59,988 bases of DNA from positions 1 to 59,988 of the forward strand of contig CADBYZ010000022.1 of the NCBI GenBank assembly GCA_902799075.1. Reading direction: 5' to 3'. The notes under the pieces were generated by a model. The model did no database searches. It saw only the letters and a program-made list of their open reading frames with translations, and was not told where the DNA came from. Each line of letters begins with the position of its first letter. Position 1 is the first letter of the stretch. This stretch comes from Oscillospiraceae bacterium (GTDB lineage: Bacteria > Bacillota > Clostridia > Oscillospirales > Oscillospiraceae). Made by a program: the position numbers and the translations under genes. Below are positions 1 to 59,988 of this stretch, one piece after another.

Positions 1-366
1 GACGGCACCTTCGACATGCTGCCCAAGAAGGAAGTCATGAAGCACCTGGGCGAGATGGAGAAGCTCGAGAAGTATCTCGGCGGCGTCAAGGAAATGAAGC
101 GTCTCCCCGGCGCCCTGTTCGTTGTTGACCCCCGCAAGGAGCACAACGCCATCGCCGAGGCCCGCAAGCTGCACATCCCCATCGTTGCCATCGTCGATAC
201 CAACTGCGACCCCGATGAGGTCGACTATGTCATCCCCGCCAACGATGACGCCATCCGCGCCATCCGCCTCATCTCCGCCACCATGGCCAACGCCGTTCAG
301 GAAGGCCGTCAGGGCGCCGATGCAGCCGCCGAGGAAGAAGCCCCCGCAGAGGACGCAGCGGAATAA
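1..366 (+). CDS. rpsB: 30S ribosomal protein S2, C-terminal part (5' end outside window)
   Basis: Reading frame 1 is open from the first base and encodes the C-terminal 121 residues of ribosomal protein S2, a structural protein of the small ribosomal subunit. The segment with [18 protein letters not shown] and [20 protein letters not shown] is the conserved core that contacts 16S rRNA in this family. The tail after residue 95 of the visible part is Ala/Glu rich ([11 protein letters not shown]), as is common in Clostridia. The gene is followed by tsf in the universal rpsB-tsf order, with a hairpin between them. The start codon is upstream of the window. Confidence 0.97.
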
Positions 367-373
367 GAATCTC

Positions 374-404
374 AAAGGGGCGTGATTTGCGCCCCTTTTC
401 TATT
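374..404 (+). terminator. rpsB-tsf intergenic hairpin (partial terminator/attenuator)
   Basis: The arms AAAGGGGCG (374-382) and CGCCCCTTTT (390-399) form a GC-rich stem with a 7-nt loop and a following T-rich stretch. It lies 24 nt upstream of the tsf start, so it probably lowers tsf transcription relative to rpsB rather than ending the operon. The effect on expression is inferred. Confidence 0.7.
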
Positions 405-427
405 TTATTACAGGAGGAAAAATTACT

Positions 428-1360
428 ATGGCTTTTACCGCTCAGGATGTCAAGACTCTCCGCGAGATGACCAACGTCGGCATGATGGACTGCAAGAAGG
501 CACTCCAGGCCTGCGACGGCGATATGGACAAGGCAGTCGACTGGCTGCGTGAGAAGGGCCTTGCAAAGGCCGCAAAGAAGGCCGGCCGCGTGGCCGCCGA
601 GGGTATGGCTTATGCCCGCGTCTGCCCCCAGTGCGGCGTCGCCGCCATCGTCGAGGTCAACTGCGAGACCGACTTCTGCGCCAAGAGCGAGGCGTTCCAG
701 CAGTTCGTCAAGGACATCTGCAAGGTCGTCCTCAACGACAACCCCGCCGACGTCGAGGCTCTGCTCCAGTGCAAGTACCCCGAGCGCGACCTGACCGTGG
801 CCGAGATCCTGCCCGAGAAGGTCATGTCCATCGGCGAGAACCTGCAGATCCGCCGCTTCGCCCGCTTTGCCGAGCCCACCAACGTCGCCTACGTCCACGC
901 CGGCGGCTCCCGCGCTGTCGTCGTCAACCTCGCTGTCGAGGGCGGCATCGACGCCACCGAGATCGGCAAGAACGTCGCCATGCAGATTGCGGCCATGAAT
1001 CCCAAGTACTGGGACAAGAGCCTTGTTCCCCAGGCCGATATCGACCACGAGCGCGAGGTTCAGGTCGCCCTTATGGACAACGACCCCAAGATGGCTTCCA
1101 AGCCCCAGGCTATCAAGGAGAAGGCCGCTGCCGGCAAGATCAACGCCTTCTTCAAGGAAAACTGCCTGCTGCAGCAGGTCTTCGTCCGCTCCGACCTGTT
1201 CGACGGCTCCGTCGAGGGTTATATCGCCGACGCCGCCAAGAAGCTCGGCGGCAGCGTGAAGTTCGTCGACGCCGTCCACTTCATCAAGGGTGAGGGCATC
1301 GAGAAGAAGGAAGAGGACTTCGCCGCTGAGGTCGCAGCCCAGATGAACATGGGTAAGTAA
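428..1360 (+). CDS. tsf: Translation elongation factor Ts
   Basis: Encodes a 310-residue cytoplasmic EF-Ts, the nucleotide exchange factor that releases GDP from EF-Tu. The N-terminal UBA-like domain (about residues 1-50) starts with FTAQDVKTLREMTNVGMMDCKKAL, split here only for description, and the core carries the family signature VNCETDFCAKSEAF around residues 77-90, including the TDF motif that inserts into EF-Tu. The C-terminal region contains the dimerisation/coiled-coil part (about 215-250). Length and order after rpsB are typical. The start ATG has an AGGAGG ribosome binding site at 412-417. An intrinsic terminator follows at 1388. Confidence 0.98.
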   Translation: MAFTAQDVKTLREMTNVGMMDCKKALQACDGDMDKAVDWLREKGLAKAAKKAGRVAAEGMAYARVCPQCGVAAIVEVNCETDFCAKSEAFQQFVKDICKVVLNDNPADVEALLQCKYPERDLTVAEILPEKVMSIGENLQIRRFARFAEPTNVAYVHAGGSRAVVVNLAVEGGIDATEIGKNVAMQIAAMNPKYWDKSLVPQADIDHEREVQVALMDNDPKMASKPQAIKEKAAAGKINAFFKENCLLQQVFVRSDLFDGSVEGYIADAAKKLGGSVKFVDAVHFIKGEGIEKKEEDFAAEVAAQMNMGK

Positions 1361-1387
1361 GTCCCTGCAAAACCTGATAAGCGATGA

Positions 1388-1418
1388 AACCGGCTCCGGA
1401 AAACGGGGCCGGTTTTTT
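1388..1418 (+). terminator. Intrinsic terminator of rpsB-tsf
   Basis: The stem AACCGGCTCC / GGGGCCGGTT with a short loop is followed by a T run ending near 1418. It closes the rpsB-tsf transcription unit. Confidence 0.88.
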
Positions 1419-1603
1419 GCGTGCGCGAAAAAATGAAAAATCTTTTTGATCTCCCGGGAACAAAGCCGCAGGGTCCGGCGTCATAATAAGCGAAGACGCA
1501 AAAAGCCCCATAAACAGCGGCTTTGCCGCCCCTGAAAAGCCAGAGGTGATTTCAAAGCGGTTACAAACAGGAAAAAATTTACGCCGGAAATATGAAAAAA
1601 CTC

Positions 1604-1632
1604 TTGCATTTTGATTGAGGACGTGTTACATT
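1604..1632 (+). promoter_or_regulatory. Putative sigma-A promoter of the surface protein gene
   Basis: TTGCAT (1604-1609) and TACATT (1627-1632) are separated by 17 nt and lie about 95 nt upstream of the next start codon. The rest of the 1419-1726 gap holds no convincing gene. Confidence 0.5.
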
Positions 1633-1726
1633 ATAGCTGCACCGCGGATGGAGTGTTCTGCAGGCACTCTGTTTGCGTTGTATAATATTGTTGTTAAATT
1701 TTATCAACATAGAAGGAGAGGACAAC

Positions 1727-3430
1727 ATGAAAACTTTTTCTAAAGTCTTGTCAATGTTCCTGGTCGTCGTGATGTGCTTCGGCCTCTTCGCAACGAGCGC
1801 ATACGCCGACGGGTTCGACTTCGGTCAGGACACCAGCGGCGGTGTTAACATGGGCGGCTTCGACAGCGGCGAGACGAACAACAACCCCCCTGCTGCTGAC
1901 GACAGCTTTAGCCTTAACGATGACGGGCCCGCTGCAAACACAGCTCCCACGGCTGAAGTTCCCCAGGCTGCCGAGGAAAAGGCTGAGACCAGTGAGACCG
2001 TCAACAACGAGGGCGAAAAGTTCAACTTCGGTGACAGCGACACCTTCGACACAGCCTATGAGGATATGAGCGACACGGAAAAAGACGGTGTCGAGAGCCT
2101 TAAAGAGTATGTCGTCACGAACAAGGATGGCACGATCGTGATGGACGGGATCCAGTTTGATACCTTCAAGAGCTTCAAGCTTGCGTCCGGCACCAATTAT
2201 GAGGATGCCGTTACCATTCCCAATGAGTACCTCAAGCGCGAAGAGACTCAGGTTACAATTAAAGATACCTGGGTCAAGATGCAGAGCCCCGGTTACTACA
2301 CCGTGTGGGGCGTCAAGATCAGCGACGGTACTCCCATCAAGATCGGATCCTTCCAGATCAATGAAGGCGAGTACAACGTGAGCATGGTTGAGGACGAGTA
2401 CATCAAGCCAGATGTTTACAGCACCAGCGGCATCGGCGGTGTTTCGGGCAAGGCCAAAGCCGGCGATATGAAGCTGATGGAAGGCTTCGGCGTTGCATCT
2501 CTGGACGGTACTTACACCCATGTGCTCAGCTCCAATGAGTACAGAGTCGATGGAAATACTGTCACCCTCGCAGAGACCTATCTGAGAAGCCTGAGTGACG
2601 GTCAGTACTACCTGATCGGTTTTCCGAGCAACTCCAATAAGGGCAACCAGGTCCGCTTCGGCAAGTTCACCATCCGCTCTTCCGAGGAAATCGGCACCGG
2701 CACTTGGACCCTGACCCCCGACTACCAGATCTGGTACAGCGGCACCGATCCCCTGACCTTCTACTGCGACATCTTCGATGCCGCCGGTGAGGGCTGGAAC
2801 TACAAGGGCTACAAGTGGGATGTGATCGTCCCCGATATCCGCGTCAGCACCCGCAGCAATATGAGCGGCGCCACCTCGGTCCGCATCGACCAGTACTGGG
2901 ATCTCGGCTACGGCTACTTCATGCTGGGCCAGAACTTCCTCAGCTCCCTGTCCGCGGATGAGACCTACTACATGCAGGTCATCGACGCCCGCAGCCCCGA
3001 CATCATCAGATCCAACGTTGTCACCTTCCGTGTCGGCCCGACGCTCCGCGCCATCGACACCGACAAGCACGTCATCAACAGCACCCGCAGCCTGCGCTTC
3101 CGCAGCAGCGCCCCGGTGTCTGAGGTCTATGTCGGCAACATCATGCTGACCGATCCCGCCGATTACGGTGTGTCCTGGGACGGCAAGACCGTTACCCTGA
3201 GCTTTGAGTTCCTCAACAAGCGCAGCGCCGGCAACACCTACACCATCAAGGTGCGCACCACCAGCGGCGAGTGGGCCGCCACCACCTTCCAGGTGCTGAC
3301 CACCGCGCAGGGCTCCGCCAGCCCCCGCACCGGTGACGAGAGCAACCTCGGCCTCTGGGCCGCGTTCCTCCTCCTGTCCGGCACGGCAGTCGTGGTCCTG
3401 GTCCCCAAGCTCAAGAAGCAGGACTTCTGA
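1727..3430 (+). CDS. Secreted, probably cell-wall-anchored protein with SPxTG-type sorting signal
   Basis: The 567-residue product begins with a classical signal peptide (MKTFSKVLSMFLVVVMCFGL, cleavage after TSAYA). A low-complexity Asp/Asn/Glu-rich stretch follows (about 27-110), then several beta-rich modules (110-530) with no family I can name. The C-terminus has SPRTGDE, a hydrophobic segment (LGLWAAFLLLSGTAVVVLVP) and KLKKQ. This is the layout of a sortase substrate, with SPxTG in place of LPxTG; SPxTG/PPxTG are the sites known for Clostridioides difficile SrtB. I chose the ATG at 1727 because AAGGAGAGG lies 7-13 nt upstream, whereas the earlier in-frame start has none. The gene is monocistronic, between a promoter at 1604 and a strong terminator at 3459. 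Its adhesive or wall role is inferred. Confidence 0.85.
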   Translation: MKTFSKVLSMFLVVVMCFGLFATSAYADGFDFGQDTSGGVNMGGFDSGETNNNPPAADDSFSLNDDGPAANTAPTAEVPQAAEEKAETSETVNNEGEKFNFGDSDTFDTAYEDMSDTEKDGVESLKEYVVTNKDGTIVMDGIQFDTFKSFKLASGTNYEDAVTIPNEYLKREETQVTIKDTWVKMQSPGYYTVWGVKISDGTPIKIGSFQINEGEYNVSMVEDEYIKPDVYSTSGIGGVSGKAKAGDMKLMEGFGVASLDGTYTHVLSSNEYRVDGNTVTLAETYLRSLSDGQYYLIGFPSNSNKGNQVRFGKFTIRSSEEIGTGTWTLTPDYQIWYSGTDPLTFYCDIFDAAGEGWNYKGYKWDVIVPDIRVSTRSNMSGATSVRIDQYWDLGYGYFMLGQNFLSSLSADETYYMQVIDARSPDIIRSNVVTFRVGPTLRAIDTDKHVINSTRSLRFRSSAPVSEVYVGNIMLTDPADYGVSWDGKTVTLSFEFLNKRSAGNTYTIKVRTTSGEWAATTFQVLTTAQGSASPRTGDESNLGLWAAFLLLSGTAVVVLVPKLKKQDF

Positions 3431-3458
3431 GACCTGACGAAAACAGCATAAGATAAGC

Positions 3459-3494
3459 CTCACCCCCACGCGAAAGCGTGGGGGTGAGTTTTTG
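3459..3494 (+). terminator. Strong intrinsic terminator
   Basis: A perfect 13-bp stem (CTCACCCCCACGC / GCGTGGGGGTGAG) with a GAAA tetraloop is followed by TTTTT. It ends the surface protein transcript. Confidence 0.95.
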
Positions 3495-3650
3495 CATGTA
3501 AAAAACAGTGAAACCGGATGTGCTTGCAGGGGCTGACGCTTATCACGCGGCCCGCATGGTACGACCGAAATTCGTGCAGAAATCCCCGGCGAAAACGCGT
3601 GTATATTACGAATTCGCCGAGGATAAGTGCATTCGTTGAGATTTCACTGC

Positions 3651-3674
3651 CGGGCCGCCGAGGGCGTCGGCCCC
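3651..3674. repeat. Short GC-rich palindrome (possible dispersed repeat)
   Basis: GGGCCGCC and GTCGGCCC flank GAGGGC in the gap between two convergent genes. Sequences of this form are common as dispersed intergenic repeats in gut Clostridia, but only one copy is visible here. No gene is seen in 3495-3720. Confidence 0.35.
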
Positions 3675-3720
3675 TACAGTGCTTTCCTATAGGGTGCTTC
3701 AAAAGAATCACAAATGCCGT

Positions 3721-4488
3721 TCACCGGTTCTTCTCGTACAGCTTCCACAGGCCCCGCAGCAGCAGCTCGCCGTCGACGATGATGCCGGGACGGGTACAGC
3801 AGGGGATCACGTCGGCGGCGAGACTGCCGGTGGCGACCACCGTGCAGGGGTAGCCAAGCTCCGCCTCCATGCGGGCGATCATGCCGTCGATCATCGCCGC
3901 CGTGCCGAACACCGCGCCGGAGCGCATACAGTCGACCGTGTTACTGCCCACCACCTTTTTCGGCGGCAGGATGGACACGTCGGGCAGCAGGCTCGTCCCC
4001 GCCGAGAGGGCGTTGTAGCCGAGCTTGATGCCGGGGACAATGGCCCCGCCGCGAAAGCAGTTGTTCTTATCCACCACCGTCAGCGTCGTGGCCGTGCCCA
4101 TGTCCACCACGATGGCGGGCGTGCCGTAGTATGCCGCCGCCGCGACGCCGCCCACGATGAGGTCGGCGGCCACGCTGCCCGGCTCGTCCACGCGCAGGTT
4201 CATCCCGGTCTTGATGCCGGGGCCGACCACCATGGCCCGCCTTCCGATGAGCGCCTCCAGCGCGGTTTTGAGCGACTCCGTCACCCGCGGCACCACCGAG
4301 GACAGGATGCTGCCCTCAAAGCTCGTGGGGTCAAGGCTGTAAAAGTCCGTGATCTGGCGCAGCTTGATGATATGCTCAGTGGCGGTCTCCCGGGGGTCCG
4401 TGTGGAAGCGGACGATGTTTTTGATCTCCCCGTTTTCCACCATGCCGATCACAATGTGGGAGTTGCCCACGTCAATGGCGAGTATCAT
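3721..4488 (-). CDS. coaX: Type III pantothenate kinase
   Basis: Encodes a 255-residue cytoplasmic CoaX, which phosphorylates pantothenate in the first committed step of coenzyme A synthesis. The N-terminus MILAIDVGNSHIVIGM holds the ASKHA-type phosphate-1 motif (DxGNSxxxxG). VVDMGTATTLTVVD is the second phosphate/adenosine motif, and GAIVPGIKLGYNAL, with the downstream ATGSLAADV, is conserved in the family. Length is typical (about 255-260). The ATG at 4488 is preceded by GGAGGG; a longer in-frame start lacks this. The gene is 46 nt downstream of the deacetylase gene on the same strand and could be co-transcribed with it. Confidence 0.96.
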   Translation of the reverse strand: MILAIDVGNSHIVIGMVENGEIKNIVRFHTDPRETATEHIIKLRQITDFYSLDPTSFEGSILSSVVPRVTESLKTALEALIGRRAMVVGPGIKTGMNLRVDEPGSVAADLIVGGVAAAAYYGTPAIVVDMGTATTLTVVDKNNCFRGGAIVPGIKLGYNALSAGTSLLPDVSILPPKKVVGSNTVDCMRSGAVFGTAAMIDGMIARMEAELGYPCTVVATGSLAADVIPCCTRPGIIVDGELLLRGLWKLYEKNR

Positions 4489-4534
4489 ATTTAGCCCTCC
4501 CCGTTGCAGCAATGTTCATGCCGATAGCCTGAAA

Positions 4535-5989
4535 TTAGTTATTCACACCGTGGTGCGCGCTGGGGCTGTCGAGCTGCAGGGCTTTGAAGCTGTAGCCGTT
4601 GCTCTGGCCCCACTGAATCACACTCTCCACCGCGGCGACGCTGAAATCCTTGATGTCGTGCTGCAATACGACGGACGCCTTGTGCTGGGCGCAGCCGTCC
4701 TTGATGTTCTTGATGATCTGGTCGGTCCGGGTCGTCTCGCCCGCGTCGCCTGAGGACACGTTCCAGTCGTAGTACTGGTAGCCCATGTTGTTCATGGCCT
4801 GGGTGAGGCGGGTCATGATGCCGGGATTGAAGCGGCTGACCGTGTTCGAGCTGCCGCCCGGGAAACGGAAGAGGCGGGTATACTCGCCGGTCTGGGCCTT
4901 GATGACCTCCTCCATGTTGAAGAAGTCCTCAAAGAAGGCGTACTCGCTGGAGTAGATGGTGTTGTAGTTGTGGGAGCTGGAGTGGACGCCGATGCTGTGC
5001 CCGGCGCGGAAAGCCCGGCCGATCAGGTCATAGTACCTGGAATCCTGGGCCGTGACGAAGAAGGTGGCCTTGACCTTATACTTGTCCAGCACGTCCAGGA
5101 GCCTGCCGGTGTAGGGGCCGGGGCCGTCGTCAAAGGTGAGGTAGATGGTTTTCTCCGTGGGGGTGACGGCGGCGGGCATGCTCACCGGGACCACCTCTAC
5201 ATGCCGCTCGGCGCTGACGGTCTCGCCCAGCTCGCTCGTGACGGAGTAGGAGATCTGATAGCTGCCGGTGACCCAGGGGATGACCTGGCCCTCGGTGACA
5301 AGGTAGGCGCTCAGGTCGTTTCCCAGCCCGTCGTGCACGGTGACGCCGGGGTCGGTGTACCAGAGGCCCGCCTGCATGACCGTGTCGGCCTCGCCCAAAA
5401 GCGTGATCTCCGGCGGCTCATAGCTCATGTGGGTAAGCGGGCGCTCTACCATGGTCACGTTTCCCGAGCTGTCGCTGACCGTGTACTGTACCCGGTTATA
5501 GAGCTTGAGGCGCTGCACCTTGCCCGTCAGGTCCCCGTCCACATTGTCCCAGGCACTGTAGCCCTCCTCGGCGTAGCCGGTCATCCAGGTGGGGGCATAG
5601 CCCTCGATGTGCTTGAGCTCAATGACCGGGGGCGTGGTGTCGATCACGTTCACGCGCCGCTCCACGCTGTATTCGGAGAAGGCATAACGGGTCGTGTAGC
5701 GCAGAAAATAAGCGCCGAGGCTGTTGGTGTCGACGCTGCCCAGGGTCTCGACCGGAAGCTCCTCATCGCTCTCGCCGAAGAGGTTGCCCACTGTGACCGC
5801 GTAAACGCCGGGATCGATGAAAGCCGTGCCGTACTCCACATCCATCTCGGTCTCGCCATAGACGTAAAAGCGCACCGTGCGCCCGTCCACAAGCAGAACA
5901 ACCACCGCCGTCAGTGCCAGCCACACGATCACCGCGAGTAGGATCACCGGGGCGCGCCGCGTCCCTCTTCTCTCTTTTTCTGCCGTCAT
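4535..5989 (-). CDS. Membrane-anchored polysaccharide deacetylase with Ig-like repeats
   Basis: The 484-residue product has an N-terminal membrane anchor (about 14-36) and two or more extracellular Ig/HYR-like modules (about 45-265, with repeated DPGV and DTTPPVI/YEPPEITL blocks). A C-terminal NodB-type catalytic domain (about 275-475) follows. The domain shows TFDDGPG (metal Asp and catalytic Asp), HSSSHNY (metal-binding HxxxH) and RFPGGSSN (catalytic Arg). The family removes N-acetyl groups from peptidoglycan or other GlcNAc polymers, which gives lysozyme resistance. Placement outside the membrane is inferred from the anchor. The first ATG is at 5989; an earlier TTG at 6010 in the same frame has no better ribosome binding site, so the start is uncertain by a few codons. 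Confidence 0.9.
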   Translation of the reverse strand: MTAEKERRGTRRAPVILLAVIVWLALTAVVVLLVDGRTVRFYVYGETEMDVEYGTAFIDPGVYAVTVGNLFGESDEELPVETLGSVDTNSLGAYFLRYTTRYAFSEYSVERRVNVIDTTPPVIELKHIEGYAPTWMTGYAEEGYSAWDNVDGDLTGKVQRLKLYNRVQYTVSDSSGNVTMVERPLTHMSYEPPEITLLGEADTVMQAGLWYTDPGVTVHDGLGNDLSAYLVTEGQVIPWVTGSYQISYSVTSELGETVSAERHVEVVPVSMPAAVTPTEKTIYLTFDDGPGPYTGRLLDVLDKYKVKATFFVTAQDSRYYDLIGRAFRAGHSIGVHSSSHNYNTIYSSEYAFFEDFFNMEEVIKAQTGEYTRLFRFPGGSSNTVSRFNPGIMTRLTQAMNNMGYQYYDWNVSSGDAGETTRTDQIIKNIKDGCAQHKASVVLQHDIKDFSVAAVESVIQWGQSNGYSFKALQLDSPSAHHGVNN

Positions 5990-6080
5990 TCTCTGTCTCT
6001 TTTCTTTCAATCATGATAGTGGTTTTATTATATACCATTTTCAACAGAAAAGAAATGCTTTTGAAAAATGGGAAAAAATA

Positions 6081-6158
6081 TGTCATCCTGAGCAAAGCGA
6101 AGGATCCTTCCCGTAAATAAGCGGGGACGAAGATCCTTCGCTGACGCTCAGGATGACA
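6081..6158. repeat. Intergenic inverted-repeat element, copy 1
   Basis: The left arm starts TGTCATCCTGAG (6081) and ends AGCGAAGGATC. The right arm mirrors it (GATCCTTCGCT through CTCAGGATGACA, to 6158), with about 25 nt between them. A second copy with the same ends is at 15384-15462. Both copies sit between two minus-strand genes, so the RNA would fold into a long hairpin. This resembles REP/BIME-like elements. Confidence 0.8.
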
Positions 6159-6166
6159 ACACTCAA

Positions 6167-6784
6167 TTACGCTTCTGCCACGTTGATCCCGGCGGCGCGC
6201 AGATCGCGGCGCAGCCGCCTGAGATCGCCGTCAAAGACCGTGCCGTTCATGCCGGTGACGATGGCTCCGTCAATATTCGGGGGATGGTCGTCAATGAACC
6301 AGCACTCGGCGGGGTCGAGGGAAAAGGTCTTGTACAGCAGCTCGAAGATCTCATGCTGGGGTTTTAACAATTTCCAGTCGGCGGAGACGAGGATGCCGTC
6401 GAAATGCTCCGAGCCGGGAATGCGGGGAAAGTAGGTGTGCAGGGCCGAGGTGGCGTTGGAGCAGAGATAAATTTTGTACCCCGCGGCCTTGAGCTCTGTA
6501 ACGATCTCCGACATCCCCTCCACGGGCCACATGGGGTCGCGCCACCAGTAGACGAGGCGCGGGAGATACTGGTGCAGGTATTCCGGCAGGCGGGACTGAA
6601 AGGCCGCGATCGCTTCCTCCTCGGTGAGCCTGCCCCGGTCAAGGCCCGTCCACTCCTGATCACAGAAGACCTCGCGCTTGAGCGCCGCCGCGTCCGCCCC
6701 GGTGACGCCGAGGCGGGCGATGAGGCGGTCTGGGTCCCAGTGAATGAGGACGTTGCCCATGTCATAGATGATGTTTTTTACCAC
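6167..6784 (-). CDS. HAD-superfamily hydrolase (YihX/glucose-1-phosphatase-like)
   Basis: The 205-residue cytoplasmic protein carries the four HAD motifs. Motif I is IYDMGNVLIHWD, with nucleophile Asp and the G in place of the usual second Asp, as in the YihX branch; motif II is LCSNAT, motif III the Lys in LKPQHEIFE and motif IV FIDDHPPNIDGA. The alpha cap lies at about 17-85. YihX-like enzymes hydrolyse sugar phosphates such as alpha-glucose 1-phosphate, but the substrate here is unknown. The start is GTG at 6784, preceded by GGAG. It is the last gene, 14 nt downstream of the ABC permease gene, so it is probably in that operon. Confidence 0.88.
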   Translation of the reverse strand: MVKNIIYDMGNVLIHWDPDRLIARLGVTGADAAALKREVFCDQEWTGLDRGRLTEEEAIAAFQSRLPEYLHQYLPRLVYWWRDPMWPVEGMSEIVTELKAAGYKIYLCSNATSALHTYFPRIPGSEHFDGILVSADWKLLKPQHEIFELLYKTFSLDPAECWFIDDHPPNIDGAIVTGMNGTVFDGDLRRLRRDLRAAGINVAEA

Positions 6785-6798
6785 TTGTGTTTTCTCCG

Positions 6799-8682
6799 TT
6801 ATTCTTTTTTGCCGCTGAGCTTTTGGAAGAACTTCCGGCGGCGCTCACGGATGGCCAGGCGCTCGCTGAGATCGCGGGAGCCCACGCCGTAGACCAGGTA
6901 CAAAATCAGGCCCGACACCAGCATGATGAACACCGTCGAGGCGCAGCGGCGGCCCGAGGCATTGACGTTGTAGCCGTAGAGCCCCTCCTCGGCGCACATG
7001 GCCTGGATGACCATGGCGTAGGAAGTTCCGTAGGAGCTTGCAAAGGTGGCGGACATGTCGTACTCGGTGAACAGGGCGTTGAAGTTCAGGGCGAAGACCG
7101 CCAGCACGCTCGGCAGGATGATAGGGAGCTTTACCTGCAGGAAGGTGCGGATCGGGCTTGCGCCGAGGTTCTTCGCCGCGTCCTCCAGCTCCTCGTCGAT
7201 GGAGTAGAAGCTGGCTTTGATCATGCGCAGCGAGAAGGGCAGCTTCGTCACCGTGTAGGCCATTACGATCAGCATACGCACGTTCTGGGCGTAGTAGAGG
7301 TTCTTATTGCCGACGTACCAGATGGCGTCGGAGTTAAAGTAGGTGCGGTAGGAGTAGCAGATCAGGATGGTCGGCAGCAGCCACGGGAACAGCAGCGCGT
7401 ACTCCAGCACGATGCCGGACTTCTTGTGCTTCTTGTTGAACATGTAGTTGCAGGCCACCACCACGATCACGCAGGCAAACGCCGCCGCGAGCGCCGAGAG
7501 CACAAAGCTGAGCTTGATGCCGCCGAGGGTCGCATCGTTGGAGAAGACGCCCGAGATAGAGCCCTCGCGGGTCTTGTACTGGCCGCGGCTCGTGAGGTAC
7601 TGATAGTCCTCCTTGCCGAAAAAGTTGATGAGCGTCCATTGACTCAGGTCCAGCTTCTTCTGGCGGATGGCGCTGTAGGTCTGGAAGGAGAAGATCACGA
7701 TCATCACCACCGGCGTCATGTAGATGATGAACAGCACATAGGCGTAGAGGTGGGCGATGATGTTGGCGACGGGGTTGACGATCTTCTGCTTCTGGAGCTT
7801 GGCCTTGGTCTTGGAGACCGAGAGATAGTGGCCCTTGCGCTCGTAGGCGGACAGCACCGTCAGCAGGATGATGGTGAACATGGCGAGGATGATGGACAAA
7901 AGCGCGGCGCGTGCCTGGGGGAAGGCCTCGTCGGCGGTGGAGGAGCCTGCCAGACGCACGATCTCGGGGTTGATGGAGTCATAGCCCAGAAGCGTCGGGG
8001 CGGACATGGCACAAAGACCCGTGATGAAGGTCATGACCGTCAGGGAGAAAAGCGTCGGGATCAGGGTCGGCAGTACGACCTTCCACAGCACCTTGAAGGG
8101 ATTGGCGCCCATGTTGCGCGCGGCCTCCACGGTGTTGTAGTCGATGCCGCGGATGGCGTTTCTGAGAAACAGCATGTGGTTGGAAGTGCAGGCAAAGGTC
8201 ATGGTGAACAGCACCGCGTTGTAGCCGGAGAACCAGTTGGGGTTCATGTGGGGAAAGGCGTTCTTGAGCGCGGTGGTGAGGATGCCGTCGCTTGCATAGA
8301 GAAACATGTAGCCCGTGACCAGCGCAACGCCGGAGTAGATCATCGTGGTCATGTAGCCCATGCGCAGGATGCCGGCGCCCTTGATGTCAAAGTACTCGGT
8401 CAAAAGCACGATGGAGATGCCCACGACGTTGACCGTGATGACGAGCGCCACCGCGAGTTTCAGGGAGTTCCAGACAAATTTGCCCATCGTGCCCGCGAGG
8501 AAAAAGCGGATGACGGCAAAGGCGTCGCGCTCCCCGGCGGCGTTTTTGGTGTTGAAGATGCTGGTGAGGGTATTGAGGCAGGGCAGGAGCATGAAGCCGA
8601 AGAAGAGATAGGCAAAGAAGCACACGCCGACGAGCCGGATGATCAGCTCCGGCCGGAGCTTCTTATCCAGCGAGGCGTTCAT
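6799..8682 (-). CDS. ABC transporter permease, two fused permease domains (Fe3+/polyamine-type)
   Basis: This 627-residue protein contains two copies of the binding-protein-dependent transport inner-membrane domain. The EAA loops are EAARNMGANPFKVLWKVVLP (about residue 185) and EDAAKNLGASPIRTFLQVKL (about residue 490). About 12 transmembrane segments are visible, with a cytoplasmic linker near 310-330. Such double permeases pair with one ATPase dimer in ferric iron (FbpB) and phosphonate/2-aminoethylphosphonate importers. Its start overlaps the ATPase stop by 4 nt (ATGA), so the two are translationally coupled. The transported solute cannot be read from the sequence. Confidence 0.92.
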   Translation of the reverse strand: MNASLDKKLRPELIIRLVGVCFFAYLFFGFMLLPCLNTLTSIFNTKNAAGERDAFAVIRFFLAGTMGKFVWNSLKLAVALVITVNVVGISIVLLTEYFDIKGAGILRMGYMTTMIYSGVALVTGYMFLYASDGILTTALKNAFPHMNPNWFSGYNAVLFTMTFACTSNHMLFLRNAIRGIDYNTVEAARNMGANPFKVLWKVVLPTLIPTLFSLTVMTFITGLCAMSAPTLLGYDSINPEIVRLAGSSTADEAFPQARAALLSIILAMFTIILLTVLSAYERKGHYLSVSKTKAKLQKQKIVNPVANIIAHLYAYVLFIIYMTPVVMIVIFSFQTYSAIRQKKLDLSQWTLINFFGKEDYQYLTSRGQYKTREGSISGVFSNDATLGGIKLSFVLSALAAAFACVIVVVACNYMFNKKHKKSGIVLEYALLFPWLLPTILICYSYRTYFNSDAIWYVGNKNLYYAQNVRMLIVMAYTVTKLPFSLRMIKASFYSIDEELEDAAKNLGASPIRTFLQVKLPIILPSVLAVFALNFNALFTEYDMSATFASSYGTSYAMVIQAMCAEEGLYGYNVNASGRRCASTVFIMLVSGLILYLVYGVGSRDLSERLAIRERRRKFFQKLSGKKE

Positions 8683-9713
8683 TGTGCCTCCCCCTTCCCG
8701 TCCGCGTCGTAGGCCATGACATCCTTCGGGTCGATGATGACCCGGACCTTCTGGCCCTCCTCGTAAATACGGACACCGTCGTTCTTCTCAATGACCTTGA
8801 GGGTCTGGCCCGCGACGGAAATGTAGTACTTGATGTACAGGCCGTAGTACTCGCGGCTTTCCACCGTACCCTCGAGACTGACCTGACCGGGGCGCGGCTC
8901 AACGTTGACGTGCAGGCGCTCGAGGCGTATGTAGTTGTGCTTGTTCGCGTCGAGCTTCGCGCCGTCCTTCACCATGGCGCTCACAATGCCGTCTTCGAGG
9001 CGGTTGATGTCGCCGATGAAGTTGCAGACAAACTCGGTCTTTGAGAAGTTGTAGACCTCGTTCGGTGTGCCGATCTGCTCGATGTAGCCCTTGTTGAACA
9101 CCGCGATGCGGTCGGAGAGGGTCAGGGCTTCCTCCTGGTCGTGGGTGACATAGATGGTGGTGATGCCAAAATCCTTCTGCATCTTTTTGAGCTCGTTTCT
9201 CAGCTGGACGCGGAGCTTGGCGTCGAGGTTTGAAAGCGGTTCGTCCATGCAGATGATGGCGGGCCCGGTGACAAGGGCGCGGGCGATGGCGACACGCTGC
9301 TGCTGGCCGCCGGAGAGCTGGCTGACGGCCTTCTTGAGCTGCTCGTCCGAGAGATCGACCTTCCTGGCAATCTCGCGCACGCGCTGGTCGCGCTCGGCCT
9401 TCGGCACCTTCTTGATCTTGAGGCCGAACTCGATGTTGTCGTACACGGTCATGGTCGGAAACAGGGCGTAGCTCTGGAAGACGATGCCGATGTTCCTGTC
9501 CTCGATGGGGACGTGGGTAATGTCCCGGTCCTTGACCACCACCGTGCCGGAGGCGGGCTCAATGAAGCCGGTGATGGTGCGCAGGGTCGTGGTCTTGCCG
9601 CAGCCGGAGGGGCCGAGGAAGGTAAAGAACTCGCCCTCCTTGACGTGGACATTGATGTCGTGCAGGGCGACAAAGTCCCCGAATTTCACGACGATGTTGT
9701 TGAGCTTGATCAT
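8679..9713 (-). CDS. ABC transporter ATP-binding protein (FbpC/PotA-like, with TOBE domain)
   Basis: A 344-residue cytoplasmic ATPase that powers the neighbouring double permease. Visible motifs are Walker [10 protein letters not shown] (about 34-42), Q-loop FQSYALFP, signature [15 protein letters not shown], Walker [14 protein letters not shown] and H-loop VTHDQEEAL. Residues from about 240 onward form an OB/TOBE-type regulatory domain, as in ferric, spermidine and phosphonate importers. The ATG at 9713 has GGAG 7 nt upstream. A repeat-filled 270-nt gap separates it from the binding-protein gene, which could weaken co-transcription. Confidence 0.94.
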
Positions 9714-9740
9714 AGGCTTTCTCCTTCAAAATCCTGAGAG

Positions 9741-9935
9741 AGTGAAAAGTGACGTGTAGAAAGTGAAAAGTGAAGAGTGAAAAGTGAAGTGAAGGAGCGG
9801 CTACGCCGCGATTGTAATTGGCTCTGCCCTCAGGCCTGCTTACTTTGTCGGTAATAATTCACGTTCTGCGAAATCTTAATCCGTCCGCGCAGCGGACACC
9901 ATAACTCCACTTTTCACTTTTCACTCTTCACTCTA
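9741..9935. repeat. MITE-like element with GTGAAAA heptamer inverted ends
   Basis: The left end is a tandem array of GTGAAAA/GTGAAGA units (9741-9790) and the right end is its inverse (ACTTTTCACTTTTCACTC, about 9907-9935). The middle is about 115 nt of non-coding sequence. The layout suggests a small non-autonomous mobile or hairpin-forming element inserted between the binding protein and ATPase genes. No transposase is present. Confidence 0.5.
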
Positions 9936-9940
9936 TAACG

Positions 9941-9973
9941 AAAGGCGAGCTGGGGCAAGCCCAACTCGCCTTT
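9941..9973 (-). terminator. Intrinsic terminator downstream of the binding-protein gene
   Basis: On the minus strand the stem AAAGGCGAGTTGGGC / CCCAGCTCGCCTTT is followed by CGTT. It lies 14 nt after the stop of the 9988-11202 gene. It would favour high expression of the binding protein over the transporter genes beyond it. Confidence 0.75.
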
Positions 9974-9987
9974 GAGGGTAAGCTTGA

Positions 9988-11202
9988 TTACTCGGCCTTC
10001 TGGGTCAGGGTTGCCCAGTCGAGGTTGGCCCAATCGGGCTCGGTCTTGGCCTGGGACTGATCGGCCCAGTAGAAGCCCAGGTTGGTCATGATGTTGGTCC
10101 ACTCGGCGCTGTGGGCGGCGACATAGGCGGCGTAGGTCATGTCGGTGCCTTCCACGGTGGTCAGCGCGAAGTTGGGCAGCAGGTAGATGGCGGGGATGTC
10201 GTCACCGTAGACGAGCTTGGCAGCCTCGGTGTTGCAGGGGAAGGAGTCGAACTCTTCGGCCCAGGCAGCCTGGACCTCGGCGGAGCCGAACCAGTTGACG
10301 AAGGCCTTGACAGCCTCGGTCTGCTCGTCGGTACGGCCGGCCTTGTCAAGGATGCCAATGTACTCGGCGATGTAGTAGGTGCCGTCTTCAATGTCGACGA
10401 GGGCCCAGTTCTCGGGCTCGAGAGCGCCGATCAGGGGATGTGCGGAGCCGTCGGCCGCGGCGTCGATCTTGCCGTAGAGGGCGGAGGAGTAGAACTCGGA
10501 CACGGCAACGTCGCCCTTGTTCAGGGGATCAAAGCCGTACTTGTAGTCGTCGCCGCCGGAAATGCCGTCAGCGCAGAACTTCCACAGGGCCTTCCAGCCA
10601 TCGACGGAGATGCCGCCGGCGGGGGAAGCGGGATCGGTGAAGGCATAGAGCATGGCGGAGTTGATGTTGGCGTTGGTGGTGCCGCCGATCTTGTTCTGGC
10701 GGTACCAGGGGAAGCCGCAGTCAACAACATCGGCCCAGTGCTTGAAGTGGAGCTCCTGGCCCTTGGTGCCGAACTCATCGTTGCGGTAGAGCATCAGGAC
10801 GTTCTGGATGACGATGCCGTAGGCCTGATTGTCGTACTTGTACTCGCCGACCTCACCGGCCCAGTCGGGGGTGAAGGGGACGAGCTTGATGTTCTCGTAC
10901 TGGCCGTCCACGATCTGGCCCCAGCGGGTCTCGTTCAGACCGAAGATCAGGTCGCCGTCCTTCTTTTCGTTGGCGGCCTGCACGGCGGCGGTGTCGCCGG
11001 AGATGACCTCGTTGGTGTCAAGGCTGATGGAGAAGCCGGCCTTCTTGGCTTCGTTGACAAGCCAGGTCACGCGTTCGGTGGAGTTGGAGTTGGAGTAGAT
11101 GCGGATGGTGTAGCCGGAATAATCCGGGCCTGCGGCAAAGGCGGCGGGCGCCAGGGACAGCACCATCACGATTGCCAGCACGACTGCGAGCAGTTTTTTC
11201 AT
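9988..11202 (-). CDS. Extracellular solute-binding protein of an Fe3+/polyamine-type ABC importer
   Basis: The 404-residue product starts with a signal peptide (MKKLLAVVLAIVMVLSLAPA, then AFA/AG) and has the bilobal architecture of class 1 binding proteins, with YTIRIYSNSNSTERV at the start of lobe 1. It resembles ferric-type binding proteins (GDLIFGLNETRW, AYGIVIQNVLMLYRN). It feeds the double permease and ATPase encoded downstream. No lipobox cysteine is visible, which is unusual for a monoderm binding protein. The ATG follows AAGGAGG. A consensus promoter lies at 11293-11321. Iron is the usual substrate of close architectures, but other anions cannot be excluded. Confidence 0.88.
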   Translation of the reverse strand: MKKLLAVVLAIVMVLSLAPAAFAAGPDYSGYTIRIYSNSNSTERVTWLVNEAKKAGFSISLDTNEVISGDTAAVQAANEKKDGDLIFGLNETRWGQIVDGQYENIKLVPFTPDWAGEVGEYKYDNQAYGIVIQNVLMLYRNDEFGTKGQELHFKHWADVVDCGFPWYRQNKIGGTTNANINSAMLYAFTDPASPAGGISVDGWKALWKFCADGISGGDDYKYGFDPLNKGDVAVSEFYSSALYGKIDAAADGSAHPLIGALEPENWALVDIEDGTYYIAEYIGILDKAGRTDEQTEAVKAFVNWFGSAEVQAAWAEEFDSFPCNTEAAKLVYGDDIPAIYLLPNFALTTVEGTDMTYAAYVAAHSAEWTNIMTNLGFYWADQSQAKTEPDWANLDWATLTQKAE

Positions 11203-11292
11203 GGATTTTCCTCCTTATTGAAATCGGCGGCAGAGCCGCCCCGTTTTCAAAAGCATCCTGTCTATAAAATGCTTTTGATTTTTGCAGGAAAA

Positions 11293-11321
11293 ATTATACC
11301 GCTCTTTGTGCGGGATGTCAA
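11293..11321 (-). promoter_or_regulatory. Consensus sigma-A promoter of the ABC importer operon
   Basis: On the minus strand TTGACA and TATAAT are separated by 17 nt, an exact consensus. The transcript start would be near 11286. The 5' leader contains a perfect 9-bp inverted repeat (CAAAAGCAT at 11248-11256 and ATGCTTTTG at 11269-11277), a possible operator. Confidence 0.8.
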
Positions 11322-11679
11322 TAATCTGCAAAAAGTTCTCCGTGCTTCTCGCTTTTTTAGGCAATTACGACAGAGACGCACGTTTGCTCTTGCTTCCTTT
11401 ATATTGTTGCAGAGAGGACATGACCCGCGTAATGCGCCCCCATTCTTTTCTTTTCGCCTTGCCGAAAAGAAAAGAACGCGCCGCGCCCGGTGTAAGAAAA
11501 GAAAAGGGCGCTCGCAGGCGGTATACGGTCCTGCGCCACGCCGACCGCGGAGGGCTTCGCTTACGCTCGCGCTGCTGCCTGGTAGTGGAGGGTTAAGTTT
11601 TGAATGACAAGAGGTATGACTTGTAAACTGTGCAGCACGCTGCGCAGGTGTTTCTGAGCAGCAAGCGAAAGGAGAAGAA
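11322..11679. other. Non-coding gap with hairpin-rich repeat-like sequence
   Basis: No credible gene is present. The stretch includes an inverted repeat TTCTTTTCTTTTCG / CGAAAAGAAAAGAA (11443-11476) and GC-rich palindromic segments, with clearly different base composition from the flanking genes. It looks like a decayed or dispersed repeat element between two minus-strand transcription units. Confidence 0.5.
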
Positions 11680-12750
11680 CTAAACACTCCTCCACAATCT
11701 TACCACCCCTCTGTCATTGAGGCGGATGAGCACCATGAGACCGAGCGGCATGAGCAGCATCCCGCCGACTTTTCCCACGCGCCAGCCCACATACACGCTC
11801 AGGAGCGAGGCCAACGGGTTGAGGCCGATCTGATCCCCTAAAAGCTTTGCCTGCGCCGCGTTTCGCACAAGCTCTGTCAGTCCCCAGATCACGAGCAGCC
11901 CGAGACCCCGGCGGGTAGGCCCCAGCAGCAGGCAGTAAAGCGCCCAGGGCACGAGCACCACCCCTGTGCCGAAGACCGGCAGCGCGTCGATGAGCGCCGT
12001 CACCGCCGCGAGCATCACCGCCGGGCGTACGCCCAGCAGCAGAAACGCCGCCAGCAGCTCGAAAAAGCAGATCGCCATCAGAATCAGCTGTGCGCGCAAA
12101 AGTCCGCCGAAGCCGCTTTTGAGGTCGGCCCCCAGCCCCTCAAAGCGCCGCCGCAGCCCCTCCGGCAGTTGGGCCAGCAGAAAGGCGTTGACCGTCGGAA
12201 ACGAAGCGGAGATAAAGTAGGTGCCGAGAGCGGCGGTGACCAGAAAGAGCAGCGTGTCCGGACTTGCCTGGGCCGTGCGGGACAAAAGCGCCACAAGCCC
12301 CCTGGAAAGCTCCCCCGGCAGGGAGGCGGCACTGCCCAAAAGTCCCGAAAGCGTGCTCTCGAGCAGCTGTCCGGCGGGCTCGGGCGCTGCGCGGATGTGA
12401 GCCTCGGCGAGCTTTTCCAGGGCTTCCAAACGCACGGAGAGCGCCTCCATTGCCCCCGGCAGCACCTTCGTCAGTTCCGTCACTGCACTCAGTCCCCGAA
12501 ACAAAAGTGCAGTCATCCCCCAGAGCAGCAGCCCCAGAGCGGTAAGGGTACACAGTCCCGCCGCCGCGCCGCGTTTCCAGCGGTGCCGCGTGAGAAAACC
12601 CACCGCAGGCTCCAGCAACGCAGCGAGTACCCACGCGGTCAGGAGCGGCGCCGTCCAGGGCAGCAGATAGCGCCCCGCGAGAAACAGGACCCCCGCGCTC
12701 AGCATCAGCCCAAGGCCGATCAAAACCGCCTTCGCAAGCTTTTCCGACAT
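11680..12750 (-). CDS. AI-2E family membrane protein, sporulation YtvI-like
   Basis: The 356-residue integral membrane protein has two N-terminal helices, a hydrophilic central region (about 85-160) and five to six C-terminal helices, typical of the AI-2E/PerM family. The spacing and the conserved end (LGDQIGLNPLASLLSVYVGWRVGK) match the YtvI branch, whose gene is under sporulation control in Bacillus; its biochemical role is not established. I chose ATG 12750 (GGGGGA upstream). An ATG at 12846 overlaps the previous gene, but translation from there would run through a terminator hairpin. Confidence 0.82.
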   Translation of the reverse strand: MSEKLAKAVLIGLGLMLSAGVLFLAGRYLLPWTAPLLTAWVLAALLEPAVGFLTRHRWKRGAAAGLCTLTALGLLLWGMTALLFRGLSAVTELTKVLPGAMEALSVRLEALEKLAEAHIRAAPEPAGQLLESTLSGLLGSAASLPGELSRGLVALLSRTAQASPDTLLFLVTAALGTYFISASFPTVNAFLLAQLPEGLRRRFEGLGADLKSGFGGLLRAQLILMAICFFELLAAFLLLGVRPAVMLAAVTALIDALPVFGTGVVLVPWALYCLLLGPTRRGLGLLVIWGLTELVRNAAQAKLLGDQIGLNPLASLLSVYVGWRVGKVGGMLLMPLGLMVLIRLNDRGVVRLWRSV

Positions 12751-12805
12751 GCCGCGTCCCCCTTTTTCGTTTGATAGGAAAGTATAACCGCAAAGGGACG
12801 GGGAC

Positions 12806-12836
12806 AAACAAAAGCCGCCCGACATATGCCGGGCGG
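12806..12836 (-). terminator. Intrinsic terminator of the thioesterase transcript
   Basis: On the minus strand CCGCCCG / CGGGCGG with an 8-nt loop is followed by CTTTTGTTTG. It sits 7 nt after the thioesterase stop codon and separates it from the YtvI-like gene. Confidence 0.85.
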
Positions 12837-12842
12837 TAATAG

Positions 12843-13565
12843 TCATTTTGCGATCCTGGCAAGAAGAACGGTCTCGTCCCCGCGGGCGATGCGGAGATCG
12901 GTGACGCCCTCGCTTTCCTTCTTGTAAAAGTCCAGCTTCTCGCCCTCGTAGCAGGGAGATCGGAAGATGAGGTCGATGCTGCGCGCCTGCATGGCCTCCA
13001 GCTCCTTTGTAGAGAAGGCCCCGAACAGGGCACGGGGATAGGCGGCGTTGTTCATGTGGCCGCCGAGGTCGATGTCGGTCGAGCGCACGGTGTAGGACGC
13101 AAAGGGCTCCATACCGTCAAAGCGAGCGGGGATGCGGGCAAAGGGCTCGCTGACCGAGGAGCCGCTCACGTAATCCAGATCAGCCGGGAAGAGGTCGGTG
13201 GCCGGGGCGATGGTGTTCGCCTCAGTATTCATGACGGCCCACTCGGTCCTGCCCGCAATCAGCAGCTCGTCGCCGCGGCGGATCTCATAGCTGCGGTTGC
13301 AGCGCACCGCGCCGGGCTTTTCCGGCCAGGTGATGAGCCGCACCGCCTCGCTCACGGCGGGGTGCTCGAAGAAAAGGATCTTGGTCCTGACCGTGACCCA
13401 AAAGCGATTTTTGGCTTTCATCGCGGCAAGGCCGATGCCGAGGTGTTCGGCGTGCTCGGTGGCAAGGTCCATCAGCACCGCGAAGGCTCCGGCATAGCCG
13501 AGCTTCCCGCTGTAATCGCAGGCACTGGGCGGGATCAGAATATTCTGTTCAAATATTGGCTGCAT
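12843..13565 (-). CDS. Acyl-ACP thioesterase (FatA/B-like, double hot-dog)
   Basis: A 240-residue cytoplasmic enzyme expected to hydrolyse acyl-ACP and release free fatty acid. The N-terminal hot-dog carries YSGKLGYAGAFAVLMDLATEH and the C-terminal hot-dog carries TDIDLGGHMNNAAYPRALF, the region of the catalytic Asn/His in this family. Bacterial homologues usually have about 240-250 residues. The ATG has GGGAG upstream. It lies 19 nt downstream of the exported-protein gene on the same strand and is followed by a terminator, so it ends that operon. Confidence 0.9.
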   Translation of the reverse strand: MQPIFEQNILIPPSACDYSGKLGYAGAFAVLMDLATEHAEHLGIGLAAMKAKNRFWVTVRTKILFFEHPAVSEAVRLITWPEKPGAVRCNRSYEIRRGDELLIAGRTEWAVMNTEANTIAPATDLFPADLDYVSGSSVSEPFARIPARFDGMEPFASYTVRSTDIDLGGHMNNAAYPRALFGAFSTKELEAMQARSIDLIFRSPCYEGEKLDFYKKESEGVTDLRIARGDETVLLARIAK

Positions 13566-13584
13566 AGTATGACTCCCTTCTTCC

Positions 13585-15327
13585 TTACTCCTCGGGGATT
13601 TCTACGTTCATGACCGAAGCGGAGGCCAGCATGATGTCCCCGTTGTGCCGGAACATGACCGTCACGTTGACCGCGTCCTCCTCCGGGCCGAAGCGGAGCT
13701 TTAAGGTGTTGAGCTCGGACAGCGTCGGCAGGAGAAAGCCGAAGGGATCCGCCCTGCCGTCCTCGTCAAACTGCGCGGCGCGCAGCAGAACCAGGCAGTC
13801 GGCCTCCGCGGGGATGCGGCTGCCGCTGTTTACAAAGCTCACCACCGAGCTGTTGAGCATGCCCTCTGTGCGCTCGCTCCCGAAGGGGAGCGCGGCGGCG
13901 CTGTCGTTACGGACGCGCAGCCAGACGGAGAGCCCGTCCGTGAGGTCAAGGCCGAGCAGCGTAAAGCGCAGACCGCCGACGGATAGCTCCTCAAAGTCGC
14001 AGGGGGCAAGCTTCTCGAGCCCGTCCACGGCGCAAAGACGCTCGGCCGGATGGGTGCCATAGCTGCGTGCGGCATCCGATGCGGGGCCGACACTAAGAGA
14101 GAAGCTGTGGTTCAGATCCTCCGCGCCCGCAAGCTCGGTGTAGGCAAGCCCGCCCGCGTCAAAGACGAAGTCCGCCGACGCGCTGCCGTTTGCCGGAGCC
14201 TCCGGTGCCGCCGCCGTCAGGCAGGGCAGGCTCATAGCGCCGCTGCCGGGACTGACGCGCAGGCGCAGCGCCTCACCGGTGAAGCTGCGCAGGGTCAGCG
14301 GCAAAACCGCCCGCGTGCCCTCCGCGCGCTCGTCGCCCGCCAGGATCTCATACCCGCCGCAGCAGGCGAGACTCACAAGGCCGCTCTCCCGCGCGGGCAG
14401 GACAGGGGCGTCCGGGTCGATCTCGAAAACGGGCGTGCATTCGTCGTACCGGAAATCCCGCATGCCCACCCGGGCGATGTAGCCCTGGTCGTTCTCGCTC
14501 TCCATGTCACCGGTCGTGAGCGCCCACCCGCCGTCTGTATCGTGCAGCGAAAGCTCGCAGCGGAAGGAGGACATGGGCACCGGCGGCTTGTCCGCCCCGT
14601 CGGCATAGCCTGTGAGATCACAGCGCAGAGAAAAATTCTGCCCGTCCTTCACCGTGTCCGCGGGAAGGTCCAGGCGGAAGACGGCGCGGCTGTGGGGCTG
14701 CACTGCGCACCCGGAGAAGGCCGCGCCCTCGACGCCTCCGTCGAGACGCAGGGAAAACTCGTTATTGTTTTCAAACAGGAACCAGGCGGTGTAAAAGCGC
14801 CCGTCAAAATCCGCGCCGAGGGCGAGCACCCTCGCGCCGAAGCGGGCATACAGCTCTGCCGACGTATCCAGACGCCGCTCCGGCCTCGGGAGCTCCCCGA
14901 CATGCAGGGGCATGGGACCGGCGGAGACGGAGGCCGCGCCCGGCTCGGCGACAGACAGGCGCAGGCGGATAAAGTCGGTGTTAAAGTGGGACAGGTCGAA
15001 AAACGAAAGGGCCGTGAGCGGGATCACCAGCATGGCCTCCCGGCTCTCCCAGGCGTCGAGGGTGAGGCTGAGGTTGACCGGCAGCTCACAGGGGCCGACA
15101 ATACAGCCCTCCGCGCGGACCTCGCGCGGCGCGTCATTCTTGTTCCCGGCGGAGAGAAAGAGCGTCAGCCTCGTGGCGCCGTCGGCCCCAGGGGTCGTGC
15201 AGCAGCCCGTGACCGTGAGCAGCACATTGTCGCACTCGAAGCTCCGGCCGTCTCCGTCCGCCGCCGCCGTCACTGGCAGGGCGAGCAGCAGGGAGATGGC
15301 GAGCAAAAGAGCAAGCAGCTTTTTCAT
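13585..15327 (-). CDS. Exported protein of unknown function
   Basis: A 580-residue product with a signal peptide (MKKLLALLLAISLLLALPVT, cleavage near AAA/D) and no later membrane segment. The mature part appears all-beta. It has two similar halves with recurring patterns such as FSLRLDG...PHSRAVFRLDLPADTV and FSLSVGPAS, and several cysteine pairs. I do not recognise the family. The ATG follows AGGAG. It is the first gene of a two-gene unit with the acyl-ACP thioesterase and is preceded by the second copy of the inverted-repeat element. Location outside the cell is inferred from the signal peptide. Confidence 0.8.
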   Translation of the reverse strand: MKKLLALLLAISLLLALPVTAAADGDGRSFECDNVLLTVTGCCTTPGADGATRLTLFLSAGNKNDAPREVRAEGCIVGPCELPVNLSLTLDAWESREAMLVIPLTALSFFDLSHFNTDFIRLRLSVAEPGAASVSAGPMPLHVGELPRPERRLDTSAELYARFGARVLALGADFDGRFYTAWFLFENNNEFSLRLDGGVEGAAFSGCAVQPHSRAVFRLDLPADTVKDGQNFSLRCDLTGYADGADKPPVPMSSFRCELSLHDTDGGWALTTGDMESENDQGYIARVGMRDFRYDECTPVFEIDPDAPVLPARESGLVSLACCGGYEILAGDERAEGTRAVLPLTLRSFTGEALRLRVSPGSGAMSLPCLTAAAPEAPANGSASADFVFDAGGLAYTELAGAEDLNHSFSLSVGPASDAARSYGTHPAERLCAVDGLEKLAPCDFEELSVGGLRFTLLGLDLTDGLSVWLRVRNDSAAALPFGSERTEGMLNSSVVSFVNSGSRIPAEADCLVLLRAAQFDEDGRADPFGFLLPTLSELNTLKLRFGPEEDAVNVTVMFRHNGDIMLASASVMNVEIPEE

Positions 15328-15383
15328 GTTGACTCCTGTTTTCCGCGGCGCTTCTGCTCATGGCAGAGACGCCGGAATGATAC

Positions 15384-15462
15384 TGTCATCCTGAGCGCCG
15401 GCGAAGGATCCTTGCTTCCGATCACGCATACGGAAAGATCCTTCGTTTCGCTCAGGATGACA
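15384..15462. repeat. Intergenic inverted-repeat element, copy 2
   Basis: Starts TGTCATCCTGAGC and ends GCTCAGGATGACA, with arms containing GAAGGATC/GATCCTTC, as in the copy at 6081-6158. The 26-nt inner loop differs from copy 1. It lies between glnN and the exported-protein gene. Confidence 0.8.
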
Positions 15463-15474
15463 GACTTTACATTA

Positions 15475-17568
15475 TTATTTTACGCTGAACAGAATATCGC
15501 CGTAGGAGGGATAGGGCCAGTATCTGGCCCCGCAGCGGACCTCCATGCTGTCCACCACATCGCGCAGGCTTTGCATCGCGGGGAAGACCCGGTCGCGGTA
15601 GTAGCGGGCGGCGGCGTAGGTGTCATGCTGACTTTTAAGGCCGTCCATCGCGGCCTCCAGCGCCCGGCCGTGGATCGTGGCGGAGGCGATCAGGGAGCTG
15701 AGCTCCCCTGCGGTCTGGGTCTCGTAGCTCACATCCATCGCGGGAAGCAGGGCCTTCTTTTCGTTGGCGGCGCGGGCAAGGTCCCCTGTGCAGGCGGAGA
15801 CCGCGGGCAGAATGTCCTTCCACAGCATATCCAGCATGGTCAGCGCCTCGATGCGGATGACCTTGCAGTAGGCGTCAAGCTTCATCTCGCACCGCGCGCG
15901 AAGCTCGGTCTCGGTGTAGATGCGGTGGCGCAGGAAGAGCTCTACGTTCTTCTGGGCCAGGTATTCCGGCGTGCAGTCGGGGGTGGAGGGATAATTGCAA
16001 AGACCGCGATGGGCGGCCTCCACGGTCCACTCTTCTCCGTAGCCGTTGCCGTTGAAGATGATGCGGCGGTGCTTGCGGATGACCTCACGGATGAGGTCGT
16101 GCAGCTCCGCGTCAAAGTCCTCCGCCTTCTCAAGGCGGTCGGCGTACTGGCGCAGGGACTCGGCCACGGCGGTGTTGAGCACCACGTTCGGCCCGGAGAT
16201 GGACTGGGACGAGCCCAGCATGCGGAATTCAAACTTGTTGCCCGTGAAGGCGAAGGGGCTGGTACGGTTGCGGTCGGTGGTGTCCTTGGGGAATTTCGGC
16301 AGCACATGCACGCCTACTTTAAATAGCTCTTTCTCCCTTGCACCGTAGGGGGCGCCCTTTTCGATGGCGTCGAGGATGGAGCTGAGCTCATCGCCGAGGA
16401 AGATGGACACGATGGCCGGGGGCGCTTCGGCGGCGCCGAGGCGGTGGTCGTTGCCCGCGGAGGCCACGCAGATGCGCATGAGGTCCTGGTAATCGTCCAC
16501 GGCCTGGATCACCGCGCACAGAAACAGCAGAAACTGCGCGTTCTCGGCCGGGGTCTCGCCGGGCTCGAAGACGTTGATGCCGGTGTTGGTGGTAATGGAC
16601 CAGTTGTTGTGCTTGCCCGAGCCGTTGACGCCCGCAAAGGGCTTCTCGTGCAGCAGGCACACCATGCCGTGCTTGCGGGCGATGCGCTGCATGAGCTCCA
16701 TGGTCAGCTGGTTGTGGTCGGCGGCGATGTTGGTGGTGGTGTAGATGGGGGCCAGCTCGTGCTGGGCGGGGGCGGCCTCGTTGTGCTCGGTCTTCGCCAT
16801 GACGCCGAGCTTCCACAGCTCCTCGTCGAGCTCCTTCATGAATTCCTGTACCCGGGGCTTGATGGAGCCGAAGTAGTGATCGTCCAGCTCCTGGCCCTTG
16901 GGCGGGCGGGCACCGTAGAGGGTGCGGCCCGTGTAGAGCAGGTCCTTACGCTTTTCAAAGACGTTCTTGTCGATGAGAAAATATTCCTGCTCCGGGCCGA
17001 CGGTGGTCCTGACGGAGCTGACATCCTCGTTGCCGAAAAGCTTCAGCACGCGCAGGCCCTCGCGGCCGATGGCCTCCATCGAGCGCAGCAGCGGGGTCTT
17101 TTTGTCCAGCGCCTCGCCGCCGAAGGAGCAGAACGCCGTCGGGATGCACAGCACCCCGTCCTTGATGAAGGCGTAGGAGGTGGGGTCCCAGGTGGTGTAG
17201 CCCCTGGCCTCAAAGGTGGCGCGCAGGCCGCCGGAGGGGAAGGAGCTGGCGTCCGGCTCGCCCTGTATAAGCTCCTTGCCGGAAAACTCCATGATGACCT
17301 TGCCGCCGTCGACGGGGGCAATGAAGCTGTCGTGTTTTTCGGCGGTGATGCCGGTCATGGGCTGGAACCAGTGGGTGAAGTGGGTCGCGCCTTTTTCAAT
17401 GGCCCAGTCCTTCATGGCGTTGGCCACCACGGTGGCGGCGCTGCTGTCCAGGCGTTTGCCCTCGTTCATGGAGCGCTGGACCTGCCGGAACACATCCTTG
17501 GGTAAACGCGCGCGCATGACCGAGTCGTTGAAGACCATGCTGCCGAAAGAATCCGTGACTGTGTTCAT
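15475..17568 (-). CDS. glnN: Glutamine synthetase type III
   Basis: A 697-residue cytoplasmic enzyme that makes glutamine from glutamate, ammonia and ATP. The GSIII N-terminal region and catalytic barrel are present: [18 protein letters not shown], then [30 protein letters not shown] (metal-binding Glu), [14 protein letters not shown] (Glu/His), [13 protein letters not shown] and [24 protein letters not shown] is about 700 residues, against about 450 for GSI. I use ATG 17568 because AAGGAG lies 11 nt upstream. It is transcribed from a consensus promoter at 17643-17671 with a leader hairpin. A nitrogen-status role is known for the family. Confidence 0.97.
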
Positions 17569-17601
17569 AAAATTCCGCGCTCCTTGCATATAAATTGGAA
17601 A

Positions 17602-17671
17602 ACCGGCGGAAGCGTCGCGCTTCTGCCGGTCGCCGATGGTAAATTATAAGATGGGATCGCGGATTTGTCAA
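17602..17671 (-). promoter_or_regulatory. glnN promoter and leader hairpin
   Basis: On the minus strand TTGACA-17 nt-TATAAT (17671 to 17643) is an exact sigma-A consensus. The transcript start near 17637 is followed at once by a 13-bp hairpin (ACCGGCAGAAGCG / CGCTTCCGCCGGT, 17630-17602) ending in TTTTCC. The hairpin could be an attenuator or a stabilising 5' structure. Confidence 0.8.
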
Positions 17672-17713
17672 TGTATTTTGTGGCGGGCGGGTCAGCGCCT
17701 GCTGCGTCTGTAT

Positions 17714-17848
17714 TCACCAGCCGCCGGTCGCGCCGCCGCTGCGGTCTTCATCATCGCGGTCAAAGACTGTCGTTCCCTCGCCGGGAGAAATGATGGGAAT
17801 GTGTCCGCCTGCAACAAATTCGAGTTCTTTTTCATTAAGCATTTTCAT
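17714..17848 (-). CDS. Small double-glycine leader peptide (bacteriocin/RiPP-precursor-like)
   Basis: A 44-codon gene with a good ribosome binding site (AAAGGAG, 9 nt before ATG). The first 15 residues, MKMLNEKELEFVAGG, match the double-glycine leader pattern (hydrophobic residue, Leu-Asn, Glu-Leu, Val, then Gly-Gly) used by class II bacteriocins and other peptides exported by peptidase-containing ABC transporters. The 29-residue core starts HIPIISPGEGTTVFD, is strongly acidic in the middle (DRDDEDR), ends GGATGGW and has no Cys. No modification enzyme or peptidase transporter is in the window. Upstream is a small hairpin (CTGTCC/GGACAG at 17894-17910). It lies upstream of the glnN promoter on the same strand. 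Leader recognition is from sequence; function as a bacteriocin, signal or RiPP is inferred. Confidence 0.65.
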   Translation of the reverse strand: MKMLNEKELEFVAGGHIPIISPGEGTTVFDRDDEDRSGGATGGW

Positions 17849-17973
17849 TTTCGTAATCTCCTTTATTTATATCATTCGGTGTTTCTTTTTGTTCTGTCCC
17901 TCAAGGACAGCCTGAGCATAACACAGCGACTGTCACAGAAGGCGCACACGCCGCCATGATAAGAGGTCTGTCC

Positions 17974-18011
17974 GCAAAATCGGAGCCGCGCGGGTGCTGC
18001 GCGGCTCCGAT
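17974..18011 (-). terminator. Intrinsic terminator of the AAA-CYTH gene
   Basis: A perfect 13-bp stem (ATCGGAGCCGCGC / GCGCGGCTCCGAT) followed on the minus strand by TTTTGCGG. It lies 33 nt beyond the stop codon of the 18044-19144 gene. Confidence 0.88.
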
Positions 18012-18043
18012 TGGGCTCATTGTTCGATTGTGCGCAGCGTCGC

Positions 18044-19144
18044 TTACAAACTCTGCCTGTCGGCAAACGCTCTGTTTTTATAGTAGGGGTCGCCGGTAAC
18101 ATCGCGGATGACCTCGATCTCCGGCGGCAGTTCTGCGGGGTCTGAGCCGAAGGCAAAGAAGATGGCCTTGTCGTTTGCGAAGGGATACACGTCCAGCTCC
18201 ATGCGATGCCTGTTATATGCAAAGCGGTACTTGAGCTTGCGCACGCTTCTCAGACTCAGATCCGCCTCCATGAGGTAGGTCACGTAGTCCTTCTCGGAGA
18301 TGGGCCGCTCGGTGACCCAGCGGGTGCCGTCCTCGCCCACGCGCTTGGTGGTGTAGAAGAACATCTGGTCGCCCAGGGTCGACTGCTGGCGGATGCGCCG
18401 CTCGATCTCCGGATCGGAGGAGAGCAGGTAGGTCTGCATCATCTCGATGGGCACCGCGCCGTACTTGCGGCTCAGTTCGCCCCGGTCGGGCATATGGATC
18501 AGATACTTGCGCTTGCCGGGCTCCGGCGCGCTCTGGCCCAGGATGCGGTAGATCTGGGCAACCGCGCGGTTTATCTTGTCCTCAAAGTCCACGGAGTTGT
18601 CGATCACGTACAGGGAGTGATGGGCACTCCAGGCGCGCAGGATGTTGTCGTCGGCCTTGCGGGCGTCCTCAATGCTCTCGTAGCGGGCGGCATTGCCGTA
18701 GTTGTAGGCGTATTCGGCCCCCTTGGCGCAGGTCACCAGATGCAGCACCGCGTCGTAGTGGGACATGATCTCAGCCTCGGTCTTGCCAAAGTGGGCCAGG
18801 AGCTTTGTAAAGAAGTCGTCCGAAACGTAGGCCTTGTCGTCGAAGATGGCGCGGTCGTAGACGATGAGCACCTTCTCCTCCGGTACGGCCTGAGCGGCCC
18901 GGAGCGCGAGCTGCTCCTTGTGCAGCTGGTCACCTACCACATAATACTGGAAGTCCTCCATGGACATGCAGTTGGGGAAGGGACCGATACCGAAGCCGGA
19001 GATCAGCTCGGTCGCGGTCTCGGGGATGGTGATGACCTTCCAACCGTCGTCGCTTTTGAATTCCTTGAGGACGCGGCTGATGAGCGTGGTCTTGCCCGCG
19101 GCGGGGCCGCCGGTCAGGACGATGCGGGTGATCTGCTTGGCCAT
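18044..19144 (-). CDS. P-loop AAA ATPase fused to a CYTH-like domain
   Basis: The 366-residue cytoplasmic protein has an N-terminal P-loop domain (about 1-195) with Walker A LTGGPAAGKTTL and VLIVYDRAIFDDKAY as the Asp-Arg motif of NadR/deoxynucleoside-kinase-like AAA_28 proteins. Its C-terminal half (about 205-360) looks like a CYTH/triphosphate tunnel domain: KRKYLIHMP, then EIERRIRQQ, FYTTKR, RWVTERPIS, RKLKYRFAY and HRMELDVY supply the alternating charged residues that line the tunnel. CYTH proteins act on triphosphates or polyphosphate. A fused kinase-like domain suggests joint handling of a nucleotide or polyphosphate substrate; this is inference. The ATG follows AGGAGGG and a TTGAAA-17-TAAAAT promoter lies at 19177-19205. 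Confidence 0.82.
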   Translation of the reverse strand: MAKQITRIVLTGGPAAGKTTLISRVLKEFKSDDGWKVITIPETATELISGFGIGPFPNCMSMEDFQYYVVGDQLHKEQLALRAAQAVPEEKVLIVYDRAIFDDKAYVSDDFFTKLLAHFGKTEAEIMSHYDAVLHLVTCAKGAEYAYNYGNAARYESIEDARKADDNILRAWSAHHSLYVIDNSVDFEDKINRAVAQIYRILGQSAPEPGKRKYLIHMPDRGELSRKYGAVPIEMMQTYLLSSDPEIERRIRQQSTLGDQMFFYTTKRVGEDGTRWVTERPISEKDYVTYLMEADLSLRSVRKLKYRFAYNRHRMELDVYPFANDKAIFFAFGSDPAELPPEIEVIRDVTGDPYYKNRAFADRQSL

Positions 19145-19176
19145 GGGAACAGCCCTCCTAAAATATATATATCAAT

Positions 19177-19205
19177 ATTTTACCATGCCCGCCGTCTTTT
19201 TTCAA
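19177..19205 (-). promoter_or_regulatory. Putative promoter of the AAA-CYTH gene
   Basis: On the minus strand TTGAAA (19205-19200) and TAAAAT (19182-19177) are separated by 17 nt, about 32 nt upstream of the start codon. Confidence 0.7.
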
Positions 19206-19298
19206 CGAAAAAGAGCGACAGAGGCGCGGCCATTTTCAAATCCCGCGGGAAGGGCATCGCACCCCGGCTCTTTTGGCGCAGAGGACACAAAACAACAT

Positions 19299-19326
19299 TT
19301 TCCCACAACAGGTCAATTGTGGGAAA
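19299..19326. promoter_or_regulatory. Palindrome in a divergent intergenic region, possible operator
   Basis: TTTCCCACAA and TTGTGGGAAA form perfect 10-bp arms 8 nt apart, midway between two divergent promoters (minus-strand promoter at 19177, plus-strand promoter at 19447). The rest of the 19206-19446 gap shows no gene. Confidence 0.45.
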
Positions 19327-19446
19327 GAAAGCCCGTTTTGGACTTTTACGGAGAGAAGGGGCGGAAATGTGTGGAGCAAAAACCGGCAAAGTGGGGAATT
19401 TGCACCAAAAATGGCACAAAAAAAGCGCGGCAGGGCATGACAAGTC

Positions 19447-19475
19447 TTGACGAAAAGATAATTTAGATGTATTAT
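19447..19475 (+). promoter_or_regulatory. Putative sigma-A promoter of the zinc-ribbon gene
   Basis: TTGACG (19447-19452), 17 nt, then TATTAT (19470-19475). The start codon is about 50 nt downstream. Confidence 0.75.
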
Positions 19476-19527
19476 CTATGAGTACCAAAATGCCCTCTTG
19501 GAATTGAGACAGAACGGAGGAACCCGT

Positions 19528-20181
19528 ATGCCCATGATCCCCGAAGTAAAGTGTCGGCGCTGCGGCGAGACCTTTTCTTCCATGCGCAGCCGCTGCCCCA
19601 ACTGCGGCACCCGGCGGGTAACCCAAAGCAGCCGCAACCCGAGCCCGACGCCCGGGACGGTGAAGGGCACCGCCGCCTTTGAGCGCGCAGAGACAAACAC
19701 CAAATGGCAGATCATTTTCGGCCTGATCCTTGTTGCCGCCGTCGTGCTGGCCGTGATCGTCATGGTCACCACCAGCCTCGAAGGGGCCGACGTAAAGCAG
19801 CAGCAGACGGTCATTACACCCCCGGTCGTGACCGAGTATATCCCGCCGATCGAAGAACCTCCCACGCCGCCTCCCACGCCCACACCCACGGTCGAGGGCC
19901 TGCGCGTCATGTTCTTCACCACCGAGATCCAGACGGACTTCACCATCTGGGTGGATGACCCGATCGACCTGACGGTCCAGGTCATGCCGCTGACGCTCCA
20001 GGGACTCGCGGTCGAATGGAGGTCCAGCAATCCGAGCATCCTGACGGTGGAGCGGACGGACGATTACGCCGTGCATGTCGAGTGCCACGACGACGGCAGC
20101 CTGCCCAAGTCCGCAACCCTCACCCTCACCTGCGCCGGCTATACCAAGGAGCTGACGGTCTACTGCCGTCCGGCCAAGTAA
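19528..20181 (+). CDS. Zinc-ribbon, single-pass membrane protein with Ig-like (Big-type) domain
   Basis: The 217-residue protein starts with a short zinc ribbon (CRRCGETFSSMRSRCPNCG, two CxxC knuckles), presumably cytoplasmic. A basic linker and one transmembrane helix follow (about 60-82, IIFGLILVAAVVLAVIVMV). Then comes a Pro/Thr-rich spacer (PPIEEPPTPPPTPTPT) and an extracellular Ig-like domain with VEWRSSNPSILTVE, the pattern of bacterial Ig-like group 2 modules. The start was chosen for GGAGG 8 nt upstream of the ATG. It is monocistronic between a promoter and a strong terminator. The function is unknown; it could be a sensor or an envelope scaffold. Confidence 0.85.
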   Translation: MPMIPEVKCRRCGETFSSMRSRCPNCGTRRVTQSSRNPSPTPGTVKGTAAFERAETNTKWQIIFGLILVAAVVLAVIVMVTTSLEGADVKQQQTVITPPVVTEYIPPIEEPPTPPPTPTPTVEGLRVMFFTTEIQTDFTIWVDDPIDLTVQVMPLTLQGLAVEWRSSNPSILTVERTDDYAVHVECHDDGSLPKSATLTLTCAGYTKELTVYCRPAK

Positions 20182-20198
20182 AGCGAAAACCCGATACG

Positions 20199-20234
20199 AA
20201 AAAGAGCTGTGAAGTTTCCTTCACAGCTCTTTTT
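20199..20234. terminator. Bidirectional intrinsic terminator
   Basis: A perfect 15-bp arm pair (AAAAAGAGCTGTGAA / TTCACAGCTCTTTTT) between two convergent genes. It can end transcripts from both strands. Confidence 0.93.
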
Positions 20235-20242
20235 CGGTTGAT

Positions 20243-20665
20243 TTATTGCTTCTTCCGGGCCAGGTCGTTGGTGTCGATGCTGTCGCGGAAGACCACGAAG
20301 CGGTCATAGAGGTATTCCGTCGTGAGGTTCAGGGCCATGTTGATGCCGGTGGCGAGATATTCGTTCCAACCCAGCTTCTCCGTCAGAAAATGCTCGAGCA
20401 GGGTGCTCAGCGGCGTGAAAACGGCATAGAACAGCGCCACCTGCAGCATGGCTTTGGGGACGTTGTTCGCGCTCTGGAAGGTGAACTTCCGGTTGAGCGT
20501 GAAGTTCCAGAGCACCGAGGCCACAAGCGCCACCAGATAGCACAGCCAGTAGGGCAGGCCGAGCAGCTCGTTGAGCAGGGCAAAGACCGCAAGCTCGATG
20601 ATCCCCGCCGAGGCCGAGAACAGAGCGAATTTTACCGCTCGGAAAAATTCCTTTTTCTTATCCAT
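20243..20665 (-). CDS. GtrA family membrane protein
   Basis: A 140-residue protein with four transmembrane helices, matching the GtrA/DPMS family in length and pattern (FALFSASAGIIELAVFALLNE, VASVLWNFTLNRKFTF, LTTEYLYDRFVVF). The NFxxNRxFTF segment is the family hallmark. GtrA proteins help move polyprenyl-linked sugars across the membrane during wall or surface glycan decoration. No glycosyltransferase is adjacent, so the partner is unknown. ATG 20665 follows GGGAG. A TTTTCA-17-TATAAT promoter lies upstream. Confidence 0.9.
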   Translation of the reverse strand: MDKKKEFFRAVKFALFSASAGIIELAVFALLNELLGLPYWLCYLVALVASVLWNFTLNRKFTFQSANNVPKAMLQVALFYAVFTPLSTLLEHFLTEKLGWNEYLATGINMALNLTTEYLYDRFVVFRDSIDTNDLARKKQ

Positions 20666-20699
20666 TTTATTGCTCCCTTTTGTATGAAGACTGGAAAGC

Positions 20700-20728
20700 A
20701 TTATAGCAGAACACCCGGCGTTTGAAAA
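20700..20728 (-). promoter_or_regulatory. Putative gtrA promoter
   Basis: On the minus strand TTTTCA (20728-20723), 17 nt, TATAAT (20705-20700), 34 nt upstream of the start codon. Confidence 0.65.
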
Positions 20729-20873
20729 GCGGGAAAAAGGGCTGAAAGCCTCCGGGGCCCCGCGCCTGATTCACAGCGGGAAACGTGCCGCTTTGCGTTT
20801 CACGGATGCAGCTTGACGCCGCGTCCGTCACACAAGTGTCACAGAGCAATAAAAAGAAATACCGGATTGGCGG

Positions 20874-20902
20874 TTGATGCGGAGGACGCTTTATGATAGA
20901 AT
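20874..20902 (+). promoter_or_regulatory. Putative promoter of the SGNH hydrolase gene
   Basis: TTGATG (20874-20879), 17 nt, TAGAAT (20897-20902), about 97 nt before the start codon. Nothing else is recognisable in 20729-20998. Confidence 0.6.
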
Positions 20903-20998
20903 GACCCTGCTTTGAAAGCGGCACCGCAAAGCTGACGCCCCGGCATTCGCTTGAAGGCCCGCGGGCGCCATCACCAGGGACTGAGGGAGGATAAAGCC

Positions 20999-21754
20999 AT
21001 GTCAACGGAGTATAACGTTCTCAGCGGCAAGAAATGGGTCGTCTGCGGGGACAGCTTCACAAACGGCCTGGAGCAGAACGCGCCCATCCCGGACGGGCCT
21101 TACCGGGGTCACCGCAGCGTCTATCCCTATCTGATCGCAAACCGCAACGACATGGAGCTCGTCCCCTTCTTTGAGGGCGGGCGGACGCTTGCCTATCCGC
21201 CGGAGCCGGGCGCGTTCCGCAACTCCCTCACCGCGCCGGACATGCCCTGGAACTATCGGAACATCCCCGAGGACGCGGACTATATCACCATCTACCTCGG
21301 CATCAACGACAGCCACCACGCTCCCCACGCATCCTCCGGCGACGGGGAGGACATCACGGGCAAGATTCCCCTCGGCTCTCTGGAGGACGACACGATCCAC
21401 AGCTTCGGCGGGGCCTGGAACGCGGTGCTCTGGTGGCTCATCCGGAACCGCCCCCGGGCACACATCGGCATCATCGTCTCCAACGGCGTGGAGACACAGG
21501 CTTATCGGGACATGACCATCGCGGCGGCGAAGAAATACGGCCTTGCCTACCTGGACTTGAACGGTGACAGCCATACCCCCGCCATGATCCGCACCGTCAA
21601 TCCCGATGTGGCGGATTTCGTCAAGGAGGAGCTCAAGCGCCGCTGGGCGGTGGACTACACCGGCGCGCTCACCGGCAGCAGCAACACCCACCCCAATGAC
21701 GCCGCCCACCTCTACGAGTCTTATATCATCGAGGAATTTCTGCGCAGCATCTGA
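20999..21754 (+). CDS. SGNH/GDSL-type hydrolase
   Basis: The 251-residue protein without signal peptide shows the SGNH blocks: block I VVCGDSFTNG (catalytic Ser, about residue 18), block III YLGINDSHH (oxyanion Asn) and block V THPNDAAHLY (catalytic Asp and His). These enzymes are esterases, lipases or carbohydrate deacetylases; the substrate here is unknown. ATG 20999 has GGGAGG 8 nt upstream. The gene stands alone between its promoter and a bidirectional terminator. Confidence 0.9.
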   Translation: MSTEYNVLSGKKWVVCGDSFTNGLEQNAPIPDGPYRGHRSVYPYLIANRNDMELVPFFEGGRTLAYPPEPGAFRNSLTAPDMPWNYRNIPEDADYITIYLGINDSHHAPHASSGDGEDITGKIPLGSLEDDTIHSFGGAWNAVLWWLIRNRPRAHIGIIVSNGVETQAYRDMTIAAAKKYGLAYLDLNGDSHTPAMIRTVNPDVADFVKEELKRRWAVDYTGALTGSSNTHPNDAAHLYESYIIEEFLRSI

Positions 21755-21804
21755 TCGAAAAAGGGAAAAGCGGAAAGCGAAAAGTGGAGATATGAAAAAA
21801 GCTT

Positions 21805-21835
21805 GAATCCCCCGCCGGCCGGCGGGGGATTCGGT
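21805..21835. terminator. Bidirectional terminator between convergent genes
   Basis: GAATCCCCCGCC and GGCGGGGGATTC form a 12-bp stem around GGCC, with T-rich sequence on one side and AAAAAAGC on the other. It closes the SGNH gene and abuts the end of the YcxB-like gene. Confidence 0.85.
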
Positions 21836-22366
21836 TTATGCTTTGTTCTCGATTTTCGCGGGGTCGAGCTTTGCGGTGATGAGCTGCCAGGCCCGGTCCG
21901 TCTCCTCGCAGTCGGGCAGGAGGAAGGCGCGGGCGGGGGAAACATAGAGGTAGATGCAGCCCTTTTCGCGGCGGGCGAGGTGCACGTTCTGCCACTGAAA
22001 ATCCGCCGCCTCCTTGCCCTTGGAGACGTGGATCTTCGCGTCGGAGAGGGTCACGGTGTACTGGACCGTGTCCGGGGAAAGGCCGCTGCGCTTTGCCTGG
22101 CGGCGGACGGATGCGAAAAACATCCCGAACCACACGATGGGCAGCACGAGCCCCACCCCCAGCAGCACGCCGCCCAGGAGCGTCGCCTGCGCGTGGGTCT
22201 TTCTCACGAAAAAGCACACGGCGGCAAAGGCCGACATGATGAGCGCAAACAGGACAGGGTTTCGCCAGCCCTTTTTTCGTATGAGCGTATCGTATACCGC
22301 AAAGCGGGTGAAGGTCTTCCGGTCGATCTTACAGGGGATGGCGATGGCGTTCGGTGTGTCTTTCAT
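21836..22366 (-). CDS. YcxB-like two-helix membrane protein
   Basis: A 176-residue protein: N-terminal segment with CKIDRKTFTRFAVYD, two transmembrane helices (about 35-55 and 65-90), then a cytoplasmic alpha/beta domain with SKGKEAADFQWQNVHLARRE and YLYVSPARAFLLPDC. The two helices followed by this W...R...PARAF...LP domain match the YcxB-like C-terminal family seen in Firmicutes. The function is unknown. The start at 22366 was chosen for GGGAAG upstream; an ATG at 22405 has no binding site. Confidence 0.7.
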   Translation of the reverse strand: MKDTPNAIAIPCKIDRKTFTRFAVYDTLIRKKGWRNPVLFALIMSAFAAVCFFVRKTHAQATLLGGVLLGVGLVLPIVWFGMFFASVRRQAKRSGLSPDTVQYTVTLSDAKIHVSKGKEAADFQWQNVHLARREKGCIYLYVSPARAFLLPDCEETDRAWQLITAKLDPAKIENKA

Positions 22367-22436
22367 TCTCGGCTTCCCTTTCTGCGCGCTGTCCGTTTTG
22401 TACATATTTTTTATCCGGATTTTTGCGCTTTGATTA

Positions 22437-22513
22437 TGGACAAACTGTTAAGCTGCTGTTATAATAGCATACAAGAGCTTGCTTGTGTAGCGTAAAATTT
22501 GTGAATCTTCACA
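22437..22513 (+). promoter_or_regulatory. TRAP operon promoter and palindromic operator candidate
   Basis: TGGACA (22437-22442), 17 nt, TATAAT (22460-22465) is a near-consensus promoter. At 22500-22513, just past the expected start site, TGTGAA-TC-TTCACA forms a palindrome suited to a dimeric repressor. No regulator gene is adjacent. Confidence 0.75.
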
Positions 22514-22569
22514 GCTTTGCATACTATCACAAGAGCTGCGTAAAAATTCTGAAATTGGAGGAAAACAAG

Positions 22570-23568
22570 ATGAAAAAGTTCCTGGCACTCACCATGGCAC
22601 TGTGCATGATCTTTGCGCTGTGCGCCGTTTCCGCATCCGCTGATGAGCCCATTACCCTCACCTACGCGGAAGTCAACCCCCTCGAGGGCACCATCGTCGG
22701 TGCAATGGCCAAGGCCTTCAAGGAAAAGACCGAAGAGCTCTCCGGCGGCTCTGTCATCATCGACATCCAGGCCAGCGGCGTTCTCGGTTCCGAGGACCAG
22801 ATCCTCGATAACCTCCTCGGCGGCGGCAACATCACCGACATCAGCCGTATCTCCGCCTTCGCGCTGACCCAGTACGGCTGCGACAAGGCCAGCCTTCTGT
22901 CCATCCCCTACACCTTTGTCAACGAGGATCACTTCTGGAAGTTCGCCGACAGCGAGCTGGCCCAGGAGTTCCTGAACGAGCCCCAGGAGATCGGCCTGCC
23001 CCTGCGCGGCCTCTGCTACGGCGAGGAAGGCTTCCGTCACTTCTTCTTCAAGAACGAAGTCAAGAGCCTTGACGACCTGAAGGGTCTCAAGATCCGTGTT
23101 TCCTCCGACCCCGTTATGACCGGCATGGTCTCCAACCTCGGCGCTTCCGCCACCAGCGTCCCCTTCACCGAACTCTACAGCGCCCTGAACACAGGTGTTG
23201 TCGATGGCGCTGAGCAGCCCACCGCCAACTACCGCTCCAACGCCTTCCAGGAAGTCGCGCCTTACCTCCTCCTCGACGGCCACACCCTCGGCGCTCTGCA
23301 GATCGTCATCACCGACACCGGCTGGAACAAGCTCAATGAGGAGCAGCAGGGCTGGATCATGGAGGCTGCCAAGTACGCTTCCGAGGTCTGCCGTGAGCAG
23401 GTCGGCAAGGTCGAAGCCGAGACCTTCGAGCTCCTTGAGAAGGACGGCGCCACCGTTATCCCCGTGGAAGACAAGTCTCCCTGGGTCGAGGCCTGCCAGC
23501 CCACCATCAAGGCCAACACCGAGAAGCTCGCCGACCTGTACGCTGAGCTCGTCGCCATGGCCGGCTGA
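22570..23568 (+). CDS. dctP: TRAP transporter substrate-binding protein (DctP family)
   Basis: The 332-residue protein has a signal peptide (MKKFLALTMALCMIFALCAV, cleavage near SASA/D) and the DctP fold. Conserved stretches are GVLGSEDQILDNLLGGGNITD, read in two parts here, LKGLKIRVSSDPVMTGMV (the Arg that binds the substrate carboxylate) and VDGAEQPTANYRSN. It captures a carboxylate outside the membrane and delivers it to DctQM, driven by an ion gradient. There is no lipobox. ATG 22570 follows GGAGG. The downstream KdgF-like gene suggests a uronate-type substrate (inference). Confidence 0.94.
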   Translation: MKKFLALTMALCMIFALCAVSASADEPITLTYAEVNPLEGTIVGAMAKAFKEKTEELSGGSVIIDIQASGVLGSEDQILDNLLGGGNITDISRISAFALTQYGCDKASLLSIPYTFVNEDHFWKFADSELAQEFLNEPQEIGLPLRGLCYGEEGFRHFFFKNEVKSLDDLKGLKIRVSSDPVMTGMVSNLGASATSVPFTELYSALNTGVVDGAEQPTANYRSNAFQEVAPYLLLDGHTLGALQIVITDTGWNKLNEEQQGWIMEAAKYASEVCREQVGKVEAETFELLEKDGATVIPVEDKSPWVEACQPTIKANTEKLADLYAELVAMAG

Positions 23569-23607
23569 GTTCTTTCACCTGTAATCAACGTAAATCACAA
23601 AGCCTGA

Positions 23608-23645
23608 GGGGCGCAGGGGAAGTCCCCCTGCGCCCCCGGTTTTTA
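23608..23645 (+). terminator. Intercistronic terminator/attenuator between dctP and dctQ
   Basis: GGGGCGCAGGGG / CCCCCTGCGCCCC with an AAGT loop, then CGGTTTTTAT. It probably allows partial readthrough so that binding protein exceeds permease. Confidence 0.85.
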
Positions 23646-23681
23646 TCCCGCTAAGAAATCGTAAAGAAAGGGGTTTTCGCT

Positions 23682-24212
23682 TTGCCTGCATTTTTCCGCA
23701 CGCTTGAGAAAATCAGGCCCCTGTACGACTGGACGTACAAGATCATCATGTTCATCTGCAAGCTGCTGCTCATCGGCGATATCCTCATCACCTCCTGGGC
23801 CGTGGCCGGACGCTACATCCCGTTTATCACCGACCCCCACTGGAGCGAGGAAATCGTGCTGACCTTCATGGTCTACATGGCGGTCCTCTCCGCAACCCTC
23901 GCCATCCGCAAGGGCGCGCATATCCGCATGACCGCCTTCGACACCTACCTGCCCAAAAAGGTGCTGGTGGTGTCCGACATCCTGGCCGATCTCGCCGTCA
24001 TGATCCTGGGCATCATCCTCGTGGTCTACGGCATCCGCTTCTGCAATTCTCCCCTGAGCCTGCGCGGCAAGTATGCCTCCATCCCCACCCTCGGTAAGGT
24101 GTGGCAGTATCTGCCGGTCCCGGTGGCCGGTATCGGCATGATTATTTTCGAGCTGGAGCAGGTTTTCCTGCACGTCGAACAACTCTTTGTGAAGGAGGAT
24201 AAAAAGGCATGA
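23682..24212 (+). CDS. dctQ: TRAP transporter small permease (DctQ family)
   Basis: A 176-residue membrane protein with four helices (about 20-42, 60-77, 95-118, 138-160) and the DctQ motif WSEEIVLTFMVYMAVLSATLAIRKGAHIRM, split for description, including Glu-Glu and RKGAHI. It bridges DctM and the binding protein. The best start is TTG 23682, with AAAGGGG 8 nt upstream; no ATG is suitably placed. Its stop overlaps the dctM start (ATGA). Confidence 0.92.
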   Translation: MPAFFRTLEKIRPLYDWTYKIIMFICKLLLIGDILITSWAVAGRYIPFITDPHWSEEIVLTFMVYMAVLSATLAIRKGAHIRMTAFDTYLPKKVLVVSDILADLAVMILGIILVVYGIRFCNSPLSLRGKYASIPTLGKVWQYLPVPVAGIGMIIFELEQVFLHVEQLFVKEDKKA

Positions 24213-25516
24213 GTGGTGAAGCTTTATCGACGCTCGTCCTTCTGGGCAGCTTTTTTGTCTTCATTATCCTGCGCTTCCCGATCGCCTACTCGGTCGGCCT
24301 TTCCACGGTGCTGTGCATGATCTCCATGGGGCAGAACATCGTCACGCTGCCGCAGCAGATGGTCAAGGGCATCTGGTCCTTCTCCCTGATGGCCGTTCCC
24401 TTCTTCATCACCATGGGCGTCCTGATGGGCACCGGCGGCATCTCCGACAAGCTGATCGCGTTGGCAAACTCGCTGGTCGGCTGGATGCGCGGCGGCCTTG
24501 CAATGGTCAACATCGTGGCCTCCTACTTCTTCGGCGGCATCTCCGGCTCCGCCTCGGCGGACACCGCCTCCCTCGGCTCCATCCTCATTCCCATGATGGT
24601 GGACGAGGGCTATGACGCCGACTTCTCCACCGCCGTCACCATCACCTCCTCCTGCGAGGGCCTGCTGGTCCCGCCGAGCCACAACATGGTCATCTACGCC
24701 ACCTCCGCGGGCGGCGTGTCCGTGGGCGCACTGTTCATGGCGGGCTATGTTCCCGGCGCCATCCTCGCCATCGCGCTGATGGTCGGCTCCTACATCCTCT
24801 CCGTCAAGAACAACTACCCCAAGGGCAAGCCCTTCTCCCTGTCCAACTTCTTCAAGCAGATCGGCAAGTCCATCTGGGCGCTGCTGGCCGTGCTGATCGT
24901 GGTCGTGGGCGTCGTGGGCGGCGTCTTCACCGCCACCGAGTCCGCCGCCATCGCGGTCATCTACTCCCTGATCGTGTCTGTGTTCATCTATAAGGGCCTC
25001 GACTGGAAGGGCGTCTGGAAGAGCCTGGAGCAGTGCATCGACACCCTCGCCATCGTGCTGATCCTCATCGCCATGAGCGCGGCCTTCGGCAACTGCCTGA
25101 TGACCCTCCTGCACGTTCCCGCCAAGGCGGCCACCTTCATCACCAGCATCTCCTCCAACCGCGTGGTCATCATCATCCTGCTCAACCTGATCCTCCTGCT
25201 GCTGGGCATGATCATGGATATGGCGCCGATCATCCTGATCGCCACGCCCATCCTGCTGCCGGTCGCGCAGAGTGTCGGCCTGCACCCGGTCCAGTTCGGC
25301 ATCATGATGGTGCTCAACTGCGGCATCGGCCTGCTGACCCCGCCTGTCGGCGCGGTGCTGTTCATCGGCTCCGCCGTGGCAAAGCGCCCGATGGAGAAGG
25401 TCGTCAAGGCCACCCTGCCGTTTTACGTGTGCATGATCATCGCCCTGCTGCTGATCTCCTTCATCCCGTCCATCAGCCTCTGGCTGCCGCGGATCACCGG
25501 CTCCCTGATCGGATAA
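24209..25516 (+). CDS. dctM: TRAP transporter large permease (DctM family)
   Basis: The 435-residue, about 12-helix permease is the ion-coupled transport subunit. It shows the family features FRFPIAYSVG-like start (LRFPIAYSVGLST), FFGGISGSASADTASLGSIL (the first helical hairpin) and the second-half LNCGIGLLTPPVGAVLF. Length is typical (about 425-435). It starts inside the dctQ stop (ATGA overlap) after GGAGGAT. The operon continues 10 nt later with the cupin gene. Confidence 0.95.
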   Translation: MSGEALSTLVLLGSFFVFIILRFPIAYSVGLSTVLCMISMGQNIVTLPQQMVKGIWSFSLMAVPFFITMGVLMGTGGISDKLIALANSLVGWMRGGLAMVNIVASYFFGGISGSASADTASLGSILIPMMVDEGYDADFSTAVTITSSCEGLLVPPSHNMVIYATSAGGVSVGALFMAGYVPGAILAIALMVGSYILSVKNNYPKGKPFSLSNFFKQIGKSIWALLAVLIVVVGVVGGVFTATESAAIAVIYSLIVSVFIYKGLDWKGVWKSLEQCIDTLAIVLILIAMSAAFGNCLMTLLHVPAKAATFITSISSNRVVIIILLNLILLLLGMIMDMAPIILIATPILLPVAQSVGLHPVQFGIMMVLNCGIGLLTPPVGAVLFIGSAVAKRPMEKVVKATLPFYVCMIIALLLISFIPSISLWLPRITGSLIG

Positions 25517-25526
25517 GGACACGGAT

Positions 25527-25850
25527 ATGTATACGGAGAATAAAAACGTCGCCGCGAAGGATCTAGGCGGAGGTGTCAAGCGCAAGGTGCTGTCCTACAG
25601 CCAGAATCTCATGGCCTGTGAGCTGACCTTTGAAAAGGGCGCGGTCGGCGCCCCGCACTCTCACCCCCATGAGCAGATCGGCTACATCATTTCCGGCCGC
25701 CTCATCTATCAGGAGGCAGGGCAAGCCGACAAGATCCTCGAGACCGGCGACACCTACTATGTCGCCCCCAATGTGGTCCACGGTGTGCAGATCCTGGAGG
25801 ACACCAAGCTCCTGGATATCTTCACCCCCATGCGCGAGGACTTTGTCTGA
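25527..25850 (+). CDS. KdgF-like cupin protein
   Basis: A 107-residue single-domain cupin. Motif 1 is HSHPHEQIGYIISG (metal-binding His, His, Glu) and motif 2 PNVVHGVQIL (His). The C-terminal LDIFTPMREDFV is the ending typical of KdgF, which converts unsaturated galacturonate from pectin or alginate into a linear keto sugar acid. Its place 10 nt after dctM fits uptake of oligo- or monouronates by the TRAP system. Other small cupins share the fold, so the enzymatic role is inferred. A bidirectional terminator follows. Confidence 0.82.
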   Translation: MYTENKNVAAKDLGGGVKRKVLSYSQNLMACELTFEKGAVGAPHSHPHEQIGYIISGRLIYQEAGQADKILETGDTYYVAPNVVHGVQILEDTKLLDIFTPMREDFV

Positions 25851-25868
25851 CAGTACAGCTAAACACGG

Positions 25869-25903
25869 AAATCCCCGGTGAATCACCTTCACCGGGGATT
25901 TTC
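25869..25903. terminator. Bidirectional terminator after the TRAP operon
   Basis: AAATCCCCGGTGAA / TTCACCGGGGATTT perfect 14-bp arms with a 5-nt loop, flanked by A and T runs, between convergent genes. Confidence 0.93.
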
Positions 25904-25909
25904 CACGTC

Positions 25910-26728
25910 TTATTCGTTCAAGAAGTTCTCAAAGTTTTTGCCCAGGATCATCTCGTTGAGCTCGTCGCCGAGGCCCAGGGAGAAGAAGCGCGCCAGCTCC
26001 TCGCCCGGCTCCCACATGGGGTAGTCCGTGCCGAAGAAGATGTGCGTGGGGTCAAAAAGCGCGATCGCCTTTCTCGCCGCCTCATAGGCATTGAAGGGGA
26101 GGGTGCTGCTGGTGTCGATGTAGACATTGGGCAGGTTCAGGCACTCGCGTGCCTCCGTCCACTCGCTCCAGCCGCCGCAGTGAGGGGCGACGCAGCGGAG
26201 CTTCGGGAAGGTCTTCGCCACATGCGCCATGCGGCTCGGGGTGGAATAGTCAAAGCGGTAGTCGCCGGTATGGGCGATGAGAAAGAGGTTTTCCGCGCTC
26301 ATGATCTCGTAGAGCGGCATGAGGCGTTCGTCGTCGAGCTTGAAGCGCTGAATGTCCGGGTGGAGCTTGATGCCCACAAGGCCGAACTCCTTCATGCGCC
26401 TGACCTCGCTCTCAAAGTCCGGGTAGTCCGGGTGCATGGTGCCGACGCCGATGAGCTGCGGGTTTTCCCGGCAGGTATCGCGGATGAAGCGGTTGATGAC
26501 CTCCACCTGGTGCGGCGCTGTGGCGGTGGAGAAGACCACGGCGCGGTCAACACCGTCGGTTTCCATGCGGGGCAGCAGGTCCTTCACGGTGCCCGGCAGA
26601 TGGCCGAGGTTTACCGGGGCGGGGATCTCCTCATTGCAGGAGCCCTCGTAAAAGCTGTTGGTCGCCAGCACCGCCGCCAAGGCGATGTTGGGCTGAAAGA
26701 TGTGCACATGGGAGTCGATAATGAGCAT
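25910..26728 (-). CDS. Amidohydrolase family TIM-barrel metal-dependent hydrolase
   Basis: The 272-residue cytoplasmic protein is an amidohydrolase_2-type enzyme: DSHVHIFQP (metal-binding HxH), VGIKLHPDIQRF (strand with Lys/His), LIAHTGDYRFDY, APHCGGWSEW (His) and FGTDYPMWEP (metal-binding Asp). The family includes decarboxylases, lactonases and hydrolases. The substrate is not evident. It converges with the TRAP/KdgF operon, which does not prove a shared pathway. The ATG follows AGGTGA. Confidence 0.88.
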   Translation of the reverse strand: MLIIDSHVHIFQPNIALAAVLATNSFYEGSCNEEIPAPVNLGHLPGTVKDLLPRMETDGVDRAVVFSTATAPHQVEVINRFIRDTCRENPQLIGVGTMHPDYPDFESEVRRMKEFGLVGIKLHPDIQRFKLDDERLMPLYEIMSAENLFLIAHTGDYRFDYSTPSRMAHVAKTFPKLRCVAPHCGGWSEWTEARECLNLPNVYIDTSSTLPFNAYEAARKAIALFDPTHIFFGTDYPMWEPGEELARFFSLGLGDELNEMILGKNFENFLNE

Positions 26729-26833
26729 GGGATCACCTGATTTGTTGCAGTTTACCCGGAAAGTTTAACGAGCTAAAGTCAAAATGTCAAGAATTATTTC
26801 ATAATTACGCAGGAAAAATGGTAATTTACACAG

Positions 26834-26862
26834 TTGACGCTGGGGGAGGGCTGTGGTAAAAT
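26834..26862 (+). promoter_or_regulatory. Promoter of the first T-box operon
   Basis: TTGACG (26834-26839), 17 nt, TAAAAT (26857-26862). The expected start is near 26869, at the 5' end of the T-box leader. Confidence 0.8.
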
Positions 26863-26868
26863 TCCGCC

Positions 26869-27136
26869 TGTAAACAGCGATGAAGGAAAATCGCTTCCGT
26901 ATGAGCGGCACAGAGAACCGGCGGGCGGTGTGAGCCGGTGCGTAAATCGGAAAGCGTCTCGTTCCCGAGCGGGATCTGCGAACACGGGCGGTCAGTAGCG
27001 GATCACGGGAGGCCCCGTTACAGGCCATGGGCTTATTGGAGCCCGAGAGAGTCCGCCGCGTGTCGGTGGAGAACCAGGGTGGTACCGCGAGTTAACATTC
27101 GCCCCTGAGGTCATAAAGACCTCGGGGGTTTATCTT
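26869..27136 (+). ncRNA. T-box leader, Leu-type specifier (CTC)
   Basis: Typical parts are visible: AGAGAACCGG...GTGAGCCGGT in the distal stem I, the T-box sequence AGGGTGGTACCGCG (27076-27089) whose TGGT would pair with an uncharged tRNA end, and a terminator CCCCTGAGGTC / GACCTCGGGG then TTTATCTTTT (27102-27136). Aligning the segment GTTCCCGAG (26961-26969) with the equivalent region after the glycine specifier in B. subtilis glyQS places CTC (26958-26960) as specifier, so tRNA-Leu. The specifier call rests on spacing, and the usual AGTA/GAA loop is not clear. Uncharged tRNA would prevent termination and switch on the LeuA-like gene. Confidence 0.85.
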
Positions 27137-27161
27137 TTATCTTGCAAAGGAAGTGCGCAGA

Positions 27162-28577
27162 ATGGACAAAATCCGCATCAGCGACATTACAATGAAACAG
27201 CTTGCCAAACAGGCTGACCACAGCCTGAGCTTCAAGGGCAAGCTTGAAATCTCCAAGCTTCTGGACAAGCTGGCCGTCTCGGTCATCGAGATCGAGGGCA
27301 TCCGCACGGGCCGGGCCGACGCCCTGCGTGTCAAGTCCATCGCCTCGGCGGTAAAGGGAAGCATTGTGGCGGTGCCCGTGGAGCTCAACGCCGAGAGCGT
27401 CAACGAGACCTGGGAGGCACTCAAGGGGGCAAAGCACCCGCGGCTCCAGGTCACGGCCCCGGTCAGCACCGTGCAGATGGAGTACCTGTCCCGCAAAAAG
27501 CCGGACGCCATGCTCGCCTGCATCGAGGAGATCGTGAGGGCCTGCGCGGAGAAGACCGAAGATGTGGAATTCATCGCCGAGGACGCCACGCGCAGCGACG
27601 CGGCCTTTTTGCGCAAAGCCATCGAGACCGCCGCCGCGGCGGGCGCGAAGACCGTCACCGTCTGCGACGCCACCGGCGCCCTGCTGCCGGAGGAACTGGC
27701 GGACTTTCTGAAAAATCTGCTCGACACCGTCCCGGCCCTCCATGATGTGACCCTGGGCGTGGCCTGCGCCAACACCATGGCCATGGCGGACGCCTGCGCT
27801 GTCGCAGCCGTGAGAGCCGGCGCGCGCGAGGTCAAGACCGCCGCCGTGGGCGATACCGCCTCCCTCCAGAACGTGGCGGGCATTCTTGCCGCGAGAGAGG
27901 AGCTTTTCCAGGTCACATGTCCCCTGCACACGGTGGAGCTCAAGCGCATCGTGCGGCAGATCGTGTGGATGGTGGAGACCAAGCGCAACAAGACCTCGCC
28001 CTTTGACGACGGGGTGCAGGACGCGGCGAAAGAGCTGTCCCTGGCTCTCGGCGACGATGCAGCCAGCGTTGCCCAGGCCGCCCGCGATCTGGGCTATGAC
28101 TTAAACCCCGAGGACACCCAGGCTGTGTGGGAGGCTGTGCAGGATCTGCTGCGCCACAAGGAGCAGGTGGGCGCGCGGGAGCTCGACGCTATCATCGCCT
28201 CGGTTGCCCTCCAGGTGCCGCAGAGCTATACCGTGGAGAGCTACGTCATCAACAGCGGCAGCAACATCTCCGCCATGGCCCATATCAAATTAAGCCGCGA
28301 GGGCGAGATGCTCGAGGGCGTGGCCCTGGGCGATGGACCGATCGACGCCTCCTTCCTCGCGCTCGAGAAGGTGGTCAACCGCCACTACGAGCTGGACGAC
28401 TTCCAGATCCGCGCCGTCACCGAGGGCCGTGAGGCCATGGGCGAGACGGTGGTGCGTCTGGTGTCCAACGGCAAGCTCTATTCCGGGCGCGGCATCTCCA
28501 CCGACATCGTGTTTTCGAGTATCCAGGCTTATGTGAACGCACTCAACAAGATCGCGTATGAGGAGGGTGAGGCATGA
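27162..28577 (+). CDS. LeuA-like protein lacking catalytic residues (2-isopropylmalate synthase homologue)
   Basis: The 471-residue protein follows the 2-isopropylmalate synthase layout: TIM-barrel region (about 1-255), helical linker, and a C-terminal LeuA dimer/allosteric domain (about 345-465; VESYVINSGSNISAMAHIKL, and ELDDFQIRAVTEG...SGRGISTDIVFSSIQAYVNALN) that binds leucine in true LeuA. The barrel lacks the expected catalytic signature: where LeuA has DTTLRDGEQ the sequence reads SDITMKQLAKQADHS, and the metal-binding HxHND is replaced by ACANT (in LGVACANTMAMAD). It may be a leucine-sensing pseudoenzyme or have a new activity. It is controlled by a Leu-type T-box. ATG 27162 has AAAGGA 10 nt upstream. 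The next gene overlaps by 4 nt. Confidence 0.75.
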   Translation: MDKIRISDITMKQLAKQADHSLSFKGKLEISKLLDKLAVSVIEIEGIRTGRADALRVKSIASAVKGSIVAVPVELNAESVNETWEALKGAKHPRLQVTAPVSTVQMEYLSRKKPDAMLACIEEIVRACAEKTEDVEFIAEDATRSDAAFLRKAIETAAAAGAKTVTVCDATGALLPEELADFLKNLLDTVPALHDVTLGVACANTMAMADACAVAAVRAGAREVKTAAVGDTASLQNVAGILAAREELFQVTCPLHTVELKRIVRQIVWMVETKRNKTSPFDDGVQDAAKELSLALGDDAASVAQAARDLGYDLNPEDTQAVWEAVQDLLRHKEQVGARELDAIIASVALQVPQSYTVESYVINSGSNISAMAHIKLSREGEMLEGVALGDGPIDASFLALEKVVNRHYELDDFQIRAVTEGREAMGETVVRLVSNGKLYSGRGISTDIVFSSIQAYVNALNKIAYEEGEA

Positions 28578-30031
28578 AGCTTTCCTTTTCCACCCGCGGC
28601 TGGCAGAGACTCAGCTGGGACGAGCTGCTTGCCTCCGCCGAAGAGAGCGGCATGAACGGCATCGAGCTCTATGATCTCTTCAAACGCGAAGACCTCATCG
28701 ACCGCGGCTGCCCCTTCGACCGCTACCGCGCCGCCACGACGGTAAGGCAGCTGCGTGAGAAGGGTATGGCGATCCCGTGCCTTGACAGCTCCATCGACCT
28801 CTCGCTCCCGGAAACCGGGCTCAAGGACGTGAAGTGGCTGCTTGAAACGGCGGGAAGCATCCGCACGCCATATGTCTCCGTGGTCGCCCTGGAGGACAGG
28901 GAGGACCTGGTGCGTGAGCGCGTAAAAGAACTCCTGCCCTGCGCCGAAAAAGCGGAGGTCACGCTGCTCATCAAGACCACCGGCATCTATTCCGACACAG
29001 GCAGGCTCCGCGCCCTGATGGACGACTTCGCCAGCGACAGCCTGGCCGCCCTCTGGGATATCCATCACCCCTGCCACGACTGCGGCGAGGATGCCGACAC
29101 CACCATCAAAAATCTCGGTGCCTACGTGCGCCATGTGCATATCCGCGACTCGGATGAGGCGGGCGGCTATACCATCATCGGCGAGGGCAATCTGCCGGTC
29201 GATGAGATGATCCGCGCCCTCGGCTCCATCGACTACGACGGCTATATCTCACTGGTATGGAAGCCGGAGTGGATCGAGGACCTGGACGATCCTGACATCA
29301 TCTTCCCCCATTTCGTCAACTACATGGGCCGCTTCGAGAACACCCGCGGCAAGAAAAAGCGTCTCTACCCCAACCACGACGGCACCGGCGAATATGTCTG
29401 GAAAAAGGACGAGCTGCTGGATCTGACCTTCTCCCAGGTGCTCGACCGCATGGTGGAGGAGTTCCCCGACCAGTATGCCTTCAAGTACACGACCCTCGAC
29501 TACACCCGCACCTACGAGGAATTTCGTGAAGACGTGGACCGCTTTGCCCGCGCTCTGGTCTACCTCGGTGTGCGGCCGGGCAGCAAGGTCGCCGTCTGGG
29601 CCACGAACGTCCCGGCCTGGTACATCACCTTCTGGGCCACCGTCAAGCTCGGCGCTGTGCTCGTCACGGTCAACACCGCCTACAAGAGCCACGAGGCCGA
29701 ATACCTTCTGCGCCAGTCCGACACCCACACGCTCGTGATGATCGAATCGTGCCTTGACTCCGACTACCGCGCCATCATCAACGAGCTCTGCCCCGAATTA
29801 AAGGGCCACGACAAGGACAAGCCCCTGCACTGCCGCAAGCTGCCGTTTCTCAGAAACGTCATCACCGTCGATTTCCGGCAGGAGGGCAGCCTCACCTTCG
29901 AGGAGGCCATGGCCCGTTCCGACATGGTGCCTCAGGAGACGGTCAACGCCATGGCCCGACGACGTGTGCAACATGCAGTACACCTCCGGTACCACGGGCT
30001 TTCCCAAGGGCGTCATGCTCACGCACTATAA
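28574..30031 (+). pseudogene. TIM-barrel/acyl-CoA synthetase fusion, N-terminal part (frameshifted)
   Basis: The frame starts inside the LeuA-like stop (ATGA). Residues 1 to about 250 form a xylose-isomerase/AP-endonuclease-2-type TIM barrel (MKLSFSTRGWQRLSWDELL, ALWDIHHPCHDCGED, YVRHVHIRD, GEGNLPVDEMI). From about 280 an AMP-binding acyl-CoA synthetase begins (YTRTYEEFREDVDRFARALV, PAWYITFWATVKLGAVLVTV). After ETVNAMA (about 29955) the frame goes off and ends at 30031, whereas the enzyme continues in another frame from about 29958 (DDVCNMQYTSGTTG). A few residues also seem missing at the junction. Either an inactivated gene or a sequencing error. A fused TIM barrel is unusual for this enzyme class. 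Confidence 0.75.
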
Positions 30032-31037
30032 CGTCATCAACAACGGCAAGTGCATCGGCGACCGCATGGGTCTCTCGACCGCCGACCGCATGATGATCCA
30101 GGTGCCCATGTTCCACTGCTTCGGCATGGTCCTGTCCATGACCTCCTCCCTGACCCACGGCGCGACCGTCTGCCCCATGCCGTATTTCTCGGCAAAGAGC
30201 TCGCTTGCCTGCATCCGCCAGGAGAAGATCACCTGCTTCAACGGCGTGCCGACGATGTTCATCGCCATGTTCAACCACCCGGATTACCGGAAGACAGACT
30301 TTTCCCACATGCGCACCGGCATCATGGCGGGCGCGGGCTGCCCGCCGGAGCTCATGCGCCGCGCCGCCCAGCCCGACGAGATGCACATGATCGGCATCGT
30401 CTCCGTCTACGGCCAGACCGAATCCGCCCCCGGCAGCACCATGTCCGCCTGGACCGACTCCATCGACGTGCGCACCGACACCGTGGGCTACGCCTTCCCG
30501 CATGTGGAGTGCAAGATCATCGACCCCGAGACCGGGCGGGAGCTCGGCGACAATGAGACGGGTGAATTCTGCTCCCGCGGGTATAATACCATGAAGGGCT
30601 ATTACAAGATGCCCAGGGCCACGGCTGAGACGGTGGACAGTGAGGGATGGCTCCACTCCGGTGATTTGGCGGTACGTGATGAAAACGGCAACTACCGCAT
30701 CACGGGCAGACTCAAGGACATGATCATCCGCGGCGGTGAGAACATCTACCCCAAGGAGATCGAGGAGTTCATCTACACCCACCCCAAGGTGCAGGACGTG
30801 CAGGTCATCGGCGTGCCGGACAAGAAGTACGGCGAGGAGGCCTACGCCGCCATCATCTTAAAGGAGGGCGAGACCATGACCGAGGAGGAGATGCGCAAGT
30901 ACATCACCGACCATATGGCCCGTCACAAGGTCCCGCGCTATATCACCTTCACCGACAGCTTCCCCATGAACGCGGCAGGCAAGATCCTGAAATATAAAAT
31001 GAGAGAGGACGCGGCAAAAGCGCTGAATCTCGTTTGA
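29964..31037 (+). pseudogene. Acyl-CoA synthetase (AMP-forming), C-terminal part of the frameshifted fusion
   Basis: This frame resumes the AMP-binding domain of the previous gene: MQYTSGTTGFPKGVML (P-loop-like ATP motif), VSVYGQTESAP (motif A5), GWLHSGDLAVRDENGNYRI and GRLKDMIIRGGENIYPKEIE (hinge and A8), and AAGKILKYKMRE with the catalytic Lys (A10). The sequence resembles medium/short-chain FadD-type ligases. The expected reaction is carboxylic acid + ATP + CoA to acyl-CoA + AMP + PPi. It is not likely to be a separate gene: the GTG at 29964 has no ribosome binding site. Context suggests isovalerate as substrate (inference from the Leu T-box). Confidence 0.75.
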
Positions 31038-31094
31038 CAAAAACCCCGGATTTCGTCAAAAAGGCGAAACTCTTTCAATGGATAAGGATTCTCC

Positions 31095-31124
31095 TTGACA
31101 AAAGCATAAAATTGCGGTAATAAT
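31095..31124 (+). promoter_or_regulatory. Promoter of the second T-box operon
   Basis: TTGACA (31095-31100), 18 nt, AATAAT (31119-31124). It lies just upstream of the second T-box leader and downstream of the first operon. Confidence 0.7.
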
Positions 31125-31130
31125 TGAGGC

Positions 31131-31393
31131 AACATTCACAAAGGCTGTGACGAAGACGGTCGAAGGGAAGCGTTATCAGAGAGCCGACGGACGGTGCGAG
31201 TCGGAAACGCCAGCTTCAAGGGCCCATCACTTCCGAGCCGGAGACCTGAAAGGCATCGCCGAGTAAGCGCCTCCCGTTCCGCCCGCGTTAAGGGATAGGG
31301 CCTGTTGGGGCCTGAAGCGGCAGCGAAAGCTGCAATTTGAGTGGTACCGCGGGATTAACAGCTCGCCTCAAAATCGTTTTTGAGGCGGGCTTT
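31131..31393 (+). ncRNA. T-box leader, Ile-type specifier (ATC)
   Basis: Visible parts: CAGAGAGCCGACGG...GTGCGAGTCGG in distal stem I, T-box core GAGTGGTACCGCG (31339-31351), and a terminator CGCCTCAAAA / TTTTTGAGGCG then CTTTTTT (31364-31396). The conserved segment ACTTCCGAG (31229-31237) follows ATC at 31226-31228, in the same spacing as CTC in the first leader, which suggests tRNA-Ile as ligand. The specifier loop deviates from the AGTA/GAA pattern, so the assignment is probable rather than certain. Confidence 0.85.
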
Positions 31394-31425
31394 TTTCTTC
31401 GAGTAAAAGACAAGGAGAAATGTCT

Positions 31426-33720
31426 ATGAACGTACAGACCGCAGACAATCAGCTTCTGCAGATCGCGCTCCGTATCCGTGAGCTGCGCGACATCGTGGGC
31501 TTTTCCACCGAGGAGATGGCGGCCCGCACCGGCATCACCGAGGCGCAGTACATCGAGTACGAGTCCGGCCGGGTGGACCTGCCCTTCACCTTCCTGCATA
31601 AGGCGGCCATGGCCATGGGCGTCGAGCCCATCCAGCTCCTGGAAGGCCGCAGCGCAAGGCTGACCTCCTACGCGGTGAACCGCCGCGATCAGGGCCTTGT
31701 GACCGCCGTGGAGGACGGCATCGTCATCCAGAACATGGCGGCGCTGTTTCGCAAAAAGATGGCTACGCCCTACTGGGTCACCTACCAGTACTCCGCCGAG
31801 CTCCAGAACGAGCCCATCCACACCACCACCCACGCGGGCCAGGAATTTGACCTCATCATCTCCGGCACCCTGCGTGTGCGCATCGGCGAACATGAGGAGA
31901 TCCTGCACGAGGGCGACAGTATCTACTACGACAGCTCCACGCCCCACGGCATGATTGCCATTGATGGCAAGGACTGCACCTTCCTCGCCATGATCATGGC
32001 GGCGGACGAGACCGTCCAGAAGCCCGGCCTCATGCAGGCGGAGGAGGAAGAGACCAAGCCCGCCGTCAAGCCCGAGCGGGAGCCGCTGCTGTGCGAGAAA
32101 TTCATCGAGGCCGAGGAGGACGCAAACGGCGTGCTCAAGGATCTGCGCTTCAAGAACGAGGACAGCTTCAACTTCGCCTTTGACATTGTTGACGAGATCG
32201 CCCGCAAGACGCCCGAGAAGCTTGCCATGCTTCATGTCGCAAACGACATGACTGAGCGGCGCTTCACCTTCAAGGATATCAAGGACGCCTCCTCTCAGGC
32301 GGCAAACTACTTTACCTCCCTCGGCATCAGGCGCGGCGACCGCGTTATGCTCGTGCTCAAGAGGCACTACCAGTTCTGGTTCTCGATCCTCGGCCTGCAC
32401 AAGCTGGGCGCCATCGCCATTCCCGCCACCAACCAGCTCCTCAGCCACGACTTTGAGTACCGCTTCAAGGCGGCGGGCGTGTCCGCCATCGTCTGCACCG
32501 GCGACGGCGACGTCGCCCACCAGGTGGAGCTGGGCGAGCAGGCAGCGGGCATGAGCGTCACCAAGATCATGGTCAATGGCAAACGCGAGGGCTGGCACGA
32601 CTTCGACGGCGAGTACGGCCTTTTCTCCCGCCGCTACCGCCGCAGCGAGACTTCCCCCTGCGGGGACGACCCCATGCTCATGTTCTTTACCTCCGGCACC
32701 ACGGGCTACCCGAAGATGGCGCTGCACAGCTACAAATACGCCCTCGGCCACTATGTCACCGCCCGCTACTGGCACATGGTGGAGCGCGACGGTCTGCACT
32801 TCACCATCTCCGAAACCGGCTGGGGCAAGGCGCTCTGGGGCAAGCTCTACGGCCAGTGGTTGTGCGAGGGCGCGGTCTTCACCTATGACTTTGACCGCTT
32901 TGACGCCGAGAAGATCCTGCCCATGTTTGCAAAGTACAACATCACCACCTTCTGCGCGCCGCCCACCATGTACCGTATGCTCATCAAGAGCGACATCTCC
33001 AAGTACGATCTCTCGTCCATCCGCCACGCCACCACGGCGGGCGAGGCATTGAACCCCGAGGTCTTCTATCAGTTTGAAAAGCTCACGGGCCTCAAGCTTG
33101 CGGAGGGCTTCGGCCAGACCGAGATGACCCTCGGCATCGCAAATCTCCCGGGCAGTACGATCAAGCCGGGCTCCATGGGCAAGCCCGTCCCTGGCTACGG
33201 CATCGACATCCTCGACCGCGACGGCAACCCCGTCGAGGACGGTATCAGCGGCGAGATCGTCATTAAAGCCGATGAAAACGGCAAGCGCAAGTGCGGCCTC
33301 TTCCTCGGCTACTATCAGGCCCCGGAGAAGACGAAAGAGGTCTGGCACGACGGCTACTATCACACCGGCGACGAGGCCTGGCGCGATGAGGACGGCTTCA
33401 TCTGGTACGTTGGCCGCGTGGACGATGTCATCAAATCCTCCGGCTACCGCATCGGGCCCTTCGAGATCGAAAACGTCATCATGGAGCTGCCTTATGTTCT
33501 CGAGTGCGGCGTCTCCGCAGCCCCTGACGAGATCCGCGGTCAGGTCGTCAAGGCCAGCATCGTGCTGGTCAAGGGCAAGGAGGGAACCGAGGAGCTCAAG
33601 AAGGAGATCCAGAACTACGTCAAGCAGCACACCGCGCCCTACAAGTATCCGCGTATTGTCGAGTTCAAGGATGAGCTGCCCAAGACGATCAGCGGTAAGA
33701 TCATGAGAAATAAGCTGTAA
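31426..33720 (+). CDS. HTH-cupin-acyl-CoA synthetase fusion protein
   Basis: The 764-residue protein joins three modules. Residues about 8-70 are an XRE-type helix-turn-helix (RIRELRDIVGFSTEEMAART). About 95-190 is a cupin (HTTTHAGQEFDLIISG, STPHGMIAI), as in XRE-cupin regulators. About 225-760 is an AMP-forming acyl-CoA synthetase of the ACSM type (MFFTSGTTGYPKMALHS, ISETGWGKALWG, EGFGQTEMTLG, GRVDDVIKSSGYRIGPFE, TISGKIMRNKL with the catalytic Lys). ATG 31426 is preferred because AAGGAG is 8 nt upstream; an ATG at 31420 is too close. Under an Ile-type T-box and upstream of vorB and ilvE, it plausibly activates 2-methylbutyrate. DNA binding is inferred. Confidence 0.88.
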   Translation: MNVQTADNQLLQIALRIRELRDIVGFSTEEMAARTGITEAQYIEYESGRVDLPFTFLHKAAMAMGVEPIQLLEGRSARLTSYAVNRRDQGLVTAVEDGIVIQNMAALFRKKMATPYWVTYQYSAELQNEPIHTTTHAGQEFDLIISGTLRVRIGEHEEILHEGDSIYYDSSTPHGMIAIDGKDCTFLAMIMAADETVQKPGLMQAEEEETKPAVKPEREPLLCEKFIEAEEDANGVLKDLRFKNEDSFNFAFDIVDEIARKTPEKLAMLHVANDMTERRFTFKDIKDASSQAANYFTSLGIRRGDRVMLVLKRHYQFWFSILGLHKLGAIAIPATNQLLSHDFEYRFKAAGVSAIVCTGDGDVAHQVELGEQAAGMSVTKIMVNGKREGWHDFDGEYGLFSRRYRRSETSPCGDDPMLMFFTSGTTGYPKMALHSYKYALGHYVTARYWHMVERDGLHFTISETGWGKALWGKLYGQWLCEGAVFTYDFDRFDAEKILPMFAKYNITTFCAPPTMYRMLIKSDISKYDLSSIRHATTAGEALNPEVFYQFEKLTGLKLAEGFGQTEMTLGIANLPGSTIKPGSMGKPVPGYGIDILDRDGNPVEDGISGEIVIKADENGKRKCGLFLGYYQAPEKTKEVWHDGYYHTGDEAWRDEDGFIWYVGRVDDVIKSSGYRIGPFEIENVIMELPYVLECGVSAAPDEIRGQVVKASIVLVKGKEGTEELKKEIQNYVKQHTAPYKYPRIVEFKDELPKTISGKIMRNKL

Positions 33721-33721
33721 A

Positions 33722-34423
33722 ATGAACCATAAACGTCTTACCCTCTTTGCCGGACATTACGGCAGCGGAAAAACCAATATTGCCTTAAACTACGCCCTAT
33801 GGCTCAGGAGTCAGGGATTGAAGGTCACGGTCGCAGACCTGGACATCGTAAACCCCTACTTCCGCACCAAGGACGGGGCCGAGCAGCTGGAGGCCGCAGG
33901 CGTGCGCCTCATTTCCTCTGACTACGCAAACTCCAACGTCGACCTGCCTGCCCTGCCCGGTGAAGCGTATTCCCTCGTGGACGACAAGAGCGCCTGCGGC
34001 GTCATCGACGTGGGCGGCGACGACCGCGGGGCCCTGGCCCTGGGCCGCTATGTCCCCGGCATACGGGAGGAAAACGACTACGAGATGCTGTTTGTCCTCA
34101 ACAGGGCCCGCCCCCTGACGCGGAATATTGATGACGCGCTGGAGGTTTTTTACGAGATCGAGGCCGCGTGCAGTCTTCCCTTTACCGCGATCGTGAACAA
34201 CACGAACCTCGGCCCGCTGACGAAGGCGGAGGACGTGATCGCGGGAGAGCGTTTCGCACAGGAGTTTGCCGAGAGGGTCAAGCTTCCGGTCAAGATGAGC
34301 TGCGCGTCCGAAAAGCTCAGTAAAGAGCTTCAAAACAAAGTGAGCAATTTCTTTCCTATACAGATCATGCAACTATACTACATGGAGAAAGAAGGAACAA
34401 GCCTTGGCAAAATTAACCTTTAG
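33722..34423 (+). CDS. MinD/ParA-like P-loop ATPase
   Basis: A 233-residue cytoplasmic protein with a deviant Walker A GHYGSGKTNIALNYA, switch-like VADLDIVNPYFRT and GVIDVGGDD as Walker B. Such ATPases are often seen beside 2-oxoacid:ferredoxin oxidoreductase genes in Clostridia; a role in cofactor or complex assembly is possible but unproven. It starts 1 nt after the previous stop codon, with no strong ribosome binding site, so translational coupling is likely. Its 3' end overlaps the ferredoxin start by 20 nt. Confidence 0.82.
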   Translation: MNHKRLTLFAGHYGSGKTNIALNYALWLRSQGLKVTVADLDIVNPYFRTKDGAEQLEAAGVRLISSDYANSNVDLPALPGEAYSLVDDKSACGVIDVGGDDRGALALGRYVPGIREENDYEMLFVLNRARPLTRNIDDALEVFYEIEAACSLPFTAIVNNTNLGPLTKAEDVIAGERFAQEFAERVKLPVKMSCASEKLSKELQNKVSNFFPIQIMQLYYMEKEGTSLGKINL

Positions 34424-34535
34424 ACTCAACCAAAAAGGATATTCCCCCGTGGAGCTGACAAAGCCCGAGGAGTGCATCGGATGTGCTAGCTGCGCCATGA
34501 TGTGCCCCGACTGCGTCATCACCGTGGAGCGTTAA
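34404..34535 (+). CDS. Short ferredoxin-like subunit with one 4Fe-4S motif (internal deletion suspected)
   Basis: The 43-residue frame starts at TTG 34404 (GAAGGA 9 nt upstream): MAKLTF, then [17 protein letters not shown], then [14 protein letters not shown] and VITVER. In the delta subunits of Vor/Kor oxidoreductases the product is about 65-70 residues with two 4Fe-4S motifs, the first (CKGCGLC...CP) between MAKLTF and the NQKGY segment. That first half is absent here, which fits an in-frame deletion of about 27 codons. With only one cluster it could still work, but electron transfer would differ. It is followed 16 nt later by vorB. Confidence 0.75.
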
Positions 34536-34551
34536 GGAAAGGAGCAGGCGT

Positions 34552-34926
34552 ATGAGTGAAACCGTCCTGATGAAAGGAAACGAAGCGATCGCCGAGGCCG
34601 CCATTCTGGCCGGCTGCCGCCATTACTTCGGCTATCCCATCACCCCGCAGACCGAGGTCGCCGCTTACATGGCCAAGAAGATGCCCAAGATCGGCGGCAC
34701 CTTCCTCCAGGCCGAGAGCGAGATCGCGGCCATCAAGAGGGAATCTCTTACCTCGCGGGCGCGGATCTGCCCGCCCTCATCATCAATGTCCAGCGCGGCG
34801 GCCCCGGTCTCGGCGGCATCCAGCCCTCCCAGTCCGACTACTTCCTGGCCACCCGCGGCCCCGGCCACGGCGATTTCCACGTGCTGGTCTTTGCCCCCTC
34901 CTCTGTGCAGGAAATGGCGGACCTGA
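34552..34926 (+). pseudogene. vorB: 2-oxoacid:ferredoxin oxidoreductase alpha subunit VorB, N-terminal part (frameshifted)
   Basis: The start (AGGAGCAGGCG then ATG) and [20 protein letters not shown] through [19 protein letters not shown] and [11 protein letters not shown] match the N-terminal pyrimidine-binding domain of VorB. After ATC at 34732-34734 the frame leaves the family sequence. VorB proteins have about 26 more residues here (a segment with a run of Ser and ISL-Q) before EGISYLAG, which is found in another frame from 34737. So about 76-79 nt are missing and the frame is shifted. The enzyme normally interconverts branched 2-oxoacids and acyl-CoA with ferredoxin. Confidence 0.8.
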
Positions 34927-35546
34927 CCGGCCGCGCCCTGCACCTTGCCTGGAAGTACCGCATGCCCGCCATGCTGCTGGCTGACGGCACCATGGGCCAG
35001 ATGATGGAGCCCGTGAACCTGCCCGAGCCCTCCAATGCCTTCGGCGACGACAATCCCTGGGCCGCCACCGGCACCGAGATGAAGCGTCCCCACAATATTA
35101 TCACCTCTCTCGACCTCTCCCCGGAGAACCTCGAGAAGCAGAACTTCGAGCGCTTTGAGCGCTACAAGAAGATCGAAGAGTCCGAGTGCCTCTGGGAAGA
35201 GTACATGATGGACGACGCCGAGATCTGCATTGTCGCCTGCGGCATCACCGCCCGCGTCTCCCGCAACGCCATCGTGGAAGCCAGAAAGCAGGGCATCAAG
35301 GTCGGCATGCTCCGTCCCATCACCCTCTGGCCCTTCCCGAAGAAGGCCCTTGCCGCCGCTGCCGAGAAGGTCAACGCCTTCCTGTGCGTGGAGATGAACA
35401 TGGGCCAGATGAAGGAAGACGTGGAGCTCGCCATCCGCTGCAAGAAGCCTGTTGAGCTTTGCAGCCGTGTCGGCGGCATGATCCCCACCCCGGATGAGGT
35501 CCTCGCGCACATCCGCAAAATCGCAGAAGGAGGAAAAGAAGCATGA
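34737..35546 (+). pseudogene. vorB: VorB alpha subunit, C-terminal part (frame continued from 34737)
   Basis: From GAG 34737 the frame reads [40 protein letters not shown], then [15 protein letters not shown] (the first Met codon of this frame is at 34881) and continues to GKEA at 35546. ADGTMGQMMEPVNLPE and the C-terminal GMLRPITLWPFPKKAL are family hallmarks. The part is otherwise complete and overlaps the next gene by 4 nt (ATGA), so the operon spacing is intact. If the deletion is a consensus error the locus would encode a normal alpha subunit of about 350 residues. Confidence 0.8.
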
Positions 35547-36280
35547 TCGTGTTTGAAAAGCCCCATGCCTTGACTGACACCGTGCTGCACTACTGCCCGG
35601 GCTGCACCCACGGCATCGTGCACCGCCTGGTCGCCGAGGCCATCGACGAGCTCGGCATCGAGGGTAAGACCGTCGGCATCGCGCCGGTCGGCTGCTCGGT
35701 GCTTGCCTACAACTACTTTAACTGCGACATGATCGAGGCCGCCCACGGCCGCGCCCCCGCTGTCGCCACCGGCGTCAAGCGCGCCCTGCCCGACAACATC
35801 GTCTTTGCCTACCAGGGCGACGGCGACCTTGCCTCCATCGGCATGTGCGAGACGGTCTCTACCGCGGCCCGCGGCGAGAATATCACCGTCATCTTTATCA
35901 ACAACGCCATCTACGGCATGACCGGCGGCCAGATGGCCCCCACGTCCCTCATCGGCCAGGTCACTCAGACCTCTCCCTACGGCCGCGACCCCAAGACCCA
36001 GGGCTATCCGATTCGCGTCTGCGAGCTGCTGGCGACCCTCGATGCGCCCCAGTACCTCGAGCGTGTCACCGTCAACAACGTCAAGAACGTCCGCAACGCC
36101 AAGCGCGCCATCAAGAAGGCCTTCCAGAACCAGATCGACGGCAAGGGCTTCTCCTTCATCGAGGTCCTCTCCGCCTGCCCGACCAACTGGGGCATGACGC
36201 CGCAGAAGGCCCTCCAGTGGATCGACGAGGCCATGATCCCCCAGTACCCGCTGGGCGTGTTCCGGGATAAGGAGGCGTAA
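35543..36280 (+). CDS. 2-oxoacid:ferredoxin oxidoreductase, TPP-binding beta subunit
   Basis: The 245-residue subunit contains [14 protein letters not shown] (Cys-Pro-Gly-Cys TPP/cluster region), [13 protein letters not shown] (GDG, start of the TPP motif) and the later [19 protein letters not shown] (NN motif end). It forms the catalytic thiamine diphosphate site with VorB. The reaction links a 2-oxoacid with acyl-CoA, CO2 and reduced ferredoxin. Length and order (alpha, beta, gamma) are typical of the Vor/Kor group. The start overlaps the alpha stop by 4 nt. Confidence 0.94.
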
Positions 36281-36283
36281 GAT

Positions 36284-36814
36284 ATGGCACATCATGAAAT
36301 CGTAATCGCGGGCTTTGGCGGACAGGGCCTGCTGTTCATCGGCAAGGTGCTGGCCTACGCGGGCCTCGTTGAAAAGCGTCAGTTGCCCTCCTACGGCCCC
36401 GAGATGCGCGGCGGCACCGCCAACTGCAACGTCATCCTCTCCGACGATCCCGTCGGTTCCCCCATCGTGCAGCATCCCAACGTGCTCATCGTCATGAACA
36501 CCCCGTCGCTTGACAAGTACGAGGACGCGGTCGTCCCCGGCGGCAAGATCTTTGTCGACTCCACCCTCATCTCCCGCAAGGTCCGGCGCGACGACGTGGA
36601 TGTCTACTATGTCCCCGCAACGCAGATGGCCAAGGACATGGAGCTTAAAAACCTCGCCAACATGATCCTGCTCGGAACCGTCATCCGCGAGACGAAGTGC
36701 ATCAAGGACGAGACGGTGGAGGACGCGCTCAAGCACGTCATCCCCGCCCGCAAGATGAACCTCATGGATGTAAACCTCAAGGCCATCCAGGCCGGGAAGG
36801 ACTATCAGCCGTGA
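36284..36814 (+). CDS. 2-oxoacid:ferredoxin oxidoreductase gamma subunit
   Basis: The 176-residue protein starts MAHHEIVIAGFGGQGLLFIG, the family's glycine-rich N-terminus, and has SYGPEMRGGTANCNVILS, typical of the CoA-binding gamma subunit. It completes the alpha-beta-gamma-delta set of a Vor/Kor enzyme. The ATG, 3 nt after the beta stop, follows GGAGGCG. The stop overlaps the next gene's GTG start (GTGA). Confidence 0.94.
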   Translation: MAHHEIVIAGFGGQGLLFIGKVLAYAGLVEKRQLPSYGPEMRGGTANCNVILSDDPVGSPIVQHPNVLIVMNTPSLDKYEDAVVPGGKIFVDSTLISRKVRRDDVDVYYVPATQMAKDMELKNLANMILLGTVIRETKCIKDETVEDALKHVIPARKMNLMDVNLKAIQAGKDYQP

Positions 36815-37596
36815 AAACCGCCTGCGCCCAGATGGATGTGCGCCTCGGCGACAGCGCCTACAACCTGCCGCACGCGCTGGAGCTTATACGCCGGGCTGCG
36901 GCGGAAGGCGCGGATACCGTGCTGCTGCCGGAGACTTTTAATATAGGCTTCTTCCCGCGGGAAAACCTCGCGGAACTGGCTGACCGCGACGGCGAGATCA
37001 TCAAAATGGCCTTCGGCGCGCTCGCGGCAGAGCTGCACATCAACCTTGTCGCGGGCTCCGCGGTGACAAACCGGGGCGGCAAGATCTACAATACCGCCTA
37101 TGTCTTTGACCGCGACGGCGCGTGCATCGCCTCCTACGACAAGACCCACCTCTTCACCCCCATGGGGGAGCATGACTACTTCACCCCCGGCAAGCAACTT
37201 TGCACCTTCACGCTTGACGGCGTGAAATGCGGGCTCATCATCTGCTACGACCTGCGCTTTCCGGAGCTGACGCGCACGCTGGCCCTGCAGGACATCGAAC
37301 TGCTCTTTGTCCCGGCCGAGTGGCCCGGCGTCCGCCGCGCCCACTGGCAGACCCTCAACCGCGCCCGCGCCATCGAAAACCAGATCTTCCTCGCCTGCTG
37401 CAACGGCTGCGGCACAGCGGGGGAGACGGTCTACGGCGGGTCCTCCGCGATCTACGACCCCTGGGGCGAGATCAAGGCGGAGGCGGGCACGCAGGAGGAG
37501 ATCATCCTTGCCGACTGCGACTTTGCCGTCAAGGAACAGATCCGCAACAGCATCCATGTCTTCCGGGACAGACGCCCTGAATTATATCAATTGTAA
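36811..37596 (+). CDS. Carbon-nitrogen hydrolase (nitrilase superfamily, omega-amidase/Nit2-like)
   Basis: A 261-residue cytoplasmic enzyme with the Glu-Lys-Cys triad in LLPETFN (Glu), YDKTHLFTP (Lys) and GLIICYDLRFPEL (Cys). The closest recognisable branch is the Nit2/omega-amidase group, which hydrolyses alpha-keto acid amides or other amides; the substrate here is unknown. It starts at GTG 36811 within the gamma stop and precedes ilvE by 14 nt, so it is part of the Ile-type T-box operon. A role in 2-oxoacid amide repair or nitrogen supply is a guess. Confidence 0.86.
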   Translation: MKTACAQMDVRLGDSAYNLPHALELIRRAAAEGADTVLLPETFNIGFFPRENLAELADRDGEIIKMAFGALAAELHINLVAGSAVTNRGGKIYNTAYVFDRDGACIASYDKTHLFTPMGEHDYFTPGKQLCTFTLDGVKCGLIICYDLRFPELTRTLALQDIELLFVPAEWPGVRRAHWQTLNRARAIENQIFLACCNGCGTAGETVYGGSSAIYDPWGEIKAEAGTQEEIILADCDFAVKEQIRNSIHVFRDRRPELYQL

Positions 37597-37610
37597 GGAG
37601 TAATGCCACT

Positions 37611-38705
37611 ATGGAATACAATTTTCCCGTGACCCGTACCACCCATCCCAAGCCCCGGCCCGCGGATGAGAGCAAGCTCGGCTTTGCCCAGTACTTCACC
37701 GACCACATGTTCTGCATGGATTGGGACGAGGGCCAGGGCTGGCATGACGGACGCATCGTCCCCCATGCCCCCATCGAGATCGAGCCCGCCTCCTGCGTGC
37801 TGCACTACGCGCAGATGATGTTCGAGGGCATGAAGGCCTACAAGACCCCCTCCGGCGCCATCCAGATCTTCCGCCCCGAGATGAACATCGCCCGCATGGC
37901 CCGCACCTGCGAGCGCATGTGCATCCCCGAGCTGCCCGGTGATCTCTTCCTCGCCGCCGTCAAGGCCGTCATCTGGGAAGACCGCGACTGGATCCCGTCT
38001 TCTCCCGGTACTGCCCTGTATATCCGCCCCTTCATCTTCGGCGATGAGGTCTCCTTCTCCGTCCTGCCCGCCAAGCACTACCGCTTCATGATCATCCTTA
38101 CCCCGACCGGCTCCTACTACGCCGCCAACGACGGCGGCCTTGCCACCACCCGCATCTTCGTGCAGGATGAGTATATCCGCGCGGCCCGCGGCGGCACGGG
38201 CTTTGCCAAGGTCGGCGGCAACTACGGCGGCGGCATGCGCGCCTCCCTCGACGCCATGAAGTATAACTGCAAGGACGTTCTCTGGCTCGACGCTGCCGAG
38301 CACAAGTATGTCGAAGAGATCGGCACCTCCAACGCCTTCTTCCGCATCAATGACGAGGTCATTACTGCGCCCCTGGATTCCGGCACGATCCTGCCCGGCA
38401 TCACCCGCAACTCCGTCATCCAGCTCCTCAAGAAGTGGGGCGTCAAGGTCTCCGAGCGCAAGCTTGCCATCGACGACATTATCGCCGCCTCCAAGGACGG
38501 TTCCCTGCAGGAGATCTTCGCCAGCGGCACCGCGGCGGTCATTTCTCCCATCGGCTGCCTGAACTTCATGGGCACCGACTATAAGGTCGCCGATGAGCAG
38601 GTCGGCCCCGTGGCCCAGAAGCTGTACGACACCCTCTACGGCATCCAGACCGGCAAGGTCGAGGACGACATGGGCTGGACCTACAAGCTCTTCGATCTCA
38701 AATAA
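37611..38705 (+). CDS. ilvE: Branched-chain amino acid aminotransferase
   Basis: The 364-residue fold-type IV PLP enzyme transfers an amino group between glutamate and branched 2-oxoacids. Landmarks: VLHYAQMMFEGMKAYKTPSG, RPFIFGDE, AKVGGNYGGGMRAS (PLP-binding Lys), EEIGTSNAFFRIN and FASGTAAVISPIG. Length and motifs fit the eukaryote-like/BCAT II group. It is the last gene of the Ile-type T-box operon, followed by a terminator, and would turn the Vor products into Val, Leu or Ile. RBS AAGGAG is 8 nt before the ATG. Confidence 0.95.
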   Translation: MEYNFPVTRTTHPKPRPADESKLGFAQYFTDHMFCMDWDEGQGWHDGRIVPHAPIEIEPASCVLHYAQMMFEGMKAYKTPSGAIQIFRPEMNIARMARTCERMCIPELPGDLFLAAVKAVIWEDRDWIPSSPGTALYIRPFIFGDEVSFSVLPAKHYRFMIILTPTGSYYAANDGGLATTRIFVQDEYIRAARGGTGFAKVGGNYGGGMRASLDAMKYNCKDVLWLDAAEHKYVEEIGTSNAFFRINDEVITAPLDSGTILPGITRNSVIQLLKKWGVKVSERKLAIDDIIAASKDGSLQEIFASGTAAVISPIGCLNFMGTDYKVADEQVGPVAQKLYDTLYGIQTGKVEDDMGWTYKLFDLK

Positions 38706-38726
38706 TCTTACGTTCTCAAAACCAAA

Positions 38727-38759
38727 GCCCCTCGGCGAAAATCGCCGAGGGGCATTTTT
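38727..38759. terminator. Terminator of the Ile T-box/vor/ilvE operon
   Basis: GCCCCTCGGCGA / TCGCCGAGGGGC, 12 bp, followed by ATTTTTA. It also lies at the end of the convergent GH94 gene. Confidence 0.92.
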
Positions 38760-38776
38760 ACGCTTGCCGTTTGAAA

Positions 38777-41212
38777 TTATCCCAGCGTAACGTCCACTCT
38801 CACGTGAGCGCCTGCGGGGTGCACGGGGATGAGCTTGCCGTCGAAGGCCTTGCCGTCTACCGTCATGGACTTCACGCCGTACTGCGCGCCGCTGGGGTTA
38901 TCCACATGGATCTCATATTCCGCACCGCGGTAGGAGCGGGTGACCACGAAGCCCTTGCAGCCGGAGGGGACGCAGGGGTCTATCTCGAGGCCGTCGAGCG
39001 TCGGCTTTACGCCCAGGATCGCCTGGGAGATAGACAGGAAAGTCCAGGCGGCGGTGCCGGTAAGCCAGGAGTTCTTTGCCTCACCGAAGCTTGGGGCGTC
39101 CTTGCCCGCGATCATCTGGCTGTAGACATAGGGCTCGGTGCGGTGGATGTCGCTGATGTCCTCGATGAAGGCGGGAGCGGTGCGGCGGTAGACCTGGAAG
39201 GCCCGGTCGCCGTGGCCGAGCTCTGCCTCCGCGCAGACGATCCAGGGGTTGTTGTGGCAGAAGATACCGGCGTTCTCCTTGTATCCGGGAGGATAGCTGG
39301 AGATCTCGCCCAGCTCCAGGTGGTAGCGGGTGTAGGCGGGATTGAGCAGCACGATGCCGTACTTGGTGTCCAGCCGCTCCTCCACGCTCTTCATGGCTTT
39401 GGCGGCCTCGCCGCTCTCCTTGCCGATGCCCGCCATGACGCACATGCCCTGGGGCTCGATGAAGATCTGGCCCTCTTCGCATTCCTTGCCGCCGACCACA
39501 TGGCCGTAGGCGTCGAAGGCGCGGCGGAACCACTCGCCGTCCCAGCCCGCGTCCAGGACCGCGGCTTCGACCTGCTCAACGGCCTTCAGGGCCTCAACGG
39601 CCTCACCGTTCAGCCCCACATGGCGGCAGATCTCCGCCCAGGCGCGGCCATACTTGACGAACATGCCGCCGATGAACACGCTCTCGGCCACGGGCCCTTC
39701 GCTGGGTCCGGTGATCTGGAAGCTCTCGCCCGGATGCTCGGAGAAGCAGTTGAGGTTGAGGCAGTCGTTCCAGTCGGCCCTGCCGATGAGGGGCAGGCCG
39801 TGGGGGCCAAGGTGTGTGCGCGTGTAGTTGAAGCTGCGACGCAGATGTTCCAGTAAAGGCTGAGCCAGAGAGGGATCGTTGTCAAAGTCCACCTGCTCGT
39901 CGAGGATGCCGAAATCGCCGGTCTCGCGCAGGTAGGCGTCGGTGCCCGCAATGAGCCACAGGGGGTCGTCGTTGAAGCCGCTGCCCACGTCCAGATTGCC
40001 CTTCTTGGTCAGGGGCTGGTACTGGTGGTAGGCGCTGCCGTCGGGAAACTGTGTGGCGGCGATGTCCAGGATGCGCTCACGGGCACGCTCCGGGATCATG
40101 TGCACGAAGCCCAGCAGGTCCTGGCAGGAATCGCGGAAGCCCATCCCGCGGCCCATGCCGCTTTCATAGTAGCTGGCCGAGCGGCTCATGTTGAAGGTGA
40201 CCATGCACTGGTACTGGTTCCAGATGTTCACCATGCGGTCGAGCCTTGCGTCGCCGGTGCTGACCTGATACTTGTTGAGCAGCTTGTCCCAGTGTTTCCG
40301 CAGCGCGTCCATCGCGGCGTCAAAAGCGGCACTGTCGGCAAAGCGGGCCATCATGGCTTCGGCGCGCATCTTGTTGACGACGCCGGGCGCTGCCCATTTC
40401 TCGGCCTGGGGGTTTTCAATATAGCCGAGGCCGAAGATCACGCTCTCGCTCTCACCGGGGGCAAGCTCCAGATTGAACTGCTGCGCAGCCACAGGCTGCC
40501 AGCCGTGGGCGACGCTGCCGGTGCAGCCGTTGCCGAAGACAGCCTCGGGGTGAGCGGGGCTGCCGTAGAGACCGAGGAAGGCTTCACGCTGGGTGTCAAA
40601 GCCGTCGGGGGTGCGGTTTGCCCAGAACACGGCGTAGTGGTCGCGGCGCTCGCGGTACTCGGTCTTGTGATAGATGGCGGAGCCCACGACCTCCACCTCG
40701 CCGGTGGAGTAGTTGCGCTGGAAGTTGGAGGCGTCGTCCATGGCGTCCCAAAGGCAGAACTCCACAAACGGAAACAGGCGCAGGCTCTTGGCGGCCCTGC
40801 CCTCGTTCTTGACCGTGACGCGCATCAGCAGGCAGCGCTCCCCGACGGGAACCAGCAGCTCCTGGGAGACCTTCACGCCGTCCTTCTCGCCTTCAATAAT
40901 GGAATAGCCCATGCCGTGGCGGCACTCGTAGGCGTCAAGCTCGGCCTGTACGGGCTGCCAGCCGGGATTCCAGACGGAGGCGCCATCCTTTATATAAATA
41001 TGGAAGCCCTCCTGATCCAGGGGCGCGTTATTGTAGCGGTAGCGGGTCAGGCGGCGCAGCCGCGCGTCCCGGAAGAAGCTGTAGCCGCCGGCTGTATTGC
41101 TGAGCAGGGTAAAGAAATCCTCGCTCCCCAGATAGTTGATCCAGGGCAGCGGCGTGCGCGGCGTGGTGATCACGTACTCGCGCCGGGCGTCGTCGAAATG
41201 TCCGTATTGCAT
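38777..41212 (-). CDS. GH94 glycoside phosphorylase (cellobiose phosphorylase-like)
   Basis: The 811-residue cytoplasmic enzyme matches family GH94 in length and domains. The N-terminal beta-sandwich (about 1-290) has [19 protein letters not shown] and the (alpha/alpha)6 barrel (about 330-720) has [14 protein letters not shown] and [14 protein letters not shown], which contains the expected catalytic Asp. GH94 splits beta-glucosides such as cellobiose with phosphate, giving glucose 1-phosphate. Shape and sequence fit cellobiose or cellodextrin phosphorylase better than chitobiose phosphorylase, but that is not settled. It is divergent from a LacI regulator, and a sugar importer and GH5 are nearby. 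Confidence 0.93.
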
Positions 41213-41227
41213 AAGCCATCTCCTCTG

Positions 41228-41250
41228 CGTAATCGTTTAAGTGATACATA
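41228..41250 (-). promoter_or_regulatory. LacI operator candidate upstream of the GH94 gene
   Basis: On the minus strand the sequence AAACGATTA (41238-41230) lies about 20 nt upstream of the GH94 start, with AAATGCGTTAC further upstream (41265-41255). The same two elements occur in the same order at the lacI-like promoter. That pattern suggests one regulator binds both. Confidence 0.55.
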
Positions 41251-41455
41251 GAGAGTAACGCATTTGGGCAGAAAAATCAAGAGCTTTTTTCAAAAAGAGT
41301 CTGTTTTCGGTAAAAATGCTGCAAACCCGAAAACGGAGCGGAGGAGAAAGTTTAAGCGCCTTTCAGGATCTCGTGGTATTGCACAAAAACAGACCCCTAT
41401 AATTGTGGAAGAACGACAAGAATTTGAAATACCCGGATTTTTCGCAAGAAAGTAC

Positions 41456-41504
41456 TTGCAATTTTTTAGGAAATGCGTTACATTAAAGCCACGAAAACGA
41501 TTAA
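41456..41504 (+). promoter_or_regulatory. lacI-like gene promoter and operator candidate
   Basis: TTGCAA (41456-41461), 17 nt, TACATT (41479-41484) form the promoter, within AAATGCGTTACATT. AAACGATTA (41495-41503) follows the expected start site and suggests autoregulation. The gap 41251-41455 shows no gene. Confidence 0.65.
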
Positions 41505-41522
41505 GTAAAGGAGCTGTTCTCC

Positions 41523-42539
41523 GTGGTCTCGATCAAGGACATTGCAAAGCGCTGCGGTGTCTCGACTGCCACGGTGAGCAAGGCGCTCAACGGCCAGCCG
41601 GACATCGGCGAGGAGACGCGCGAGCGCATCCTTCACCTGGCGGATGAGCTCGGCTACATGGCCAACGCCACCGCCCGCGCGCTCAAGACCAACCGCAGCT
41701 ACAATGTCGGCGTCCTGTTCGTCGATCCCATGCACGGCGGTTTGGCGCACGAATTTTTTTCCACGGTGCTCGACGGCATCCGCAGCGAAGCGGAAAAGCA
41801 CGGCTACGACATCACCTTTATCAACCGCAATGTCGGCAGCCGTCAGACCAGCTACCTCCAGCACTGCCGCTACCGCGGGGTGGACGGGGTGGTGATCGCC
41901 TCGGCGGACTTCAATGACCCCATGGTGACGGAGCTTGTGCAGTCGGATCTGCCGGTGGTGACCATCGACCACATCTTCAATAACCGCATCTCCGTGATGT
42001 CCGACAACATGCAGGGCATGGAGGAGCTTGTGCGGTATGCGGCGTCGAAGGGACACCGGAAGATCGCCATCATCCACGGCGAGCTCACAGGCGTGACCCA
42101 AAACCGCCTGACCGGCTTTCACCGGGCCTGCGAGGAGTTTGGGATCACGGTCCCGGAGGAGTGGATACGCGAGGGCGTGTTCCACGACCCGGCAAGCTGC
42201 CAGCGCATCACGAAGGAGCTTCTGGCCATGCCGGAAAGACCCACCTGCATCTTCTTCCCGGACGACTACTCCTGGATCGGCGGCTACAACGCCATCCGCG
42301 ACGCGGGGCTCAAGGTCCCGCAGGACATCTCCGCCGTCGGGTATGACGGCATCCCCCTCTCCCGGATCATGAGCCCGGTGCTCACCACCTGGCGGCAGGA
42401 CACCGAAAAGCTCGGCACCATCGCCGCCGACAGGCTCATCGAGCAGATCGAGCATCCGCGCACCGTGATCCTCGACCGCGAGATCGTGACCGGTTCCCTG
42501 CAATCCGGCGGCACGGTGGGAGAGATACAAACAAGGTGA
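41523..42539 (+). CDS. LacI-family transcriptional regulator
   Basis: The 338-residue protein has an N-terminal HTH (SIKDIAKRCGVSTATVSKALNG) with the hinge helix around ARALKTNRSYNVG. A periplasmic-binding-like effector domain follows (VGVLFVDPMHGGL..., FPDDYSWIGGYNAIRDAGLKVP). It starts at GTG 41523 after GGAG. Its position between the GH94 gene and a sugar ABC importer, with similar sites at both divergent promoters, makes it the likely regulator of beta-glucan use; the inducer is probably an oligosaccharide (inference). Confidence 0.94.
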   Translation: MVSIKDIAKRCGVSTATVSKALNGQPDIGEETRERILHLADELGYMANATARALKTNRSYNVGVLFVDPMHGGLAHEFFSTVLDGIRSEAEKHGYDITFINRNVGSRQTSYLQHCRYRGVDGVVIASADFNDPMVTELVQSDLPVVTIDHIFNNRISVMSDNMQGMEELVRYAASKGHRKIAIIHGELTGVTQNRLTGFHRACEEFGITVPEEWIREGVFHDPASCQRITKELLAMPERPTCIFFPDDYSWIGGYNAIRDAGLKVPQDISAVGYDGIPLSRIMSPVLTTWRQDTEKLGTIAADRLIEQIEHPRTVILDREIVTGSLQSGGTVGEIQTR

Positions 42540-42587
42540 TCAGCGGGGAAAAACCCGCAAATAATAAATCACATGGAGGAAAAGATC

Positions 42588-43868
42588 ATGAAAAAGACCA
42601 TCGCAATGCTTCTGGTTCTGGTCATGGTGTTCGCGCTCTGCGGCACCGCCGCTTTCGCCGATGAACCCGAAGGAAAGGTTTTCAACATCTACGCGTGGAA
42701 CGAAGAGTTCAAGGGCTTCTTTGAGAAGTACTACACCGTTCCCGAAGGCGTCACTGTCAACTGGATCATCGTTCCCTCTGACAACGGCGCTTACCAGGAT
42801 GCTCTGGACGCAGCTCTGCTGAACCAGGCTGATGCCAAGGACGACGACAAGGTCGACATGTTCCTGGCCGAGGCTGACTACATCCTCAAGTACGTCGACT
42901 CCGACTTCACTCAGGACGTCACCGCCCTCGGCGTGAATGACTTCTCCAACGCTTACAAGTACACCGTCCAGGCCGCGACCGACGCAAACGGTGTTGTGAA
43001 GGGCGTCTCCTTCCAGTGCTGCCCCTCCGCTCTGATCTACCGCCGCTCCATCGCCAAGGACGTGCTCGGCACCGATGATCCCGCCGAGGTTCAGGCTGCT
43101 CTGTCCGATTGGGACAAGTTCAACGCTGTCGCTGCCGACGCCAAGGCCAAGGGCTACTACATGACCGCCTCCTTCGCCGAGACCTTCCGCCCCTTCTCCA
43201 ACAACTGCACCACTCCCTGGGTCGACGCTGACAACAATATCCAGATCGATCCCCAGATCGAAGCCTGGATGGCTCAGACCGACGAGTTCATCAAGAACGG
43301 CTACACCCTGACCGCCGGCGTGTGGGACGACGAAAAGAACGTCCAGATGTTCAAAGACGGCAAGACCATGTGCTTCTTCGGCCCGGCCTGGTACTTCAAC
43401 TTCTGCATGGGCAATGCTCAGGATCCCGACAAGGGCTGCTCCGGCGACTGGGCGATCTGCGAAGGCCCTGCTGCTCACTTCTGGGGCGGCACCTGGCTGC
43501 TCGCGCCTGCCGGCACCGATAACCCGACCATGCTCGCTGACGTGATGAACACCTTCATCAACAACGAGCCCAACTACGGCTCTGCCTTCCTGGGCGGCCA
43601 GAACGATGTCGCTGTCTTCTCCGAGATGACCGACAACATCGTTTGGGAGAACCACACCATTTATGACCAGCTCCTCAACGAGGGTCTGCAGAACAGCCTC
43701 CAGGAGTACTACCGCGGCTCCGTCGATCAGGACACCGCTATGGAGAACTTCTACCTCTACGTCAACGAGAAGTACCCCACCATCGTGACTCCGTGGCAAT
43801 CGCACAGCAAACCTTCCAGGGGCGAGGCAAATGCCTCGCCCCTTTTGAAATCAGATCGGAACGTATAA
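42588..43868 (+). CDS. Sugar ABC importer substrate-binding protein (family 1), C-terminally extended
   Basis: A 426-residue protein with signal peptide (MKKTIAMLLVLVMVFALCGT, AAFA/D) and the family 1 binding-protein fold (KVFNIYAWNEEFKGFFEKYY, GAYQDALDAALLNQ, GDWAICEGPAAHFWGGTWLL). The natural end is probably after PTIVTPW (about residue 403). The next codon is CAA (one transition from TAA), and 22 odd residues (SHSKPSRGEANASPLLKSDR) follow, whose DNA forms a terminator-like hairpin. So stop-codon loss is suspected. ATG 42588 follows GGAGGAAAA. It heads the importer with the two permeases downstream and lacks a lipobox. Confidence 0.88.
   Translation: MKKTIAMLLVLVMVFALCGTAAFADEPEGKVFNIYAWNEEFKGFFEKYYTVPEGVTVNWIIVPSDNGAYQDALDAALLNQADAKDDDKVDMFLAEADYILKYVDSDFTQDVTALGVNDFSNAYKYTVQAATDANGVVKGVSFQCCPSALIYRRSIAKDVLGTDDPAEVQAALSDWDKFNAVAADAKAKGYYMTASFAETFRPFSNNCTTPWVDADNNIQIDPQIEAWMAQTDEFIKNGYTLTAGVWDDEKNVQMFKDGKTMCFFGPAWYFNFCMGNAQDPDKGCSGDWAICEGPAAHFWGGTWLLAPAGTDNPTMLADVMNTFINNEPNYGSAFLGGQNDVAVFSEMTDNIVWENHTIYDQLLNEGLQNSLQEYYRGSVDQDTAMENFYLYVNEKYPTIVTPWQSHSKPSRGEANASPLLKSDRNV
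43818..43846 (+). terminator. Terminator-like hairpin inside the extended 3' end of the binding-protein gene
   Basis: GGGGCGAGGCA / TGCCTCGCCCC followed by TTTT. It lies within the last codons of the binding-protein gene, whereas intercistronic attenuators normally lie after the stop. Confidence 0.8.
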
Positions 43869-43934
43869 ACAGCCTGTACGCTGCGATGCGATTTTATTAA
43901 AGTATTTGAGAGAATTATCAGGGGGTATGCAACC

Positions 43935-44870
43935 GTGAACGAAAAGCAGCTGCGCCGCAACCAAAAGGGCGTATCGTATTCCAAATGGGGGTATCTGTTT
44001 ATCCTGCCCTTTTTCCTGGCGTACTTCATCTTTAACTTCGCGCCGCAGGTTCTGACCATTTACAACAGCTTCTTTGAGAACTACCGTGAGGGCCTCAAGC
44101 AGGTCGGTCCGAACTTCGTGGGCTTCGGCAACTACGTCAAGCTCTTCACGCCTGACAAGACCGGCACCATCAACATCCTCAAGTATACCGGCAACACCCT
44201 GGCCCTCTGGCTGCTGGGCGCAGTGCCGCAGATCCTGATTGCACTGCTGCTGGCGATCTTCTTCACCAGCTATCGCCTGAACATCAAGGGTCAGCAATTC
44301 TTCAAGACGGTTATCTACATGCCGAACCTCATCATGGCTTCCGCCTTCTCGATGCTCTTCTTCACCCTGTTTTCCAATGTCGGCCCTGTCAACCAGCTCA
44401 TCCAGGCCTGGGGTTGGAGCGATGTACCCATTGATTTCTTCGCCTACAAGGGCACGGTGCGCGGGCTGATCAGCACGATGAACTTTCTCATGTGGTTCGG
44501 CAACACCACGATACTCCTGATGGCAGGCATCATGGGCATCGACCAGGATCTGTTCGAGGCGGCGAACCTCGACGGCGCAAGCTCCGTGCAGACCTTCTTC
44601 CGGATCACGCTCCCGCTTCTGATGCCGATCCTCGTCTACACGGTCATTACCGCCATGATCGGCGGCCTGCAGATGTTCGATGTACCCCAGGTACTCACCA
44701 AGGGCAAGGGCATGCCTGACCGTACCTCCATGACGCTGGTCATGTACCTGAACAATTACCTCGGCGGCAGCAAGAACTACGGTATGTCCGGCGCGATTTC
44801 GGTCATCATCTTCATCGTCACCGGCATACTGAGCCTGTTTGTATTCCGTACGCTGAACAAGAAGGACTGA
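43935..44870 (+). CDS. Sugar ABC importer permease (UgpA/MalF-type)
   Basis: The 311-residue protein has six transmembrane segments and the EAA loop DQDLFEAANLDGASSVQTFF RITLPLLMP (shown in two pieces), typical of carbohydrate permeases of the first type. It starts at GTG 43935 after GGGGG, 66 nt past the binding-protein stop. It pairs with the following permease. No sugar ATPase (MsmX-type) gene is in the window; such ATPases are often shared and encoded elsewhere. Confidence 0.93.
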   Translation: MNEKQLRRNQKGVSYSKWGYLFILPFFLAYFIFNFAPQVLTIYNSFFENYREGLKQVGPNFVGFGNYVKLFTPDKTGTINILKYTGNTLALWLLGAVPQILIALLLAIFFTSYRLNIKGQQFFKTVIYMPNLIMASAFSMLFFTLFSNVGPVNQLIQAWGWSDVPIDFFAYKGTVRGLISTMNFLMWFGNTTILLMAGIMGIDQDLFEAANLDGASSVQTFFRITLPLLMPILVYTVITAMIGGLQMFDVPQVLTKGKGMPDRTSMTLVMYLNNYLGGSKNYGMSGAISVIIFIVTGILSLFVFRTLNKKD

Positions 44871-44885
44871 GGGAGGGAACAAAAG

Positions 44886-45758
44886 ATGAACGCTTTAACC
44901 CCAAAAGAGGCAAAAAGAGCCGTTATCCAGCTCACCGTGCTGCGAATCGTCGTTTATGTCATCCTGATTTTCCTGTCCGTCCTCTGCCTGTTCTCCTTTG
45001 TTATGCTGTTCATTAACGCCAGCCGCTCCAACGGCCAGCTCCAGGCGGGCTTCACGCTTATCCCGGGCGGGCATCTGATGGACAACCTCAAAAACGCCTG
45101 GACGGACAGCTCCATCAACATTCCCCGCGGCCTGCTGAACAGCTTCCTCGTGGCCTCTGCCACCGCCATTCTGACCACCTACTTCTCCGCCCTCACGGCC
45201 TATGGCTTTCAGGCATATGACTTCAAGGGCAAAAAAATCCTGTTTGGCTTCATCATGGCCATCATGGTCATCCCCACCCAGGTCTCCGCGTCCGGCTTCG
45301 TGCAGATCTGCTACAAATTCGGCCTGACCAACAACTATCTCGTGCTGATCCTGCCGGGCATCGCGGCTCCCATCGTGTTCTTCTACATCAAGCAGTACAT
45401 GGAATCCAACCTCCCCATGGAGATCGTGGACGCGGCGCGCGTGGACGGCTGCGGCGAGTTCCGCACCTTCAACACCATCATCCTCCCCATGCTCAAGCCC
45501 GCGCTGGCCGTGCAGCTCATCTTCTCCTTTGTCCAGTCCTGGAACAACTACTTCCTGCCCTCCCTGCTGCTGACCAAGGCGGAGAAGAAGACGGTGCCTA
45601 TTATGATTGCCCAGCTCCGTTCCGCGGACTACTCCAAGTTCGACATGGGCAAGGTGTACATGTTCATTCTGCTCGCCATCCTGCCGGTCCTGATCGTGTA
45701 CATCATCCTCTCCAAGTCCATCATCAAGGGCGTCACCGCCGGCTCCGTGAAGGGCTGA
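44886..45758 (+). CDS. Sugar ABC importer permease (UgpE/MalG-type)
   Basis: A 290-residue, six-helix protein with the EAA loop IVDAARVDGCGEFRTFNTII LPMLKP (two pieces), typical of the second sugar permease. It starts 15 nt after the first permease with GGAGGG upstream. Together with the binding protein it forms the importer; the likely substrate is a beta-glucan oligosaccharide, judged from the GH94 and GH5 neighbours. A terminator follows. Confidence 0.93.
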   Translation: MNALTPKEAKRAVIQLTVLRIVVYVILIFLSVLCLFSFVMLFINASRSNGQLQAGFTLIPGGHLMDNLKNAWTDSSINIPRGLLNSFLVASATAILTTYFSALTAYGFQAYDFKGKKILFGFIMAIMVIPTQVSASGFVQICYKFGLTNNYLVLILPGIAAPIVFFYIKQYMESNLPMEIVDAARVDGCGEFRTFNTIILPMLKPALAVQLIFSFVQSWNNYFLPSLLLTKAEKKTVPIMIAQLRSADYSKFDMGKVYMFILLAILPVLIVYIILSKSIIKGVTAGSVKG

Positions 45759-45779
45759 TACAACACACGAATATATATA

Positions 45780-45810
45780 AAAACGGCTCTCCGCAGGGAG
45801 GGCCGTTTTT
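45780..45810 (+). terminator. Intrinsic terminator/attenuator between the importer and GH5
   Basis: AAAACGGCTCTCC / GGGAGGGCCGTTTTT with a GCA loop. It lies between the second permease and the GH5 gene, 15 nt before the latter's start, so readthrough may feed GH5. Confidence 0.85.
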
Positions 45811-45825
45811 GGAAAGGAAATCACG

Positions 45826-46773
45826 ATGTTAAAAGAACTCGGTTTTCAGAAGGGCGTGAACCTCGGCGGCTGGTTTTCCCAGTGCGACTACTCGGAGGAC
45901 CGCCTGAACAATTTCATCACCGAGGCGGATTTTGAGAAGATCGCCGCCCTGGGCTTTGACCATGTCCGCATCCCCATCGACTATAACGTCATCCAGAACG
46001 CGGATCACACGATGAACGAGAGCGGCCTCAAGCGCATCGACGCGGCGCTGGCGCTCTGCGATAAATACTGCCTCAGGGCGGTGCTCGACCTGCATAAGAC
46101 GCCCGGCTACTCCTTTGACGCGGGCGAAAAAGAGGCGGGCTTCTTCGAGAGCGAGAGCTATCAGGAGCGCTTCTATGACATCTGGGAAACGCTCGCGGAG
46201 TGGTTTGGCGGTATGTCGGATCGCGTGGCCTTCGAGCTTCTCAATGAAGTGACCGAGGCCTGCTTCCTCCCCGCGTGGAAGCGCATCTCCCGCGAGTGCG
46301 TGCGCCGTATCCGCTGCTTTACGCCGGACACGATCATCCTGCTCGGCAGCTACAACTGGAACAGCGCCAGGACCGTCCCTGAGCTGGACTCGCCCTACGA
46401 CGACAAAATGGTATACAACTTCCACTTTTACGAGCCCCACGCTTTCACCCATCAGGGCGCTTACTGGATGCCGGAGCTGCAGGACAAGCGCTGTGCCTAC
46501 GCCGACTGCGGCGCGAGCGAGGCGTGGTTTGAGGACTTCCTCGCCCCTGCCATCAAAAAGGCGGAAGAGGAGCACTGCGAGCTCTACTGCGGAGAGTTCG
46601 GCGTCATCGACGTGGTGCCGCCCGAGGAAGCCGTCAAGTGGTTCCGTGACCTGCACAAGGTCTTTGCCCGTCACGGCATCGCCCACGCCATGTGGAGCTG
46701 GAAGCAGATGGACTTCGGCCTGATCGACGAACGCATGGACGGCGTGCGCGACGAGCTGCTGACGCTGCTGTAA
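45826..46773 (+). CDS. GH5 family beta-glucanase/glucosidase (intracellular)
   Basis: The 315-residue enzyme has the GH5 barrel: FQKGVNLGGWFSQCDY, FDHVRIPIDYN, VAFELLNEVTEA (acid/base Glu) and ELYCGEFGVID (nucleophile Glu), with WSWKQMDFGL near the end. There is no signal peptide, so it acts inside the cell on imported oligosaccharides, unlike secreted cellulases. It stands downstream of the sugar importer and near GH94, which supports a beta-glucan role. GH5 subfamily is not determined. GGAAAGGAAA lies upstream of the ATG. Confidence 0.92.
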   Translation: MLKELGFQKGVNLGGWFSQCDYSEDRLNNFITEADFEKIAALGFDHVRIPIDYNVIQNADHTMNESGLKRIDAALALCDKYCLRAVLDLHKTPGYSFDAGEKEAGFFESESYQERFYDIWETLAEWFGGMSDRVAFELLNEVTEACFLPAWKRISRECVRRIRCFTPDTIILLGSYNWNSARTVPELDSPYDDKMVYNFHFYEPHAFTHQGAYWMPELQDKRCAYADCGASEAWFEDFLAPAIKKAEEEHCELYCGEFGVIDVVPPEEAVKWFRDLHKVFARHGIAHAMWSWKQMDFGLIDERMDGVRDELLTLL

Positions 46774-46778
46774 CGAAC

Positions 46779-46807
46779 AAGGACGCGTTGAAAACGCGTC
46801 CTTATTG
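46779..46807. terminator. Terminator between convergent GH5 and LCP genes
   Basis: AAGGACGCGTT / AACGCGTCCTT, 11-bp stem with a 3-nt loop, followed by ATTGTTT. Confidence 0.85.
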
Positions 46808-46808
46808 T

Positions 46809-48080
46809 TTATCCCGCGCTCTTTAACTCCGTCAGCCAGTCGTCGTCCGTCGGCATGGCAAAAGGCGGCGGGGTGCTGTCGCTCTTTTTTCCGGGTGTTC
46901 CGGTGATCCACTCCTCCGGCGCGGGCGGGGCTTCCTCCTCCGGCTGCTCGATCAGCTCCTCGGGATAGATTTCCTCCTCTTCTGCTTCCGGTTCGGTCCT
47001 CCTGCCGAGGGAGAAGTAGGAGATGCCCTGAATGGTGGTCGTGCAGCAGACCTCGCCGCCGCGCAGATATACCAGGTCAAGCTGCCCCTCGCTCACGGGC
47101 TGGGCGTTGGGGTTGAGATCGTCGTTGATCATCTGGATCCAGTTGTACAGATCGAGAAAGGTGTAGCTCAGATCGTGCACATAGGACGGGGTGTTCGGCG
47201 CGGTGTAGAAGCGGATGTCCTCGCTGCGGCAGCGCAGGAGCTGACGGGCAAACCACGCCATGTTGGAGGCGGACATGTTGGTGTCCATGTTCTCTGCCAA
47301 AATCTGGACCACCTGGGGGATGTTCGGGATGCTGCCGAGCTGCAGGAATTGGTCCGCCGCGGCCTTGAGAAAATCGTGCTGGACCTTGATGCGGTCGAGG
47401 TCGCCGTTGACGTAGCCGCTGCGAAAGCGGCACAGCCACATGCACTGCTCGCCGTTCAAGAGCTGATAGCCCGGCTCCAGGTCGATGACAGGTCCGTCCT
47501 CGTAGTACATGCGCTGGGGCACATCGTACCAGATGCCGCCCAGGGCGTCCACCGCCTGCTCGAAGGCCTCGAGGCTGATGACCGCGTAGCAGTCCACGTC
47601 AAAACCCGTGAGCTTCTTCACATGCCGCCGCAGAGCCTCGCTGCCGTCGGCCCCGCTGTAGACCGCCGTCCAGTAGACGCTGTTTAATTTGCGGATGGGC
47701 GTGTCCACATTGATGAGCGTATCGCGCGGAAGGCTCACAAAGCTTGCCGTGTGCCGCACGGTGTCGAGCTTGCCGACCATGATGGTGTCGGTGTTGCCGG
47801 TGCCGTCGTCACTGCCGGCGAGCAAAATGGTGTAGACCCCGTCCTGCCGCTCGGTCTCAAAGGCGGTGCCCCGGTCCGGCGTCGGCGTTGGCGCGGCGGT
47901 GGGGGAGGAAGGCGCCTCGGCAGAGGGCTGCGGCTGGTTGACCTCCGTCAGCACCGGGTTTCCCTCCGCGATCTCCGGCGGCTTTTCCCAGAGAAAATAC
48001 GCCCCAACTGTCGCGGCGACCGCCGCCGCCGCGCTGCCGCCGATGATGCCCAGCCGCCGCAGCCATTTCTTCTTGTCCAT
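46809..48080 (-). CDS. LytR-CpsA-Psr (LCP) family protein
   Basis: The 423-residue protein has an N-terminal membrane anchor (about 10-28), a Pro/Thr-rich spacer (about 45-75) and an extracellular LCP domain (about 80-290): VYTILLAGSDDGTGNTDTIM, SFVSLPRDTLINV, LDALGGI-like VDALGGIWYDVP, and RFRSGYVNGDLDRIKVQHDFL, containing the Arg/Asp residues that bind the polyprenyl pyrophosphate. LCP enzymes attach wall polymers to peptidoglycan. The C-terminal tail (about 330-423) is acidic and Pro-rich. ATG 48080 follows GGCGGGAG. Confidence 0.92.
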   Translation of the reverse strand: MDKKKWLRRLGIIGGSAAAAVAATVGAYFLWEKPPEIAEGNPVLTEVNQPQPSAEAPSSPTAAPTPTPDRGTAFETERQDGVYTILLAGSDDGTGNTDTIMVGKLDTVRHTASFVSLPRDTLINVDTPIRKLNSVYWTAVYSGADGSEALRRHVKKLTGFDVDCYAVISLEAFEQAVDALGGIWYDVPQRMYYEDGPVIDLEPGYQLLNGEQCMWLCRFRSGYVNGDLDRIKVQHDFLKAAADQFLQLGSIPNIPQVVQILAENMDTNMSASNMAWFARQLLRCRSEDIRFYTAPNTPSYVHDLSYTFLDLYNWIQMINDDLNPNAQPVSEGQLDLVYLRGGEVCCTTTIQGISYFSLGRRTEPEAEEEEIYPEELIEQPEEEAPPAPEEWITGTPGKKSDSTPPPFAMPTDDDWLTELKSAG

Positions 48081-48293
48081 ACTCCCGCCTTTCCGTCCGC
48101 CGTAAGCGAGACGTTTTTGTATTATCACGCGGCCTTGCCGAGCCGCGTTTCCATTCACTCGGGAGTATTTCCCGAGCGCCGGGAAATCATACACATGCGC
48201 ACAAAAAACTTCAAATTTTCACAAAAGAGCTTTTTGCCCTTCGCCTCTTCCTGTTGGATTTTACCGAAATGACAGCACGCCCTGAAAACGGCA

Positions 48294-48322
48294 TTGACTT
48301 TAGCGCCAAAAAGTGCTAAAGT
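48294..48322 (+). promoter_or_regulatory. Promoter with overlapping inverted repeat, aromatic amino acid importer operon
   Basis: TTGACT (48294-48299), 17 nt, TAAAGT (48317-48322). CTTTAGC (48298-48304) and GCTAAAG (48315-48321) form perfect 7-bp arms covering the promoter, a possible repressor site. Confidence 0.7.
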
Positions 48323-48351
48323 ACAGCCATCACCAGAGAGGAGACGCTGTC

Positions 48352-48411
48352 ATGACCGGACGCCGCATTGCATACGCATACAGCTATGATTCCTATTATC
48401 GCCTTCGGTAA
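48352..48411 (+). CDS. Tyrosine-rich leader peptide
   Basis: A 19-residue peptide, MTGRRIAYAYSYDSYYRLR, encoded just after the promoter. It has five Tyr in nine positions (residues 8-16). A ribosome binding site GAGAGGAG (48336-48343) sits 8 nt before the ATG. The stop TAA (48409-48411) abuts the antiterminator arm. Codon-rich leaders of this kind sense the charged-tRNA level by ribosome pausing, here for tyrosine. The downstream genes encode an aromatic-type amino acid importer. Expression is not proven. Confidence 0.8.
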   Translation: MTGRRIAYAYSYDSYYRLR

Positions 48412-48500
48412 TAGCGGTTTGTGCTGCAAGAAAACGTTTGGTCAGGCTTCGATAACCGACAACGCGCCGCACAGACTGCTGTCTGAGCGGTTTTTTCTTT
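48411..48500 (+). ncRNA. Transcription attenuator: antiterminator and intrinsic terminator
   Basis: Terminator: CCGCACAGAC (48467-48476) and GTCTGAGCGG (48481-48490) form a stem with one mismatch, then TTTTTTC. Antiterminator: GCGGTTTGTGC (48414-48424) can pair over all 11 positions (two G-U) with GCACAGACTGC (48469-48479), which includes the 5' terminator arm, and can extend by three further pairs. A ribosome at the leader stop would mask the first arm and allow termination; stalling at Tyr codons leaves it free. Confidence 0.8.
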
Positions 48501-48558
48501 TGGGGTGATAAACGTACTTCCCACGGATCAAAAAACGAAAATAAAGGAGATCACGAAC

Positions 48559-49509
48559 ATGAAAAAGCTTCTCACTCTCGTTCTCGCGCTGACCATGGTC
48601 TTCGCGCTGGCGGCTCCCTCTGCCTTCGCCGCCGATTCCTACACCGTCGGCATCTGCCAGCTGGTGCAGCACCCCGCGCTCGACGCCGCCACCCAGGGTT
48701 TTAAAGACGCCCTGACCAAGACCCTCGGCGACAAGGTGACCTTCGTTGAGCAGAACGCCTCCGGCGACTCCGCCACCTGCGCGGTCATCTGCAACCAGTT
48801 CGTCTCTGATGAGGTCGATCTGATCATGGCCAACGCCACCCCCGCCCTGCTGGCCGCCCAGGCTGCCACCAACAAGATCCCCGTGCTCGGCACCTCCGTC
48901 ACCGACTACGCCTCCGCCCTTGACATCGACGACTGGAAGGGCAGCACCGGCACCAACATCTCCGGCACCTCCGACGGCGTCCCCGCCGCTGAGCTTGCAG
49001 CCGTTGTCAACGAGCTCTTCCCCGATGTCAAGAATGTCGGCCTGCTCTACTGCTCCGGCGAGCCCAACTCCAAGTTCCAGGCCGATGAGATCCGCCCCGT
49101 CCTTGAGAGCATGGGCTACAAGGTCACGGACTTCACTTTCGCTGACTCCAACGATGTTTCCGCCGTCACCAACAACGCCTGCGACGACTGCGACGTGCTT
49201 TACATCCCCACCGACAACACCGCCGCCTCCAACGCGGAGCTCATTAACAACGTGGCCCTGTCCAAGAAAGTTCCCATCGTCGCCGGTGAGGAGAACCTCT
49301 GCGCCGGCTGCGGCGTGGCTACCCTGTCCATCTCCTACTACGACCTCGGCACCGTCACCGGTGAGATGGCCGCAAAGATCCTCTCCGAGGGCGCCGATGT
49401 CTCCGCCATGGAGATCGAGTACGCTCCCTTTGCCAAGAAGTTCAACAAGACCAACTGCGACATTCTCGGCATCACCGTTCCCGAGGCCTACGAGGCCATC
49501 GCAGAGTAA
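48559..49509 (+). CDS. ABC substrate-binding protein, TrpX-type
   Basis: A 316-residue protein with signal peptide (MKKLLTLVLALTMVFALAAP, SAFA/A) and the ABC_sub_bind fold: YTVGICQLVQHPALDAATQG, NLCAGCGVATLSISYYDLG. This type is encoded with TrpYZ permease and ATPase genes in Firmicutes, and is linked with tryptophan or tyrosine uptake, often under a T-box. Here a Tyr leader attenuator controls the operon, so tyrosine is the best guess. AAAGGAG is 8-10 nt before the ATG. No lipobox is visible. Confidence 0.88.
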   Translation: MKKLLTLVLALTMVFALAAPSAFAADSYTVGICQLVQHPALDAATQGFKDALTKTLGDKVTFVEQNASGDSATCAVICNQFVSDEVDLIMANATPALLAAQAATNKIPVLGTSVTDYASALDIDDWKGSTGTNISGTSDGVPAAELAAVVNELFPDVKNVGLLYCSGEPNSKFQADEIRPVLESMGYKVTDFTFADSNDVSAVTNNACDDCDVLYIPTDNTAASNAELINNVALSKKVPIVAGEENLCAGCGVATLSISYYDLGTVTGEMAAKILSEGADVSAMEIEYAPFAKKFNKTNCDILGITVPEAYEAIAE

Positions 49510-49532
49510 TTTCTGAGTTCCCTGTAATCAAC

Positions 49533-49559
49533 GCCCCGGCGGGATTATCCTGCCGGGGC
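49533..49559 (+). other. Intercistronic hairpin without a T run
   Basis: GCCCCGGCGGGA / CCTGCCGGGGC between the binding protein and permease genes. It lacks a following T tract, so RNA stabilisation or processing is more likely than termination. Confidence 0.6.
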
Positions 49560-49578
49560 ATCAACTGAGGTGTATTCT

Positions 49579-50523
49579 GTGACTTTAACAAGCTATTTCG
49601 CTTCTCTGAACGTTTTAAAACTTTTCCGCAACATGCCCGGCGGCGTGTCCCAGGGCATCATCTGGGGCATCATGGCCCTGGGCATCTACATCACCTTCCG
49701 TCTGCTGGACGTGGCGGACCTGACGGTGGACGGCTCGTTCACCACCGGCGGCGCCGTGACCGTCATGCTGATCCTCGCGGGCTGGCCCGCGTGGGCGGCG
49801 CTGCTGATGGCCATGCTGGCGGGACTGCTCGCGGGTTTCGTGACCGGCATCCTGCACACCAAGCTCGGCATCCCCGCGATCCTTGCCGGTATCCTGACCC
49901 AGTTTTCCCTCTATTCCATCAACCTGCATATTATGGGCATGGCGGCCAACAAGGCCGTCAGCGTGGATAAATACCACCTGCTGCTCTCGTCCCGTAACAT
50001 CCCCGCCGCGATCCTGACGGGCATTATCATCGCCCTCGTGCTGATCTCCGTGATGTACTGGTACTTCGGCACGGAGCAGGGCTCCGCCATCCGCGCCACC
50101 GGCAATAACCCCGCCATGAGCCGCGCCCTCGGCATCAACATCGACAATATGAAGGTGCTGGGTCTTTCGCTCTCCAACGGCATCGTCGCCCTCTCCGGCG
50201 GCCTGCTTGCCCAGTATCAGGGCTTCGCGGATATCAACATGGGCCGCGGCGCCATCGTCATCGGCCTTGCCGCCGTCATCATCGGCGAGGTGGTGGGCGG
50301 CGCGATCCTCGGCAAGCACCTCAACTTCTACGGCACGCTGAGCTTCACGGTCGTGGGCGGCATCGTATACTATCTTGTCATCGTCATCGTCCTCTGGCTC
50401 AAGCTCAACTCCAACGACCTCAAGCTCTTTACCGCCATTGTCGTTGCGCTGTTCCTCGCGGTGCCCTATCTGCGCGGGCAGAAGAAGAGCTCCTTTGCCA
50501 AGCTCAAGAGGAAGGGGGCCTGA
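49579..50523 (+). CDS. ABC importer permease, TrpY-type (BPD_transp_2)
   Basis: The 314-residue membrane protein with about nine hydrophobic segments belongs to the branched-chain-type permease fold. Landmarks: LDVADLTVDGSFTTGGAVTV, RATGNNPAMSRALGINID and NGIVALSGGLLAQYQGFADI. The start is GTG 49579 after GAGGTG; another GTG at 49570 is within the binding site. It partners the TrpX-like protein upstream and the ATPase downstream. Confidence 0.92.
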   Translation: MTLTSYFASLNVLKLFRNMPGGVSQGIIWGIMALGIYITFRLLDVADLTVDGSFTTGGAVTVMLILAGWPAWAALLMAMLAGLLAGFVTGILHTKLGIPAILAGILTQFSLYSINLHIMGMAANKAVSVDKYHLLLSSRNIPAAILTGIIIALVLISVMYWYFGTEQGSAIRATGNNPAMSRALGINIDNMKVLGLSLSNGIVALSGGLLAQYQGFADINMGRGAIVIGLAAVIIGEVVGGAILGKHLNFYGTLSFTVVGGIVYYLVIVIVLWLKLNSNDLKLFTAIVVALFLAVPYLRGQKKSSFAKLKRKGA

Positions 50524-50527
50524 AGCG

Positions 50528-51322
50528 ATGCTGGATTTACAGAATATCTCGAAAACCTTTAATCCCGGCACCATCAACGAAAAGAAGGCCCTCAACGGCC
50601 TGAGCCTGCACCTCAAACCCGGCGACTTTGTCACCGTCATCGGCGGCAACGGCGCGGGCAAGTCCACCATGCTCAACGCGGTGGCGGGCGTCTGGCCCGT
50701 GGACGAGGGGCGCATCCTTCTCGATGGTCAGGACATCACCGCCCTGCCGGAGTATAAGCGCGCCCACCTCATCGGCCGCGTCTTCCAGGACCCCATGATG
50801 GGCACCGCGCCCAACATGCAGCTGGAGGAAAACCTGGCCCTGGCCGCCCGCCGCGGTCAGAAGCGGGGTCTCAAGTGGGGCGTCACCAACGCCGAGCGCG
50901 AGGAATACCACGAGCGCCTGAAGATCCTCGGCCTTGGCCTTGAGGACCGTTTGACCTCCAAGGTCGGCCTGCTCTCCGGCGGCCAGCGCCAGGCGGTCAC
51001 GCTTTTGATGGCGGTGCTGCGTGAGCCGAAGCTTTTGCTTCTCGACGAGCACACCGCGGCCCTCGACCCCGGCACTGCCGCCAAGGTCCTGGAGCTTTCG
51101 GATCAGATCGTGCAGGATCACAAGCTCACCACCCTCATGATCACCCACAACATGAAGGACGCCATCCGCCACGGCAACCGCCTCATCATGATGAACGAGG
51201 GCCACATCATCCTCGACATCGAGGGCGAGGAAAAGAAAAAGCTCACCAAGCAGCAGCTCATCGACCTATTTGCCCAGAAGGGCGCGAGCATCGACTCCGA
51301 CGAGGCGCTGCTGACAAAGTAA
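50528..51322 (+). CDS. ABC importer ATPase, TrpZ-type
   Basis: A 264-residue ATPase: Walker A IGGNGAGKSTML, Q-loop FQDPMMGTAPNM, signature LLSGGQRQAVTLLMAVL, Walker B LLLLDEHTAALDP and H-loop MITHNMKDAI. It powers the TrpXY-type importer and starts 4 nt after the permease stop. DEHTAALDP is the form usual in this branch. A terminator ends the operon. Confidence 0.94.
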   Translation: MLDLQNISKTFNPGTINEKKALNGLSLHLKPGDFVTVIGGNGAGKSTMLNAVAGVWPVDEGRILLDGQDITALPEYKRAHLIGRVFQDPMMGTAPNMQLEENLALAARRGQKRGLKWGVTNAEREEYHERLKILGLGLEDRLTSKVGLLSGGQRQAVTLLMAVLREPKLLLLDEHTAALDPGTAAKVLELSDQIVQDHKLTTLMITHNMKDAIRHGNRLIMMNEGHIILDIEGEEKKKLTKQQLIDLFAQKGASIDSDEALLTK

Positions 51323-51331
51323 CGATAAACA

Positions 51332-51366
51332 AAAACGCTTCCGGGAAAACCCGGAGGCGTTTTTTC
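51332..51366 (+). terminator. Terminator of the TrpXYZ-type operon
   Basis: AAAACGCTTCCGGG / CCCGGAGGCGTTTTTT with an AAAA loop (one G-T pair). Confidence 0.92.
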
Positions 51367-51429
51367 AGATACGAGACACTTGTGATGAAAAGCCCGACGT
51401 AATAAAATATTCGGAAAATATGACGCAGA

Positions 51430-51576
51430 ATGGCAGACAGAAAGGCGCGCTTTACACAGGCGGTATGGGAGATCACCGAGAAGCTGCGTGACGCAAAGGC
51501 GATTGACAATGCCCTCGCGTCAAGCCTGGAGATCACCATCGTCAGCATTGCCAGCTTCTGGCGGGCGGCTTTCTGA
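51430..51576 (+). pseudogene. Truncated frame, start of an unidentified gene
   Basis: ATG 51430 opens a 48-codon frame: MADRKARFTQAVWEITEKLR, then DAKAIDNALASSLEI, ending in TGA at 51576. The first 35 residues look like the N-terminus of a real, mostly helical protein of the type that precedes GAF or PAS sensor domains. After that the frame runs into FtsX permease sequence in another frame. I regard it as the remnant of a deleted gene. Confidence 0.4.
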
Positions 51577-51988
51577 TCAAGCACGCCATCGAGCGCATGA
51601 ACGAACGGCAATTCGGCCAGGTCATACGCTACCAGGCGGAGCTGTATTTCGACCCGAAGACCGAGGGGGCGGAGAAGCGGCTTGCGGATATCCTGGAGCA
51701 GAAGCAGCTGCCGCACGAGCTGATCGGCAAAACCGACTTCCTTTTCCGCACCGGCGAAAACTTCAACAGCGCTTCGGCCGTCGTCATGGAGCCGGAAAAA
51801 ATCGAAGGCTACTACGGGCTGAAGGACCCCGAAAGAGGAGAGGAGCTCCGACCGACGGATGAGGCCGTGCTGATCCCGCCCCGCACACCTGCATTTATGC
51901 GGCCCTGATCACGGCGGGCTTTTCCGCCCTCATCAGCAGCACCGCTCTCAAAAAGATGAAAAACCTCAAGCTGTCGGATATCGCATGA
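51549..51988 (+). pseudogene. FtsX-like ABC permease remnant
   Basis: One frame has LLAGGFLIKHAIERMNERQF, GQVIRYQAELYFDP and a hydrophilic extracellular stretch to about 51880. Another frame carries TCIYAALITAGFSALISSTA, LKKMKNLKLSDIA and a stop at 51986-51988. These are the middle and the C-terminal transmembrane end of an FtsX/MacB-type permease. The N-terminus and several hundred residues of the centre are missing, and the frame is broken, so it is not functional. Confidence 0.6.
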
Positions 51989-51992
51989 CAGC

Positions 51993-52026
51993 AAAAGCCC
52001 TGCCGAAGCCGGCAGGGCTTTTGTAA
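51993..52026 (+). terminator. Terminator after the FtsX remnant
   Basis: AAAAGCCCTGCC / GGCAGGGCTTTT, 12 bp with a 6-nt loop, then GTAAT. It has outlived the gene it served. Confidence 0.88.
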
Positions 52027-52138
52027 TACGATAAAAGGGATCAGAGATCGGCGATGTAGTCGGCCACGCTCTCGCCCACCATATGTTGTTGATATTACGG
52101 GTTGTCTCATACCCGGCAGGAGTGTTATAATAGCCCAA
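52027..52138. other. Junction region with gene remnant and promoter-like sequence
   Basis: On the minus strand, VGESVADYIADL and a stop codon are readable (about 52041-52076), which looks like the tail of a lost gene. On the plus strand, TTGTCT-18 nt-TATAAT lies just before the kinase fragment. The region appears to be a deletion junction. Confidence 0.4.
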
Positions 52139-52776
52139 GCAGCGCCCACGCCGACGGGGGCTTCCACCTGATGGGCTGCATGCTCTCGGCGGCAAGCTGC
52201 AACAAGTGGCTGTGCGACAATATCCTGGAGACAGCCGACTACGCCGCCGAGCAGGCGGGCATCACCGACGACATGCTGGGGAAAAACCACGTCTTCTTTC
52301 TGCCCTATCTCATGGGCGAGCGCAGCCCCAACAACGATGTCAACGCCCGCGGCACCTTTACCGGCATCACCCTCTATACCGCCCGGACAGATTTTGTGCA
52401 GGCCGTGCTGGAGGGTGTGGCCTTCGCCATCCGCGACTGCTTCGAGGTGGCAAAGAGCCTGGGCCTTCCGGTCGGGCGCTCCAAGCTCTGCGGCGGCAGG
52501 GCCAAGTCGCCGCTTTGGCGTAAGATCTTTGCCAATGTGCTGGGCATTCCCCTGGAGATGGTCAGGACCGAGCAGGGCCCCGGCTACGGCGCCGCCATGC
52601 TCGCCATGGTGGGCAGCGGCGTGTTTGAAAGCGTAGAGGCCGCGTCTGACGCACTGGTGGAGGTCTCCTCGGTCACGGAACCGGATCCGGCGCTCACCGC
52701 GCGCTATGAGGCACAGTACCAGAAATACAGAAAAATCTATCCGGCGCTCAGGGACGTGTTCCCGGCGCTTCGCTAA
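52102..52776 (+). pseudogene. FGGY-family sugar kinase, C-terminal half only (XylB-like)
   Basis: From about 52140 the frame matches the C-terminal domain of xylulokinase-type kinases: ADGGFHLMGCMLSAASCNKW, FLPYLMGERSPNNDVNARGT, EGVAFAIRDCFEVAKSLG, LCGGRAKSPLWRKIFANVLG and TEQGPGYGAAMLAMVGSG. The N-terminal domain with the substrate site and catalytic Asp is absent, and a promoter-like sequence directly precedes the fragment. It lies 13 nt upstream of the isomerase gene, so the operon once was kinase-isomerase-epimerase. The fragment cannot be an active kinase. Confidence 0.85.
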
Positions 52777-52789
52777 GGAGGAAACAAAA

Positions 52790-54265
52790 ATGCAGAACAT
52801 CCCCGAAGTCAAGCTCGGCATCGTCGCCGTCTCCCGCGACTGCTTCCCGATTGGCCTCTCGATCGCCCGGCGTGAGGCCAGTGTCAAGACCTGCGGCGGC
52901 AATATCTATGAGTGTCCCGTCACCGTGGAAAACGAGAAGGATATGCTCAAGGCGGTCGAAGACGTGAAGGCCGCCGGCTGCAACGCCCTGGTCGTCTTCC
53001 TCGGCAACTTTGGCCCCGAGACGCCCGAAACTCTGATTGCCAAAAATTTTGACGGCCCCTGCATGTTCGTGGCCGCCGCCGAGGGTGACGGCGATCTCAT
53101 CAACGGTCGCGGCGACGCCTACTGCGGCATGCTCAACTGCTCCTACAACCTCGGTATGCGCCATCTCAAGGGCTATATCCCCGAATACCCCGTTGGCACC
53201 GCCGAGGATATTGGCCGCATGATTAAGGAGTTTTATCCCATCGCCCGCGCGGTCATCGGCGTGCAGAACCTCAAGATCATCAGCTTCGGTCCCCGGCCTC
53301 AGGACTTCTTCGCCTGCAACGCCCCCATCAAGGGCCTGTATGAGCTGGGCGTGGAGATCGAGGAAAACTCCGAGCTGGATCTGCTGGTCTCTTACAAGGC
53401 TCACGCGGGCGACAAGCGCATCCCCGAGGTGTGCGCCGACATGGCCGCAGAGATGGGCGAGGGCCGCTACTTCCCGGATCTGCTCGAGCGCATGGCGCAG
53501 TTTGAACTGACGCTTCTCGACTGGGCGGAGGAACACAAGGGCGCACGCAAGTATGTAGCCTTCGCGGACAAGTGCTGGCCCGCCTTCCCCGAGCAGTTCG
53601 GCTTTGAGCCCTGCTTTGTAAACTCCCGTCTTGCCGCCCGCGGCATTCCGGTCAGCTGCGAGGTGGATATCTACGGCGCGCTCTCGGAGTACATCGGCGC
53701 CTGCGTCTCCGGCGACGCCGTGACCATCCTCGACATCAACAACTCCGTCCCCGCAAAAATGTGGGAAGAGCAGATCAAGGGCAAATACGACTACAGCCTC
53801 ACCGACACCTTCATGGGCTTCCACTGCGGCAATACCCCGAGCTGCAAGATGTGTGCCGACCGCGCGGTCAAGTACCAGCTCATCCAGCACCGCCTGCTCG
53901 AGCCCGCCGGGTCCGAGCCCGACTTCACCCGCGGCACCCTCGAGGGCGACATCGCTCCCGGCGAGATCACCTTCTTCCGCCTCCAGTGCGACAGTGAGGG
54001 CATGCTCCGCTCCTACATTGCCGAGGGCGAGGTCTTGCCTGTGGCAACGACGAGCTTCGGCGGCATCGGCGTCTTCGCCATCCATGAGATGGGCCGCTTC
54101 TATCGCCATGTGCTCATCCAGAAGCGCTTCCCCCACCATGGCGCGGTGGCCTTCGGCCATCACGGCAAAGCACTCTTTGAGGTCTTCAAGTTCCTGGGCG
54201 TGACGGACATCGGCTATAACAAGCCCAAGAGCCTGCCGTACCCGACCGAGAACCCCTGGTCATAA
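52790..54265 (+). CDS. L-fucose/L-arabinose isomerase-like protein
   Basis: The 491-residue protein resembles the FucI/AraA isomerase superfamily. The N-terminal region has [20 protein letters not shown], the middle has [19 protein letters not shown], and the C-terminal part has [29 protein letters not shown] and [19 protein letters not shown] with conserved His. These enzymes interconvert aldoses and ketoses with a divalent metal. The substrate could be an arabinose- or fucose-type sugar; I cannot decide. The ATG has AAGGAGG 7-8 nt upstream. AraD-type epimerase follows, and a truncated kinase precedes. Confidence 0.85.
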
Positions 54266-54309
54266 CACGCCGCACACAGCGGGACTTCTTTGCGAAAGGA
54301 CAGAAAATC

Positions 54310-54999
54310 ATGCTTGAAGCGTTAAAGCAGCAGGTATTGGAGGCAAATCTCCTCCTGCCGAAATACAATCTTGTGACCTTCACCTGGGGAAATGTCTCGG
54401 GCATCGACCGGGAAAGCGGCCTCTTCGTCATCAAGCCCTCGGGCGTGGAGTATGACGGGATGAGCCTGGAGGACATGGTAGTGGTCGATCTCGACGGCAG
54501 GGTCGTGGAAGGAAAGCGGAAGCCCTCCAGCGACACCGCAACCCATATCGAGCTCTACAAAGCCTTCCCCCAATGCGGCGGCATCGTCCACACTCACTCC
54601 CGCTGGGCCACGACCTTTGCCCAGGCCGGTATGGACATCCCCGCCATGGGCACCACCCAGGCGGACTACTTCTACGGCGCGATCCCATGCACCCGCCCCA
54701 TGACCGATGAAGAGATCAGGGGCGAATATGAGAAGGAGACCGGCAAGGTGATCGTGGAGACCTTCCTTGACCGCGACCCCGCTGCCATCCCCGGCGTGCT
54801 GGTCTGCTCCCACGGCCCCTTCGCCTGGGGCACCGACGCCATGAACGCGGTGCACAACGCGGTCGTCATGGAGGAGGTCGCCTTCATGGACTGGCACGCG
54901 ATCGTGCTCAATCCCGTTCTCGAACCCATGCAGCAGACGCTGCTGGACAAGCACTATCTGAGAAAGCACGGCGCAAACGCCTACTACGGCCAGACCTGA
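54310..54999 (+). CDS. araD: L-ribulose-5-phosphate 4-epimerase (AraD-like)
   Basis: A 229-residue class II aldolase-type protein: [65 protein letters not shown] (metal-binding His pair) and [15 protein letters not shown] (third His). Length and motifs fit AraD, which converts L-ribulose 5-phosphate to D-xylulose 5-phosphate; fuculose-phosphate aldolases are close relatives. Located 44 nt after the isomerase, with GAAAGGA before the ATG. It would need a kinase encoded elsewhere, since the local one is truncated. Confidence 0.88.
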
Positions 55000-55008
55000 A
55001 CCAAAAAA

Positions 55009-55040
55009 CAACCCGGCCGGGAGACCGACCGGGTTGCTTG
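55009..55040 (+). terminator. Hairpin terminator after araD
   Basis: CAACCCGG-CCGG / CCG-ACCGGGTTG stem with short T-rich tail TTGCTTG. The T run is weak. Confidence 0.6.
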
Positions 55041-55045
55041 CCGCA

Positions 55046-55074
55046 TTGACAAAGCCTCTTCGGCGTGGCAAAAT
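55046..55074 (+). promoter_or_regulatory. Putative promoter of the TauE/SafE gene
   Basis: TTGACA (55046-55051), 17 nt, CAAAAT (55069-55074), about 36 nt upstream of the start codon. Confidence 0.7.
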
Positions 55075-55109
55075 AGGGCAAAATCAAGAGGATCAAGGGA
55101 CTGAGAAAA

Positions 55110-55868
55110 ATGCCGCTCACGCCGAAAATGTTTCTGATCGTGTGCCCGCTGCTGTTTCTGGCGGGCTTTGTGGACTCCATTGCCGGGGGCGGGGGACTGA
55201 TCTCCCTGCCGGCCTATCTGTTTGCGGGCCTGCCTGTCCATATCGCCATCGGCACAAACAAGCTCTCCTCCGCCTGCGGCACCTCGCTCACCACCGCACG
55301 CTTCATCCGCGGCGGGCTTATCCGCTGGAAGCTTGCCCTGCCCGGGATCGCGGCGGCGATGGTGGGCTCCGGGTGCGGGTCGCGTCTGTCGCTGCTGGCG
55401 GATGAAAAAATCATCCGCGCCGTGCTGTTTGCGGTGCTGCCGCTCGCGGCCTTCATCGTGCTCAATCCCCGTCTGTTCCCGGAGGGGGAGGCGCTTAAGG
55501 TGCGTGTGGACAGGCGCACCGTCACGGTCTGTGTCCTCGCCGCGCTCATCATCGGCTTTTACGACGGCTTTTACGGCCCCGGGACCGGGACCTTCCTGAT
55601 CATCGCCTTTGCCGCCTTCGCAAAGCTCCCCATCAAGGCTGCCAACGCCCACGCCAAGGTGATCAATCTCACCACGAACATCACCTCGCTCATCGTCTTC
55701 CTGCGCGGCGGCACGGTGCTGATCCCGCTGGGACTCGCGGCGGCGGCCTGCAACATGCTCGGAAACTACGTCGGCTCGGGCCTTGCCATGCGAAGCGGCG
55801 CGAAAATCACGCGCCCCATCATCCTCACGGTGCTTGCCCTGCTGCTCATCAAACTCCTGACAGAGTAA
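55110..55868 (+). CDS. TauE/SafE family sulfite/anion permease
   Basis: The 252-residue membrane protein has about eight helices in two related halves: GFVDSIAGGGGLISLPAYLF and GTNKLSSACGTSLTTARFIRGG, then GFYDGFYGPGTGTFLIIAF and KAANAHAKVINLTTNITSLIV. The paired GG(G)GLIS and NAHAKV blocks are typical. Family members export sulfite, sulfoacetate or related anions; the substrate is unknown. It has its own promoter and ends at a strong hairpin convergent with the GGDEF gene. Confidence 0.92.
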   Translation: MPLTPKMFLIVCPLLFLAGFVDSIAGGGGLISLPAYLFAGLPVHIAIGTNKLSSACGTSLTTARFIRGGLIRWKLALPGIAAAMVGSGCGSRLSLLADEKIIRAVLFAVLPLAAFIVLNPRLFPEGEALKVRVDRRTVTVCVLAALIIGFYDGFYGPGTGTFLIIAFAAFAKLPIKAANAHAKVINLTTNITSLIVFLRGGTVLIPLGLAAAACNMLGNYVGSGLAMRSGAKITRPIILTVLALLLIKLLTE

Positions 55869-55870
55869 TA

Positions 55871-55903
55871 AGCAGCCGCCCGGCTCAGGCCGGGCGGCTG
55901 CTG
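55871..55903. terminator. GC-rich hairpin between convergent genes
   Basis: AGCAGCCGCCCGGC / GCCGGGCGGCTGCT, 14 perfect pairs with a TCAG loop. The T run is short, so it may act as a bidirectional barrier. Confidence 0.7.
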
Positions 55904-55908
55904 CATAC

Positions 55909-57000
55909 TTATCTTCTCCCGCGGCGTCTGTCGTGACCGCCAAACTCGGGGGAGTGCGTTTTCCGCTTTGATTCATACAGGCTTTCGTCGGCTCGCCGGA
56001 TAAGATCAAAGAGCTGGTCATGGGTTTCCGGCTCACCCTCGGCATGGCCGATGCTGAGTACGATCTTCTCGCGCGTGACAGCGGGGACATGGAAGCTGTA
56101 GAACTCATGGGCATAGACCTCGCCCTCGGTGCGCAGGACAAGAAACTCGTCTCCTCCGTAGCGGTAGCAGCGGCTTTCCGGAAACAGGTTTTTGATCTGC
56201 ACGGCGGTCTCCCTGAGCACCTCGTCGCCCGCAATGTGTCCGTAGGTGTCGTTGATCTCCTTGAAATAGTTGATGTCCAGCATGAAGGCCGTGACAGGGC
56301 GGTCGACGAGCTTGACCACGTCCTCCTCCAGCGCCTTGCGGTTCCGGAGCCCTGTCAGCCCGTCGTGGCGGTTGGCATGCTCCAACAAATCGTTGTGCTG
56401 CTCCAGCGATACGGTCATCTGGGCAAGCCTCGCCTGGGAGCGAAAACGGATGATCATGCCCATGATGGATGCAAACACGAGTACAGCATAGTTGAGGATG
56501 TTCAGCCCGGCGGCACCGTCTATAACATAGAGGATGACATAGAGATCCGTATAGACCGCAAGCGTCAGCACAATGCTGACCCATGGCCGCAGGGAGATGA
56601 AGCAGACGATCAGCAGCTCAACGGTGAAGAAGGTGAAAAGCTGGTCGCCCCGGGCGTAGTGCAGATAGGATACCCAGACGGCCCAGGCGGAAAGCGCGAG
56701 GCAATACATGACCTTGAACAGGATCACCGCATTGTGCGGGACCTGATCATTTTTCAGGATCAGCCCCGAAAGGACTCTTCCGCACACGCACAGCACAACA
56801 CATACCACAACACGTGTAAGGCTGACATGTGCGTCGTGGCCCAGTTCGGGGGTTATGTACAAAAAGACAGGTATGGTGAATAATTCAAAAAGTCCGATGA
56901 CGAGAGACAGATGATAGATATTTTTGATGCTGTCGATATCGATGATCCGCTCGACCTTTTCGTCGAGATCCGGGAACAGATAATCTTTTATAGCGCTCAA
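55909..57000 (-). CDS. Membrane-bound GGDEF diguanylate cyclase
   Basis: About 363 residues. The N-terminal region (about 25-190) has six hydrophobic helices, followed by a short coiled segment (SLEQHNDLLEHANRHDGLTG) and a GGDEF domain (about 200-345): DGLTGLRNRKALEED, FMLDINYFKEINDTYGH and RCYRYGGDEFLVL, with the intact GGDEF signature. It should synthesise c-di-GMP. The usual RxxD inhibitory site is not evident five residues upstream of GGDEF. I start at TTG 57000 because AAAGGAAGG lies 6 nt upstream; an ATG at 57021 in frame has no such site, and either could be true. Confidence 0.9.
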   Translation of the reverse strand: MSAIKDYLFPDLDEKVERIIDIDSIKNIYHLSLVIGLFELFTIPVFLYITPELGHDAHVSLTRVVVCVVLCVCGRVLSGLILKNDQVPHNAVILFKVMYCLALSAWAVWVSYLHYARGDQLFTFFTVELLIVCFISLRPWVSIVLTLAVYTDLYVILYVIDGAAGLNILNYAVLVFASIMGMIIRFRSQARLAQMTVSLEQHNDLLEHANRHDGLTGLRNRKALEEDVVKLVDRPVTAFMLDINYFKEINDTYGHIAGDEVLRETAVQIKNLFPESRCYRYGGDEFLVLRTEGEVYAHEFYSFHVPAVTREKIVLSIGHAEGEPETHDQLFDLIRRADESLYESKRKTHSPEFGGHDRRRGRR

Positions 57001-57148
57001 TACGGCCCTTCCTTTATGCATTCAGCAATACAAAACAATTCAAACGTTCTCGAATTATAGCACAATTTCTCGGCATTTCAAGGCTAATTTTCTGAAAACC
57101 TTCCGGGCTGTTGCGTGATGTGCCAAATTGGCACAATTACTTTTACCT

Positions 57149-57871
57149 TTATTTCAGAAAAACCTGTTCTGAAATCACCGCCTCGCGGATGTACGGCTTC
57201 ATGGAGTCGTCGATCCGCAGGCTCACGTTGTCCTCGAGCGAGATCGCCTCTGCGCTGCGGATATACACCATTGGAACCTCGTGGGGATACACGCCGCGCT
57301 TTGATGGCTGCTCGTCCAGGCAGTCCGGCACCAGAGAGCCCTGCCGCTTCCAGAGGAAGGCGGAATCCCGGATGCTGACGTTTCGGATCGGGCAGGCCTC
57401 CTCGCCCGCGATCATGATGGCCCCTTCGCAGACAAAGTGCAGGTTATCCAGAAAGACCGACTCGATCATTCCGGGCAGCCTCTCTACCCCGGCTCTGGGC
57501 GTGGCCGACAGGAAGAGCGCGTCGCCCTTGCCCCACCACACGACGACCTCCGAATCCTGTCGGACCCGATCCCGGTAGCGGCGGGTATTGCCCGAGATGT
57601 GGTGGATCATGATGTCATGGACCCGTCCCCCGTCCCTCGACCAGATGCCGATGCCGCGAGTGCAGTCCTGCAGAATGCAGTCGCTCATGGTGACATGGTG
57701 GATGTCGCCCCAGGTCTCGGTCCCGATTTTGAGTGCGGAGGAGTGGGAGCGGAGAATGCAGTTCGAGATGAGGATGTTGCGGCAGGGGCCGTATTTCTTC
57801 GTCATGGGGGCGGTGGTCTTGACCACGATGGCGTCGTCGGCGCAGCGGATGACGCAGCCGCGGATGATCAC
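57149..57871 (-). pseudogene. GH28 polygalacturonase, C-terminal part (frameshifted)
   Basis: This frame has VIRCADDAIVVKTTAP (the conserved DD region), ILISNCILRSHSSALKIGTE, SDCILQDCTRGIGIWSRDGG and GERVHDI-type coils: the right-handed beta-helix of GH28 with the repeated IxxCxIxxxxxGI pattern. The first residues expected (NNDGIDPDCCQDVIIRG) are readable from about 57905 in the same frame. It ends at 57149. The N-terminal part is in another frame because of a 10-bp tandem duplication. There is no signal peptide. Confidence 0.8.
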
Positions 57872-58484
57872 GTCCTGGCAGCAGTCCGGGTCGATGCCGT
57901 CGTTGTTCGGGCCGCGCTCGTTGGCGCTCGTTGTTCTCGATGCGGATACCGTCGATCAGCACATTCCGGCAGCCCGCCATGTGCAGGGTCCAGAAGGCGG
58001 CGTCACGGAAGGTCACGCCCTTCACGGTGAGGTTTCGCACGTCCTCCAGAAAGCTCATGCGCGGACGGTAGCCCCGTACCTTCAGGGGGCTTTCGTGGCT
58101 GCCGCCGTCATCGTCGTCCTCGTAGAAGACCTCCCGCCCGCGGCCGTCGATGCAGCCAAAGCCGGAGATGGTCACATTCTCCGCGTGCCGCGCGAGGAGG
58201 AAGCAGCCGCCCTCCCAGCCGGTGTCCCGGTTGTCGTCCTCAAAGCCGCCCATGAGATCGGGCATGTCCGCCGGGTCAAGGCTGGAAATGAGCTCCGCTC
58301 CGGTTTCAAGATGCAGTTCCACGTTGGATTTGAGCAGGATCGTGCCGGAGAGAAACCTCCCGGCGGGTACGCTCACCCTGCCGCCGCCGACAGCGGTACA
58401 GGCGTCGATAGCGCTCTGGATGGCGGCGGTGTTGAGCGTTTTGCCGTCTCCCACGGCGCCGAAGTCGGTTATGATACAGGTCAT
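57615..58484 (-). pseudogene. GH28 polygalacturonase, N-terminal part (frameshifted)
   Basis: ATG 58484 begins MTCIITDFGAVGDGKTLNTA, then AIQSAIDACTAVGGGRVSVP and SGTILLKSNVELHLETGAEL, the classic GH28 N-terminus. The natural frame continues to IENNER (about 57925). There the 10-mer CAACGAGCGC (read on the minus strand) occurs twice in direct tandem, which adds 10 bp, shifts the frame and fuses in 100 nonsense residues. Removing one copy restores ENNERGPNNDGID. The enzyme would act on galacturonan; without a signal peptide it is probably cytoplasmic or an oligosaccharide hydrolase. Confidence 0.8.
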
Positions 58485-58558
58485 GATGCAGGCACTTCCT
58501 TTTGGTTTTGGTATTTTCATTTTAGCAAGGATCGGATGACTGTTCAAGCAGATAAAAC

Positions 58559-58586
58559 TTGAAAATAATGGGATCTATGATATACT
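58559..58586 (+). promoter_or_regulatory. Putative promoter of the FHA gene
   Basis: TTGAAA (58559-58564), 16 nt, TATACT (58581-58586), about 85 nt before the start codon. Confidence 0.65.
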
Positions 58587-58672
58587 CATAGACAAATAAC
58601 ATGATTTTGCGTGGTAATAAACAGCCGAATAACGGGTATCATATCAAGCTTTATTGATTGGGAGAGGTGTCT

Positions 58673-59680
58673 ATGGGAAGCGCTTATTCACTGAGCTCTG
58701 CATTGGGATATAATCTTATATGTACCGTCATTTTTATTGTCGCAATTCTGGCGGCAAAGAAAAGCAAATCTGCAGCATGGGTTTTGATTTTGGCTGGTGC
58801 CGGAGTTCAGCTCTTTTCGCTGATAGGCAATGAAAAACGCCTCATTGTGCTCAGCGCATATTACAGCACATCATCGCTTGAAGAGCTGAGGAGTCAGCAT
58901 ACACTGAACTGGGTTGTCTTCATCATCATTCTCTTTACTGCGGTGATCCTTGTCAGTCTCCGAAAACCTTCTCAAGAAGAACCGGAGGTTTCAGCCAACG
59001 TTGAGGATAACACCCCCGGAGCATACATATGCAAGTTCTGCGGTAAGCGGTATGACGAACAGCTTCCTGTCTGTCCAAATTGCGGCGGCAAGGGCGGAAT
59101 CAAACCAAAAGGAGGCTCACGCGGCAGCTTGCAGGCCAAGCAGCAGAACGCTGGCAATGAGCAGAAACTGCATGAAGAAGATACTCCATCGGGTACTGGA
59201 TCGCAAAGCGGTGGATATGAGAACAAAAAGAACAGCACATCCGTGGTATCGGAGGATACAACGGGGGCTCAAATCAATGCCAGGGAGAAAAAGGGACCGA
59301 TCCAAAGTACGGTGACCCGATTCGATGGGACTTCTTCCGGAGAACAGAATATGGATTTGAATCCCGAACAGAGGAGGCTCCGCGTGATCTGTGTCGCAGG
59401 TCCGGAGAGAGGTGCTTCTGCAACGGGAGAAGCCGTATATATCGGACGTAATACACAGCTGTGCCAGCTGGTCCTTCAAAATACCCCGGGCGTAAGCAAC
59501 ATACACTGTATGCTCCATGCCGATGAAACTACTGTGGAAGTACGCGATATGAACTCCAGCTATGGCACATTCCTTTCAGACGGTACTCGTCTGGAACCGG
59601 ATAAGTCATACTTTTTGCAAAGCGGCATTACTCTATATCTTGGATCTGACAATGCAGGAGTTACTATCGAAATTATATAA
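58673..59680 (+). CDS. Membrane protein with zinc ribbon and C-terminal FHA domain
   Basis: The 335-residue protein has three hydrophobic segments in the first 100 residues (about 12-30, 37-54, 82-100), then a zinc ribbon (YICKFCGKRYDEQLPVCPNC, two CxxC). A low-complexity charged linker (about 130-235) precedes an FHA domain (about 240-335): VYIGRNTQLCQLVLQNTPGV, SNIHCMLHADET and SSYGTFLSDGTRL. FHA domains bind phosphothreonine. It is AT-richer than neighbouring genes by eye, a possible sign of transfer. ATG 58673 follows GGGAGAGG. Function unknown. Confidence 0.88.
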   Translation: MGSAYSLSSALGYNLICTVIFIVAILAAKKSKSAAWVLILAGAGVQLFSLIGNEKRLIVLSAYYSTSSLEELRSQHTLNWVVFIIILFTAVILVSLRKPSQEEPEVSANVEDNTPGAYICKFCGKRYDEQLPVCPNCGGKGGIKPKGGSRGSLQAKQQNAGNEQKLHEEDTPSGTGSQSGGYENKKNSTSVVSEDTTGAQINAREKKGPIQSTVTRFDGTSSGEQNMDLNPEQRRLRVICVAGPERGASATGEAVYIGRNTQLCQLVLQNTPGVSNIHCMLHADETTVEVRDMNSSYGTFLSDGTRLEPDKSYFLQSGITLYLGSDNAGVTIEII

Positions 59681-59746
59681 AACACAGGCGTTACGATGCC
59701 TCTGACATATCAGATATCAGAATACCCATATGACAATACATGAAAG

Positions 59747-59797
59747 AAAAGCGCCAGACGGAATTTGCTGTGCAGAGTCCCGCTTGGCGCTTTTGTT
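59747..59797 (+). terminator. Hairpin with terminator-like ends after the FHA gene
   Basis: AAAAGCGCCA (59747-59756) and TGGCGCTTTT (59785-59794) can pair around a 28-nt loop, followed by GTTTA. It could serve as a terminator in either direction. Confidence 0.55.
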
Positions 59798-59937
59798 TAT
59801 TCGATATCGATACAGTTAAAATCAACATGGCCTTCATTCAGGTCAAGGTTGATATAAGCGCCTAAATCATAGGGATTTTCATATGACGAACGTAAGCGCT
59901 CAACAATCGCCCGCCCGATGAAAAGGCCGGCGCATGA
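59797..59937 (-). pseudogene. C-terminal fragment of an unidentified gene
   Basis: On the minus strand an open frame without a start codon ends in TAA at 59799-59797 and reads FIGRAIVERLRSSYENPYDL, then GAYINLDLNEGHVDFNCIDI and E. It is preceded in frame by a stop codon. The sequence looks protein-like, so this is probably a gene fragment; the family is not recognised. Confidence 0.25.
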
Positions 59938-59955
59938 TCAGCGCCGGCCTCTTTG
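59922..59955 (-). terminator. Intrinsic terminator at the window end
   Basis: AGGCCGGCGC / GCGCCGGCCT with a 7-nt loop, followed on the minus strand by TTTTC. It ends a minus-strand gene entering from the right. Confidence 0.8.
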
Positions 59956-59960
59956 AGTAT

Positions 59961-59988
59961 TCAGTTTTCCAGCTTTTTTCTCAGCGCC
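59961..59988 (-). CDS. Possible C-terminal end of a minus-strand gene (cut by window)
   Basis: On the minus strand the last bases read ALRKKLEN then TGA (stop at 59961-59963), 6 nt before a good terminator. Only about 8 codons are inside the window, so identity cannot be determined. Confidence 0.35.

Follow-up and report, generated by a model that had tools for sequence, protein, structure and literature searches.

Codon-matched T-box operons for probable leucine, isoleucine and valine synthesis from branched short-chain acids in gut and rumen bacteria

The two T-box operons of the window, a stretch of 59,988 nucleotides from an Oscillospiraceae bacterium (assembly GCA_902799075.1, contig CADBYZ010000022.1, positions 1 to 59,988), very probably belong to a system that makes leucine, isoleucine and valine from preformed branched short-chain acids, with one T-box and one dedicated acid:CoA ligase for each amino acid and with Vor shared among them. 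Uncharged branched-chain tRNA would let the cognate T-box permit transcription into its dedicated ligase. The Leu T-box leads to a ligase fused to a TIM barrel (proposed substrate isovalerate), the Ile T-box to an HTH-cupin-ligase (proposed substrate 2-methylbutyrate), and a Val T-box on another contig of the same genome to a paralogous HTH-cupin-ligase (proposed substrate isobutyrate). The common Vor (2-oxoacid:ferredoxin oxidoreductase) would carboxylate the acyl-CoA with reduced ferredoxin as the donor, and IlvE would then transaminate the 2-oxoacid. The carriers are gut and rumen bacteria in which the normal route to the three amino acids is often lost, and their clusters look built for synthesis from one acid per amino acid. 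The features of the window are listed in Table 1.

Table 1. Features of the two operons, with window positions, strand and the basis of each assignment
Feature	Position	Strand	Basis
Promoter-like site 5' of T-box 1, TTGACG-17-TAAAAT	26834..26862	+	consensus scan
T-box leader 1, specifier CUC (Leu)	26871..27109	+	RF00230, specifier rule
Terminator-like hairpin, T-box 1	27101..27129	+	consensus scan
LeuA2, HMGL-like barrel and LeuA_dimer domain, pseudo-isopropylmalate synthase	27162..28577	+	Pfam, motif counts, structure model
AP_endonuc_2 TIM barrel fused to acyl-CoA ligase, N-terminal part	28574..30031	+	domain matches
C-terminal part of the same TIM-barrel-ligase (AMP-binding, AMP-binding_C), other frame	29964..31037	+	domain matches
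Promoter-like site 5' of T-box 2, TTGACA-18-AATAAT	31095..31124	+	consensus scan
T-box leader 2, specifier AUC (Ile)	31138..31373	+	RF00230, specifier rule
Terminator-like hairpin, T-box 2	31360..31391	+	consensus scan
HTH-cupin-acyl-CoA ligase, Ile type, Gly469, proposed 2-methylbutyryl-CoA synthetase	31420..33720	+	Pfam/NCBIfam, 3etc, residue 469
P-loop ATPase, weak CbiA/ParA match	33722..34423	+	domain match
Ferredoxin subunit of Vor, start codon inferred from relatives	34404..34535	+	frame, relatives
Vor alpha, N-terminal part	34552..34926	+	NF005507 match
Vor alpha, C-terminal part	34881..35546	+	NF005507 match
Vor beta, thiamine-diphosphate subunit	35543..36280	+	NCBIfam
Vor gamma	36284..36814	+	NCBIfam, Pfam
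Carbon-nitrogen hydrolase (nitrilase family)	36811..37596	+	Pfam CN_hydrolase
Branched-chain aminotransferase IlvE, end of the operon	37611..38705	+	NF009897, 444 bits (cut-off 307)
Terminator-like hairpin 3' of IlvE	38727..38753	+	consensus scan

Synthesis of leucine, isoleucine and valine from branched acids in the rumen has been known since the 1960s, and T-boxes are likewise known; the valine branch, the agreement of Gly/Ala469 with the specifier and the LeuA2 pseudo-enzyme are what the present analysis adds to the original prediction. The three acid and amino acid pairs are those of the carboxylation of branched-chain volatile fatty acids studied by Allison and co-workers (1962-1971): in the passages of PMC7356843 that cite Allison and others, isovalerate gives leucine, 2-methylbutyrate isoleucine and isobutyrate valine. 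That work was physiology; the present cluster offers a concrete candidate gene set for this rumen chemistry with testable substrate predictions. The acids also serve as feed supplements, according to isoacid papers. Searches of the CC-licensed literature, a scope outside which Allison 1962, Vitreschak 2008 and Gutierrez-Preciado 2009 lie, turned up neither a gene set for rumen carboxylation nor control by three T-boxes nor a specificity code of the ligases. The claim of the original prediction that the pairing of a synthetase with each T-box is undescribed stands uncontradicted by these searches, but key T-box surveys fall outside that literature. In the main texts of two T-box surveys, PMC2494555 and PMC3766115, the terms ferredoxin and oxidoreductase are absent, as is acyl from the former and acyl-CoA from the latter.

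Both leaders resembled known T-box leaders in having a full-length covariance match, a specifier, an antiterminator core and a terminator-like hairpin. T-box 1 scored 102.4 bits against the Rfam RF00230 gathering score of 93, and T-box 2 scored 76.6 bits, below that gathering score, with an E value of 8.7e-17 over the 701 bases searched. Specifier codons were read by a fixed rule applied to each T-box, which gave CUC and AUC, so that the two predicted T-boxes and their Leu and Ile assignments proved right and no unrelated tRNA was called. The valine branch had been missed in the original prediction, which was confined to leucine and isoleucine: a third T-box, with the specifier GUC, lies ahead of the paralogous synthetase. 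By the same rule, the genome carries UUC before pheS-pheT, GUC upstream of a gene for valine--tRNA ligase and UGG ahead of one for an ABC_sub_bind protein, and one of its seven T-boxes (C3) yielded no codon. As a control, the rule made 120 calls at 8000 random positions, of which 119 were ATC, GTA, CTG, CTC or GTC and one was TGG. Hairpins with a T-run, by consensus match only, were located directly 3' of the T-box cores at 27101 and 31360. The consensus scan found 7 promoter-like sites, versus 3.1 in shuffled sequences, and 5 terminator-like sites, versus 10.5; such counts are no proof, and the scan is therefore informative only through the positions of the sites.

The T-box pairing was conserved in related loci. 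The contig scan returned at least 595 pattern matches and at least 582 relatives, and the best 80 loci, mostly from rumen and hindgut MAGs, were analysed, so that the counts hold for the closest part of the family. Among these 80, an Ile T-box was present at the first or only ligase in 69 (7 had none, 3 a core only, and 1 lay at a contig edge), a Val T-box at the second ligase in 39 of 61 (19 none, 2 core only, 1 with CCC), and a Leu T-box at the LeuA2 gene in 29 of 38 (4 core only, 5 none). Four of these failures were read again: the first ligases of L069 and L119 had AUC and the LeuA2 gene of L119 had CUG. The fourth, the CCC case (L083), was a misparse, in which the helix is followed by AAG and not by GAG, and its true codon is GUC. 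Once it is set aside, the specifiers called for these gene classes in the best 80 loci were Leu, Ile or Val without exception.

Profile matches bore out the gene content first described for both operons, with several corrections. The acyl-CoA synthetase fusion is an AP_endonuc_2 TIM-barrel-ligase whose frame is broken in the window by a frameshift near 29960; among the matches listed, 55 of the 61 other genomes carry the gene as an uninterrupted frame of 816-936 aa. The second acyl-CoA synthetase is indeed a ligase, but as part of an HTH-cupin fusion. The ferredoxin and the VorB-type subunits are present, but not complete as assembled: the ferredoxin has one cluster, its first Cys cluster being absent, versus two clusters in 57/57 measurable related loci, and Vor alpha is interrupted by the loss of 76 nt near 34737 (spacing 329, versus 402-408 in 57/57 measurable related loci). 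Vor alpha, beta and gamma were all recognised, each below its NCBIfam cut-off. Given these breaks in the assembled ligase fusion, ferredoxin and Vor alpha, the cluster of the window may be decayed or the MAG may be wrong. That the three lesions, which fall within about 5 kb, are true mutations and the cluster is dead in this genome is possible, though on balance doubtful; the rarity of these lesions among relatives speaks for it, while a MAG of 116 contigs that is 75.7% complete can hold assembly errors, and both T-boxes, the Ile ligase, LeuA2, Vor beta, Vor gamma and IlvE are all intact. A dead copy here would be compatible with biosynthesis from branched acids in the family as a whole.

The first gene of the Leu operon, LeuA2, was rightly called LeuA-like as far as homology goes: it shares the barrel fold and the LeuA_dimer domain with 2-isopropylmalate synthase LeuA, and its structure model matches LeuA of M. 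tuberculosis, including the leucine-bound form. The name cannot be taken at face value, since the active-site motifs are missing. Residues were counted in 40 sequences with an unbroken reading frame, which came from the window, from 37 loci among the best 80 and from 2 further loci; L084, which has no such frame, was omitted. At the positions to which we assign the roles of the LeuA active-site Arg-Asp and His-x-His, Arg was found in 3/40, and Asp, the first His and the second His in 0/40 each; the HESGIHQHG stretch of LeuA is not conserved. In contrast to these losses, the GDG motif of the leucine regulatory domain (PF08502, 109 bits) was retained in 40/40 sequences with identities down to 37%. 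Judged by its motifs, LeuA2 is a conserved pseudo-enzyme, and the leucine-type regulatory domain that it has kept suggests that it probably acts in the Leu branch as a partner that senses leucine. A biosynthetic enzyme that has lost its catalysis may thus have been turned into a leucine sensor. Tentatively, and with a likelihood somewhat short of even, the Leu branch may be under double leucine control, in which the T-box senses uncharged tRNA-Leu while LeuA2, with its leucine pocket as the sole reason for its retention, attaches to the TIM-barrel-ligase and stops the activation of isovalerate at high leucine; together with the switch at residue 469 described below, the RNA codon would then predict the substrate of the enzyme.

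The Leu operon could also be a remnant of ordinary leucine synthesis, with a decaying LeuA and a ligase that has an unrelated task. The homology of LeuA2 to LeuA, the lost motifs and the variation at metal-site-like positions of the TIM barrel fit such decay, but the intact GDG of all 40 sequences (an unbroken frame being the condition for their selection), the Leu T-boxes at most of the LeuA2 genes in the best 80 loci, and the 54-90% identity of the C-terminal ligase half across the loci compared make this unlikely. The barrel positions in question, which by analogy with related isomerases would bind metal, showed K in place of E in 25/37 sequences, with D kept in 30/37, H in 31/37 and E in 29/37, and this variation weakened the case for the TIM barrel as an active metallo-isomerase. 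Since the nearest solved relatives of the C-terminal ligase half are fatty-acyl, feruloyl and coumarate ligases, it is the T-box and the neighbourhood that point to isovalerate as the substrate.

The HTH-cupin-ligase of the window had MacsMa of Methanosarcina acetivorans (3etc) as its best solved match (636 bits; the next, 344 bits), and the match spans the ligase part only (query 244-763), with the HTH-cupin part outside it. W473 of the window aligns with the pocket residue Trp259 of MacsMa, and both W473 and G565 are invariant in 144/144 ligase rows; G565 presumably occupies the place of Trp416 of Acs, as judged from the motif. Residue 469, four residues away from the Trp259 position, was Gly in 74/74 ligases with an Ile T-box and Ala in 40/40 ligases with a Val T-box, the Ala469 form being an addition to what MacsMa offers. 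MacsMa prefers 2-methylbutyrate according to the relevant part of PMC10455477, which is consistent with the substrate proposed for the Ile type. On a tree of the 144 rows, from which partial or stop-bearing matches were excluded, the Ile/Val labels changed 5 times, versus a mean of 32.8 and a minimum of 29 in 100 shuffles, and the number was still 5 after the removal of eight hand-chosen pocket-region columns. A clean split into two clades had been expected and was rejected, since the best single branch held 28/40 Val rows and 0 Ile rows and 5 changes were needed. Acyl-CoA ligases are difficult to annotate, and these results suggest that T-box codons could serve to assign their substrates.

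MbcS has a role in lipid priming, and its NCBIfam model was the best one for the HTH-cupin-ligase, although at 431 bits versus a cut-off of 850. The ligases might accordingly supply branched acyl-CoA primers for membrane branched-chain fatty acids, with amino acids secondary, but such a task needs neither separate Leu, Ile and Val T-boxes nor an adjoining Vor and IlvE, and we consider it very unlikely.

The classical branched-chain route was looked for through ilvC, LeuA_dimer proteins and leuC, and was absent by these markers from the genome of the window; because that genome is 75.7% complete, its absences are weak when taken alone. The ilvC gene was found in 0/19 genomes of the genus, 5/30 relatives and 14/14 controls. 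Across the order it was present in 9/47 genomes with a fused ligase versus 67/100 without, where fused means one listed match from residue 15 or earlier to 763 or later in a single stop-free frame, and stop-bearing or shortened matches (e.g. G076, G101, G111, G033, G143, G094, G123, G146) were scored as not fused. It was also present in 13/60 genomes carrying the TIM-barrel-ligase and in 1/12 genomes behind named loci, and absent from the isolate NK3D112. Since 33/100 genomes without the fused ligase also lacked ilvC, and many in the genus lacked both, the ligase alone does not account for the loss of ilvC. No LeuA_dimer protein besides LeuA2 was found in the genome of the window. A search for leuC with TIGR00170 in 25 genomes gave 0/25 matches above the cut-off; frames of LeuC size (424-500 aa) were seen in 7/25, with the remainder aconitase-sized or without a match, and the genome of the window had no LeuC-size frame, identity being judged here by length. 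Among the ilv and leu genes to which the original prediction had pointed as a check, ilvC and a LeuC-size frame were absent here, with the reservation that one IlvD-family protein is still present.

The biosynthetic direction, which the original prediction favoured over Stickland degradation, is supported by the codon-matched T-boxes in the best 80 loci, the absence of ilvC, the co-location of Vor (downstream of the ligase in 49/51 loci with enough flank among the best 80) and the kinship to MacsMa, and Vor would run as a carboxylase in the cell. Points that weigh the other way are the broken genes of the window, the 9/47 fused-ligase genomes that retain ilvC and the 19/61 second ligases for which no T-box was called. 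Vor enzymes are reversible and run oxidatively in amino acid fermenters, but it is very unlikely that Vor and the ligases here break branched-chain amino acids down to acids in a Stickland-type pathway, because matching T-boxes, with specifiers all Leu, Ile or Val bar the one misparse, would turn degradation on under starvation for its own substrate, and because ilvC is missing in the genus and IlvE lies downstream in 37/51 of the same loci. Degradation and lipid priming were both rejected on the T-box logic, the missing ilvC and the operon content. Among the other genes of the Ile operon, the P-loop ATPase was present in 49/51 loci with enough flank, and the carbon-nitrogen hydrolase was an occasional partner, in 7/80 loci listed, both among the best 80 of at least 582 relatives.

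The gene inventory expected by the original prediction (a LeuA-like protein, ligases, a P-loop ATPase, ferredoxin, the 2-oxoacid:ferredoxin oxidoreductase Vor, a nitrilase and IlvE) was found by Pfam and NCBIfam matches, and among ten stretches searched only IlvE passed an NCBIfam curated cut-off. Operon 1 contained LeuA2 (HMGL-like and LeuA_dimer domains), after which came a fusion of an AP_endonuc_2 TIM barrel with an AMP-forming ligase. In operon 2 the gene order was the HTH-cupin-ligase, the P-loop ATPase, ferredoxin, Vor alpha, beta and gamma, a carbon-nitrogen hydrolase and IlvE. The covariance search also matched both claimed T-boxes, Leu-type and Ile-type: T-box 1 of operon 1 scored 102.4 bits, above the gathering score of 93, and T-box 2 of operon 2 scored 76.6 bits, below it, with a full-length match and E of 8.7e-17 in the stretch searched. 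Taking the three bases preceding the last loop base before the closing helix as the specifier, CUC was read in T-box 1 and AUC in T-box 2. Elsewhere in the source genome, this rule gave UUC ahead of pheS-pheT and GUC upstream of the valine--tRNA ligase gene, with one 173-aa frame in between, and no codon for one of the seven T-boxes (contig C3). A consensus scan placed promoter-like sites ahead of both window leaders and terminator-like hairpins after both; its totals (promoter-like 7 vs 3.1 in shuffles, terminator-like 5 vs 10.5) carry no weight and the positions alone count.

A third switch was found on contig C40 of the source genome, where a GUC (Val) T-box directly preceded a paralogue 58% identical to the window HTH-cupin-ligase. 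No Vor gene was found near it in the 19 kb fetched. Flavoprotein-like genes followed this ligase on the opposite strand. On contig C80, a UGG (Trp) T-box ahead of an ABC_sub_bind protein resembled the TrpX case of Streptococcus suis (PMC9382623).

Coordinates of features in the window and in fetched loci
Feature	Location	Position	Remark
TRAP transporter genes (DctP-type, DctM-type)	window	22483-25516	just upstream of the operons
Amidohydrolase_2 protein	window	25910-26728	minus strand
TIM-barrel-ligase	window	28574-31037	frameshift
P-loop ATPase	window	33722-34423	
Ferredoxin	window	34404-34535	in-frame deletion
Vor alpha	window	34552-35546	76 nt short
Terminator-like hairpin after ilvE	window	38727-38753	consensus scan
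HTH-cupin-ligase paralogue, Val T-box	L021 (G000:C40)	9778-12126	
ABC_sub_bind protein, Trp T-box	L050 (G000:C80)	4625-5773	
THF riboswitch	L083	3248-3348	74.6 bits

The contig scan yielded at least 582 relatives, and the locus counts cover the best 80 of these. The first or only ligases (n=80) carried an Ile specifier in 69 cases (uncalled 7, core-only 3, contig edge 1), the second ligases (n=61) a Val specifier in 39 (none 19, core-only 2, CCC 1), and the LeuA2 genes (n=38) a Leu specifier in 29 (core-only 4, none 5). A covariance search of four loci found T-boxes at all three core-only places there, re-read as AUC for two ligases and CUG for LeuA2, and the CCC case (L083) proved to be a misparse of GUC. 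When 8000 positions were drawn at random from the related loci, 120 calls were obtained, 119 of them codons of these classes and one UGG, which fits nearby real T-boxes and not noise. Where at least 8 kb lay downstream (51 of these loci), the P-loop ATPase was found together with Vor alpha, beta and gamma in 49, the second ligase in 44, IlvE in 37 and the carbon-nitrogen hydrolase in 6; the P-loop ATPase is perhaps a maturation factor. LeuA2 or its ligase was within the same locus in 41/80. In the congeneric genome G014, the order was AUC T-box, ligase, GUA T-box, second ligase, P-loop ATPase and Vor.

The T-box codon was closely matched by the ligase sequence. In a 144-ligase tree, the Ile/Val labels needed 5 changes (100 shuffles: mean 32.8, minimum 29), a number that stayed at 5 when eight columns near the pocket segments, picked by hand, were dropped. 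Residue 469, four places N-terminal of W473 (by alignment Trp259 of MacsMa, the solved Methanosarcina acetivorans relative), was Gly in 74/74 Ile-labelled and Ala in 40/40 Val-labelled rows; the misparsed row carried Ala. In rows lacking a T-box call it tracked gene order, with Ala in 17/17 second-of-two, Gly in 7/7 first-of-two and Gly in 5/5 single ligases. The discriminating positions 472, 484, 486, 569, 571 and 572 were near the 469 segment or right behind the GFGQTE motif, and those remote from both segments included 616, 620 and 757. Gly469 would make space for a C5 acid and Ala469 would fit a C4 acid. The preferred substrate of MacsMa is 2-methylbutyrate, according to an excerpt of PMC10455477.

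Of ilvBCD and leuBCD, the check covered ilvC, ilvD and leuC: ilvC (PF01450) was found in 0/19 genomes of the genus, and in the source genome no LeuC-size match was seen and an IlvD-family protein persisted. By comparison, ilvC was present in 5/30 relatives and 14/14 control genomes. The HTH-cupin-ligase was found in only 2/19 genomes of the genus (G000, the source genome, and G014), so missing ilvC and the ligase are not linked in the genus. Across 147 genomes of the order, ilvC occurred in 76 and the intact HTH-cupin-ligase in 47 (both in 9, the ligase without ilvC in 38, ilvC without the ligase in 67, neither in 33; by Fisher's test p = 5.5e-8, kinship ignored), and the TIM-barrel-ligase in 60, 13 of them with ilvC. 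Among 12 genomes of unstated completeness behind the named loci, one had ilvC; it was not found in Erysipelotrichaceae bacterium NK3D112. In the source genome (draft, 2.41 Mb, 116 contigs with the window as C22, 75.7% complete), LeuA2 was the only LeuA_dimer protein, and the only LeuC-family match was a 763-aa frame of aconitase size. Its one IlvD-family protein scored 366 bits, the best matches in five ilvC-bearing genomes 447-458 bits each, and it may serve sugar acids.

The LeuA-like assignment of LeuA2 held for homology and domains but not for the active-site motifs. In the LRDG and HCH motifs, whose residues we take to be catalytic in LeuA, Asp was kept in 0/40, Arg in 3/40 and each His in 0/40, indicating a dead enzyme. 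The GDG of the regulatory domain, presumably near the leucine site of LeuA, was kept in 40/40. The predicted model (mean pLDDT 86.0, pTM 0.59) matched LeuA structures, the leucine-bound form 3fig among them, and the regulatory domain could still bind leucine.

Earlier work cited in an excerpt of PMC7356843 describes ruminococci that turn isovalerate into Leu, and the formation of Val from isobutyrate and of Ile from 2-methylbutyrate; an excerpt of PMC10658910 gives the same acid routes to Ile and Leu in methanogens. Two surveys of T-boxes (PMC2494555, PMC3766115) use none of the words "ferredoxin", "oxidoreductase" and "acyl-CoA" in their main text. No account of these operons was found in the openly licensed literature, searched mostly by titles and abstract starts, within which the claim that pairing T-boxes with acid-activating enzymes is undescribed stood uncontradicted. 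The physiology is old; new within this literature are the genes as a set, the three switches with matching codons, the correlation at residue 469 and the dead LeuA.

Three lesions were present in the window, in genes that are otherwise conserved, and may represent assembly error or decay. In 55/61 other genomes listed, the TIM-barrel-ligase that is frameshifted here spans a single frame of 816 to 936 aa. The ferredoxin deletion removed the first cluster, which was present in 57/57 related loci, and Vor alpha was short relative to 57/57; both Vor lesions were seen in 0/57 related loci measured.

The best named relatives among the best 80 were MAGs titled Oscillospiraceae, Clostridia, Ruminococcus etc., many from ruminant rumen, colon, rectum or caecum. 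The one genome among them without "MAG" in its record title, NK3D112, was treated as an isolate. Two further Vor clusters with the P-loop ATPase (L024, G029:C29; L027, G028:C2), in which HTH-cupin and ligase were separate or stop-bearing, had no T-box among the matches listed and perhaps serve another acid. The TRAP transporter genes of the window possibly encode an importer. Relatives of the Amidohydrolase_2 protein (35-41% identity) were listed in 17 of the best 80 loci.
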